This document shows positions 1 to 64,000 of a stretch of 64,000 bases of DNA, in pieces (position 1 is the first letter of the stretch; each line of letters opens with the position of its first letter). Below the pieces are notes generated by a model. The model ran no database searches. It was not told the origin of the DNA and saw only the letters and a list, made by a program, of their open reading frames with translations. Location: assembly GCA_950295325.1 (NCBI GenBank), contig OX485808.1, positions 18,062,527-18,126,526 of the forward strand. The letters are read 5' to 3'. A program made the translations under genes and the position numbers. Source of the stretch: Polytrichum commune (taxonomy: Eukaryota; Streptophyta; Polytrichopsida; Polytrichales; Polytrichaceae).

Positions 1-232
1 TCAATCACAATGGTTTCCATCACAATTGAATTTAGCAAAAGGCCTATGATTGACTTTATCTGGGTTTAGATAGTGCAATGGGCTTGCTAATCTTATGGAC
101 GTGTTGACGAGGACGCATTATTTTTTTCTTGACTTTTGTTAAGGTCATGAGGTCATAGTACATGCACTAAATTGGACAGAGAATGCACGAGAGTTTGCAG
201 ACTGATAAATTGGGACGGTGTGGAGGGCACAG

Positions 233-3200
233 CCACATGTGGTGATAAATTGTGCGGCTGTGTCTGTACCTCGTGCTTGTGAGCAAGACCCAGAAGCAGC
301 AATGGCCATCAATGTACCCCATGTGGTAGTCCAATGGCTCAACAGTTTGCATGCTGCTCAACCCCCTCTTCTCATTCATCTTTCTACCGATCAAGGTACA
401 TGATTTCACACCTTTCAATCAACCATAACCCGTTGCTTACATTTGTGTCTGGGTAGAACTTGATTGTTTTTGTTTTCCTGGTTTGGTAGTGTCTTTTGCC
501 TATGATGGGGTGGCTTCAACCCAAGGCCTTAACCTGGATCCCATGGGAATTCCGAGGTTAAGCCCAGTGTCCGGGAATATTCCTGGGTATAACCGGTCAA
601 GATCCTAGTGTTTCTAAGTCCAACCATTCACAAGTTGACATCCTTCAGTTTTTCGTCATTAATTTAAAGTATATTCTACAGATTCCTCTAAAATGATAGG
701 TGATTTTCCTGAAGTCTTGAACTTCAACCAGGTATTTCTCAAACTCAACCGGTTCATCTGTAACTAGCAGTCGGTTCTCCCCGTTCATTGGTTAAGCTGC
801 CTAAGGCTGGAATAGTACTTGGATGGGTGGCTTGCTAGCACTTGATTTCCGGTGCACCCTACCACCTATGGTACACCCAATCATTGGGGGGGGGGGGGGG
901 GGGGATCCAGGTGAATTAAATATTTTCAACCAACCATGTGGGAACCTAGGGGCTTGCCCTTGAGGGACATAGGTGCCAGTTGGCTTGTCTGCGCTTGTTT
1001 AAGGTGTTCACCTTCGAAAGGAGGTAGGAGTCTGTGGGGGTCCTCTAAGTCTTGTAATGCCCGTTTTGGGATTACATACAGACTTAGACCAACTTGAAAA
1101 TGAAGCAACACCATAAATCATGCTGGTGAACACATCAGAGTCGTCTTTCTTTTCTTTTCTTTCTTGGCTATGATTGTCTCAGCACCGGTGTTCATGGCAG
1201 TTTACGAAGGTGTGAAGTCATTTTACAAGGAAGATGATGAAACAAAGCCTGTGAATGTCTATGGCAAGTCGAAGGTGGCATCTGAGAGTTTCATCCAAAC
1301 AAGTTATGTCAACTATGCAATTCTGAGAAGCAGCATCATCTATGGTCCTCAACCCTTTGTGCCCCTACCAAAAACACTTCCACTTCAGGTGCCTCTCTTT
1401 CCTTTGGTTTACAAGGAAGGGAGAGTGAAATTTGTAGGGTAATAAGAGGGGTTCATGCGCTCATTCCCACCACTGAATCCTTGAGAAATTGTACATCATG
1501 GCTGAGAGAATTAGTCTTGTAACAGTAGATCTTTTTAAAACTTGCAGGGCTAAGCCTTGTTTTGAGCTTTCTGTATTCATGACTAATATCAATTTGGTAA
1601 TCAATGTGCCATCATATTGTGAGCAATGGATGGCTGGGTGGTCAAAGGAATGAACTCACCACGTTTGGCCACTTTAATTATTCTGGTTGCGGCCCTCAAT
1701 TTAGAAGACTGCTTTGACTGCAAACTTCTGGGCAATGACGAGTCTGTGTAGGTGTTCTGGACCAAAAATTGACATGGTTATCAATGGCTTAAGGTAGATG
1801 TGCCTAATTTCAACACAAAAATAATCTGTACACCTCTATTTGAGAGGTATATGGGCAGTTGTGGATCTAAGAACGGACACTAAGAAGGCACGTGTTTAAA
1901 AGGGATTGGACTACATGCTCAAAATATGCTAACCATTCTAGGGTCAATGGTCAAAATGACTTGGGGGGCCTATATGACCACTTAATGAGCACGAGAATCT
2001 TCACTTTGATAATAAATAAGATATTCATATGAGCTCCAAAAATTATGAGGCAAATGGCCATGGGCAGAATTTGGATTTGCTCATCATCTTGCACAATTGT
2101 GTGTTTCATATCCTATGAGAAGTGGGTGCAGAGAGGAAAGTATCCACATAACAAGCGTCTACCTTATGTAATGCTTTTGTTTCTGTTTTTGCTCTGCCAG
2201 TGGATTGATGGTGTACTCTCGGGTGGTGCCGTGGGCGAATTCTTCGATGACGAATTCCGCAGTCCAGTTTATGTGAAGGATGTAGTGCATGTGATTGAGC
2301 TCCTCATTGCTAAAAACACCCGGGAGCTGCATCCGATGCACCTGCTTCTCAATTTGGGAGGACCAACCCGTGTATCTCGTGCTGACATGGCGGACACAGT
2401 GGCGGATGTGCAGGGCTATGACAAGGCGCTTGTCAAGCGGGTGTCGTCACTCTCAGTGAGTTCTTTTGTGTCATATTTGTATGTCTTTTGTTGATTCATT
2501 TTCAGTGGGCGTTTAAGGTATGCAGGTGTTATTTCGTTACTTTCTTCATTGGACACCTATATTTGATTGGTGTGTTGTTCGGTGAGGATCGAAGGACAAA
2601 CACCATAAAGACACATGTTTAACCCCTCAATGCTCAAGCCTTCTCATTCTGTTTCCGGGCATTTCCAGCACCAGTGCTGGAAATTTTTGTTATGTAGCAA
2701 AATAGAGACCGTTTTCTTGAAATCCAACTGTACGGATGTGAGCTAGACTACCATATATTCTTGCTGTGAAAATTTGAATTCAATCGGACTACATTTGCAA
2801 GGTCAGATTGACGTTTGAACATGGCCTTCAGCCGGGGGCCGGGTAGAGAGAACTCTGAAATTTTTTCGTTTCATGACCATTGCGGTCATGCCAAAAATTC
2901 TAGAAAGTTGGCAACTTTGTCATAATATCTTATGTGGATGACAAATGAGCTACTCCCAAAAATTTAGATTTTTGGATCAAATATAGATAAAGTCCATCAC
3001 CCTTAGTTGGATGGCCACATGAGGTCATTTTTGGGAGATTTCCTCTTTTTCATGGAGCAAGCAACATGTGCACTAATTAATTCTCCAAATCCATATGGTC
3101 AAGTTGTGCACAACTGTCACCTTGTCCTAAGGGGACAAACCCCACCCAAATTGGGCATCATATTTCAAAGATATTGGCTCCTAAATTTGACTCCTACATT

Positions 3201-4200
3201 TGAGCAACTCATGGGACCACCTTCCAAAACAAGCAATGTCTAACCCAACAAAAAATCCTACATGCTTGGAGCATGAGGTTTTTATATGTTATTTTGGCCC
3301 ACAATGGTAGAGGGCACCACCCTACACTAGTAGATACCTCCATCCACGTAGATTGCCACCTAGTGGGTCACGAATCCAATCATGATATTAGGTGGCGACC
3401 CATTTCGGGTTGCATGAGCGCTTAAGGGTTCAAAGAGATAGGACTACATCTTCAAATTTCATTAACTACTCCACACTTAGTAGTGAACACAAATGGTAGG
3501 ACCTATGTATTCATCTAAGAAATCAACAAACATGCACTTCCGATAACCATAACTAAATTAGGGTAGGTTTGAATTTCAATCTAATTTTTGCTGATGCTTC
3601 ATCATAGATTTGCTAATGCAAAACAAGTTCCACTGTTTAAATCTAATCAGTAGAAGTTGGAGAACATGAAAATGGAACCGATTAACACCCACATACCTAA
3701 GGCTCTGTTTGTTGGTGAGTGCCATTACCAATGCAAGGTAGAGGCTCCTGATTGGGAATGAAAAAGTGGCTGGGCACCCTTAATTCTACCTAATTTCTGT
3801 AATCCTTGGGTACCTCTCCTTGGAAATTTCAACAACCACTGCAAATTCAGTAACTGTTGCAAGTAAGCTCAGAGGCTCTTTTTTGTTTGTGATTGACCAC
3901 TTTTTAGTGTACAGATTGTTTCTCGAATCTTGTGATTGTCGGAGACATTGTACTTATTTACAGGTAAAATTCTGTTCAGTGTCCAACTGGGACTGTAATT
4001 TATTCTACAGAAGCCTGGAGGAAATGTGGGGTACTGATACGCGTCTCTTGTTTTATCCATGGCTTTTGAAGGTGAATCGTGGAGTCGCAAGCCCTCCAGA
4101 CATCTCAATGGACATCAGTAAGATAGTTGCAGAGCTCGGGGTTTCGTTGACAGACTTTGCCACAGGTGTAGCACTTACTTTCAGCTCCAAAGGAAATTAG
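233..4200 (+). CDS. dTDP-4-dehydrorhamnose reductase-like (MAT2B-like) NAD(P)-binding protein, 3' part
   Basis: Four exons join in one frame: 233-395, 1201-1388, 2201-2455 and 4072-4200, with GT-AG borders and a TAG stop. Together they give about 244 residues. The 5' exons, including the Rossmann glycine motif, lie before the window; a stop just upstream of 233 forces an acceptor there. The product reads as the plant extended-SDR family related to RmlD and MAT2B. Visible motifs are INCAA (cofactor side), HLSTDQ joined to VYEG, the catalytic YGKSK (YxxxK), LRSSIIYGP, DEFRSPVYVKD and LNLGGP. The family reduces nucleotide-sugar keto intermediates or, as MAT2B, binds methionine adenosyltransferase; which applies here is unknown. 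Introns of about 0.8, 0.8 and 1.6 kb contain repeat DNA and no genes I can support. No frameshift or internal stop is seen, so this is probably a working host gene. Confidence 0.85.
545..785. repeat. Dispersed repeat inside intron 1 of the SDR gene
   Basis: This segment matches the reverse complement of 8708-8905, and its last 75 bases match again at about 8990-9060. Shared landmarks include ACTAGCAGTCGGTTCTCC and AACCGGTTCATC. It has no coding content and is probably a fragment of a moderately repetitive element. A run of about 17 G follows at 888-904. Confidence 0.6.
1985..2150. repeat. Dispersed repeat in intron 2, related to 60,335-60,640
   Basis: Landmarks such as ATTCATATGAGCTCCAAA and GTGTTTCATATCCTA recur in the same order at 60,335-60,640, where extra sequence separates them. 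The match is imperfect. A related stretch with GACATGTGTTTAAG follows the element at 54,254-54,665 and has a counterpart at about 1880. Confidence 0.5.
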
Positions 4201-7200
4201 AGTTTCTGCACCTTCCCATTCACATTAAGTCAAGACCTTTTGCTCCCTGGAGAAGCCAAATCACTTAGAACCAGTTGAATCACAAGGGTACAAATTGTTG
4301 GTGCAACATTATTATTTTCTCTCCATTGTTTCCAAAATGATCATTATACAGAAAAATTGTTGGTGTAACATTATTGTTTGTTCTCCATTGTGTCCAAAAT
4401 GGTCATTACACAGAAATCTCAGTGCACATTTTATCTCAATTAGTGTTGATAATTGATTAGCATGCACAATGAATTAGAATGGACCACATGAAAGTGAGTA
4501 GCTTGCAGTTGAGGTGGATCACATAGGTTAGATCATACTTGTCATTAGACACAGTTACTCATTGATGCTCACCACTTCCAAGTCAAAATTAAAGACATTG
4601 TTCCCATCGGCAACTCCGCATTCCTGAGTCACTCAGGCATGTCTTCTGTTGTCATCAAGTGCTTGCCTACTGAAGAAATATGTTAATATGGAGGTTGCAC
4701 TTAGAAGTCAACAAAATATGATACATGTTAGTTTGGATACAAGAAAATTAATGTGGTGGACATCCATACACATGAATTATCTCGACAAAGGTATTGGTGA
4801 TGACATGAAATTATAGTGGACAACAGTACACTAAATACGAACACATACACTAAATATCAATAACCCTATGAAAGTAAGTAACATTAAATGTAAACCCAAA
4901 CACTAAATATCAACTATGGTAATATGTGAAAGTTACATGTTTGAATTTAGTGTTAGTAAGGATATGAAAAGAAAAAAAACAATGATAAAGGGAGAATTCC
5001 AACATATCTTTTAGCATATCTTCTAACACTAATTGTCAAAAAATTGGAAATTAGTGTTGAGCAGGGTAGGGTGGTAACAACATTAAATGTAATCAAACAC
5101 TAATATCCTATTTAGTGTAGTTTCATATGCTCTAGAATCAATTTTGTCAACACTAATTGAACCCGATGGTGTATGAGGAGATGCTCATTTGTAGTCATAG
5201 CTCATAAATTTAGTTAGCATAACACATTGAGAAATTCTCCCGATGAAAAAGAAAAGATAGTGGGCTAGGGGCAACCTTGGTGAGAACCTCTAAGAGTAAA
5301 GGAGGCAGTCGGTGAAGTTGGCAATGGCTTCTGCATCAGATTATAACCATGTTCATAGTTTCACTTGGCATGTCAAATTTGTGTAAATTTTAACCCCCCT
5401 TGCCAACTAAAAATTGTCTAAGACAAACACTAGGAAAATGTGTTGGAACACTAGGGCACTTGACATGGGCTTAGTCGGTCATGCTTAGGGTTTGTAATCT
5501 TTCTAGAAGGGAACTCTATCTACCTTACCTTGGAGGGAAGCAACGTTGAGGTAACGAAGTTCAAGACTTGCCTTGCCGGTTACCGTAGTACCTTCACCAC
5601 TTCCGGACAAATTAAATTATTGTTAGAGAACCATTGTTTTTGGAAATTTTCGTTTTAAAAATCTCAGAAAATGATATGGGAAAATACGGTTAATACAAGG
5701 CATTTCAAGTTGCAAATTTATACTGGACTACATCTTTTGCAATCTATTATCTTTGGTTGAAAGTTGGCGTGGGTAAAAAAATGCTATGGCCCATTGTTTT
5801 TTCATGTGAGTTGAAAATTAGTGTGGTTAATAAATGAAAAATGAAAAATGAAAAAATGAAAAAATGAAAAAATATTCATATTTTTAATGACGTTGATATT
5901 ATATCATGTTTATGTAAAAATCATTGATTTCTATATTCCTAGTTTGGAACTTATAATGTTGTGGGCATGTGAATAAAAAATAATAATTACATTGACCAAA
6001 ATTGTTGTGGAATGAAAAAAAGTTATATTGGGCCACAGTAACAATTGTAGAAGGTGTAGCTAGCCTAGTTGGTATGTTATTTATATATATATATATCCTT
6101 TTGGTAATAAAAAATGAGTTATTTGGCAAGGGTTGGCAAGAAGATATTAAGAAGGGTTGCACCCTCCTGCACCTATTCTAATATATGTCATTTGATTTAC
6201 TAATGAGACTAACCGATTTTACATGTGAACAACCACACATGTGCCCTTCAATTTCCCCATCAACCTGTTTGGGCTTTGGCCTTGAATCTGACTCCAGGGC
6301 CATCACGAAAGGCTTTCCAGGTACAAATATGTAAATAATCTTGAGCTTATGGAGCTCATGGAGAGGGTTGAATCATGTTATGTACACCAATGCAATACCA
6401 TTGTTAATTTATGCCTATTTCTCATGCACATAATCAATTTTAGCGACCTTCAATGGACTCCACTTTCCTGCAAATCAATTGTTTCTTTGATAATGTAGCA
6501 AATGGCAGCAGTTTACAATGTTGTGAACACTCGAGTTGGATTGAAGGTGTAGTTGTTATACCAATCAAGAAAACTTGGAATACGTTTTTAATAAGCTTTT
6601 TGATGATATACAATACGTATGCAAATTAAAAGAAAAAAAGTAAGGAACGTCGATGTTTCATTACAATTGACATGTGATGTTCGTTCACCAATCCTTATCC
6701 ATAGGTGCATGGCCATGGGGGCAGGGGTTGGCTTAATGCCTACTTGTGGTAGGTGGATCATGTATAATATGTATGGAAGTAACAATAGTCCACTTAATTT
6801 GCTTATTACGTTCAATATAATATATTGAATATGCTCTTCCCAAGTTGGATATGGATAGAAAGATTCAATAGTGTAGAAATAGCCATCAAAGTTTACTTCA
6901 ATGCCAGAAACCATATACAAGACCATAGGGACCTGGAAAAAGAGAGTGGGGGAGCTCTCTTGGGTGCACATGATGGAAACAAAAAACCCCAAGCAAAGTA
7001 GCAATCTTAACTATGATCTACTAAGGTCACATGAGATGACCTAGTGTTCCACATCATCTTTCTAGTGTTCATCCTATGATAGAGGAGCTCAATGTTGTCC
7101 CGTCTCTTCTCTAAGTTGGGGAGCACATCATCATAGATGACAACCTTGTTGCATCCTTTAGAGCTTTTCCTAGTCGATTCTAGCGTAGTCAAGGAGGTCT

Positions 7201-8700
7201 TGCCAAATGGTTTGATTCACCTTTCTAACACCCTTGACATCTAGTATGGTTGAAGGTGAGGTCGGTTCTTTCAATCCAAATGGTCCATAAAGTGATTGCT
7301 ATAAGGAGGATCCAAATTCTAGAACTTGCTAATGGAGACATGAATTTCTCATGGTGCTAGTAAAAAACTCTCCAAGGTTTTCTTTGATTAGGCTTGGCCT
7401 TTATAGTATTTATAATACTGCTAGCAAAGTCCCAAGCTCTTCTAGCAATCCTACCAACTTTACAAATTTTAGTAATTTTTGGGAGACAACTAAACCTACA
7501 ATGTTCGCAATTTAAGGTTGACATGCTGGGGGGGGGGGGGGTGGGGTTGGAGTCTTCATTGGAAACCTAAATAACGTGCGTGGGTTGCTATGAAATTAGA
7601 CCCCCTATATATAAGAAGTTTATAGATAAAACAAGTGTATATGTATTAACGGCATGCTAGAAAATTGACTCATGTATTTATACTAAGTTTTTCAATATAT
7701 TGTAATAAATGCCTCCACTACATACACAAATTACAAATCTCTAATAAAATAATCATTTATCACATATAAAATTAACCTTTACTTTCCAATAAGAAAGTCA
7801 TTGAATATTTCTTCATCCATAGCATGTAACTCAATGATTGCATCAAGAAAACAAAGACAAGAGCATAATAACTTAGCCACAATCCAAAGAGAAAAACTCA
7901 AGGGAGTCCATGAGCACTCCATGAGCCTTCAGTTGGGAAAAACCCAGAACTCAAATGCAAGGTTCCCTAACAAGAATGGACAAGGTAGTCATTAAGAACT
8001 ATTACCATATGACAACAGTTTTGGATGAGAACGTGAATTATATGGAACTAGCAAATCTATTGTCAAAATTTTCTATAAACCCTAGCCTCCCCCCCCCATA
8101 TCTACCTTTACTTCCACATTCTTAATAGCCTTTTTACATGTATAAACTAGAGAAAAATAATACCTCTCCCTTATGTATACTATATAGGCTAATGCCTCAA
8201 ATAATACCCCTTCTTATAATCACGTTAGTTCATACATGGTATGAAGAGTTCACCCCTAGGTTGACATGAAGCCTGCTTGAAAACTACTAAAGATAACCTT
8301 CCTACCTTTCAATTTTGACAAGATAGATTGCTAAATCCAATTCTAATGCACAAGCAATTGGTCAATCATTTTCCAACTTTTTTTTTTGGTTTTAATGATT
8401 ATTTTAAATAAATAATTCTAGTTGTTGTTGGATTCAAGTGAATTTTTTTTACTGCATTGCCAAAGAACCGTACAAGGCCACCGAGGACCCTTGAAAAGAG
8501 AGTGGGAAAATGCTCTAGGGTGAACACGGGGTATTCCCATGTATGTTAACAATAATTTGAACTCCTAATGAACGAAGTGCCACATTTATGTATTCCAAAC
8601 ATGAGTGTAATGAGCAAGGATTCCTTGTATATGTACTCATAAATAAATTTCAATTTATTGACAAATTAGTCATTAAAAGTATGACACGGAGGATGACAAA
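4201..8700. other. AT-rich intergenic stretch without recognised genes
   Basis: Only short open frames, no conserved motif and no exon-like run are visible. The stretch contains simple runs: poly-G at 7529-7540, an AT dinucleotide tract near 6083 and short AATGAAAA repeats near 5840. It is probably degraded repeat DNA. Confidence 0.5.
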
Positions 8701-8707
8701 TGATAAA

Positions 8708-9060
8708 CTGGTTGAGTTTGAGAAACAACTGGCTGAAGTTCAAGACTTCAGAAGCATTACCGACCATTTTTAGAGGAATTTATAGAATATATCTCAAATT
8801 AGTAAAGAAAAACCGAAAGTTGTCAACATATAACTGGTTGGACTTGGAGGAAACACTAGGATCTTGACCAGTTGTGCTCAAAATCCTCCCCGGACATTGA
8901 CTTGAATGTTCAAGAGCACCTCACATAAATCACCTAGAACATAATTCTTGTCATTAGGTACACTTTTGGAGGCTTCAAATCAACGAGTGAGGAGAACCGA
9001 CTGCTAGTTACAGATGAATCGGTTGTATTTTAAAAAAAACACCTGGTTGAGGTTCAAGAC
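8708..9060. repeat. Inverted copy of the 545-785 repeat
   Basis: Read on the minus strand, 8708-8905 follows 553-757 with scattered substitutions. A second partial copy begins near 8990 with the landmark GACTGCTAGTTACAGATGAA. It runs directly into the tandem array that follows, so the array probably grew from this repeat family. Confidence 0.55.
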
Positions 9061-9114
9061 TGCATGATAAGTACCGATCGTTTTAGGAGGAATCTTTGGA
9101 ACATGCCTCAAATT

Positions 9115-9680
9115 AGTAAAAGAAAACCCCAAAGATCACATCATGTAGCTGATTGGCCTTGGAAACAGTAGTATTTTGACCAATTATACCCAAAAATCGT
9201 CCCGGGCACGCGGCGCTTCAAAAAATATATGGCGTTTCGTGCAGGTGTTGGTGTTTAGATGAGGTCACAGGTGTTACTATAGTTTTGGGTCAAATTTGCA
9301 AAAGAAAAACCCGAAAGATCACATCATGTAACTGATTGGGCTTCAGTTGGAAACAGTAGTATTTTGACCAACTATACCCAAAAATTGTCCCGGGCATGTG
9401 GCACTTCAAAAAATACATGGCGTTTCATGCAGGTGTTGGTGTTTAGATGAGGTCACAGGTGTTACTATAGTTTTGGGTCCAATTAGTACAAGAAAAACCC
9501 GAAAGATCACATCACGCAACCGATTGGGCTTCAGTTGGAAACAGTAGGATTTTGACTGATTATACCCAAAAATCGTCCTGGGCACGTGGCGCTTCAAAAA
9601 GCAAAAAACTGAATGGCGTTTCGTGCAGGTGTTGGTGTTGAGGTGAGGTCACAGGTGTTACTCTAGTTCCAGTTGTGGGT
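9115..9680. repeat. Tandem array, three copies of a ~185 bp unit
   Basis: The landmark GATCACATCA occurs at 9134, 9317 and 9505, giving spacings of 183 and 188 bases. Each unit also contains TATACCCAAAAAT, a GGGCA(C/T)G(C/T)GGC-like block and CAGGTGTTGGTGTT. The copies differ by point changes and small indels. No coding content is seen. Confidence 0.8.
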
Positions 9681-9688
9681 ATGTATGT

Positions 9689-9877
9689 ATGGCCGCCTCC
9701 CAGCTACCTTACCGTACTCCTCCCCAGCCCAAGCATGTGGGCTCCCAAGCATCGGAATGTGCACTCGCTCAGCAGTTGGAATTTGGTTATGAGCCAATTA
9801 TGTATGGCGTCCCCGAGCTTTTTGTCAGGGCGCCGTTGCACCTGCACAAATATAAGATTGTTGTCCCTCGTACTTAA
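9689..9877 (+). CDS. Unrecognised short open reading frame, possible exon
   Basis: The frame reads 62 residues with ordinary-looking amino-acid composition, including EFGYEPIMYGVPELFVRAPL, and has a CAG acceptor-like site just upstream. I do not recognise a family. It sits directly after the tandem array and no partner exon was identified. It may be a gene fragment carried by a repeat, or chance. Confidence 0.2.
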   Translation: MAASQLPYRTPPQPKHVGSQASECALAQQLEFGYEPIMYGVPELFVRAPLHLHKYKIVVPRT

Positions 9878-9879
9878 AA

Positions 9880-11709
9880 TTCGAGCAGCACCTGCGGAAG
9901 CCATTCAAGGCCCGGCCCCTACATATTGAAGCCCCATTGGAGTTAAACGTAAGTTTTCACCTGTGCGGAGGTCTCAGCAAACACAATGATTTAGTGGCGC
10001 ATGGAAGTACTTACTCCAAAGCCCCTGCACCTGCCCCTGCGCCTGCCTGCAACCATAGCTAGCTCCCTCTGTGCAAAAGCAGTTTTGGCACTGCCTTGTG
10101 GTGGTACTCCCTCCCTCCCTCCTCCTCTGGAAACAAAGAAGGCTGGGGAAAAAAAATAGAAATTAACAGGGTTTTTGGGGGTGTCGCTTTTTTCGATGTG
10201 CAGGTTTGGCTTGCCCCCCCCCATGAATCGTGGTGTCATGGAGAATGAAGCAGTGGGAACGGCTTCTTGGCGGTAGAGAATTATGAGACACTCATCAAGT
10301 CGACAAACTCTAGTGAACCGCTTTGAAGGTAGGTATGTGGCAGGGTGTTCTTCGCTTCGTTCTCTGTATTCTCCAGCTTCTATTGATGGGATTTACGTGA
10401 GGAAACGTCGTGTTGCGTTGGCAGATGTAGGATGAAGCATCGACGAACGCCGGAGGATTGAAGATCGGACCTCCCCTGATTTAGTTATGGATGAAGCATT
10501 GACGAACGTTGGAGGATCGAAGATCGGACCTCGGGGGGTTCACTAGCGAAAATCGTAGAACAACGTGCGATAAAAAATAGGGTCCAATATATTCATTGTA
10601 GATAAATTTTGTAAAAAATGTACATGTAAAATAGGGGATTTTAAAATAGTGAAACATGTTTACATGTAAAATACCATCACATATAATATTTTCAGGCTTT
10701 TTACATGTAGAATACCATCACCTTATAATCTTTTCTGCAAGGTAAATAACCCCCCCAATAAATAGGTCCCGAACGCATGTGTATGCAAAATATAAGAGGG
10801 AGTGAACCCCCCGAGGATCGGACCTCCCTTGATTTAGTTATGGTTATCGGAAGTGCATGTTTGTGGATAGCTTGACTTTGCACATGGATCTTCTCAATCG
10901 TGTTCAGTGTTGAGTGTGAGGTAGTTAGTGTTAACTTTGAAGAGGTAGTGCAATCTTTTTTTAGTAAAGGTGTCCAGTTAGGAAAAGTAATTGAATAACA
11001 CCCACACATCTTGCTAAACTTGGGATTGTTGCATGTGAGTGTACCTCTCTTCTATCCATGTTAAAATCGTGCCTCTCCATAGGTGTGTGGTTGATACATC
11101 TCAATTGTGCCTCATGACAAAATGTTACATAGTATGTAGGTTGTCCAAAGGTTAATTTTTTTGTGATTGATCTGACATAAATTTTTATTTTTTTGGCTTG
11201 GGCTCCCACTTCACATGGCCACATCCAACAAAGTGAGGTATCATTGTATTTAAGTAGTCCCTTGCTATGGTATTGGTGTTAAACCATCCCCCTTTGGTAA
11301 GTGTCAACCATATCGCATCGCTTAGAAGTAGTCAAAGTATAATAAGCCTCCAACTCCGCCCTAACGTCCAGTTGTCTCTCATCTATCCAACTGCTAGACA
11401 CACCCATCACATACATCTCCGTATTCAAAACCTCACTAAGGAAAGACAAATGGGGTGCTAAAAAATGCGCACACACCTTCTATTGCCATTAGAACTCCCT
11501 CAATACCACATACACCAAATGGATACATTAAACACAACTTCTCAACCCAAAGAACTTACTATACGACCATAACCTTCTACTCCTCACCAAACTATCGAAC
11601 CATATAAAACCCCAATAATCATGTCATAAACTCCATACTGGCCGGCAATACCCCTAAAAAGCTACATTAAAACATAATACAAAATTGTTCTCATTTCAAA
11701 TGCCACAAA
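9880..11709. other. Intergenic stretch with a small local duplication
   Basis: I see no gene. Two ~45 bp copies of GATGAAGCAT(C/T)GACGAACG followed by GGAGGATYGAAGATCGGACC lie at 10,432-10,478 and 10,489-10,531. A third partial copy of GATCGGACCTCC plus TTGATTTAGTTATGG lies near 10,814. The rest is AT-rich and featureless. Confidence 0.4.
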
Positions 11710-12780
11710 CATAACATTATTTAGATCCATATCAATGTTATGTCGGACTGAGAGTATTCCATGTAATATTCCCAGATATTTCCCACATTCAGAGATTGAA
11801 TGTGGGAAATATCCAGGAATATTATGTGGAATACTCTCAGTCCAACATAACATTGATACAAATCTAAATAATGTTATGAACACAATACTAAACTTTAAAA
11901 AATAGCTAACCAATGAAATGTTCACTCAACATGGGCCTAAGCTTCTTTGGGATGCATCTCGGATCACAAACACCTAACTCACACAAACCCTTAAATTCCA
12001 TCATGATAAGAACCTTGGAAATAACCGTGGGCAACACACCCTCAAACAAGATATCTCACAACCCTAACCCTAACCTATGCCTACTCAAATAGAACGACGA
12101 CTATCTACACCTCCTCTAATGTTGCACAAATAAACATAAAACAACCTCCACATTGACTGACATAACAAAGCAGTCCACGCAATAGCCAACACACTACAGG
12201 CACACCCTACCATAAGATGCTTCACACTAACAAACGTCGGGAGAACTTAATGAACAAAAATTGGAGAGCACCATATATACCATTATGACTCTTCCCTTGT
12301 TCTTGCTACCTCTCACGCTACAAATGCCCAACACGGCATGTCCTGATATACTATGCATCCTTGGAGCAACACCTACGGCCAAAACCCCATTCACCAAACC
12401 CCAGCCTAAAAGTCCAACTCTTTGAATTCATATGCATATTGTAACGATAGATCCCCTTGGAAGTTGCAACAAGAAAACTTGAGAAATACGCCGTACTCCA
12501 CACTACTCACCCAACAAGGGTGGCAAATCCTCCCACCTATAATCATAACGACCAAAATTCTTGGCACCATTCACACCCCAACCACCAGAAGCCTCAGAAA
12601 CCTAAAAATCCCTATCCAAAAAAATCACAAACTCATGGATACCCTCTCACAAATCTCCATCAAATACTTCACACACATTACCCTCAACAAAAGAAAACTC
12701 GAAAAGAAACAATCCCCAATTCCATTGGACTAATCCCCCCCCCCCCCCCCCCCCACACACACACCCTATCTATACCTACT
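11230..12780. other. Strongly G-poor, C- and A-rich tract, possibly a decayed retroelement
   Basis: The plus strand is markedly poor in G over more than 1 kb, most clearly at 11,900-12,730, which interrupts the composition of its neighbours. Open frames on the plus strand are low-complexity (rich in His, Pro, Asn, Lys) and unlikely to be real. On the minus strand short coding-like patches appear, but stops interrupt them. A run of about 18 C followed by CA repeats lies at 12,735-12,762. Confidence 0.35.
11710..11878. mobile_element. Foldback (long inverted repeat) element, intact copy
   Basis: Two arms of about 80 bases are near-perfect reverse complements around a 6-base centre near 11,795. 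The ends read CATAACATTATTTAGATC and its complement, ending AATAATGTTATG. It can form one long hairpin and has no coding capacity. A sister copy lies at 28,835-28,961, with its first 10 bases displaced to 13,536-13,545 by insertion of the 15.3 kb element. Confidence 0.85.
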
Positions 12781-12970
12781 AACGTTTAGTTAACCCATAT
12801 GTACCCACTAACATTAACTATCACATAGTCCACCTACCAAGAATAGGTAATTAAGCCCCCTCCCCCCATCTTCACATGATCATGACTAGGAGAGGGTGAA
12901 CATACATAGCACGCCGGTGTAGAAAGCACCGATGTTCCTTATTATTATTATCATTATTATTATTAGTCGA

Positions 12971-13160
12971 GGTACATTAATTATCCCAATTAGTATGTGT
13001 TACTATACAGAGTTATGCAATGCTATAACTAATTAATGAAAATGTACTATACCACAAAGTAAATTCATTTATGATCTATAATGCCCAAACAACCTATTGA
13101 ACTTTTGTTAGTAACAATTAGAACACTGGAGTAAGCACTAATTGGGATAATCAGTGTACC
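12971..13160. mobile_element. Small TIR element (MITE-like), 190 bp
   Basis: The ends are inverted repeats of about 24 bases beginning GGTACA and sharing ATTATCCCAATTAGT, with two mismatches. The interior is AT-rich and non-coding. I found no clear target duplication, so the superfamily is not assigned. Confidence 0.65.
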
Positions 13161-13947
13161 AACACTATAACCCATAATCAAGGTCTCGTTCTTCATAGTT
13201 TCCATTAGAAGTCTTTCATGTGGGTTGACCAGTCATTTGGGGTCTTTGATTGACATTGTATAAATACAATTTTTTTTTTTTGGAAGTGAATGCATTATAC
13301 CAGTTTGCATATATATATATATATAAGTCAAATCTCCATACTTTGCAAGAGAAGGGGCATGGTTCCAAGGTTAGATGTCTTGCTCTTTGAGCTCCAAAAA
13401 TTGGAATCTCCACTTAAATGAATACTTGAGCTTTGTGTATGGGATGAGCATGTGCCTTTGCTTTGAATAAGTAAATAAATAAACCATGAAAATATGGATA
13501 TGAATGAATAAGAATTAGAGTAATATGTTTAACTCCATAAGATTAAACACTATATTCGGTATTTGGAGACTTTTTGTTGATTATGAGACTATATAAGGAT
13601 GCACATTTCAAAATTGGACCAGTAATGACGACTAAAAATCCCATATGTATAATGGTATGCTACTATTATTATACATAAAGGCATGGAAGTGAAAAAAAAT
13701 GTGAGGCATACATGAAAATAGTTGCGTATGAAATGACAACTCGTTATGAATGGAAGGGAAGATGCGAAGAATGAATGGAAGTTGAATGAATTAATTGGGA
13801 TAGAAATACAATTATAATGGAAATACCATCAATGTCTTGAGTAACTTGGAATAGCATAGAAAGTAAGCACTTAAATATGTTCTACACCTAAGCCCATTTA
13901 GGGAGCCCGTCCCACTAGTACGCTTCTAGTCACACTAGTCCGACCCA

Positions 13948-14917
13948 CTATTTTTTTTTTGCGGCTAAGTCCTTTTTTTGGGCGGCCTCCATGGCTCTAA
14001 AAATCTCAGGCCCACGACTGTATCCTTGTGTGTTGCCTGGAAAGGAATATGTGTCGTTCTTGCATGTTTCAGGACGCGCTCCCGAATTGTACGAGGTGGT
14101 ATTATAAGTAGAATACGAGGGCGTTTGCGAAAGGGAACGTCTTGCGCTTCTCCGGAGGGCCAGAGAACGATCGGACTCGGAAGATGCGGCCTTGAGGGCG
14201 TGCCTTGGCACTGACGAAGTCGAGGAGGGTTGGCCACCAAGCGAGCGGGGAGCCACCTGCCAAAAAACGCCATAGGAAGATAATAATAAGAACGGAGTGG
14301 GGAAAATGAGGAAGGGCGGTTTGGGATGGGCGCTTGTAAACCTCTTGGCACGCACAGACAAAGAGGAAAGCAACGGTGAATATGGGTTTAGGGACAAAGA
14401 AGGGCACCTTGGATTTGGTGACATCGATCCCGGGGACGATGGGGGCGTCGAGGAGAGCATACGAATCCGGTTGAATTGCGGCACTGTTCAGTAATGTGGG
14501 GGAAGCATGGCAAGGAGGGCCAACGACCGGGGATGGGTTTGCAGGAGGAGGAACGGGGACGACGGGGGAGGGGTCGCACCGGGTTGCTTCCAGGTGGAGA
14601 CGTCGGCTCGGCCCACGACGAGCGATGGCGTCGTCCCTCGAGGGCGACACATGCCCCAAACGAACGAGCGTCCGCTTCTCCTTGGAGAGGGGGGAGGGCG
14701 ACGGGGCGAACGCCCGAGGGACAACCCTGGGGGGCGGGCTGTTGACAACACCGTCGTCGACGTCCCGGGAGTAGTCCACGGCCGAGGCTGCATCCACCGC
14801 CGAGAAGTGGTAGAGTGAGGGGATCACGGAATACGTCACGCCGCGGGAAGGGGAGCCTGGGGACGAGGGGGGACGGGAAAGGCCGTCGAGGACGGGGGCA
14901 TCACATATGGGGGCAAA
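13948..14917 (-). CDS. Downstream exons of the left gene: Ser/Pro-rich protein with Lys/Ala-rich C terminus
   Basis: Two exons fit: 14,917-14,408 (170 codons) and 14,256-13,948 (102 codons plus TAG), separated by a 151-base GT-AG intron. Both start and end in phase 0. The first is Pro/Ser-rich and contains VTYSVIPSLYHFSAVDAA; the last ends in AMEAAQKKDLAAKKK. No known domain is visible. The first exon opens after a CCATAG acceptor with no start codon, so it needs an upstream exon, most simply exon 4 of the phosphatase-containing gene. The decayed copy near 44,130-45,100 keeps both pieces in the same order, with a similar Lys/Ala-rich end, which supports this reading. An unspliced frame at 14,839-14,102 reads through the intron and encodes an artificial hydrophobic stretch. 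It may be a separate gene. Confidence 0.5.
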
Positions 14918-15030
14918 CTATGGGGAACAACAACAATAACAACAACAACACAAACAACAAAGACATCCAAAAACGGATGAAGCGTTAGATATGTGAACCA
15001 AATGATAACACGCACATACATGAAGATATT

Positions 15031-18000
15031 TCAAATGAGTTTATTAAATTTCACGAGCCTCATGATGCTCTTGTATACATTATCGCGGGGGCTTAGTCCC
15101 GCATTGCCGATGGGGTTGGACCTAACAAAAAAGGGGATGCTACCGGCGTGGAGGACAAGCCTTCTAAGGTACGGCGCTAGCGTATCGACCAAAAATGCGT
15201 CCTTCCTATCTCCGGTCCACGTGTCGGGAAAGATGACGTTGCCCGGGGGGTTCAAAACGCTCTTGGCGGGGCTGTCGTCGACCAGGAGGGTGTTCTCCGG
15301 AGTAGGCCACCACCCGTGGGGGGTCCCCTGAAGCCGGGGGACGCCGCGCCAAAGTCTGGACCTTAGGACCTTGAGGAACTGTTGCCCTCGGCCTCGGCCG
15401 CCGAACTTGGGAACCGGTAGACCCTTTTCGTTGAGTAGTTCATCGCAGTCCTCTTGCCCGAGGACAAGGCAAGGGCTCGGGAGATCACGGAATAGGAAGT
15501 CGACGATGGGTTCCGTGTTCTCCATGACCATTGAGCTCCACACAATGACGTGGGCGAACTCGACAACCTCGCGAAGGAAGTCGCGCAAGCCGGGACGGGC
15601 GCGGACAGCCTTGCGGTTTATTAGGGTGTCGAGCTCGCCGTCATAGTCCCTTTCGTCGGGGTGACGGAAGGGACGCGTGGGGACCCTCGGGATGTGTTCG
15701 GTGTGACACAACACCCCGTTGAGGTCAAACACGATGAACGACTTGTTTCGGGTCTGAGGTCCACTGGTGGAGGGGTTGCGACCTATCTCCGGGGGGTCCT
15801 GTGATTAACAATTCGACTAGTTTAATGCTATGATCCAATAAAGAATTTAGCAAACATGAAGATGCAGTATGGAAAAAGACGAAGGGCGAGAACAAGGGTA
15901 CATTTGCGAACGATTGTTCGTGAAAGGCCAGCAGTGACCATGCGCACCATTCACGAACGTTCATTTGTGAATGAACCCTATAGTGCATTTACGAACGGGC
16001 GTTCGTGAAGGAGATGGTCGCGGGGTGGCATCCTTTTACGAGCGTCCGTTCGTGAACGAGGCAGAAATGCACAACAGATTTAAACCCGCATGAACATACA
16101 CAAAACAACCAATGCGAGACGACGCGATTCGATGCAAAAAAATGTTTCATTTATATGAATTCCGTGAAAATTTACAGTTTGTCTCAGATGATAATCTATC
16201 GTACAGGTTCCTAGGGCAACAAGATGCCGTGTCCTACAAAACTGGTCGACCTGAGGAAGCACGCAAAAATGGGCTATCGGAGGTCTCGGATGCCGATGTA
16301 TACAACGCGCCAAAAACACAACGCATGTGGTTAGAGATGTTACGAACGCGCGTTCGTAAATGCATGCGGTAGTCTCAAAGATGAGTTACCTCGTCATCGG
16401 AGGGAGGGGCAGCGGCGCTGGATTGAGCGGCAGCTCCCTCCTCAGCGATTAACGAACGCGCGTTCGTCACATCCGCCGCCGCAGGTGCCTCAGTCTCCAT
16501 TACGTCGTCAGCACGCGCCGCCTGAGACGTCTGGGTCTGCTGTATGTCGTCCTCCTCGCCACCCAGGTCGAGAGTCTCCATGTGCACGTCCCCAATGCAT
16601 GCGGGGGGATGTCGGTCTTCCGCAGGGCTGTCCTCGACGTCCATCCTCTGGACGCCTGCGGTGTCACTCGGGCTCCCCTGCGTGTCCTCCACAATGACCA
16701 AGTCAGTGTGTCGCGCAGTATCATCACCCCTTGTCCTATCTAGTAAACTGGGGACGATGGTGAAAGGTGCCGTGTCCGTCTGTGAAGGCAGTCCTACCCT
16801 TGGTGGGGGTGGGGTGAGGACTGTTGGACCTGAAGATTCACGAACGTGCGTTCGTAAATCCTCGTCCTCACGGATAGCCGCCGAGATTGCGTCGTGTATG
16901 TTGGCGGTGTCCGTGGGCATTGTAGGGGGTGGAGGAGTCCCCACCGGCGTTGGGTGGGGCGCTGGCTGGTAGGAATGCCCTCCCGGGAAAGGACCGTGCA
17001 TGGGGTATCCCGTAGGGAATGGGAATGCTGCCTGAGGGGCCACTGCAAAGTTCTGCAGCCTGGTCAGCATCGCCAGTATGGCGTCCGTCTTCTCGTTGGA
17101 GGACTTCAGCTCCTCCTCAATTTTTCTCATTTTCCGGGCATTCTCCTCTGCAGCCGCAGCCATGTCTTCCTTCATCTTCTGCTCGAGCTTTGCGTTAAGC
17201 TCGGCGACGGAAAGGGCCTCCTCCTTGACCCTCTTGTTCTTGTCGAACTCCACCCCAAGCTCGACCATAATGTCAATGTCCCCCTCGTCCTCGTCGGAGA
17301 CCTCGATGATCGCCCCCTCGGGCAACTCCACGTACGGGGTCTTCTTCATCCTCCGTCGCGTGTTGCGGAACAGGTCCAACGTGGGACGGGAGCGTTGGTC
17401 GAGGACATCGAGGGTCTCCATTTTCGGGACCGCCAGCCTTTGCTTGGGGGACACTGACGTCGAACAACCTCCTAGCGTGCCGAAGGGCTCCGCGCCTGAG
17501 GTAAGCGCGGGGAGGACATCCTGGGTGGCACCCGCCGAGGATCCAGTACATCCAGCCGGGGTCCCTTGGTATTCTGAAGGCTCCCCCGATGGGGCCAACA
17601 ACCGGAGAGGAGTGACATCCAAAGCCTGGAGGATGGCATCGACGTTGACGGAGGGGCCAGGCTCGTCGTCGTCTGTTTCCATGGGCGGCATGCCTTCATC
17701 GGCCGGCATGTTGAAGTCCGTTCTGGGCACGTACATGTCAGCTAGGTCCATCGTCGACGCTTTTGTCCTGTGGAACTTGTAATCCTCCTCGTCGACGGCG
17801 TCAATATATGTGTTCACGCACAGCCCCAGCATCTGAGATAAGAAGGCAAAGATTCAGTCATTTACGAACGCGCGTTCGTAAACATGAAGGCTTTGAGCGA
17901 GGAAATAATAAAAAAACAATTCACAAAACAATCATAAGTATCGGCTGCCCATGGTAAATTGTTTGGAGCATGCAGTGTTTACGAACGAGCGTTCGTAAAA

Positions 18001-20765
18001 AGTGGTGTGAGATGGCTTACCATGGCCGCGTACATAAATTTGCTGCCTCCAAATACGTTGTAGACAGTCTCGCCAGTCATTGCCAAACCCTGCAATATGG
18101 AGACGTAGAACTCCATCCTCAGCTCCAGCGCCGGGAAGACAGTGTACAGAGTCTCCTGGAAGAGATCCTTTGGAGGTGGGTGAGGGATGCTGTATATCTT
18201 CTTGAATGTGTTGATCGCCTTTATGGGTGCTCGCCCATTCCTAAGCGCATTGTACGTCAAGAAGATGAGGCTCACCGCTCCCACCTGCCTGTTGCCTCTG
18301 GCCTCGTTTACGGCAACAATTCCCTCCGTCTTCGCTGGCACGTATGTGCTGTGGAAGATGTTTTACTCGAACTTGATCTTGTTCTCATACAAATCGATGA
18401 CGACGGATTGCTTCTCCTGCTCCACAATCCACAGCCATACGTGCGGCTCCCTCATGGTCCGAGATTTGTGCTCCATGAATTTCGCCATGAAAGGGTTGTA
18501 AAAAGGCTCCCCCTTCGCGCCCTGTCGCGAGGCACCGGGTATCCCTCTGAAGTCGATGACCGCGAAGGGACAACCCCTTCGATCCTCCCTGACCTCGGAC
18601 CTGCTGAAGGTGCCATCCCACTTGGAAAACGTGGTCCTCTCCAGCCCCGTGGTCACCACACAAAATCTTGCCACGCCCTCGAAAGTGGCGTTCCTCTTCC
18701 TCTCCAAGAAGGAGATGTACCGTTGAATCTCTTCAGGTTCCGTTTCTGTTTTTTTTGCTCTTTTGTTTCCCTTGAGCTTCAGGACGGCGACGTGCTCCTT
18801 CACCAAGCTGCGCATTGAGGCACCGTTGATATTGTACAGCGCCTTGAACTCCTTCCATTTCGCCCAGTTGATATCTTCGTCGGCCTGGAAAATGTGCATC
18901 TCAGGCAATAGGCCGCTAATCTCCCGCATCGCAGCGGTCTTCAGCTTCCTGTGGTCGCACCACTCTTTGATCGAGTACGTGCCGGGCTTGTGCTTTGGTC
19001 TCTTCAAAAATATCTTGGGATAAGGGATGGTCCTTCCGACGGTGTTCCCAAGAACGTGAACCGCACATCGCTGCAACTCTGATTCAGTCAGCCCTTGCAG
19101 GGCCCTAAAAAATTCCCGCAGTAGAGGCGGGGCCTCTCCGCTCTTCTCTTGAGCGTACTTCTCTTCTGTGTCTGGGTTCACCAGATCGCCCGAGCTGTGA
19201 GCGTCGAAGAACTGGGTCCACAACTCCCAGGTGTCTCTGTTGCAGCAAATCAGACGGAGCTCACTTTTGAGCTCCAGAACTGATTTGGTGCTTGTGGACT
19301 TCATGTCGATGGAGGAGAATTTGTCCACCATCGCATCACAGAACGCCTGCAACATACATACGAGGACGTCAGTGTTCAATACTAAATACGAACGCGCGTT
19401 CGTAAGTTGGAAAATTTAGAAATTGTTTAATGCAACATATGCTTTACGAACGCTCGTTCGTAAACTCACCTTCCACTGTGGAGATTGCGTCTTGGCGTTC
19501 TCCCTTTCTTTTGGCGGGCATCTGTGCTCGACCCACACGTCTCTGGCCGCCACTATATTCGCCGCCCAGGAGGCCTCGAATGCCTTGATCTTGTTTCCGG
19601 AATTCAAAAATGTCGATATTTTGCGGAGCTTGTCCCAGTCGTCAGACCAAACCAAAAACGCCTTCCAGTAGCGCGGGTCCGCCTTGAGCTCGTGCTGGAA
19701 GTTATCATCCTTTAGGATGATCTGTGACGCCTCTAGACTGTGTTGTCCATCGATTATCTAGAACTCTCCATTCTGGATTCTTGGCCAATCCTTCTCAGTG
19801 GGGCGTGACAAAAAACCCTTGGGCATCACGCAGACGGTCTGCCTATCCCACTTCACGTTGTTCATGAGGTTATTAATCTGCCACTTCACCCCTCCGCTTT
19901 CACGAGACCTCACCACCCACTTGTTAGGAGATTTCTCGCACTTGAAACAATCCACGTTGAAAGTGAAGTGGCGTCCCATAGGCCAGCAATCCTTGGAGTA
20001 GTTGTTGAAGTCTCGAAGGATTTTTGTCGCTTTGGCAGCGTCTGGGTTTTCTCCCTTCTTCAAAGGGGTTGGCATCACTGGCGGAGAACTAACCTCAACG
20101 CCTTCCGTCAATCCGGACTTCTCCATCTCGTCCCTCGACCTCTTGGATGGAGTGGATTGTCTGTTGGGCCCTTCTGTCAACCTGCTCCCCGAAGGCACAG
20201 GCCGCGGAGCACTTCTCGATCCTCCTGCCCCCGAAGCAGCTGGTTTTTTCGGATTTTATTTTATTTTATTTGCCTCCGCGGCAACACTGTTGTACTTCGA
20301 AACATTCAAGGTCAGGGCAGTCAACTTCCTCGCCGTCCAGTGTTGACTCAGGGCATATTTGGTGAAGAGAGCATCCAGATTGAAATGTTTCGCATCGGAT
20401 GCGACATTATTGCATGCATAAGCATAAGAGAATGGGTGCAATAGGTAGTTTAAGAGGAGGTTCACATGGTCTTTTTTATTTTTCATATCCAGAATAACAA
20501 AGTCTCCTTGTGCCTCTGCGGATTCTATCTCCCAATTCTTTGTCTGCACCCATTGGTCTGGTTGGTCAGCCCTTGTCTGCAGCTCATAAGTGAATCGCAA
20601 TGCAAACAACCCTTCCTCGGTCTTCGTGGGGATGGCCGTCCACTCAGCCATGAATTCTTCTTTTGGGACATAGTTGTCGTTCCCATTGGTATCCGAGACG
20701 CCCTCTGGAAGGCGCTCCACTGGCACTGCGAACAAGTCGATGGCGTTTCTGCTAGCTTTAGCCAT
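15031..20765 (-). pseudogene. ParB-like (DGQH) / coiled-coil / FCP1-like HAD phosphatase protein, with three in-frame stops
   Basis: Four exons join in phase 0: 20,765-19,470, 19,346-18,021, 17,832-16,390 and 15,798-15,031, about 1,610 codons. Introns are 123, 188 and ~590 bases with GT-AG borders, and each holds ACGAACGNNCGTTCGT palindromes. Exon 1 contains IIDGQHSLEA (codons ~337-346), resembling the DGQH/DGHR motif of the ParB/sulfiredoxin fold. Exon 2 is not recognised. Exon 3 is acidic and Pro-rich with a coiled coil (LNAKLEQKMKEDMAAAAEEN onward). Exon 4 is FCP1-like: FDLNGVLCHT (motif I, second Asp replaced by Asn, as in a plant subfamily), VWSSMVMEN, then VDDSPAKS and NPPGNVIFPDTW. Stops interrupt the frame at 20,256-20,258 (TAA), 19,758-19,760 (TAG) and 18,363-18,365 (TAA), yet no frame changes. 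It is either decaying or read through. The final stop at 15,031 could instead be bypassed by splicing to 14,917. Confidence 0.65.
15906..16857. repeat. Palindrome cluster 1: ACGAACGNNCGTTCGT in the last intron and exon 3
   Basis: Copies start at 15,991, 16,038 (one mismatch), 16,342, 16,452 and 16,840; degenerate ones start at 15,906 and 15,953. The first four listed positions up to 16,357 are in the intron of the left gene. Those at 16,452 and 16,840 are inside exon 3, coding TNARS and RTHVR in two different frames. Each is a 16 bp inverted repeat with a free two-base centre. Confidence 0.9.
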
Positions 20766-20815
20766 CTGCATCACACAAGAGCAAATCAGAATTGCTTTTA
20801 CGAACGTTCGTTCGT
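17864..20815. repeat. Palindrome cluster 2: copies in introns and just upstream of the start codon
   Basis: Copies start at 17,864 and 17,981 (intron between exons 2 and 3), 19,388 and 19,446 (intron between exons 1 and 2) and 20,800 (35 bases upstream of the ATG). Most extend to about 20 bp with flanking TTT and AAA. Centres vary (CG, AG, CT, TT) while the arms are constant. Confidence 0.9.
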
Positions 20816-21290
20816 AAACAACACCGTGCCATGCATATTATTTTCATAGTGTGGTTTTTGGAAATACGAAGTTTTGAATGCTTTATGCATTTCAGGGTGT
20901 TTCTAATGCATTCACATTGGTTCACATCTTTCACGAACGCGCGTTCGTAATATGAGATACATGTTTATTAGTATTTTGTACATAACTATACGAACGCGCG
21001 TTCGTAAAATCATGCGATATTGTGGAACCTACTGAGTTAAATTTAGTGTTGTGATTGGATTTAAGTACTTATATGAATTACAGCATGGATATATCCCTCC
21101 ATTTTGGATTTAGAGTTTCGAACGCACGTTCGTAAACGTAGTCCTTGGGTTCCAAAGAATCTTTACGAACGCGCGTTCGTGAAATGGTATATATTTTGCG
21201 CGGCCTATGCATTTACGAACGCGCGTTCGTAAATGGGTGTATATTGTGCGCGGTAGAGGTATTTACGAACGCTCGTTCGTAAATGAGCCT
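20800..21290. promoter_or_regulatory. Palindrome-rich 5' region of the left gene, with a 50 bp tandem repeat
   Basis: Palindromes start at 20,800, 20,933, 20,990, 21,118, 21,165, 21,215 and 21,265. The last three are exactly 50 bases apart and belong to a tandem unit that also contains ATATTnTGCGCGG. Lying immediately upstream of the ATG at 20,765, the region probably contains the promoter and may bind an element-encoded protein, or serve as subterminal transposase sites. Both roles are inferred from position and symmetry. Confidence 0.55.
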
Positions 21291-22299
21291 GTTGTTTGTT
21301 TTTATATATATAATTAATAATAACAATATAGTGTCCGTACATATACTGATTCGTATATATACGAATTCGTATACATACGTATGGCAAGGTCTTGCTTGCT
21401 GTGTCTCAGCAAAGCTTGCACTTGTGCCTGCAAGTGTTCGTCAGAAAGGTGAGATTGAAGAAAAACAATACAATCAAAACATATAGACTTGGAATGTGAC
21501 AGAGAATTCAGAACGAGGATCCGAACTTGACTTCCAAAACACATGCCATTCAATAATGAACAAATATAGACTGTGAAGGATTTGAGAAGGGAAGGAATAT
21601 TGTGCTTACTCTGAAATTTTACACACCCAAAAGTTGCTTGCTCCTTTGTTGAAAACCCCAGGAAACCCCACAAAAGCAAGGTGATTTGAAAGTCAAATGC
21701 ACCACTGCACCACTGAAATTGCCTTCACACTAGTTGTTGCATGCTATGTACGAACCCTAACTAAGACTCTGATGTATATGCAATTTCAAATGCAGTATTT
21801 CTCAAGCTGCTACTCTAAAACTTGCAATTATCAAGCTTATAGCTTGAGTATCCTAATCTTAAGCTTCCAACTCTCAAGCTTTAAACTCTACAAACTTTCA
21901 ACTCTCCAACTTTCAACTCTTCTAACTCGAGTTCTCTATTCTTGAGCTGCAACTCTCAAGGGACTGTCAATAACTCTCAACACTTGCCCCTACAAAAGAA
22001 GTGCACCACACAAAACTAAAAAATGCAAGAGCTTCGCCTCTAAACTCTAAACCAACGCGGCGCTCCTCCTCTCTCTGCTCCAAATGAGAATGAGGAAGGA
22101 GAGGAGGGGGCGCGGGGAGGTAGCCCGCGCCTCTAGGGTTTTCCCTCGGGCTGCCACATGGCCGCTTCCCATTGGGGAGGGAAGGGATGGGTCGGGCTAG
22201 GAAGATGAGGGGATGGGATGGGGAGATAGCATGGGGTGTGGGATGGGTGGATGGGGGGGATGGGGGGGATGGGTTGGAATTCATTGGGGTTTAGTAATT

Positions 22300-23105
22300 C
22301 AATGTAATCAAAGCACATAAATATATTCAATGTGACTTAATAAAGTGATTTGCATGGGGGGCACTAACCGATTTGACATAAATCTATGTCATCACAATAA
22401 GAAATGCAACTATATATTACACCATTTGCACTTAGTTTGAGACTTTCCCAACTCTCTAATTAACGAAAATAATCTAAGTTGGATGTATAAGCAATAAAGG
22501 CACGTTAATTTCAAGCTTTTTAATATGTATATGCCTCCATCACATAAACATAAGGAGTCCAGTACAAAACATGCATTTTAAATGCTACATCCCCTTCATC
22601 TACTTTGGATTCATTGTAGACATCTTCTAGATAAGGAGTATGAATTCAATTTCCACATTGCACATCATGTACTAGGGATTCGATGAAAACCCTACCCCCA
22701 ACGATGTGTATTAATATGGTGTTTTCAAATATATAGTGTTCTCATAATTGAAATATCTTTCAAATTTTTAAATGGTTCCTCAAATAATTTATTATAAGAT
22801 CCATAAAGGTCCCGATTTAAGATTGGTGGGAACGGTTTAGGATTTTCTTACAAGAGGTGCGGGAAAATTCAATTTCAAATACTAGGCTTTCAATTCAGTT
22901 TATTATGTGTGAACTTGAACTACTGCATTAAATTTATTATTATATTTGTTAATCCGAGACTTTGGAAAGTCTCAAAATAAATGCAAATGATTTAATATGT
23001 GGTTCAAATTCTTATTCGGATGAGATGTATTTGTGCCAAATTGGTTAGTGTTGCCCATGCAAATCGCTTTATTGTGTCACATTGAATGTATTCTTGTGTT
23101 TTACT
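22300..23105. repeat. Inverted repeat pair (22,300-22,473 and 22,939-23,105) resembling element ends
   Basis: The arms are about 165 bases each, roughly three-quarters identical by eye, separated by about 465 bases. Their facing ends carry TTAATCCGAGACTTTGGAAA (right arm) and a diverged counterpart (left arm). These match the right terminal repeat of the large element near 28,796-28,825. The end-like sequences point outward, as if two related elements had been joined back to back. Confidence 0.7.
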
Positions 23106-23689
23106 TGTTCTTTATTTGAATACCATGTTCTGAAATAGTATCCAAAATCATGAAAATGTCCCCAATTACAGAATATGGTGATCGTTGAAAGTTTGGCTCG
23201 CATCAAATGTAAGCTACAAATAAATTAAGTTAGTGCAATATGGATTTATGAGTAGTGAATATAGTTTGTATGTAAACCCTGTTATATGAATTACTGGACA
23301 TGCACATCCCTCACAAACCCTAAACCCTAAACCCCTAGTTTTTTTTACCATCCGCACTATATGGGGGAATGTTGTGATCCAACCTAATAGTGTTGAGTGC
23401 ATTTTAATTACACAATGCATAAGTGAGACTCCATATAGGTATGGTTTCAATTCATATCATTACACTATCTTATGCACCATTCCAAATTAATTCAACATTT
23501 CCACACAATGTTGAATCAATTCACTATTTGCAAACCTGGAGTTGCATTTGAATTAAGATATAAAGTATATCTAGGCATGGTTTGAATTCATCTCCTTAAT
23601 CTACCTTAGTAGCTTGCATGAATTCACCAGACTTTTTATTGGTGTTCATGCACTTGGTGAGTATTTTCCGCAATAATGTACATAAATGT

Positions 23690-23930
23690 AATGTAGATAC
23701 ATGTAATGTATATATATGTAAAGTATAGATATATGTAAGAAACATATATATATAGATATATAGATATATAGATATATAGATATATAGATATATAGGTATA
23801 TAGATATATATTCACATATATAGATATATATAGATATATATTTACATATATACAAAGATATATATATGTAAATATAAGTAAATATATACATCGATATATA
23901 TATAGGAATATACATTTTATTTTTTGGTTC
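23690..23930. repeat. ATAGAT/TATATG microsatellite
   Basis: A run of the unit ATATAG lies at about 23,745-23,840 with flanking TATATG-rich sequence. Open frames here translate as Tyr-Ile-Ser repeats and are artefacts of the microsatellite. Confidence 0.85.
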
Positions 23931-24290
23931 GGGAAACCTTGGTAACACCTAAGGTGTGGAACGGATGAACATATTATCAATGCGTGCATGCCATACATAT
24001 TCAATACAGAAAGTTATTTATGTCCCGCATGAATAGAATGGCATATTGTTAGGTTAAAGTAGGCGGCGGGAATCCGCTTTTCAAAGAGAATCCAAGGGAT
24101 TTTGAACCACGGTAGAGGAGTACTTAAAGCTCTCCCCCCCATTGCAGAGCTCTTTTTTGCGGGAGACACCAAGTGTGCGCTCCAGACACCCGACGGAGGG
24201 CGCTCGAGCCAGTTTCCTGTGCGTGAACCGTACACTCATAGGTGGCAGACAACCTTATCCCGCAAATACCGCCGCAAATACCGGGGGTTT

Positions 24291-25135
24291 ACGAACGCGC
24301 GTTCGTAAACCTGCAGTGCGCGCATGTGTTTGTGGATGAGATATATCGAGGTTGGTTGGATGTTTACGAACGTGCGTTCGTAAATACCGCCTTGGCGTAT
24401 ATTTTACATCCATAAATGTATAGACCCAGATACGATTATGCATAGGCACAGACAATATGAAAGTCATATACGAACGAGCGTTCGTAAATGTACATTTTGA
24501 GCATCCGAAGAACATTGGGAATGTGCAAGAGTTTACGAACGCGCGTTCGTAAATATTGAATGCGTGTAAACGGTGTATGGTACATACTGAAATGACATTA
24601 GAGTTTACGAACGTGCGTTCGTAAGTGACACCGCTTATTTTCAGAATCCATATACTCATGGATATAAGGGGTATGAAGATGTACATACAATACGATAGTA
24701 ATTTACAAACAGAAGGTCGAAAATATCAATGATTTCAGCAGATATACATAAGATGAGCGAGAGTTTACGAACGTGCGTTCGTGATTTCCACCTGGGAGTA
24801 TGTCGATGCATACATCACGCCTCCCTGGGCACGCACACAAATATATATGTATTTACAACAAAATATTAGACATAAATACGAACGTGCGTTCGAATTCATT
24901 CAGGGAATGTATCTGGACATTGACTGCGGGATGTGGGAAAATGCTCCATTTGCTCCACATACACATAGTATGGGCGAGGGATGTGTATTTGGGGCACATG
25001 GAATAATACATTCATATGCGTCAATGACTCTCGGAAGTTTTGTGTAGGCATATAACAGATATCCCTGCACAATTGAAACGGTCCATGTTTTAGTTGACAT
25101 ACAGAATGACGGGGAACATTCGAACGCCCGTTCGT
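24291..25135. promoter_or_regulatory. Palindrome-rich 5' region of the DUF7869-like gene
   Basis: Eight copies of the 16 bp palindrome start at 24,291, 24,366, 24,470, 24,535, 24,607, 24,767, 24,878 and 25,120; the last two have one changed end base. They lie within 1 kb upstream of the rightward gene, mirroring the palindromes upstream of the leftward gene. The symmetric placement suggests one protein acts on both gene starts, or that these are internal binding sites for the transposition machinery. Confidence 0.6.
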
Positions 25136-25302
25136 ATATATGCCCAACTCAAACAGAAGCGTGTCTGCATGCAGACGATCGTTCTGTTATTCCCACTGTG
25201 ACTTGTGCTCTATTGTGACTTAGGTTTACTAAAATCTTGTCGTATTTGTGATTGACTTATATATGTTGTGATTCCATGTTCGCGTCATTAGGTGGGTTTG
25301 CG

Positions 25303-28300
25303 ATGGATATGGGAGATAGTGCATTTGAGTTGTCGACGAATGCATCGTTGTCGGATACGGAATGTCGCCTCTCTTCGCCTTCGGAGGATTATATTTGAGG
25401 GGCTAACATCCTGGGTGTGTCTGGGGATACATCCTCCCATGAATCTTTGGAAGGGCAGGAACATTCCCAACATTATGGGGATGATAACGACCACATTCCA
25501 TTGTGTGCCGGTTTCGGGAGGGAGCAGTGGGTGGGCCTTGATGTTGTTCTTCTGAACGAGCATGGTGTCCCTATGGCAAATGGCATTTGTAGAAACTCCG
25601 ATCCCCTTGAATGTATTGATGCCAACCCCCTTGGATTGGATGATGTTGGCGTTTGCATCTTGAATTCTTTACTTCCGTTGGAAGTCCCGTTGACTTGGAG
25701 ATTTTCCTTGCGGCGATGGCCCCTGCGTCGAGTTCTCCATGAAGAAGTAAGCTTGTGGGATCATGGGCGACGGCACAAGCAAACGCAGTCAGCTTTGTTG
25801 GCCGCAAGACGTCCTCGCAAAGGTCTGCGCAAATATGATTCTAGTCGCGTGTCTGGCATACAAAAAGAACGTAGACGGGATTCCATACTTGGAGAGGACT
25901 CTATCCGTCAAGTATCCACAAAGGACTGTTGTGCAAAGAAATGTTGTCAATTCTTTCCGCGTGAAAAAATTAGGTCCCTTCGGCAAAAGATGTGGCTTGC
26001 GGATTTTCGTATGAGGTCGGCAAAAAAACTCGAGGTCCACAGAAATTTGCACGTTGACAGCCATGGCAATAAGGTGGTTACCCTTGAGAAAGTGGAAGTG
26101 TGTTGCACAGCATGGTATTCCATCCATGCAGTCTCCAAGGCTAATTTTTATAGGTTTAGGAAGTATTCTTTGTTGGGACGCCGTTCTCGATTTCATGGCA
26201 ACTCGGGCACCAAGAAACCTAGAGAGGCTACACTCCAAGCCTCCGCGACACTCTCCACCATCATAGTCCCGTTGGCCGATGCAATGCCCCACAAGACGAG
26301 GACATTGTCCTCCGGGGAGAAAGTTGTCCAAATGGTGTTGCCCACGGGCACAAAATGGAAGAACATCTTAACGGACATAAACGAAGTGGGTCGCAAAGCT
26401 GGGTGTGGGCCCATTTCTTTGTCCAAGTTGAGTGTAATTAAAAACCAACAGTTTGCGGAGTACATTTTGAAGAGACCCGGGGACAAGTTTGCCAGGTGTA
26501 CGACGTGTGAAAAGTACAAAGGTCTTCGAGACGCCCATCCTATAGGCACCGAGTCCCATACAAGACACCAAAGAAAATGCATTGAGCATGTCAACAACCA
26601 GGAGGCACACCGTCAAGATTACTACAAGAATCGTGCACTATCCATAATGAGGCCTGCGGAGGTCCTAACTGTCATCCATGATAAAATGGACCATGCCAAA
26701 ACCGCATGCCCTTGTTATGCACGCAAAATTAAAGCCACGGATGGTCTCTTCAAGTTGCCCGTAGCTGTCACAGGTTCGTATGGAATCACAAATGTGTTTG
26801 AAAGGATTTCCAATGTTTTTGGGTTTGTTTGCCATATGTCAAACTTTATCCGTCTGTTTAGTGGTTATACCATATTTTTGTTGTTCATCCATCGTTTTTT
26901 TTTCTCAGGTATGATCGCCCACGGCCATGGGGACGTTAAATATGCCCATTATGGTTTGGATTTTTACCCTGGTGATGCCAACCACACGGTTGGTTCATTT
27001 GCAAAATTCTTGCGCGATCTTGAGAAGCCGCCGATTCACTCTTCCCGTGCGCTTTTTGAAGGTTGTGGAACGACACCCCTTTACGAGGCAGTGCTTCAGG
27101 GGAAGGAGGTTTGTATGTCGGCATTGCCGGAACCACGTGGAGAACCCATTTGTGCAAAACCATTGCCTCCAACTCTCCATGTTCAACTTGATAATTGTGC
27201 TAAAGACAACAAATGTCGATATGTGTTTTGTTTTTGGTCATTGCTTGTGGCAAAAGGCATATTCAAAGAGGTGTTTGTGTCTTTCTTGATGGTGGGGCAC
27301 ACACACGATGACATTGATGCGTCATTTGGACGTTGGAGCATGAAGTTGCATGAAGAGGATTTTCCCACCATACCGCTTCTTATGAAATCATACATGGATT
27401 TGGACAATGTGCCCGTAATCCCGCACATGATTGAGGAAGTACCAAATTTCAAGGCCTTCATCAAGCCATACATGCTGAAGGGAGATGACCGTTTGGTGGG
27501 ACACACGAAAGCACAACAATTCCGCTTCTATATGAGGGATGATGGTGTCCCTGCTATGCAGTTTAAGCTTTTGTGCACATCTCCTAATTGGTGTCCGGAG
27601 GATGGGATACTCGTGTGGCGTCAGAACAAGGATGGAAAATGTTTGCTCCCGGATGGGGATCCAAAGCCTTGTAAACCCGATCCCATGAAGAATGGGCCGG
27701 AAATCATCAAAGGCATATCCGGATTCATTGAATATTGGAAAGAGTTGTGTGAGGAAGACATCACCAAACGTGTTAAGAATACTTATGAACCGTTGATCGC
27801 GTATTGGGATCGCATTCGCTCGGCCTTGATGACACTTGGTGGCGACACACGTATAACTTTGACACAAGGATTTTGGCCACAAAGTCGTTTGACGGTTGTG
27901 GAGTCCGACACCATGTTCTTTGACAATGGAGAGGTCCGTGAAGAGTTCGAAATGGACGAGCATTACGTTGGTCCTGCGCGCAATCGGCCAGCACCGTCGT
28001 TTCGTGTGGGTGTTGATTGCCATGAAGGGTATATGGTCCTCGTACGAGCAGGAGATGAGGAGCATCCCAAGCCAATTTGGTTGGTGAAAGCATTGTCTTC
28101 ACCCAATTTTATCCGAACTAGCCCCAACTTTCATCAAATTGAAGTGGAATATTGCCGTCCTAGCACCAAAGACCAGAACGTTCTCCGGACCTATTTAGGT
28201 TGGGACACCAAAAAGAATTTCAAGTGGACAGTGGATTCAGCATATGGACCGGTTTGGATAAACACGGATACCATACTTTGTGCTTGGAAACCGCGTAAGG

Positions 28301-28434
28301 GCTCTAAATCGGAAACAATGACCATCCCCCAAAAACATATAGATTTTGCCAAAGACAACCTGGCACGTATTGCAGCTGTGGAAAATGAAGCCGAGAATGG
28401 ATATGAAGCGGAATATGGAGACGGGGAAACATAA
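25303..28434 (+). CDS. DUF7869-like protein, candidate transposase of the 15.3 kb element
   Basis: The frame opens with ATG at 25,303, is interrupted by TGA at 25,396-25,398, then runs open to TAA at 28,434. Without the TGA the first later ATG is 25,573. A 135-base GT-AG intron (26,774-26,908) fits in frame: its translation is hydrophobic junk and removal joins LPVAVT to GMIAHGHGDV. The spliced product is close to 1000 residues. MVGHTHDDID (27,288-27,318) is the signature I associate with the DUF7869 family. With QLDN (27,184) and DKMDH (26,680) it gives a plausible D-D-D triad of an RNase H-fold transposase. A CTTCEKYKG segment upstream may bind metal. The protein's lone place at the right of a TIR-bounded element fits a transposase. 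Family function is not established, so this is inference. The TGA is one C-to-T step from CGA. Confidence 0.7.
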
Positions 28435-28830
28435 CATAAGTTGGATTTAATGGCTCAACGTAGGGGGACTTTATAGACTTGGTATTATTGCAATTATTAT
28501 ATAATAAATTTATAATATTCAAATTTATAAATACGTTTGGGATGTGTCATACAATCCCATAAGACCCTTATATATGGGATGCACACCTTAAACTTTATAA
28601 TGACATAATACTATTTGATTTTGGGATTGGATTGTTTTTTCCACGTGTAGTTCATGTTTATGTTATGATATGAAGACTTACTATTTTTAGTAATGTGAAT
28701 ATTCTTCGCGGGCGAATTTGTAAACCGTCATGTTCCCAAAGTTCCATATGTTCACAATATTGGCATCCCAAACTATGGGCGTATTTTATTTTGAGACTTT
28801 CCAAAGTCTCCGATTAACGAATATAGTGTT
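28435..28830. other. 3' flank and right terminal region of the 15.3 kb element
   Basis: The stretch is AT-rich and non-coding, with likely polyadenylation context near 28,500 (ATAATAAATTTATAA). It ends in the right terminal repeat, which includes a self-complementary GAGACTTTCCAAAGTCTC at 28,793-28,810 that is not conserved at the left end. Confidence 0.6.
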
Positions 28831-28961
28831 ATTATTCAGATCCATAACAATGTATCTGTGGGACTGACCATATTCCACAAAATATTTCCCACATTCAGAC
28901 ATAATGTGGGAATATCCAAGAATATTCCATGGACACTATTATGGATCTAAATAATGTTATG
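28831..28961. mobile_element. Foldback element interrupted by the 15.3 kb element (right part)
   Basis: From 28,835 this follows the foldback at 11,710-11,878: CAGATCCATA, TTTCCCACATTCAGA, its complement and GATCTAAATAATGTTATG. The missing first ten bases, CATAAGATTA, are found at 13,536-13,545 on the other side of the large element. The two parts overlap by ATTA, the target duplication. Confidence 0.8.
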
Positions 28962-29797
28962 TCGATACTTTGAGACACACTAACCTTAACTTTTGACATC
29001 ATTCAAATAAAATATTTTTTCTTAACAAAATCCAATGATTGTACTCCTAAAAGATGCCAATGCAATTCCATGTTACTTAAGTTAGGGCGGGGTTACACTA
29101 GGGCTCAAGACCAAAGAAATTCTAAAATGAACTGATCTTATTGTTCAATATCAAATTTTTTGTCCCTAAGGTAAGAATCTACACTAAGGTTTGGTTTCAA
29201 GGTATGAAAAAAAAATGAAGTGGCACTAGTATGGCATCAGTTTCTCTCCAAATCTTATCGGTCCCAAACTACAACTCAAGACAATACTCCTCCTTGTTGA
29301 GAAATACATGTCCAAACTTGGATTAAATCTTGTCGGTCCCAAACTTGGAAATTTGTCATACAATTCATCAAAGATAATGTTTTGGTCTGATCTTTTTATC
29401 CAACATACATAATTGTTTTGGTGATACACATACCAATTTGAAACATAATTGATAAAAAATTTCATCCTTTATAAATTATTTCAATTTAGTGCTTGAAAAT
29501 GATATTTAGATCATTTTCAATATTGACAATAGTTCAAGTTTTTGCATGCATAGAAAAAAATATTCCCAAGAGCTCTTCTTTGGAGTTTGAAAACATTCAT
29601 GTTATTGAAAGTTAATAGTTTTCATATATATATCGATTCCATTGGGAAAATTGTTCAACTGCTAAGAGGTTGGCTATTAACTCAATGAAGAATCATAACA
29701 ATATGGCAACCCAAATCCACTTTTGAAAGCATCATCATAAAATATATCTTGCACACTCACCCCAAAAAATATTCTCTTCTCAAGAAGGACCTCCAAC
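28962..29797. other. Intergenic AT-rich stretch
   Basis: No gene, repeat unit or regulatory element could be supported. Two near copies of the phrase TCTTATCGGTCCCAAACT lie at about 29,254 and 29,325. Confidence 0.4.
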
Positions 29798-30860
29798 CAT
29801 GCACTTAGAGGGTAGTATCCTCAAGCTCGAGACCAAAATGTGGCCTTGAATAATACTAGGGTTTAAGGGTTAAGGGGCAGTTTTGACCCAAAGTTTACTA
29901 AACCTGGACCTTGATGCAAACCCGCTTGCAACCTGACTCTCCATAATGAGCCAACTTTGGGTCTATGTCATAGGAGTGGATAAATGATATGCACCCAAAA
30001 TGCACTTAGTGGGTAGTACCCCCAAGCTTAAGACCAAAATGTGGTCTTGGATAACATCAAGGCTTAAGGATTAAAGGATATTTTGGACCTCAAGTTTGTT
30101 AGACCCAGACCCTAATTTAAACCTGCCCATGACCCGACTCTCCCCTCAAAACACCAACATTTGTTCCATGTCACATGAGTGGATAAATGAATTGTACCCA
30201 ACTTGTACTTAGAGGGCAGTTCCCTCGAACCCGAGACCTGAATGTGGTCCTAGATAATATGGAGACTTAAGGGTTAAGGGGTATTTTGAATCCCAAGTTT
30301 CTTGGACCTGGACCCAATGTTCAAGACTGAAGTCTTCGATGCCCTTCAAACGCGATTTGCCTCTTCAAAATATACCTCTCTCAAAACAACCCTTCCAAAC
30401 GCAACCCCACATTGAAAACGAAGACGTCACTTGAAGTCCTCAATATAATCCGCCCACCACAAGAACCAACAAGCAGAGGGCACTGTCACTACAAGAAGTG
30501 GAGTCAGATGGTTGATTCCGAATTCTCTTCACATTGTACTCGAAACATGCACCATATAATTCATGCACAAGTTCAATATGAACTTTATATTTCATTTCTA
30601 TATTCTCAGATTCACGTCTTGGAATTTGAACCAACCCTTCAACTGAAGGGCTGATATTTGAGAGCCCTTCAAAATGAAACTCATATGAGGGCTTCAATCT
30701 TGAACACTGCCCGGACCCTAATGTGAAGCCGCCCACGGCAGGAGCCTCCGAAACAAAGGCCTCTTTGGACCCATGTCACAGGCATGGATAATGGAGATGT
30801 GCCCAAAATTCACAAGCCGTGTCAGCCCGGGGGCAGGGGGGGTGGCTATATATTGGAAGT
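29798..30860. repeat. Tandem array of a ~202 bp unit, split by a small TIR element
   Basis: Units begin at about 29,801, 30,002 and 30,204 with the landmark CTTAG(A/T)GGG(C/T)AGT. Further shared blocks are GAGTGGATAAATGA and TTAAGGGTTAAGGGG-like text. The last unit resumes at about 30,710 (GGACCCTAATGTGAAGCC) after the 387 bp insertion. Copies have diverged substantially. Confidence 0.75.
30319..30705. mobile_element. Small TIR element, 387 bp, inserted in the tandem array
   Basis: The left end GTTCAAGACTGAAGTCTTC and the right end, on the minus strand GTTCAAGATTGAAGCCCTC, are inverted repeats. A further CCCTTCAAA block occurs in both arms. It interrupts the 202 bp array. The flanks share GGACCC(T)AATG, which is too long and imperfect to call as a target duplication. 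Confidence 0.65.
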
Positions 30861-31059
30861 GCAGGGGCACCCATGTAATCAAGCTGCATGTTATACAAAG
30901 AGCCACCACAACTGTGTGCTTGTGACCATGTGCGGATTTGTCTTATTCGAGTGCCCAATTAAGTTGGGTGACAAAGTGGCTCGATCGCATTATTGAGGGG
31001 TGGGTTAAAACGGTCCCGAGAATCTTGGGCAATTGCACCGCTCCTTCCCATGAATGTCA

Positions 31060-31515
31060 AGTGTCTAGAGTAGAGGCACCCATAACCGATCACTTAAGAG
31101 ATTCTGCACCCAATATGGAGAAGTATGAGGTGGTGCAAATTTTCTCCGTGTAGGAAGTTGGAAATCAAGAGGACTGCACTTTTTGGGGTAATTTTATTCC
31201 TTAAAATGAAATCACTGTGAATTTTTTAAAAGCCAGAAGTTGGTCCGGACACATTACTAACGTCTAGAGTCTGCCATGACCGCTCATTTTGAGACGACTT
31301 CCTCCTCACTTTTAGCACTCAAAACTGGGGTCATGTGTCGTGGCACTATTGATTTCCTAGTGATACCATAATCGAAGTTGGAGACTTAGGATTAGTTTCC
31401 ATGTAGGTTGCTCCGCCCACCAGATTCTAGTGGAAATGTAGATTCCACTAGTGGCATCTACATTTCCATTATTATCTGATGGGCGAGCGGCCTACATGGA
31501 AACTAACCATGAAAC
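31060..31515. repeat. Dispersed repeat with terminal hairpin, inverted relative to 53,580-53,965
   Basis: Read in reverse, 31,060-31,440 follows 53,580-53,965 with landmarks such as GTGATCGGTTATGGG and TTTTGAGACRA. At 31,395-31,510 it ends in a hairpin whose arms contain TTAGTTTCCATGTAGG and its complement. No coding content is seen. Confidence 0.6.
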
Positions 31516-31849
31516 ATGGAACCTTATTTTTGACCATTCACGAAAATAAATTACCAAAATCAATCCCAACCTTATCAACATTATGACACCCTATAGATTG
31601 CCGATGGTGTCATGATCAAGAATGGGCGCCTATACTCTAGTATCTACAATCACATGAGCAATGGTTTCGGGGTCATTGGTGACCACAATTTTTGAGTTAA
31701 AAGGGCATCTCCACCACCGCCACCATAGCTTCCTCCAACTCCACTTTAGAGGGAGAGGAGTCGTAATGCTCATCACTGCATTCCACCATGTTCTCATGTA
31801 CGCATGTCAAGTTAAAATTAGAGGGATCAAAATGAAGAGGGGGCTCTCT

Positions 31850-32139
31850 GGGGCTCCCTAAATACTCCCGACGAGCGTTGCAGGTGTTAGGTTCGGAGGC
31901 TAGGTTCGGTGGGGTTTATTTTTCCGGCCCTCCCCGTTTTAGCCACTTGGTGACTTTTTTTGGGTTTTTTTGCTAAATTTGGGTCCTGCGGCCCCAAATT
32001 ACCCTAGGAAGCCCCTTATGAGATCAAATAAGGCCCCACCCAATTAAAAAAATAGGGGGCATGTTTTATGCCAACCCAACCACCCCCTCCCGAACCTAGC
32101 CTCCGAGCCACGCTCGTCGGGGGTATTTAGGCAAATCCG
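31850..32139. mobile_element. Mutator-like MITE, 290 bp, with 9 bp target duplication
   Basis: GGGCTCTCT flanks both sides (31,841-31,849 and 32,140-32,148). The arms are long inverted repeats containing CCTAAATAC, CCCGACGAGCG and GGAGGCTAGGTTCGG. A 9-base duplication with long terminal repeats fits the Mutator superfamily. There is no coding capacity. Confidence 0.75.
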
Positions 32140-32149
32140 GGGCTCTCTT

Positions 32150-33840
32150 TTGATGTAACAATATAAAAGGGTTCTCTATTTTGGTCCTATCTTAGTCAAA
32201 CTTCTTTCACTGCTAGAAAATGCTCTCTTTATAACAATTCATACTTTCTAGTAGTTACTTTCACATAGTTACTTCATTAAATAAACACACACACATTGTG
32301 TCTTACATAGCTTCGCATTATACTATTACGTATATATTATAGGGTAGAATTTGGTATTGTATTTGTGATGCCTCATCACAATAGTTTTCAAGCCCCTCCA
32401 CCTAGTATTGCACATTCTCCTTCGCCATCGTTTGGGAGTAGGAATTGAAGGGAGATATGGGTGGCAATGATGGAGACACCCTAAGGGCATGATAACAAGT
32501 TGTAAACCCGACACTAAGAGCACCTCCATTGCTCCCCTAGTCCAATATAGCTAGCAACACTTGTTCAATGTATGATTAACTTGGGATTATAATTGAATAA
32601 CAGTAGTTGAACATCTGCCCAATGTATTTGTGGGGAGCGGCGGAGGATATCCGAGGACGTTAAACTCCCCGGGCCCACAAACTTTTCCAGTGAGGTAGAT
32701 TCGGGCAGGGGCAGCCGCCCGTCCATAAAATCCATATTTTCTGGACCCAACCGAAAATTGTTGCCCACCCACCCGCCCGACTTCAAAAAAACCATTGCCC
32801 TTGCATTCTTGAAGGTTGCTTATCCACACATCCCATATTAAGTGCACTTCACCTTCAAGGTCCAAAATCCAATATATATGTTCACTTTCATTGAGTAAAT
32901 AAGAAATTAATTGGGATTTCATTTTCAAAGTAAAACTGCTAATAAAACATGTAATTAACTTGGAAACCAAAAATATTACAAAACCCTCATTAGCATTGAG
33001 GTTGTAATTTTTGTGACTTACCATTGAAAGGGTCTTTGTCATTCTAAAATGGAAGTAAAATTAGTGATTTAATTTGAATATGTGAAATATAATATTTTAG
33101 TTAATACCTTCTACTTTCACAAAGTTTTTCATACGCATTTAAACTAATTAAGTGCGATTGAATGTAATTAAGTGTATTTAATCTTGATTAATTCTAGTAA
33201 GTCATTAATTAATCAAGATTAAATAGAATTATTACAAGACTATTATAGGGAAAGGTTGATCCTTTATATTAAAGTAATATGCTAATTCAATGAAAATTTT
33301 GGTGGGGAGCTTGTTGTTTTGCATACAACACTTTCTATGTTTGGTAAGTGTTTGGTGCATGGTTTGAATCAAAATGGAGGTTTGAACAAAGAAACATTCT
33401 ATATCAGTTCATTAAGGGCCAAACTCCTTTTTGACTTATCAAAAAAGTGTTAAAAGTGAGCTTGACAATCATTGAACCGATATAGATTGCACCAGTGTCC
33501 GAAAAGTTTTTGAAGTTATTGAGGTTAATTGCCTACCTCTTTAAAAGGGCATAGGCTATTTCCCTCATGGCATAGGTTGCATCCTACAATATCAAATTTT
33601 TGTAAGTTGAAAACCTTTTGAGTTTTTAAGTTACCCACCAATTGCCTTCAAAACTAATTTTTAGTAGGTTAAAATCCTTCATATCTTTTAATGTTGTAGG
33701 CTTTAAATTCAAAATTTGAGTACTAAGTGGTATCCTTGGCAGGAATTGAACCTGGCTAAGCCCTTCACCACGTTTGAAGGCCAAGGATTAACCAACTCTT
33801 TTTTACAGAGTTGATTATAAAGAAAGGTTGCTAAAATTCA
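32150..33840. other. Intergenic stretch without recognised genes
   Basis: The sequence is AT-rich apart from a GC-richer block at 32,625-32,790. Short open frames lack any recognisable motif. ATTAAT/GATTAA inverted text lies at 33,145-33,230 and is too short to call. Confidence 0.4.
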
Positions 33841-33847
33841 AATGAGT

Positions 33848-34201
33848 TTAAGGGTGAAAGTCCTCACCATCTTCTGATTCAACCTCTACTCTTCCTGCAA
33901 GATATTTCTCAGGATTAGTAAACAAGAATCGAAACTTTCTTGAATCCTTCCACAAAGATATAGCTTCCTCCAAAATAAACTCAAAATTTTTGGTTGGTCC
34001 TTCAATCGCCACCCGGATCACACTATCCAAGTGTGTTGTTGTCATTCGATTCATTTTCTTCTGCTTGATGTTATTATGCACAAAGAAAGCTCTCTCACAA
34101 GTAGCGATACTAACACATTGGCATCTTGCAATGTCGGCAAGCGTTAGTAGGTTAGGAAATTTCAGTTTCAAAGAAGGACTCCAACTTATAGATGTCCACA
34201 A
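33848..34201 (-). pseudogene. hAT transposase fragment, C-terminal dimerisation region
   Basis: About 117 residues read open on the minus strand. The segment FPNLLTLADIARCQCVSIAT followed by CERAFFVHNNIKQKKMNRM matches the hAT C-terminal dimerisation region as seen in plant and animal zinc-finger-862-like proteins (typically V-S-x-A-x-CERxFS followed by IK-x-K-x-R-x-R). It continues with IRVAIEGP and FEEAISLWKDSRKFR-like text. The N-terminal BED finger and catalytic core are absent nearby, so this is a fragment of a dead hAT element. Confidence 0.7.
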
Positions 34202-34689
34202 ATCCTCGATATCCGTCTATGTGCCACCCAAGAGCCCCGAGTATTAGCCTAAAGATATGTACTTAGGTCAACTAATTTCCCAATTTGAAGAAGGATGAAT
34301 GGCTAAAATCCTCTCTTTTAAAAAATTTGTAGGCAAAATTTCCTACATGTTTTTTATCACATAGGTTGATATCCTATGTTTTTAAATTGTCCATAGGCTC
34401 TTTGTCCTACACTTTCAAAATTTTATAGGCTAAGTCACAAATTTTGTAGGCTGCATTTACACTAGCCTTAGGCTCTTGGCGGACATTGCTCCTGACAAGA
34501 GATCTGATTTATTTTTTTTAAATCATAAATGTACGATTGTTTTGGGTTGGTTTTTCTAGAGTAATCTGTCTTGCTTTTCTTTGAAAACCCTAAACTTGCA
34601 CAACTTTAGTGGCATGGAACCTCAAGGTCATTTGACCACCAATGCCCAATGTCATTTGGTTTTATGGTTTCAAACTTTGTACAACCGCT

Positions 34690-34905
34690 AGCCCACAAAT
34701 TTTTTGGGCTACCGACTAACCCAATAGCTAAGAGTTATGGCTGAAAACGGTACTTCAAAAAAATGGGCTAGCCCAGCCATAGTTAGATCGATGCTTGAAA
34801 AAAATTGGCGAGCCCAGCTATAGCTAGTTCAAGGCCTAAAATATATGGGCTAGCCCAGCTAGCTAAATATAGGTCAGGTAGCTCAATTGGCTCAAGCTAA
34901 GGCCC
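34690..34905. repeat. Left array of GGGCTAGCCCA units next to a hAT fragment
   Basis: About four copies of a ~40 base unit carry TGGGCTAGCCCA (itself a palindrome) followed by CTATRGYTAGATCGA or near variants. An array with the same unit lies on the other side of the hAT fragment at 35,390-35,575. Confidence 0.75.
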
Positions 34906-34939
34906 AATCACACCTGACTTTAGGGCATTGTCATTTTAA

Positions 34940-35287
34940 ATGCTAAGATCTAGAGTGCCCTGCTTGGCAGAAGCAACCGCCGCTTTGCTAGCATCCAAGC
35001 CTGGATTAGGTGGGCTAGAATGTGACTTCGGAAATCTAAATGATATCATCACCCCAAAGAGATCATCGCTTGGGGGAGAATTTGCAGAGGCGTCGATGAT
35101 GTTGAAGTTGAATAAGCATCTAATGCCATACGATCTTGGAAAACTGATCTTGCTGGATAATTCCGATTGGAAGAATCAGATTCCAAAACGCCCTATTTTC
35201 AATGAGGAGCTGCAGATTGAGGATGACGACGGTTCATTGGTAGAGAATGGCGAGCAACAAAAATTAGACATCAATGACAATGAGTGA
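34940..35287 (+). pseudogene. hAT transposase fragment, extreme C terminus
   Basis: The frame reads 115 residues. GLECDFGNLNDIITPKRSSL followed by ASMMLKLNKHLMP resembles the last part of the hAT dimerisation domain (a D-x-x-x-P-KRSSL-x-x-x-x-x-E-x-x-x-x-L-K-x-N-K pattern). The end is acidic and unstructured. It is flanked on both sides by arrays of a palindromic ~40 base unit, which look like subterminal repeats of the same element. No catalytic core is present. Confidence 0.6.
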
Positions 35288-35389
35288 TTTCGACTAATAT
35301 GAAATATGATTGTGGTGATGAAACGACGCCTCCTTGAATTCTACATATGAGCTAGTTGAGTTAGCTTTTTAGGTTAGCTAGCCTAGCTA

Positions 35390-35580
35390 TATAATGGCTG
35401 AAAACGATACCTGAGAAAAATGGGCTAGCCCAACTATGGCTAGGTCAAGGCTTGAAAAATATGAGCTAGCCCAACTATGACTAGATCGAGTCCTGAAAAA
35501 TATGGATTAACCCAACTATGGCTAGATCGAGGCCTAAAAATAATGGGCTAGCCCAACTAGCTAATGGGCTATAAAAGGTT
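35390..35580. repeat. Right array of GGGCTAGCCCA units
   Basis: Four units of about 40 bases share TGGGCTAGCCCAACTATGG or variants and TAGATCGAG. It is in the same orientation as the left array at 34,690-34,905. Confidence 0.75.
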
Positions 35581-36298
35581 TGTATGGTTCCTTGGAGGTT
35601 AAAAAAATCTATTAATTATTATGATTCACACACCCTTGTGTTCATAATTGTATTTGGAATCTTCAGAGCAAAATTATGCAAAGTAAAATTTGATGTTATA
35701 CTCATGATCAGTAGCTTATTAATTCCAAAGACCCATACATAACAAAGTTCTTTATTCCTTTCTAATTATAAACTATCCCACGGGAAATACAGATGTCGAC
35801 TATGTCAAACAAGATACCATTTGGATTCATCTCTTGAGTCCTTGGCAACAACACCAAATTCTATAAGAAATAAGATTTGTGAAAGAAAAATAAACATAGT
35901 AAACAAGAATAAATTTCTTATAATAAAGCGAATTGTTAAATCCATCACACACTAGTTAAAACAACCACAGTCAATAGGTGTCGACTAGGCTTTTGATTGG
36001 TCATCCTAGTTGGCCAAGCTTATTAATTCCAACATAAAAACACCTTGCTCCTCTTCATGTGTGCGACGAGAAAACAATTTTTGACAAGTCTTGTGATTGC
36101 GCGACATGTCTTTGTGATTGTTTTTCACAAACTACGTGATCGATTTAAGAATTCCCATTATAAAACCCATGTATTATACATATTTAAGGTTTTTGCACCA
36201 CATGCTTTTCAAAGTGTGTAAAATCAAGGACACCATCATAAGCTTCTTGTTCTCCTCCCACCTGGTAGTGTTTTGCATGTAGTGGCTGTGCAAACAAG

Positions 36299-37004
36299 GC
36301 TCTCATATGCGTTTCCGTATTATTTTATGACAAATCTTTTCGAGTGCAGATTTTACAAATGCTAGTAAATCCTTTACAGGGAGCTGAAGAAGGAGCAAAT
36401 CATAAGCGGAAACTCTGAAGTAGATTTGAGTCAAATGGAAGTTGCCGGTCTCCGATGTCGTACTTGATGATCATATTTTGGTCTCATATGCATTTCCGTA
36501 TTATTTTATGATAAATCTTTTCAAGTGCAGATTTTACAAATGCTAGTAAATCCTTTACAGGGAGCTGAAGAAGGAGCGAATCATAAGCAGAAACTGTGAA
36601 GTAGATTTGAGTCAAATGGTAGTTGCCGGTCTCCGATGTCGTACTTGATGATCATATTTTGGTCTCATATGCATTTCCGTATTATTTTATGATAAATCTT
36701 TTCAAGTGCAGATTTTACAAATGCTAGTAAATCCTTTACAGGGAGCTGAAGAAGGAGCAAATCATAAGCGGAAACTCTGAAGTAGATTTGAGTCAAATGG
36801 AAGTTGCCGGTCTCCGATGTCGTACTTGATGATCATATTTTGGTCTCATGCATTTCCGTATTATTTTATGACAAATCTTTTCGAGTGCAGATTTACAAAT
36901 GCTAAGAACGAACGAATCATAAGTGGAAACTCTGAAGTAGATTTGAGTCAAATGGTAGTTGCTGGTCTCCGATGTAGTACCTGATGATCATATTTTGGTC
37001 TGGC
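36299..37004. repeat. Satellite-like tandem array, ~181 bp unit, four copies
   Basis: Units start at about 36,301, 36,481, 36,662 and 36,843, very similar to one another. Each has TTTCCGTATTATTTTATGA, CTTTACAGGGAGCTGAAG and GTCTCCGATGT. The last unit lacks about 30 internal bases. The period near 180 is typical of plant satellites, but four copies only suggest a local array. Homogeneity indicates recent amplification. Confidence 0.85.
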
Positions 37005-38820
37005 TAAGTTATCTTGTTTGTCTTCTCGAGAAGCCAGGTGAATGACGGTTCCTTCATATCTGATTCACCTTTCCAGGTCAAAGCTCATCTTGACCGGAAG
37101 AGAGAGAGAGAGAGAGACACGGAGTTATCTCTTATACAAGCCTATATACCTCTCTCATCATTCATCCCACACAAAAAAAGCCCTGGAAATTAGCATGCAG
37201 CCCGGAGGTCACTTTTTCTAAGTTGATCTGACACCGGAAGCAGTGCTCGAGACCCCGGATTAGCGCCACTGCACACATGAGACTGAGAGCCCGTGACCAG
37301 TACGCTTCAAGCACTCTCATTGGTGGGAAAGGCGGAGCCAGTCCAAGTTCACTTCACACTACACTCGAGGGCCCGACAGAGTATGTGAGTGCAAGATGGA
37401 TGTGAAGTCTACATGGATTCCTACATGGCATCGAATGGATCATGTTTCATGGTCACTTGGACTATTTTTCAAAAACCGCCTCTTGGAGGTAGGCGTAACC
37501 ACAAAACCGGGAGACTACGCCACTTCGAACGCTCACAACCATTGGTTTAATATTCTACTTTATCATGCGTGAGGACCTGCCCATGGATAGAAATCCATCA
37601 GAATAGCATGTGGTTGAGGGCCCGGTCACACATGACTTCACACTACACTCGAGGGTCCGTGACCACACGACACGATTTCGAAGGTGTCTTGGAACGGCCT
37701 TCGGACACTTTCTTTTGGGCTCTCACAACTTCACAGTCACGGCTCTCAGGCTCGTGTGTGAAGTGGCCCTTCGTGTCGTCCAAGTCATTAGAGATGGACT
37801 CGGCCACAAAAACTACAGAAAGTCACGTTCTTATGTCGGATCGACAAGAGCTATGCTTGTAGGCGACAACTCCCTCTCTTCAACTTGACCAGTCTCGAAA
37901 GAAAAAAAGAAAAGAACAAAGAATCAAAAATCAAAAATCGAGTTCGAGAGCAGCTGAAATCGCGTGTCTGTTCAGGGGTTTCTCTTCTCTTGCAGATTAT
38001 GAACCCTGGGGGCCTGAGGTTCTGACTGGACTGAAGGAAAAGGGAAGGGGGGGCTGGGAGGCCAGGAACATCCCGACTGCCTGCATGCCTGCATGCCGCG
38101 GTGAGCGTGCTCATCATGGCGAAGCATACATGCTGAAATTGTGTGCAACTTACACTTAGGCTCACAGGGTGTCGAGGTAATCGATGGGGAGGGGCCAGAT
38201 AGAGCAGTGACCCAGCTGGGCTCCAAACCCGTGTGACATTTACCATCTTGATGTGCAGGCGCGGTGGATGCTTTCAGCTGCTGCTGGGTTTCCTTCAGTC
38301 CCACCAGGCTCCCCTCTCTCTCTTCCCTTCCCTTCCTGCCTGCCTTTCCTGCCCTTCTGCCCTTCCTGCCTTCCTGCCTTCCTCCCAGAACTTAATTGTA
38401 ACACAGTACCTCTTGTTTGGGATGTTGGCGTGTCTTCGAGTTCCAAGTAGAGTACGTGACCCTGCTGTTGTGTGGGACATGAGCAGGAGCATGAGCATGA
38501 GCAGGTGCGTGCCTGTTACCAGATTGCGGAGACCTGTCATGATTCGCAAGGATTTTTGTAAGGGCCTTATACATACAACCCCCCCCCCCCCCCCTATAAC
38601 GAAGGTTTTGAGGCGCATGCCCATAATTTTTGAATGTATGGGTGCCTCAGCAAACACATGTTGGATGGTGTACTGTTCTCCCTCTTTAGTACGACACGTT
38701 TGGGAAACACGAAGAATTAGTCGTGTTATCAAGGTGTCGTCGTCGTCTCATCGATATGACGAATGGCGTAGAGTTGTCGTGTTGTGGAGGGACTGCAAAA
38801 ACATAAGTAATATGAGGTTG
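37005..38820. other. GC-richer intergenic stretch with simple repeats
   Basis: No gene can be supported. It contains a GA run at 37,098-37,117, two copies of TTCACACTACACTCGAGG at about 37,352 and 37,633, a CCTTCCTGCC-rich block at 38,325-38,390 and poly-C at 38,580-38,594. Long open frames here pass through simple sequence. Confidence 0.4.

Positions 38821-38823
<3 letters not shown>

Positions 38824-38888
<65 letters not shown>
38824..38888. repeat. (AT)n microsatellite
   Basis: An uninterrupted AT dinucleotide run of about 64 bases. It creates artificial Tyr-Ile frames on both strands. Confidence 0.95.
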
Positions 38889-38892
<4 letters not shown>

Positions 38893-41800
38893 CGAGTTTG
38901 AGAAGTGTAGATGGTATGAAATGATAACTCGTGACTCCAAAAAAATACAAATGTTTTCAAGAACTCTTGAAATAGGAGTCCAGAGATTTTTGGTTTTGCC
39001 TACCCAAGTTAGCAACTATCGTCTTATTTAAATTCTCTACTATCTCTTGAAAACTAATAATTTCATCAACACCGAACTACAAAAGAGTTCTCTACTAAGA
39101 AACTAGACAACAATGATGCACGACGTTTAGTGACATACTAGGCAGTAGGCCACTCTAACCCTAACCATGTCCATTCTACACTAGTAGTCCTAATTCTCTT
39201 GAAGTTCCCAAGTAGTTCCCAAGTGAAAATGGATGTATTTTAGATGTACATAACATAGATGAAAGGGATTTTAACATTAACTACCTCTTCAATATGACAA
39301 AACGGAGATTCTAAATGTTGCACTATCGAGTGTCGTAGTCGTATGAAAGAGGGAGTTTTGAAATAAAAAGTTTGGTCTCGCAAATTTGTGTCGTAATATC
39401 AAGGGTGTCATATAAACAAGTGTCATATTAACGAGGTTAGACTGTAGTCGGTTGGTAAGTGCCTTGGCTTGGAGTTGTGAGGTCTCGACCAATGTTGGAT
39501 CAGTACATGTGCATGTGTATCCCTAGGGGTGCGCCTTCCATTAAAAACCGAAGACTCATGTGCATTCGCAACATACTCTAAAAACACCTATATACAAGTT
39601 GTTGTTTTTTTGTAAAATTAAAATATCAATGATAAAAATACAAGTGACAATATGTATACATAAAAAAATACATTCATATATAGTCACTCGCATATGTATA
39701 CAAACATACTTTTTGAATGACCATGAATCCGTATCACATGTAAAATGCAAAGCCCTAGCATTCATCGTGAAGTTGTTGAAAACTTCTTTATCCCTCCGAT
39801 GTAACTCATAAGCATCTTAGTCTACAATATATGCCATAGAAGCTAATGCAATTATTTGTTTCAAAAGCTCAGTAAGATCGTATGAAGGTTTCAATCAAAT
39901 GATTAGTAAGATCATAAGTCCACTTGTTGTTGGCCTTTTTTGTACCAGCAACCTATGCCAATCTCCATGTTTGATGTGTGGTCCATCAAGTCAATTGGAT
40001 TCCTATACGCCACCCAACGATTGCCAATTCTCTACGCATCTTATAAACCCTCGCAACAAACCAAACCTTAATTAGAGTTGATGTTTTTGGTGTACCACAT
40101 TTTAGTCTTGTCTTCATGTGTGTTCTTGTCTTGTTTTTCCTTTCTTGCATCTTGTAGTTCTAAATCTCAAAGTATCTTGAACAAAAAAACTTGACTCATT
40201 TTATTTCACTCGTTAATAGGTCTCTACCATGCATGCTTTACTAATAGCCACAACTTAATTAAGAGACGAGACAAGCATTTTGTTCCCCATTCAAAACCAA
40301 GAATTGAATTGATGAAGGAATTTATGTATAAACACCTATTGTTGCCTCCATAATCCAATTCACAAAATCACTAATGTGACGAGCATCCAAAAGGAGGTAG
40401 GGAGGTGTAGTTTTGATTTTGGGAGCCAATGAAGCCAAGTAGGGGTTGGTTTGTTAGGAGACTTTTTGGCCCCGTCGCCACGTGTCAAGGTCCTATGGGA
40501 CACATCACTTCGACAAAAATTGTATTAGTTTTCCCCTACTTTGGATGAGGGACCTGCCAAGTCAGTCATCTTCCTCCATGAGATTTTGATAAGGGTGTGG
40601 CCAAGCTCCCTTTGCCGCTCTAGCAACTTGGTCAATTTTTTTGTTGCTCTATTATGGATTAGGTTGCATTATGGAAGTTGTGGCCATGTCGGAGTAGTTC
40701 ATTCTCCTTAGTAGCATTCTATCCCTACTTGTTGGAGTGAACTTTTGAGCTTGAGTTTGTATATCTACAAAGCTATGGAGATTGAGAGTAGGAACTTAGA
40801 AGGTGCGAGGGGATGAGTTGTGGGTTTGAATGTGATTCTAGTATCCACCTTTAAACCGTATTTTCGCCCTTCTTCCCAAGAAGCAAGGACAGTGTCACCA
40901 ATTCTAGTTGTCTTGCTCAATACTAATTGTAAACCGCAGTATAGTGTCACCAACACTAAATGTTAACCCAAAATTATTTGTCGTTCCTTGTAAAAAATTT
41001 TGGATGATTATGAATTTATAGTGTTGCAATTACTGTCACTTACCACGTGATTTTCCATCCAAATTTCAATCATTCATGACAATATTTCATCACAAGTTGG
41101 TGACAAGAGAAGGTAGGGTTTTGGCCAATGAATGAACTCATCCATCATCCATGACAGTACTTGTAAACTTATTCATAAGAAGTGTTGTCCGAAAAGCTAC
41201 CATAGTGACATAAAATACCACATGACACTAAACATCATACTTAATGTACTTCATCTCTCATTAGGAGTGGTGAGGAAGCCAACATTTCTTAAGTGTGGGA
41301 AATGTAGGAGGCATTGTCTTCCACTTTACATGTGCTATCATATTGTTAATTTCTGTGGGTGCAATTTGTTGAGATTCTTGACTTGCCACTCTTAGAAGAA
41401 CGTAAGCTGCAATTACTATATCCTCTTTGCCTCTTGTGATCGTTCCCATTCTTTCACAATGTACAGAAGATGATAAAAATCTAAAAGAAAGGTTGGAATG
41501 TGCCTCTTTTTCTTTGTCAGTCTATGTCTTGAATGCAATGTGTGTAGATAGTGTTTTTCTCATGTCTCATGCACCTGCGTCACTACTTTGGGGTAATATA
41601 GACTGCAAGTATAGAACTCGTTATGACATTCTAGGATTCAGCCTCACCTGGATCTTTGAAGTTGCATATTGACACAGTCATGAGAGTTTTCTATAAAAAA
41701 AACTTGTACCCTTAGACACTAGGTTTAGGGTACTTTAGTTCCAACATAAGGGTCCTTGAATCTATATTGTGTAATACCAAACACATCCAATCAAAGAATG

Positions 41801-43741
41801 AATGTTGCTCTATAGTCTAAAGAACCATTGGTTGATAGGGAATGTAGTTTTTTTTTCTTGTTGTTCCAATAGCAGACTTTCTTGACATGTTTAGTAGAAA
41901 TGGTTAGAATGTATTTGCTCGTCCTTAGAATTTTTTTTTGTTACCAAGTTTTTTTGGGGGGTCCCAATGACCTTGCATTTCTTTGGCAATGAAATAAACC
42001 TTGTTTCATTTGTCAGAAGAAGAAGAAGAAGAAATGCCACATACCTTAAATATGCATTGTATCCCCACAAATTCGGTTGCAACAAAATCTACTTTTAGTG
42101 GATCTACAAACCTTGCTAGCTCCCAAACAAAACATGCACTTAAGGTAGAGGGTGCTAAAATCAACACCCCGCCCAATACAAAACACCCAGAAATCTTACA
42201 TAATAAGTACATATTGATTATAAAAATGTTCGCCTTGTGAACAACACCCCCCCCCCTCCCCTTTATGGTTTTGCGTGACAACACAATTATCACTTCAGAG
42301 TTTTGAATTCATTTCAATATTGGGAAGAAAACAAAACAAAACAAAAACAAAAACACTTGCAATACACACGGTCTCTTTTAATCCTACCTAGGAACAAAGT
42401 TTTCCAGTTCACACGGCTACCACATGTATGCCAAATACCTCAACTTCTTGGGTTGAGGTGCCGCTACCTTAGGCAATGAAATTACTAGGCTAGCGGGAGA
42501 CAATGCCTAGTAGGAGAGTTATGAAAGTACACACACACTTACTCTTGACTGGCGGGGCGGGGCTGGCCTTACAACATGAAAGCCTCTCGCAAACCTGCTT
42601 GTTAGTAGTAGCAGGCAGGGAAGGTACATGGTGTGAGATAATGTTGAGGGAGAGTAATGGGGCCTTTCACACACTTAGATTTTCTTCCAAGGCCACTGAG
42701 ATTCTAAGTAAGTGATGGCGTGGTGCAGGCGGCGGTGGTGGTGGTGGCCTCATGGGGTGGGTTTGTGCTGAGCCCTGGGCTGACTACTGAGTTTGCTTCT
42801 TTGCAACTGGACCAGATTTTCGGGAACAGGTTGAGGAAGAAAGCGAAGAGCCTATTTACAATGATTCGCTCGCACCCACCCACCCACCCACAGATTGGAG
42901 CCATGATCACACTCTTAGGGAAAACTCCATGATGCATGAAGCTGGGCTCTGGGAATGGCTCATTATACAGTAAGCCTCATTCCACAGAGCATTTGTAGGC
43001 CTTGTAAAGTAATGTGCTCAAACGCTCTGTGAGGGAGCCAGTAGCTAGGAAGTTAACCTTACTTTCCGCTCACTCCCCATATGGACTGCACCACGCGTGA
43101 CACAGGAATGTCGAGGTGTTCTTTTTGTTTCTTTCCTTGCGAGAAAATGAAACGTTTCTTCCCATGGCCCCAAGAACCGTGCATGGTCACCATGATTAGG
43201 AACAGGGAGAGGGGCGACTCTACAAGGGTGGAGAAAACCCCACTTTTTTTCTTGGCCGATGTATTGGGTTTTTGGTTTTAATGCAAAAAACCCAATTTCT
43301 GTAACTTAAAACCATGGTTTTATTCCAGCACTCGGCACTTGGCTGTCGGCATCACCATTGGCGAACATTGGGCCCTCTGTACTGTAATCTTAACTCATCT
43401 GTAATAAAACCGAATGAAACCGGATTTTGTTGGACCTCAGATGATTGGGTTTTGTTTTCAAAACTATGAAGAACCCAATTATAAAAAATAAAAATAAAAC
43501 CGCGTGGTGCCAGTCTTGCAACTCTATGGTGTGCATGTGGTGGGATCACCAACAAGATGACCTAAGAATGATAAGAGGTAAGTATGTGTGACTTGGCTTG
43601 ACCCAAGAACGTGAAGGGTTCTAAGGCAAGTGCAAAACGTAGGGTGAGGATTAGGATTTGTTTCATTGTTGAACGTGGGTGCGTGTTGGCCTTAGCGCTA
43701 GGAATAGATGGACCGGCGACTTTGGGCAATTTGCTTCACAG
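38889..43741. other. Intergenic stretch without recognised genes
   Basis: I see no convincing exon chain. A GAA run lies at 42,017-42,034 directly after TTGTTTCATTTGTC, which resembles a retroposon tail. Poly-C lies at 42,246-42,255. A 70-residue frame at 42,720-42,932 begins after an acceptor-like GTGCAG but has no recognised motif. Confidence 0.4.
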
Positions 43742-46600
43742 AACACTATATTTGGTAATTTGAGATATTTTTCATGATTTGGAGACCAACAAAGGACTTG
43801 ATGTCAGATTACATGATACAAAATACAAGAAAGACGAACCAATTACGTGAAAATCGATCACTTACAATCTTAAAACCAAATTAAAATACATCAAATGTTC
43901 GAGATTGCACCTGCGGCATAGCATCCGAATCCAGTTCACAAACACTGAAGACAATAAGGATGCATCCAAATGTACACAATGCAAAACGAATAACATAATA
44001 TGGAGAATGAAATTTAGATATATTTTATACTCAATTCAAGGGGTGGTCTTTAACGAATGATTTGAATGCCAAATTCGCATTTGAATCCACATTATCTATC
44101 TTAGTATTAGGGAGCTTAGTAATTCACTTATTAGTTGCAAAAGCCTTTGCAACCGCCTCTTTTTCTTTTGCTCGTTGTGCCTTGACAACCCTAATAATCA
44201 CTTCTTTACAACTATAACTTTTGGTGCAGACTAGGCCCATTGATCTGAGGGCATTCAAATATTTCCATGGGGAGAGCACACTATGGGAGGATCCGCAACT
44301 TAGTGTAACGTATATTGAGCATTGTGTAAGACTCTGACGAAGCGCAAGAAAATGCTCAGACTTTGATGGGCCATCTTTTGTTGGAGCAAAGACTTGTAAG
44401 GTTCATTCAACACCACACAATACGACATTTAGGATGCGAGTCTGTAACATAGATTTGCTAGTCACTATGAGTAAAGAGCATATCCAACCTACATTTGCTA
44501 GTTTGGGATGCGAGTCCGTGACCTTGGATCGAGGCCAACAAGTTTTGAGAAAATGAAAGCACAATGGAAGTTAGCGAATGTTTAACTTTTGAAGGCAATT
44601 TCAATAACTAATATGCTAGAAAACAAAATGAAGAGGAAGTGAAAGTGCACCTTGGTTGTGGGTTTATCGGGGTGAAAACATCTATAAGCCAAAACACTGA
44701 AGAGGAATGTCTCCCACTTCGTGAAGGACGAAACATCGGTCAAACTATGATCGGCCAACTGTGGAAGGAACTGATGTAGGAGGGTGTACAATGATGGGAA
44801 ACGGGAGGGGGGGGGGGGGCATCGATGCATGCAAGCTCCCCATTTGGGGGCAAATTTGCAGGACAAGAAATGGGATTGATGGGGATGTTGCACGGTGGAG
44901 CCTCCATGCGGAGATGCTTGTTGGGCTTTTGACAAGCGTTGTTGTCAACCCAAAGACAACTAGGTGTCTTAACGGCGTTCGAGCGCCCATATTTTTTTGC
45001 ACAGGGAAGAGGGCAACGGAGCATATGTGAGGTTGACAACTTTTGCAGGTGAATTGTTCATGACACCATCATAGACCTTGGCATCTTTGGTAGAGTGATT
45101 GGTAGAGTGAGGACAATTGGAAGTTGCTCACACCATGAGATAGGGTACCACGGAAAGACATAGACGTAGAAAAGTTGTGAATGATAAGGAACACATTTTG
45201 AGGGGACAACTATGAGAGCACAAATTCATGCCCAAAAAAGGAATAAACATTAGAACAACAATGTCAAGCACACGTTGTACAAAATCACAAACTTGGAGGA
45301 TTTCTAAAATTAAATTATTGAATTCAAGCCGGCGGATGGTTTCATATACATCACTATTGGGGTACTGATCTATTGCCAATAGGATTTGAGAGGACACAAT
45401 CTAGAATCCTATTAGGGCGGTGTACAAGCCTTCTAAGATAGGGAGCTAGCTCATTTACTAGAAAAATGTGTTTTCTATTGTTGGTCCAAGTGTCAAGGAA
45501 GATGACAATGCCAGGGGGTTTAAAAATGCTCTTTGTGAGGTCATGTAAAGAATCGATTTGATTGTTTAATCAAATAATTCTTATGTAATCATTATTTGGA
45601 TTATTAAGATAATGATATATTTTATTGCAACGTTTTGGTGATAGAAATTAGCTTGGAGAAAGAGAGCCTAAGTAATGGACTCTAATGATTTATTAACGGG
45701 TTATTTAGGGGCCTAAGCTACATTAGATAAAAGACTCAATTGGCTTAAACAAATATGGATAAAAGAATATTCTTTGTATATCCAATGGCCATTCCAAGAG
45801 GACCCGAATGGAGGTATCTATAATGATTGGATGAAACAAGTGGCAAATTGATAGATATAATTAGATTCTTAGTTTGATTTTATATAAATTATCCTAACCA
45901 TAAGATATATTATTGATAAGTATCTTTTGATACTAATAAATCAATGGATATATGAAAATTAATCAAATGAAAGTCTGAGGGATCTAAGACTTTCACAATG
46001 AAATCCAAAGTGAACGAACAGTAAACAATTCTCCACTCAGCCAACCAAGGCCCAAATCAATGAATAGGCTCATCCCCACCCCCTTAAGGCAACCCTTTAA
46101 AAGGGGGTTTAACGTCGACTCTAAAACAATTTTAACATCATTTCTCTTTAATATATATTTTTTTACTTCATCCAACTTTAGCCTTCGGAAGTTTTGGACC
46201 TCTGAAGGCTAGCTCTTTTATTTTATTTCTCTCTACTTTGGTTGACTGCGGAAAATCTTGTCACACCATCATATTTTGGCATTTTTTTCTTCTTTTGAAG
46301 AACAAAATGTACATAATTTCCTCTATCATCCAGGGATGTCTTTTTTTCATTATTTTTAATTCTTTCAGCCATAATTATGGTGAATTTTCTCTTACTAGGG
46401 CTTATGAAGGCACCATTGATATTGTATTCAAGTTTGAAGGCCCTTCCATTGTTCCAAATTATGTCCTGTCAATATTGGCTAGTATTTTTGCAAGACAAAC
46501 CTATAGATCGTCATGACAACCATGGTCTTCCACCACTTTTTAATATGGCAAGAAAATAACTTCATGTGCATAAATCGCTTAATCTACAAGTAGAACAATA
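43742..46600. mobile_element. Decayed second copy of the 15.3 kb element, left part
   Basis: The left end AACACTATATTTGGTAATTT matches the AACACTATATTCGG terminus at 13,546, in the same orientation. Minus-strand remnants follow in the same order as in the large element: a Lys/Ala-rich C terminus near 44,130-44,230, Pro-rich exon remnants at 44,640-45,110, the phosphatase end at about 45,310-45,545 (PPGIVIFLDTW, LAPYLRRLV) and exon-2 remnants at about 46,380-46,560 (GCACCATTGATATTGTA). Many stops and indels are present. No right end was found and no ACGAACG palindromes occur. Confidence 0.7.
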
Positions 46601-47380
46601 ATGTCTTGGGTTTCCCAAACAAAATGTGTTGTTCTGCTCGGTTTGAGGTAAATATATACCTCTGGATTTTCAAGCCAAAGATAAATTTATAAAGATTTTT
46701 TGAATTACAAATTACTTGATTAAGGTGCGAATGTCTTATAAATGAAATAGATCTAGTTAGTCATACTAAATGCCTCAAAGTCTAATTCAAACTTCATTAC
46801 TGTAAAAGAAACAACTTAGATCTTTCTAATGTATCTTAGTAACTACAATGCATCCCAATGTGGTCTAAAATTAATTATGATCGTTTTAAATTATAGTGGA
46901 TTTTATTCATAAATATTAAAACTATAATGTTGGAATTGGTTCAAGGAAACGATTATAATTCCATCTCAAAATTTTAGAATGAAATGAAAGTATTTGAATA
47001 AATTAGATAGCTTTAAAATTAATTTATAGAAATAAACTTCAAAAAAATTGTCCATACAAAAATATGGTAAGGTTTTTAAATCAATTGTTCTAAATATAAT
47101 AATGTCTTACCAAAATATTTAGATTTTCTATTTAAAAATTTTAAACATTTATAAGACAAATTAAATTGAAAAAAATTAAGACCTATTTATTTATATAAAA
47201 TTTGTCAAAAATTAACTTACTATGGATTTGTAGTAAACTTCTAAAATCAGTTATTCCCAACATTATGATTTTTGAAAATGTCTCATGGAAAATACCTATA
47301 AATTTTACAAATATTTTTATATTTTTATTAAAAAATTTGGATGAGTAAAAAAATCAAAAAAATTATAAGAAATAGATGTT
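46601..47380. other. Very AT-rich stretch without recognised genes
   Basis: Only short AT-rich frames are present. It may be the further, unrecognisable part of the decayed element copy to its left. Confidence 0.35.
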
Positions 47381-47388
47381 GTGACAAG

Positions 47389-47888
47389 CCCAGGGAGTGC
47401 ACTGTTCAAGTACTGTAAATGTACACGTGCATGCACAAAAGGGGTATTATTTAGAACAAGCATGTACAAAATGTACGTTCAAGAGACATATTGCTATTAA
47501 GCAGGAAGTAGATATACATGAGGCTGGAGATAAGGCTATAGAAAAATATATGTAAAGTACGCGTTTACGCGTTCAAGTCAGACCTGGACCAAGAATCATG
47601 CGTTTTTTCATCCACTAAGTAGCGACTTTATGACTAAAAATCCATGATTTGATATTATACATATAATAGGGCCATATTTTTGCATTTCCAAACATTTGTA
47701 CACATGTTATATACAATTTCTGTATTTGTTTTTGGACCCTTGTGTACGTATGGAAATGTATTTTGAAGCAATGAGATTTGTAAGTATATTGCTTGATTTT
47801 AGCAAAAATAAAATGTATGCAGGGGTATTTTAATAAGGGGCATGCACGCACGTGATGCTTGGTTTTAATGAATAGTGCACTCCCTGAG
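47389..47888. mobile_element. hAT-like MITE, 500 bp, 8 bp target duplication
   Basis: GTGACAAG flanks both ends (47,381-47,388 and 47,889-47,896). The left end CCCAGGGAGTGCACT and the right end, on the minus strand CTCAGGGAGTGCACT, are inverted repeats. An 8-base duplication is typical of hAT elements. It has no coding capacity. Confidence 0.8.
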
Positions 47889-47896
47889 GTGACAAG

Positions 47897-50220
47897 TCAT
47901 GGTAAGCCTCTAAAGGTAGTTGTCTTCAACGACCAGGATCTTCAAACTACTCTATACAAATACAATATTTTTTATTATTTTTCTTCTAATTCAAGATCTT
48001 CCATCATTCAAATGTCTTATAAAGTTAATTATCATCTCACAACTAGAAAAGATGGTTACAAAAATAAACTAATTTACAAGAAAAATTAATACCCAACAAA
48101 TTTTTTTATTTTAGGTATAGAAATCACAATTATGTCTCTCATAGTAGTATGTTATTTGTCCAAGTTTTTATACCAACTATGTATAGAAGCTCAATACTAC
48201 TACACTCCAATAAACATAAGTAAATTTTTCGCTTAAGGTTGAGAATCGACCAGAAATAAGATGAAGTTGGTAGAAGGAAGCTCCAAGCCTTTTGGAGGTG
48301 AAAGTCGGAAATAAAAGATGATTGAAAATGAAATTAAACCTTATTTTTAAAGGGGTCACCTCAAGTAGTGGGGTGAGAGTCTTCTTTAACTTGTGCTTAT
48401 CTGTCCATGCATTTTGAATATTTATTCCGAAAACTTAGTTTCGTCATCCTTCATCCGATAAATCTTCATCCATTATTGATTTTGTGGTGCCAAAAGACAC
48501 TCGTCTCATAGAATCTTACATCATCGAGGCAAAATCTACTAACTTGAAAGTTAGACTCATTGAATAACTTGTGAAGTCGATTTGCCTCAACTTATTCTAT
48601 TGTCTTGGCATTTTGCCATCTCGGATCTCTTAAAGTTAGCCTTTGAATCTCATATCATCGTCTTTGAACCAATTCACTGTCTTATCCGTTTCTTAATTAT
48701 TTTATGATGTACATTGACTTTAGTTTAGCCCTCTTTAAATATTGTATCAATATTTGTTTTTAATCAATTGCTTAGGCTCTCATCTATCTAAGCTAATTTT
48801 CATATCTAAAATCATCATAATTTTTATTATAACTATTTTCTTTACCCTTAATTCTTATAATAATAAATTTATTCAACCAAAGAGTTAAATAAACCCTTTA
48901 GAATAAGGTACAAAGCTTCTTCCCTTGGCATATTTTTGTAGTTGTGAATGAGCCTCAGTTTGTCAGAGAAGAATCTAATATGCAAACAATGAGTAGACTA
49001 CTAATCATTCTTACCCTTGATTTTGTTCCAAATGTGGTTGCAACAACTTTGTGTAGCCTCAAAGTCCAATTCGATGTATATCCCTTTTTGCACATGTGGT
49101 TGAACCTTGTTGGCGAATTCTCGATTTACAAAATAGATGATCTCATCATCCCTGCAAGATTGCTCCAGATTTTAGAGCTCTAAGCCAGTGTCGAGCAATT
49201 GCACAAAAAAATTCTTTTACAATGGCGGGTTTTTCTCTAAACCCATCACATCTATAACACAATGTAAAATTCTCCCACATGCACGACCACACCATGCATT
49301 ACCACGAAGGAATGTCATCTTCGACAAATGGAGAAAAACAAGAAAATAAACCTAGCACATGCAAGAATAATCCTAATTCAAAAGCATGGAAGAGCGATTT
49401 TGGTAATTTGTTTGGACACAACAAAGATTTCAACACCAAGAACATAAATAAGTGCATAGCATTTTTATCTTCTAAACTTCAAACATGGACGTTTGTGCAG
49501 ACACAAAACAATATAACGCATGCTAGCAACATGACAAATGGAAATGAATACGAAAAATGGACCCCATTGACCATAAAGCAAACATAATCTCACATGCTAT
49601 GAGCATACCTATAACATTGAGGAGATCGCCATAACTAGTTTTGTTGTTGGCGTTGCTATCCACACACTTGTAGTTTGGCGCGCTTGCAAGTTGCTCAGTG
49701 CGAATTCAATTTACTTCAACTGAACATCCTCATAGCAAAAGAAGCTCCAAACCCCATTCATCTAAACTTCTTATCATAACCATGCAAACTAATCCAACAA
49801 TACGCAATTTATGGCATATCAATACTTTAGATGGGCTTAAAAAATGCAATGAAAATCCAAATCTTCACCTCCACCTATTGTTAGGTGTAACAATCAGTTG
49901 GCAAAGTGACCCAGGGCAAGCTGAAGTATCAAATCTGAGGTTACAATCAGTGGACAATAAAGCAAAAAAGAAAAAAGAAAAAAGAAAAAAACTTGACAAA
50001 ATGAGTGCACAATGAGGAGATGAACTCATTAGGTTACAAAGGGAGGAATTGTGAGGTCTGGCAAATGTGGCATGGTGCATAGGGGAGGCGATGGCAAAAT
50101 GATGGAGAGGCATGACGATCGCCAAGGATGATGTTATGGTGGGATGCCATGATGGCAAGATGGCTCTCATGACCTACAAGTCCTAAATTTGAACCAATTA
50201 TTTCTCATCCTCAACCAATC
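47897..50220. other. AT-rich intergenic stretch
   Basis: No gene or repeat unit could be supported. A frame at 48,944-49,183 (79 residues) has no recognised motif. Confidence 0.35.
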
Positions 50221-50224
50221 CATT

Positions 50225-50530
50225 TGTAACTAGCGGTTGTTTATTGCCGTGGGCATCAAAATTGTAACACCATTCAAGTATTGATGCATGGTGGGTATGT
50301 CAAGTGGAGTGAATCTTTATATACCCCGAGTTATTATTCCAATCAATAGCATTCTCGACCATATAGATAGGCTAATTCTTGTATGATGGATAGACATGAA
50401 TGGTAACGAAAATGTCAATAAGAATACCATCAAATACCCATAGCCTAGAGATACCACAAAATGTGGAATCCTCATTATGATACCCGAATGGGTATCAATG
50501 GAAGACGATACCAGGCCAACATTGGTCTCC
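50225..50530. repeat. Dispersed repeat, first copy
   Basis: This matches 51,500-51,830 in direct orientation with landmarks ATCAAAATTGTAACAC, GTATGTCAAGT and ACCATCAAATACCC. The copies are moderately diverged. The roughly 970 bases between them look unrelated and contain a GAA run at 51,229-51,250. Confidence 0.6.
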
Positions 50531-51499
50531 ATGCCCACCCAAATGCCCATGCAAAATCTGCTCTCGTGTTTATTTCACTGCTAAGGCTTGGGTGGCCCCT
50601 TTCTCGAGAACCTCACTCTGAACACCTCGTGGTGCCATTGGCTTGAGCCTTGAGACAAACTTCAAAGCGCATGGGTGCATCAATTTAAGAAGTCCCTTAC
50701 GTTCGCCAGATAAATACAATGGGCGGTGCCTAGTTAACTTATCTTAAAGGCTGTCTGTCGTCACCCTCCCCTCTTGCATATTAACTTCAAAGAATCCTTC
50801 CCACATCCGCTCCATTTGATTCCAATGCCCAGTAACTCATTTCCTTCCAGTGTGATGGAATATTCCTCTCAGAATAGCAGGTGTCTAGTAAAACAATGCA
50901 TACTAGCTTAGGCCCTAGGATGCATGTTGATGCTTCTTGAACCATAGGAGAGTGAAGACCAAGGTTGGACTTGTATACACTCTAAACTCCGTAGTATCAT
51001 CACACCTGTGGCAACTAAAGTGCGCGTGATATTATGGAGTTTTGTAGTGTTAACATGGATGTGTGATACTATGAAATTAGTGTAGCGTATGATATTAAGG
51101 AATATCACAAAGGAGACGTGAGGATAATTTGAATTTGTTCTCCCGTCACTTACGTTAGTGTGGTCCACTCCACTTGGCCTTCCCGGGTGATGTGGCGGAC
51201 GCATGCACCAAAATTTAACAAGTGGCAGAAGAAGAAGAAGAAGAAGAAGACACTCCACGTGTTGACACATGACGCAATGCGAGGGTGTGGGTTGACTTCT
51301 TGGGTGGTTTGCATTAATGACAAATTTCGTGATATAAGGGAGAGAAATGTGACAATAAGGAGTGAGATTTGAACTACGAGCATCCGTACCTTAGGGTTTC
51401 GGGATATTAGAGAGTGTGTGACATTATGGAGGTTGATATTACGAAGTTTAGGGTGTATATTGCATGAATGCATTGTGTATTAATAGTCAACATCAATGA

Positions 51500-51830
51500 T
51501 GGTATCACAGATGTTACCCGTGGATATCAAAATTGTAACACTAGTCAAATGTTGATATTTGGTGAGTATGTCAAGTTAAGAGAATCTTTCTATACCCGAG
51601 TGATTATTTAGGTTCAATATCATTCCAAATCATATTCATACTAGGGCAGTTTACCTAGGTATGAAAGTTCTTGCATGATACATAGAACCAAATGGTTTCG
51701 AAACACAAAGACCATCAAATACCCGTACCCAACTTGCATTAAGATTATTTATTAGAAAAAAAAGGTGAAATCATCATTATAGATACCAAGATGTTATCAG
51801 GAAAAAAAAACAAGACCAGTCCAACATTGG
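51500..51830. repeat. Dispersed repeat, second copy
   Basis: Direct, diverged copy of 50,225-50,530 ending near CCAACATTGGT. No coding content. Confidence 0.6.
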
Positions 51831-53579
51831 TTAAGATGATCCCTCCAATTACCAGGTTTGGGTTTGAAAACCAAATGAAGATTCTTAGATACCCTATACA
51901 CCTTATAGCTTATATGCAGACTACACTCTTTCGACTCCAAAGTACTCCCGTGCATCATTTGCAAACAAAATAAATAAAAAACAAATACTCCCATGGGATG
52001 CATATTTGAGATTGGAATAGCCCCTTCAAGTGTTTGTAGACAACTTCGAACCTTTCCAAATGAGGGTTTGTGCATAATTCTTTGGAATTGAGTCGATCCT
52101 AGACTCTCGTCAATGGCATATCCAAACCCGGTTAAATAAACAACCAAAGGAGGAATTTAGTCCAACTCAAGGGTCATGATAGATGGAAGATGCAGAGTTT
52201 TTTGTTTGTTCTAGAGATCTAGGAATGCGTATTTAAGGATGATGATTCATAGCGTCCTTGCCATGATTCTTGAATAAGTAGTCTGATGAGCCTTGAGGGT
52301 GGGTTGGGGCCGGTTTAAACTACACTATTTATGGCATTTAGTGTCACGTACACTATTTGCAAAGGGCCTAAACTAGATGCCTAAAGTTCTCAAAGTGTCA
52401 CATTCTCTAATTGCTAATATGATACTATCCATCAACAAAAGTAAGTTTTTGAGTGAAACAATATTTTCATTATGACATTTAGTTTTGGGTTATTTGAAAT
52501 GATAGTTTTGCGCTCCAGTATGCAAGGGGAAGATATTATTGAGCATACTAATGGCAAGTGTCATGTGTTCACATTTTAGTAGGCAAGAGGAAGATATTCC
52601 TAAACACATTAATATAGGTCAATGAACATATATGGTCTTGGAAAATAGCCCATAATCGTCATAACAATTTTCACCCACAATCACAACTCAAAGGTTGTTC
52701 TGATTCAAATGCAAGCTTCACACACATTCACCTCTTATAATTTTTTCAATCAATTCGATTTGTAATCATTTAATCACTCTCTCGTAGAAATAAGAGGTAT
52801 AAGCATTTCACTTGCAAGACAATTTGTCGCAATCACACTTGCTTCCATACATGACAAGGGGTCACACACAATCACAATGCAAAAAATGATTTACTCATCA
52901 TCAAGGATTTCACATCTCATACACTTATCTCATACTATGGCTCATATGACATTCACAATACAAATCATGCACTTCTTTGCATAGATGGTCACTCAATTCA
53001 TATCAAACAATTTACCCATCATAAACATAATGTGCAACTACTAAATGGCCATACACAATCTCCACTCATAACTAATCTCATTAGTTTTAGGGTTTCACAC
53101 CCAAATCTCTTGATCACATACTATGGTAATATTCCAATTTTCAATACAAGCTATCCTCTTGTTTCCCAAGGACAAACAAGCCTTCAAGACTACTTGTCAA
53201 CCCGTCCATAATTCAAAAGGCTTTGTTTCATTAACCACGGGCTTCACACGCTAGTGTTCACTCAAACAATAATAAGACTCAAACTTTCAACTCAAATCCT
53301 CTTCTCTCTTCCCGAGAGTCAAGATAATTGTGTAGGCAAATATATCGAGCAAATGGTCACAACCAGATCAAGTTCACAAGAGATCAATTTACTGAAAACA
53401 ATTAGATTGTGGTGTTTGAGTAATTTAAACGACTAAAACAATCCATTCTCTTCCTAAGAGGGATTTCTAGCTCCTATTAATTCTTGAGTTGATTCCGACT
53501 CTCTATTCTGACTATTGCCCACCAAGCTATATGGGGAGGGGAGGCTAGGAGTATTTATGAGTAGTAGTAGTAGGCCAAC
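51831..53579. other. Intergenic stretch without recognised genes
   Basis: AT-rich sequence with only short frames. Nothing structural was found by eye. Confidence 0.35.
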
Positions 53580-53965
53580 AAGTGGAATCTATATTTTCAT
53601 TAGAATTTGGTGGGCAAAGCAACCTACGTGGAAACTAACCCTAAGTCTCCAACTTCAATTATGGTATCACCACGGAATCGATGCTGCCATGACACATGTC
53701 CCGGGTTTTGAGTGCTAAAGTGAGGAGGAATTTGTCTCAAAATGAGCAGTTTTGGTAAACTCTAGATGTTGGTAATTTATTTGGCCAACTTTTGGCTTTG
53801 AAAATTCACAATAATTTCATTTTAAGGAATAAAAATACCAAACAATTTGCAGTCCTCTTGAACTCTATCTTCCTACACATGGAAATATTTGCAGCACCTT
53901 ATACTTCTCTAGATTTGGAGCAGAATCTCTTAAGTGATCGGTTATGGGCTCCTCTACTCTAAACC
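53580..53965. repeat. Dispersed repeat, inverted copy of 31,060-31,440
   Basis: Landmarks shared with the other copy in reverse include ACCTACGTGGAAACTAACC, TAAGTCTCCAACTTC and CTTAAGTGATCGGTTATGGG. It lacks the hairpin partner arm seen at 31,400-31,510. Confidence 0.6.
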
Positions 53966-54253
53966 TCATGTGGCAACTGTCTATCATTGACTCTGTCTTG
54001 CAAAATGGCAAGGATTGACCAATCTAGGTGAGTGCATATATAACATTAAAGTTATCGAAACAAATTAACCACACTAAATTTGGTCATTGAAGACAAATTA
54101 CTATAGATCAGGATCACATCGGGATTCTGACCATGTGCAATAAACACTCTCCAAAGCATATGGTAAGCAGGCGGTGGGCCTAATTTGGTTGATTATCTTA
54201 ATGGGATCCCGATATTTGAGTGTGTGGTTAGGTACAGTGGATATTATACAAAC

Positions 54254-54665
54254 CATGGGGCGATCACACCCCCTTACATTTCATAGCCACGTGCGATAAA
54301 AGTTTGCTACCCTATATTACATGCCATAGATAAATTTTAAAATTATGAAATTTTTTCTACATACACATAACCATTGATAATATCTTTTGTATATTTTTTT
54401 GAAATTTTTAGTCATCTTCATTTTTGTAGTAATTTGTTTAGTTCAATGTTGCGTCATTCTAGTTAGAAACGGTATGTTTTATAAAAAAAAAAACAAATCA
54501 TCAAATTTGGTTACCAATTTTTACTATGTAATAGATACTATGTATATCTACTCATGAAAAAAAAATCATAAACTTTTGAATCATTTTGGTGATGTTTTAT
54601 GTAAAAAGTAGATTTTGTTTTATCGCACGTGGTGTTCAACTTGACAATGAAGTGCACCCCCCGGG
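54254..54665. mobile_element. hAT-like MITE, 412 bp, 8 bp target duplication
   Basis: ATACAAAC flanks both ends (54,246-54,253 and 54,666-54,673). The outer ends are weakly inverted (CATGGGGCGATCAC against CCCGGGGGGTGCAC), and CCACGTGCGATAAAA is repeated perfectly inverted about 40 bases inside each end. The ends resemble those of the elements at 47,389 and 54,832. Confidence 0.65.
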
Positions 54666-54831
54666 ATACAAACACCAAAAAGACATGTGTTTAAGAGATT
54701 GGAGTACATGCTTAAAATTTGTTAATTCATATGCTAGATTAAGTATATAATCAACATAAATGGAGGGTTATGAATTTAGGAAATAGATGCGAGGAATCAT
54801 GGCATAACTTGTAATAGGCACCCAACTTACT

Positions 54832-55244
54832 CCTGGGGAGTGCACTTAAAGTTAAGATTAGGAATACACATGAGTGCGTTTTAATGGCATTACCCCTACA
54901 ATACTTGGCCTTAAAATAGTTTTTAAATTAATAAATTTTAAGTACCAAATCATTACGTATATATCTATCACTTGGTATAAATTTCAGGATGAAAAGTTTT
55001 TAAAAATTATTAAAAAAATGATAGAAGTTTGAACTAAAATGCGTTGTTTTTTGCTTCAAAAATAAATTTAAAAATATTTACAATTGATTATTTTTTGAAA
55101 TCTATACAACAAGAACTTTAGATTGTGTTTAACAACTTCATATTTTTTCTACAATTTTTAGATGATTTTTTAGTACATACATAGGGGGGTCAAAAGTATG
55201 CACTCATGTGATTCCTAGTCTTAACTTTAAGTGCACTCCCCGAG
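54832..55244. mobile_element. hAT-like MITE, 413 bp, 8 bp target duplication
   Basis: AACTTACT flanks both ends (54,824-54,831 and 55,245-55,252). Inverted terminal repeats of about 50 bases begin CC(T)GGGGAGTGCACTTAAAG on the left and CTCGGGGAGTGCACTTAAAG on the right. The ends match those of the element at 47,389-47,888, so the two are family members. It is non-coding. Confidence 0.85.
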
Positions 55245-55606
55245 AACTTACTAAACTCTGGTAGCGGCAAGGTAGGGACTAGGTGCCTACTACATCCAAT
55301 GAAAAGGTGCAAGACAACATGTGTTCATTACTAGACGTTAGAGCATCGCCACCCGTGGGCGCCAACGGCCCCAGTGGTCGCCCCCCCTGCCAATGCTTAT
55401 CTTGGCCCCGCCAGCTGGGCCCCGGTCCACCCCCCACCCACAACCGGTCCTCGCCCTCCAACTGGCCCCGAATTGGCCGATTCCGGGCCCGCAGACTGTC
55501 ATGCCCAGCAGACTAGTCGAAGACCAACAACCTCTCTCCCATCTCACATTACAGTATTCAGCACAATTCAAAGTTTAGAGTCCACTTCTTTGTGTGGTGT
55601 TTTGCA

Positions 55607-58177
55607 ATGGAAGCTTGGAGGGCTAGATTAGCAAATGCGTGGGCAACTTTTCTTGAGGATGATGAGGATGATGAGGACGATGAGGTTAGCATTGCTATGG
55701 CTTTGGGTCAGTTAGAGAGCGTAATTCATGCGGAATTATAACCACCAATGGTGTTATTGGAGGGTCAAGTGTAGGGAAGGCCAAGAACATTGAAAGGGCT
55801 AGAGTGATTATGGATGAGTGAATGCACCTAGATTATTTTTGTGATGAGCCGGTGTGGGGTCCTGCATTTTCTCGGCGGCGATTCCGCATGAGGAGATCAT
55901 TGTTTCTCACCATTTTGGAAAGGGTTTGTGTCCGTGACCCTTATTTTGTTCAGAAGAGAGATGCTTGCGGTTTAGTAGGGTTGTCTTCTCACCAGAAGAT
56001 GACGGCAACCCTCCGGATGCTCTCTATGGGTGTTTGTGCTGATGCCATGGATGACTACTGTCGGACAAGTGAATTAACCGCTATGGAGTGCATGAAGCGT
56101 TTTTGTTCAGCTATCCGCCATGAGTTTGGAGAGCACCATCATCGACAACCCACGAGAGCTAACTTTGAGCAACAATTGGTAGTCAATGCGGCTCGCGGTT
56201 TTCCTGGTATGCTTGGGTCATTGGATTGCATGCATTATGAGTGGAAAAATTGTCCGGTGGCATGGCAGGGAGATTTTGGGGATAGGAAGGGAAAGCGGTC
56301 AATTATTTTAGAGGCTGTTGCTGATCAAAATTTGTACATCTGACATATATTTTTTGGGTTGCCGGGGTCAAATAATGACCTCAATGTGTTTGATCGCTCT
56401 TTATTGATCCACAACATGCTCACTAGCGAGGCTAGTGACTTCACCTTCGAGGTGAATGGGAAAGAATACAACCGGTACTACTTGTTGGCGGATGGAATAT
56501 ATCTACAATAGAGTTGTTTTGTTCAAAGCATCCACGAGCCCGGTGATGAGAAACGCAAACACTTTGCAAAAAGACAAGAGGTATGCCACAAAGATGTTGA
56601 GCGTTGTCGTGATGTGGGCCGGCTACTAGTTAGAACTTAGGCATTTTTATATGTTATTGTTATTTTCAAACAGATATTAATATGATGATCTAAGTTAGTT
56701 GTTTAAGTTGACAACTGGTCTTAAATTTAAGATCGGGTGACTTGATAAAAGAATGTAGTAGGTAGGATTTGGGAAGGATAGGATTTACGGGCGGTGGCCG
56801 TTACCTAACTACCTAAAGGATCTAGAAGGCCTAACCTTAAAGTTTCCTATTGGTTAGCCGGATAAGGGTTCTAGAAGCCTTAAACCCAAACGTTCTTATT
56901 GGCTTGCCGGATAAGCCTTTAACCTTAACATTTCTTATTTCTAGCGGGATAAGGGTTCTAGAAGCCTTTAACCCAAAAGTCTCCTATTAGCTAGCCGCTT
57001 AAGGGTTCTAGAGGTCCTTATCCCAAAGGTATCCTATTGGCCGAAGGGGGCAAGGGAGAAGAGTATTTAAGGGGTGTTCAAAGGGGGAAATTAGCATTTG
57101 GAGTTCGTGTTTGTATAGACTTGGAGGAGTTTATAGCATTTTGAAATACATAAGTGTTTACGAAGCTCTATGATACTTGAGGGTGTTGGAGTGAGAATTT
57201 TAAAAGTGAATATGTTACACTAAGTGCACTATTTGTATTGTTTCATTGGTTACTAAATGAGCAAAACTTTGGAGTGAAGAATTTTGTGAATTATGGATGA
57301 TTGACGTGTTCGATTGATATGAAAATTTGAGAAAATGTTTCTTGTGAAATATAAGTGTTGAGGTAAAAATTTGGAAACTTCAATATTTTGTATGAAAAAG
57401 TTGTTAGGAATTGAAGAGAAAGGTGTCTAGAAGTAAAGCCGACTAAGAGAACAAGGTTTAAAAATATGAATATTTTAGAATTTTGTAGCTATGGCTACAA
57501 AAATTTGATATTTCCTTTTGATCTTATCTATCTATTGTGTATAAAAATTTGAGGTTGATTGGACTTAAATGTTAGAAGTTATGAGGGTTTTAGACTTCTA
57601 GTAACCAGATGAGAAAACACAACATTCATGCAAAAATGTAGAGTTAGTAAATCATGCATAATTTTTTGGTTTAAACGCCGTTTGTGCTAAATATTGGTGT
57701 GTGAATTTTTAGTAAAGTACTCAATAAGTGTAGCAAGTGTCACTTGAAGGAGGTGAGTTAGTTGAGAGTTATACTATTCTGATGTATGGTAGGATAACAT
57801 TGAGAGGAATTTTCAACAAGGGTGTAGGAAAAAGAGAAAGTACCACAAAAAATTTAAATACTACCATAAAAGAAGCCCCGTGCTTACCGTATAGTATACA
57901 ATCTTGACAGCGTTGCTTTGGAGTGTTACAAGCTTTTTTTAGCATCATTCGGAATCCATGTCGCCTGTGGAGTATGGACACGGTTTCTGACATCATGTTT
58001 GCATGTTGCATTTTTCACCACATGATTTTGGAGGATGAACGCGATGTACCGGGGTTGGAAAATATTATTTCAAGGCTAATTGATGAAAATGTGCTATTGT
58101 GTAGGGGCTTGTCATTTGAAGCTCTTATGAATGATACAATAGAGATAGAAAATGAGGACTTGCATTATAGTTTGTGA
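55607..58177 (+). pseudogene. PIF/Harbinger DDE transposase (HARBI1/ALP1-like), broken
   Basis: The reading starts at ATG 55,607 (MEAWRARLANAW, acidic tract), shifts frame near 55,740, then gives the classic plant order: FRMRRSLFLTILE, VGLSSHQKMTATLRML, ARGFPGMLGSLDCMHYEWKN (catalytic Asp of DCMH), IILEAVADQNLYI, FFGLPGSNNDLNVFDRS (second Asp) and FAKRQEVCHKDVERC. After the LTR insertion it resumes with FGVLQAFFSIIRNPCRLW (the segment that follows the third catalytic residue) and MILEDE, ending at 58,177. Stops in frame are TGA at 55,819, TGA at 56,341 (expected Trp) and TAG at 56,509 (expected Trp). The enzyme would have cut and joined transposon DNA in the nucleus; this copy is dead. Identification is firm. 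Confidence 0.9.
56605..57909. mobile_element. Probable solo LTR (1,305 bp) inserted in the Harbinger transposase gene
   Basis: The insert starts TGTCGTGATG and ends TTGACA, giving TGTC...GACA termini. GCGT flanks both sides (56,601-56,604 and 57,910-57,913). Removing it and one GCGT rejoins the VERC and FGVLQ coding segments exactly in frame. Inside are three to four imperfect copies of GGATAAGGGTTCTAGAAGCC (56,863-57,020) and a TATTTAA box near 57,064. No internal retrotransposon genes remain, as expected for a solo LTR. Confidence 0.75.
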
Positions 58178-58815
58178 GGTGATTTGATTGAACATTTATA
58201 GGCTTTGAAAGGCACTAAAACACAAACCTAGAGTTTGTTTTCAATATCTATGCCCATGGAGGCTCAATCCTACATTAACACTACTGTGTGTATCCAAGTG
58301 AATTGTATCTGAAATATCAACTAATTATGACATGTCTTGAGATTGGGAATTCCAATGAGTGGCCCAAGTAGTTGGTTGGTGACTGTCAACATACAATACA
58401 TCATCCCACTCCCCCCCTCTGCCCTCGGCCCCTCACGATTTTGTGCTCTCTCTATTTGGCTTGAAAAATCATGGTGAACAACACCATGATTTTGCCCAAA
58501 GCTTCCAAACCCCGCAGCCCCCCACAGTCTCCCCCCTGCCTCTGTGGAATTCTCTGCAGTTCTGTAGCAGTGAATTGCTGCAGTCTCTGGAGCAGTTCGG
58601 GAGCTTGCATTCTGCTGCAGCAAGTTGGCTGCAGACTCTGCAGCTGTTCGGGAGCAGTTGGTCTGCAACAATTCGGCTGCAGACAGTCGAATTGGCTCCT
58701 CCAGCGATCGCTCCTCTGTCTCTTCCGCTAGCTGGTCTGCCTTGGGCGGGGGCTCCCCGGAGTCTCCCGAACCCTGCACCCCCACCGCTCGCTTCCTGGT
58801 CTTGTTAGCTTCAAA

Positions 58816-59640
58816 CTAGAGCTTAGCTTGAGCAGCCTCTTCGGCGGCCATCCGCAGCTTCAATTTGCGGAGTTCTTGGACTCTCCGAAGCTGCACGTAC
58901 TCCCTGGCTTCTGCATTGACCAATGCGGAGTCATCTGTTGTCATGAGGAGGAGCAGGTTTTGGTCTGCAAGCCCAACCGCTTTCAGCATCTGTGCCTCAG
59001 CCATCTTATCTGTGGCTGAGGCTTGCGCATATAGCCCTCCCTCGCTCATCTTCGACCTGGAAACCTCATCCTTCGCTGCTTTGGTTCCTCCAGGCCTTCC
59101 CTTAAAAATTCGAGTGCAGTCTGCCACCTCCGAGTCTGGACCGCTTCCCGAACCTGCAGCCGAAGACGCCTGGACATACTCCCGTCAGCTGGCTCCGGCA
59201 GCTCCTGCTCACTGCCTTCTCCCCGCGACCGAGTCGGTGTGGGAGGCTTCTCCTACGCCCAGCCAAGAGCCCATCTGGGATTGTCCCTCACAAGCAACCA
59301 GCAATGCTCATACACAAAATCGCAGCCTTTCGCATCCTTCTGCCGATACAGGTCGTGTGCTCGCTTCAAATTGTCTGCAACTGATGAACCACTTCTAGCT
59401 AGTTTCAGCACCTGGCTGTACACCCCAATCCACTTGCTCACATCGTGCTTCACATTGCCCCACTTCGTTTCCAAGGATCTCTGAGGCCTCAAACCAGCAG
59501 GCCTGTTGTCATCGTAGTGCTCGGAGACGCGCTCCCAGAAGGCTCCAGCTCTCTGCTGGTTACCTACAATTCGATCTTGCGACACATGTAGACCTTCCCC
59601 TTCACTCCTAGACGCACTGGACCACCCTCCTGGGCAACCC
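58816..59640 (-). pseudogene. Harbinger second protein (Myb/SANT-like, NAM-associated), broken
   Basis: On the minus strand the N-terminal part reads GWSSASRSEGEGLHVSQD, VGNQQRAGAFWERVSEHYDD and SLETKWGNVKHDVSKW, the trihelix/Myb-like DNA-binding region of the partner protein of PIF/Harbinger transposase. A TAG at 59,253 and a frame change near 59,180 interrupt it. It then continues with FKGRPGGTKAAKDE and a coiled helical end (REYVQLRRVQELRKLKLRMA), as in the NAM-associated C-terminal domain. The family binds the element ends and helps transposase enter the nucleus. Plant databases often mislabel such proteins as glutathione S-transferase T3-like. Confidence 0.8.
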
Positions 59641-59903
59641 TGGGAGTTGGCTTCCTCCTCATTCCTCCCACCATGGCGATGTCAACAAGCCAAAGATTAA
59701 AAAAAAAAAGTCACCACCTGCAGAATCCTAGGCGCCCTGTGTGGACGAGTTCTTCACGGCAACCTGCCGGTCAAGTTGGTAGCGTTGCCGTGGCCTACCT
59801 CGAAGTGACCGTTCAACGGGTCACGGTGGGGAGCTCCTAGAAGCCCGGGCTGCGCTGGGCACCGTTGGCGTCCCCGTTGGCGCCCACGCTGGCGATGCTC
59901 TTA

Positions 59904-62900
59904 TGGTCTTGATGTGCCTCCTCATGTCCAATTAGGAATAGACATGTCATCAAAATTTCTTGGCATGACTATTATAATTGTTCAAGAATAAATTAAAAAT
60001 AAAAATCATTAGACTCACAAAGTCACCATCGTTCGACCTGAGTTTGGACCTACTAAACCATTTTTAAACGAATTATTTTGGAGATGTATTTTACATTACA
60101 AGAATTTGGAGACTAAAAAAATTTAGAATCGAAATCAAATCCCTAGGGAGTCTCAATGGTGAACCCTTCTATGAAAGAAAATCTTTTATAAGTGACCTTG
60201 AAAATGACATTTGAAAGTGCAAGCCGTTTCCAACTCGTATACATGTCATATCAATGGAATCCTCTCAATGCCCTCTTTCCAAGCATAAGATTTAGAAACC
60301 ATCGTTCAGACCGGGAGAGGTTCCACCCCGCGAAAAAAAATACCTTCACTTTGTTAATGAAAATGGTATTCATATGAGCTCCAAATACTTCGAGGAAAAT
60401 GGCTACATTATTAATTTGGCTCATCACACTAATGTGTTTCGACTATGTTAATGTCAACTTATTGAGCACAATAATGTCACAAATATGACACTTTCTCTCA
60501 ATGGAACTTAAGAATGTCACAAAGTTGGCAAACGAATGTGACATTAAATCCACTGAATTCTAGTAATGTCACGTAACAATCGCGTGTTTCATATCCTACG
60601 AGAGCCTGGGATGAATTGGAAAATATACTCATGTAAGTCAGATCTATCCTAAGCATCAATGCCTGAGTTGGTTATGCACACTAATTACATACTCTGGCTG
60701 CAATGCTTGTACAAATACGTCATTGACACTATATTACAGTTGTCAATGATAAGCTCTTACCGCTCAAGTAAGTTTCATATTCAGAGGAAAAAAGCATTTA
60801 GGTGGTAAAGTTACAAAACTGAGCCCAATGCATCTGGCAATTGCATGCTGGCAAAGCAAGATCAGATCTCAACTTGTTGTAAATTCACGACAGGTGCAAC
60901 CATCTTCAAGAAATTCGCACAATTATACTGATCTAATATTGGCTTTTCTCACAAGCATCTCAATCAGCTTGCTCACAATACAAGGATTAATGCGACTTAT
61001 GCGGTAGCACAAACCTCCAGCTTAAACTACATCATGTTATAGGTTGCGAGTAACTGAGCAATATTTGCTAACTAACACTTTCCCTCTTCTCGCCTCAAAG
61101 TCGTGGACCTGTGTACAAGTCTGTGCAAATGGACTTGAGTTCATAACATCGCTCAACAGAGTAATGCGTATTTTTCTTCCTAATTTGTTTGCCACGTTTT
61201 CTCTCACGAAACTGGGAAGGACAGCACTTTTGTAGGGTACCTTTTGTAGAGCCGGACTCGTGAGAAGTATGCCCTACTGGAGTTAGTTCGTCTTGAAAAC
61301 ATCAAAGAGGAAATCATCAGATGAAATCACATGGCTTTTGAGTTGCATTTCCAATGTAGATGTGACCGTGGCAGTTGCACTTGCGATCATGTTCGCTTTT
61401 CCAGCGACAACTTTTTGTGTTTTTTTTTGTTCTTGTTTTTGTTTTTGTTCTTTTTCTTTTTCTTTTTTTCTCTGAGACAAATGAAACGAGTAGGTTGTTC
61501 CATTGCCCAGAAAACACACTAGGGCACTGGGGCCCAAAAAAGGGAGTCGGGCATGTGACAACTTCGTGACAAGAGGAACCCCAAATAGAGGAGAATGTTC
61601 TTTGCCAAACACCTTCTGTAAGTGGTCATTAGTAGAATCTAAACCCTAAACCAAGGGCAGTGTTTATCTCAAGGCTTCAAAGGTTTGGCGATTCGTATAA
61701 TACACTACCAGCATATGAGTCATAGCAATCATCTCATATTGGTGGATGAACAATACAAATCTTTCATGATAGTAGATTTGCATATTTTTCAATGACGTAG
61801 GACAAGTTTTTAGTGACGCGAGACAATTGCCCATGACTCATATTCTTGTAGTGATATTTGCTCGGCGGAGAACATTCCACAACATGGGTCTTGGTAAGGA
61901 GTCATATCATACATGCATATATCCATTATCATGACATGTTCTTCTTTAGGTGTATGGAGTGGAACCATACATGACACCTCAACATGATCAACCAAACCAA
62001 CTTTGAGAACTTGAATGATTCAAGAAATCTTAGAGTTCGACCTATAGTGAAGCTTGAAGGGGTTAATGGCTCCCCACAACCTCTCAAAGTCGTCGAAAAC
62101 TTCTTTGTAGATGAAAGGAACCTTGGCCTTTTTTAGAACGGTCTTCACCTACATGATTCTAGCATACTCAAGAAGCCCTTGCCATAGTTTGGTGCACCTT
62201 CCTATTATCCCACCTAGTGTTGTTGAAGGTGTGTGTGTGTGTGTGAACTTAAGGTCATCTCTACAAGTACCTATAATGCCCCCTTCCCATTTGACTTTAG
62301 CTTAGCCTAAAAGTTCATTCTAAAAACACAGTCTTCACACCATCGACACCATCTAGTCCCGAGCCTAGTTGACAAATGATGTGGCATGGTTTAAAAGTGG
62401 AGGTTTTAAGCTCAAACACCGACCTTCCCATCGACACCTAGATGAGGCAAGAATGTAGGACCTTTGAAACTGTTGCCTCTGGCCCTTGTGATTGACTGCT
62501 TTTAGTCTTAGCTATGAGGGCACAAGGAGATCCACTAACAAAAATTGATGGTATGTTAGATGAGTAGTAAGGCATGGGATAGAAACTATCCAACATTCAT
62601 TGCTTGGTAGATAAAACAATGAACATGTGTGAAAACTACGTAACTAAAACCTACTCGAAAATCTCCAAAGCAAGTTCTTGTAAGTGCACTTGGATAACCG
62701 GGTGCCGCCACCACTATAACCAAGAGAGCTTCACCTAGTTTTCAGGAAAAAATTTGACTATTTGGTAAAGTCAGATGGGAAGGGGGCATAAGTCATATTG
62801 TTGAAGAAATACCTTCAGAGTTTTTTTTAAAAAAAAAATACAAATTCGTTTTAAATGAACTTGCTTGTCAAAAGGAGTTACACCTCTTTCCATTACCAAG

Positions 62901-64000
62901 GGCTAACTTCCAAATGCTTGTGGAACCCAATTTGGACCCAACATAGTACACACGATACTTTAAAACCTTACAACGTGAATAATAGATTGTGATATAACTT
63001 CTTGGTAGATAACAATAGCTTGTTGTCTTGCAAGACTATTCTTCTTGACATTTGAACACAGAGTAACTTGCAAAGAGTCTCATGAAGATTTCACATCATT
63101 CAGTATAAAGAAGGAACACAAATCAACATGAAACACACCTAGAGCATTTAGGAGTTACAGAAACTTGTGTAGTACTCACATCAAGTCGACGCTTCCACTA
63201 AAGCAAAGTATGTTGCGATTCTCTCTCCCTCACGACTTTTGTATGTTGTTTGTCGACACAACAAAATTTGTTTCATTTGTCTCCAAACAACAACAAAAGA
63301 AACCAAAACCGAAGCAAAGCAAAGCAAAGCAAACCGAACCGTCCGGAGTACTATTCCAGGACGGGACACAGCACAGGAGGTTGTACCCGGGTGGTACTGT
63401 CGCCATGCATCGCTTCTTTCCTTCATGATTTAGGATCACTTCAGTGTCAGATTCAGTGAAGGATTAGACACAGGGGAAAAGATCTGAGCTAATGCTACGC
63501 TCGTGAGCCTGTCTCCAAATTGGCGTTCTCACAAATTAGTTAAATGGCTCGTGAGTCATGAGTGGCCCTTTTTGTTGGGGGTTAACTTAAGCTGGTCTCG
63601 AAGGTAACCAGGGCCAGGAGTAACACAATCATTGCCCCTATAATCAGTAAAAAAAATGAGGGGTCAGTGACTTTCGTACTCACAGTCAGTGACTTTCAAC
63701 TGAATGACTCAGGATCAGACACACAACAGCAGCAGCAGCAGAAGAAGTAAGGTAAGTGAAGTTACTTAATTGTAAGTGTAAGTTATAGGGCTGCCACTGC
63801 TTCCAAAATCTCACAACCCAGAGGAGAGGTGAGAGTTAGAGAGTTAGAGAGAGAGAGGGAGAGAGAGGAGTAGGTAGCTAGGTACGACTTGCTTACATTT
63901 ATTACTTTCTACGCTTTGGGCTGGAGATTTGAAGGCATCCCACGTTAATCTTGGCCCCACATTAACTGCTAACTCTGCACCCTGACTCACAGTAGGGCCA
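59904..64000. other. Intergenic stretch to the window end
   Basis: No gene can be supported. It contains a related repeat at 60,335-60,640 (see 1985-2150), a CTTTTT/GTTTTT low-complexity tract at 61,417-61,472 beside GAGACAAATGAAAC, a GT run at 62,230-62,244, an AAAGC run at 63,315-63,332 beside TTTGTTTCATTTGTCTC, AGC/AGA triplets at 63,728-63,747 and a GA-rich tract at 63,833-63,872. Confidence 0.45.

Follow-up and report, generated by a model that had tools for sequence, protein, structure and literature searches.

A 15.3-kb DNA transposon of Polytrichum commune with 4-bp target duplications, a probable DUF7869 transposase and conserved palindromes that may serve a ParB-like protein

Within a window of 64,000 nucleotides from Polytrichum commune (GenBank assembly GCA_950295325.1, contig OX485808.1, positions 18,062,527 to 18,126,526) lies a complete DNA transposon, bordered by 4-bp duplications and belonging to a large young family, a description that leaves hardly any room for doubt. 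Between its borders are two divergent genes and a family of palindromes, as the original prediction had described from the letters of the window (Table 1). An AT-rich stretch of 3 kb separates the two gene halves. Searched for Rfam families and tRNA genes, the window gave 0 matches.

Table 1. Positions of the transposon, its parts and related features in the window
Feature	Position	Strand	Basis or remark
Whole transposon	13546..28830	+	15,285 bp; ends, genome copies
Target duplication ATTA, left copy	13542..13545	.	read from sequence
Target duplication ATTA, right copy	28831..28834	.	read from sequence
Left terminal inverted repeat	13546..13573	+	end-to-end comparison
Right terminal inverted repeat	28803..28830	-	end-to-end comparison
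Left-end stretch (about 400-600 nt), ~97-99% alike among copies with differing interior	13546..14145	+	
PH-like / ParB-fold / NIF gene	15034..20765	-	predicted splicing
Predicted exons of the ParB-like gene	20765-19470, 19346-18021, 17832-16390, 15798-15034	-	all phase 0
Exon 4, NIF-type (HAD) phosphatase domain PF03031	15034..15798	-	E 9.3e-16
ParB-like gene, palindromes in introns 1-3 (9: 2, 2, 5) and in exon 3 (2)	15906..19461	.	
ParB-like gene, upstream palindromes (7)	20797..21286	.	pattern scan
DUF7869 gene, upstream palindromes (8)	24287..25138	.	pattern scan
DUF7869 gene, probable DDE transposase	25303..28434	+	hmmscan, predicted fold, Asp columns
Predicted intron of the DUF7869 gene	26774-26908	+	prediction
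Uninterrupted foldback element, model for the empty site	11710..11878	.	sequence comparison
Right part of the foldback hit by the transposon insertion	28831..28961	.	sequence comparison
Old decayed relative, right end and transposase not found	43742..46450	+	sequence comparison
Decayed relative, left end	43742-43796	+	
Decayed relative, NIF-region block	44855-45540	+	
Decayed relative, ParB-gene block	46252-46450	+	

The inverted termini, which start from AACACTATATTCG, are alike at 25 of 28 positions as had been claimed; in a control with 300,000 random 28-mer pairs drawn from the window, a single pair came as high as 22 of 28. ATTA is seen on both sides of the element. The proposed empty site is also there, since CATAAGATTA joined to TTCAGATCC has the same length and nearly every letter of the foldback at 11,710. 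On the left this comparison rests on only 6 bases outside the duplication, and at least 5 of the 6 letters of CATAAC precede 4 of the 364 ATTA sites of the window. The predicted borders, 13,546 and 28,830, and the predicted 4-bp duplication were right. The ratio of observed to expected CpG is 0.96 inside the element and 0.51 in the remaining window, which fits a young element.

Further copies were sought in the genome to which the window belongs (407.8 Mb, 64 contigs) with the left end and exon 1 of the ParB-like gene as queries. The left-end query gave 40 scored matches among 559 candidates at 98-100% identity. Of 30 fetched loci, 27 start at AACACTATATTCGG and two at a one-letter variant, AACACTATATTTGG, while a single locus (L027) could not be parsed; the flanks of the 27 parsed loci all differ from each other. 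Right sides were then taken for 20 further copies (1 + 19) picked from these 27, and the right end with its flank was readable in 10, outside the fetched stretch in 9 and cut off in one (L006). All 10 readable copies have an exact 4-bp duplication, making 11 of 11 with the window copy. The sequence of the duplication varies: TTTA in the first further copy, and TCCA, AAGA, TTAT, CAAA, ATGT, AGTT, AATG, AGGA and AATC in nine of the 19. The 11 readable copies are 15,285-16,343 bp long. Independent insertions that have both ends in common and carry 4-bp duplications bear out the claim of one mobile unit, and a second complete copy, at another locus, holds both genes between these ends and has a duplication of its own.

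The exon 1 query (P0092) gave 91 scored matches among 1,098 candidates at 86-95% identity, and 30 of these exon-1 copies have a median identity of 99.5% (minimum 88.0%, maximum 99.98%). Along 1.6 kb from the left end, 10 of 26 copies are at least 97% identical to the window copy. The other 16 are 97-99% alike in the first 400 nt and drop to an identity of 0.82-0.86 past about 600 nt, with one exception (L019) that is already at 0.77 past 400 nt. Such a near-identical left end on differing interiors suggests recombination or conversion.

DUF7869 is a Pfam family of unknown function, and no mention of it by name was found across 5.39 million open-licence papers. It was the only hmmscan match of the rightward protein at E ≤ 1, with the rve domain absent from the matches. 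The predicted structure has an RNase H-like core that resembles Mos1 and retroviral integrases, and the predicted fold together with the conserved Asp columns of the alignment gives the three conserved acidic residues of a DDE/D enzyme. Foldseek alone on this predicted structure was not significant. The fold, the conserved Asp residues and the second complete copy support well the proposal that the DUF7869 protein moves the element, and we consider it very probably the transposase. If so, the DUF7869 family would gain a function. The window copy of the gene has one in-frame TGA (25396-25398). Proteins of Ceratodon purpureus and Physcomitrium patens, known from database entries alone, are 44-46% identical to it, in the best cases over the full length.

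Inverted termini together with a duplication of fixed length in independent copies (4 bp, 11 of 11) are those of a class II element. CACTA/EnSpm elements have CACTA at the extreme end and make 3-bp duplications. Here CACTA lies at positions 3-7 with AA ahead of it at both ends and the duplications are of 4 bp; this kind was rejected because the empty site and the duplications agree only with the AAC border. The piggyBac elements have a fixed TTAA target and were rejected, as TTAA is found in 0 of 11 duplications. Academ elements have a second nuclease enzyme, of XPG type; the duplication length of AcademX agrees with ours and the subset of ORFs scanned contained no nuclease. In the comparison with the Ginger1 integrase (rve), hmmscan gave DUF7869 alone and the predicted fold is integrase-like. 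The original statement that duplications of 4 bp belong to no named superfamily was mistaken. Published descriptions give 4 bp for piggyBac and Ginger1 and 3-4 bp for AcademX (PMC10045372), like the lengths seen here, with no Pfam match to their enzymes in this element, and they give for Sola2 4-bp duplications, inverted repeats of 12-21 bp and a possible passenger gene (PMC3627910).

The element may be a member of an already named superfamily that makes 4-bp duplications, Sola for example, and carry a passenger gene, in which case only the passenger and the palindromes would be new; we put the chance of this somewhat short of even. Short inverted termini and a possible passenger gene are shared with Sola2 (PMC3627910), and passenger genes are described as common in eukaryotic transposons (PMC12730594). 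However, the duplications quoted for Sola2 are AT-rich and its passenger is Fanzor1 (PMC3627910), while the duplications here (TCCA, AATC, AGGA) go beyond AT-rich ones. On the comparisons made, by published descriptions and domain matches, the element may be a variant of known transposon kinds or may represent a new superfamily, and nothing resembling it was found described in the open-licence literature.

The leftward gene appears from predicted splicing to be one four-exon gene coding for a PH-like domain, a ParB-like fold and a NIF-type phosphatase domain, and this probable single fused gene with its ParB-like fold had been overlooked in the original prediction. The window copy has three in-frame stops (codons 20256-20258, 19758-19760 and 18363-18365), and exon 1 is free of stops in 62 of the 91 other genome copies. 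The predicted structure contains the N-domain fold of the ParB / CTPase family. In place of the phosphate motif GERRxR, matched up by eye, it has GQHSxE, which is near-invariant in the alignment of relatives, and the missing GERRxR speaks against a canonical CTP clamp. Past residue 405, where a helix-turn-helix would bind the palindrome, the structure prediction is of low confidence. DxDx(T/V) is the motif of NIF/HAD phosphatases, and with its second Asp being Asn in this NIF domain phosphatase activity is only putative. PHROGs and NCBIfam gave nothing above threshold for the ParB-like protein (E 0.05), and PDB sequences searched with profiles of both proteins gave implausible matches only (ephrin receptor, E 0.0037; ATP synthase, E 0.023). 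Neither of the two proteins nor the palindrome turned up in scans of viral contigs, and Foldseek against viral models gave no match at E ≤ 0.001.

All 27 palindromes of the window (at most 3 mismatches) lie within the element, as do all 20 exact cores, ACGAACGNNCGTTCGT, which 20 of the 27 contain. One palindrome, beyond those of Table 1, is downstream of the ParB-like gene. Ten exact cores lie upstream of the transposase gene in the second complete copy. Over a stretch of 4.4 kb in 30 copies, exact cores are kept to the number of 11 in 17 copies, 10 in 9, 9 in 3 and 7 in 1. The median identity between the window and all 30 copies, under three definitions of the sites, is 91-93% for palindromes, 74% for other noncoding DNA and 78-79% for exons. 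Palindromes are more conserved than other noncoding DNA in 30 of 30 comparisons with the window copy, although these copies are close kin and count as one comparison between two subfamilies. The original prediction had overlooked this conservation. We judge the palindromes quite likely to be functional and infer that they are candidate sites of a protein encoded by the element itself. The simplest candidate is the ParB-like protein, whose binding to them, by analogy with other ParB proteins, we would put at about an even chance.

The palindromes also differ between lineages of the ParB-like gene. Where the reading frames of relatives run beyond the exon-1 donor, the intron shows in translation, and a palindrome-coded peptide is found in 26 of the 31 relatives with at least 8 residues past this donor. 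The window-type palindrome occurs in P0092 and P0108, and in P0089 in intron 2. In most other relatives it is TTTGGGTCG-NN-CGACCCAAA, translated in any of three frames as VWVDRPK, FGSIDPN or LGRSTQT. A third form occurs in a clade of four, and these DNA forms are deduced from the peptides. The homologous intron of distant relatives has a different palindrome. On a tree of 37 rows the window-type sequences form a single clade (100/100), and the palindrome types require 12 changes against 16.6 when shuffled, with 0 of 200 shuffles as low. Among 88 DUF7869 proteins, 0 have a palindrome-coded peptide.

It is also conceivable, though unlikely, that the palindromes serve the transposase, or a transcription or splicing factor of the host, and that the ParB-like protein has another job. 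Palindromes do lie upstream of both genes, like promoter sites, and close to the splice sites of the ParB-like gene. Transposase sites, however, would usually be next to the ends, and there are none in about 1.1 kb from the left end or 3.7 kb from the right end, nor in the body of the transposase gene or its intron. Nor would a host factor readily account for palindromes that differ from one lineage of the ParB-like gene to another. Less probable still is a functionless foldback-like repeat that spread within the element or was homogenised by conversion. The many copies, the near palindromic symmetry and the two exon 3 palindromes in a low-complexity stretch would suit it, but the positions relative to the genes are alike in the 30 copies and the window copy, conservation is far above that of the surroundings, and the corresponding site of relatives carries a different sequence.

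On balance, the explanation that we find best, and rather probable as a whole, is a transposon moved by its DUF7869 enzyme with an element-encoded protein acting on the palindromes. The family, of 15.3-16.3 kb with inverted termini of about 28 bp, would be of the cut-and-paste type. The DUF7869 protein, of DDE type, would cut at the AACAC...GTGTT ends and join them to the target with a 4-bp stagger, giving 4-bp duplications of no fixed sequence. The divergent second gene would produce a long protein with PH-like, ParB-like and NIF-type phosphatase domains, and the TTT...CG-NN-CG...AAA palindromes would be sites at which this protein gathers on the element's DNA, setting expression or protecting the element from silencing. 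A role in regulating or shielding the element is suggested because site and protein change together between lineages, because sites lie at the promoters of the element and within the protein's own gene, and because the nearest structural matches are relatives of ParB whose action starts from palindromic sites. More tentatively, and by analogy, the transposon may have its own ParB/parS-like system, in which the phosphatase-fused ParB-fold protein loads on lineage-specific palindromes, spreads, and controls, shields or tethers the element.

Bacterial KorB, a repressor, and VirB, an antisilencer, could serve as models for this role. KorB of plasmid RK2 silences promoters even when its operator is more than 1 kb distant, and VirB counteracts silencing, both with a ParB fold, palindromic sites near promoters and action at a distance (PMC11790492, PMC10770331). 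They differ in being bacterial and having a CTP motif, which is GARRYR in KorB and GERRxR in the ParB family (PMC11790492), whereas the protein here has GQHSxE, belongs to a eukaryotic transposon and carries a phosphatase domain in the same chain. The CTP-independent ParT of plasmid SCP2 loads in a ParB-like manner at an 18-bp inverted repeat in its own coding gene (PMC12260392), comparable to the loading proposed here for sites within the ParB-like gene, and shows that CTP is not required for loading and sliding. ParT is without any CTPase domain (PMC12260392), while the element's protein has a ParB-N-like domain.

An element of 15 kb that recently multiplied to many near-identical copies would in itself matter for the evolution of early land plant genomes. 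If the ParB-like protein binds the palindromes, a ParB/parS-like device would be at work in a eukaryotic transposon, giving a case of self-control or shielding by a selfish element and a new lineage-specific pair of DNA and binding protein.

That two adjoining elements lie here, with DUF7869 not the moving enzyme of the unit, would suit the AT-rich 3-kb stretch and the old copy at 43,742 with the left half only, but it is largely refuted by the second complete copy, palindromes are common to both halves, and we consider it very improbable. The terminus of the old copy agrees with that of the element in 10 of the first ten bases and in 1 of the ten bases outside. Its blocks of the leftward gene are in the element's order and orientation, with 58% identity over 742 nt (E 2e-27).

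The transposon copies with divergent interiors remain about 97-99% alike at the left end, over its outermost 400-600 nt (L002-L030, loci fetched through matches to that end, compared with window 13546-15145). Such likeness of the left ends despite the divergent interiors raises the possibility of subfamilies that exchange ends. In the left flanks of the 30 fetched loci (L001-L030) the palindrome core, the exact centre of the short palindromes repeated inside the element, was found once in the 43,558 bases scanned, and this single core may derive from a nested or neighbouring copy of the element.

The element also carries an internal inverted repeat. Over about 40 nt its two inner ends resemble the right terminus of the transposon, one at 95% and the other at 85%, and this structure is perhaps two related ends placed face to face across 465 nt. 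The G+C-rich open frames gave no Pfam match and could possibly be a further exon or gene.

Other features inside the transposon and elsewhere in the window
Feature	Window position	Strand	Details
G+C-rich open frames	13951-14917	minus	left of the NIF exon (exon 4 of the leftward PH-like/ParB-fold/NIF gene)
Inverted repeat in element	22310-23102		164-nt arms, 80% complementary
AT-rich microsatellite in element	23700-23930		long
MITE-like element	47389-47888		500 bp; similar inverted ends; GTGACAAG (8 bp) flanking each side
Plant transposon protein fragment	55822-56340		PF04827, E 4e-22
RmlD-like match	2033-2491		weak; E 0.0064, under Pfam cut-off

The PF04827 fragment is of a protein type found in PIF/Harbinger elements, and the RmlD-like stretch is possibly a fragment of a host gene.
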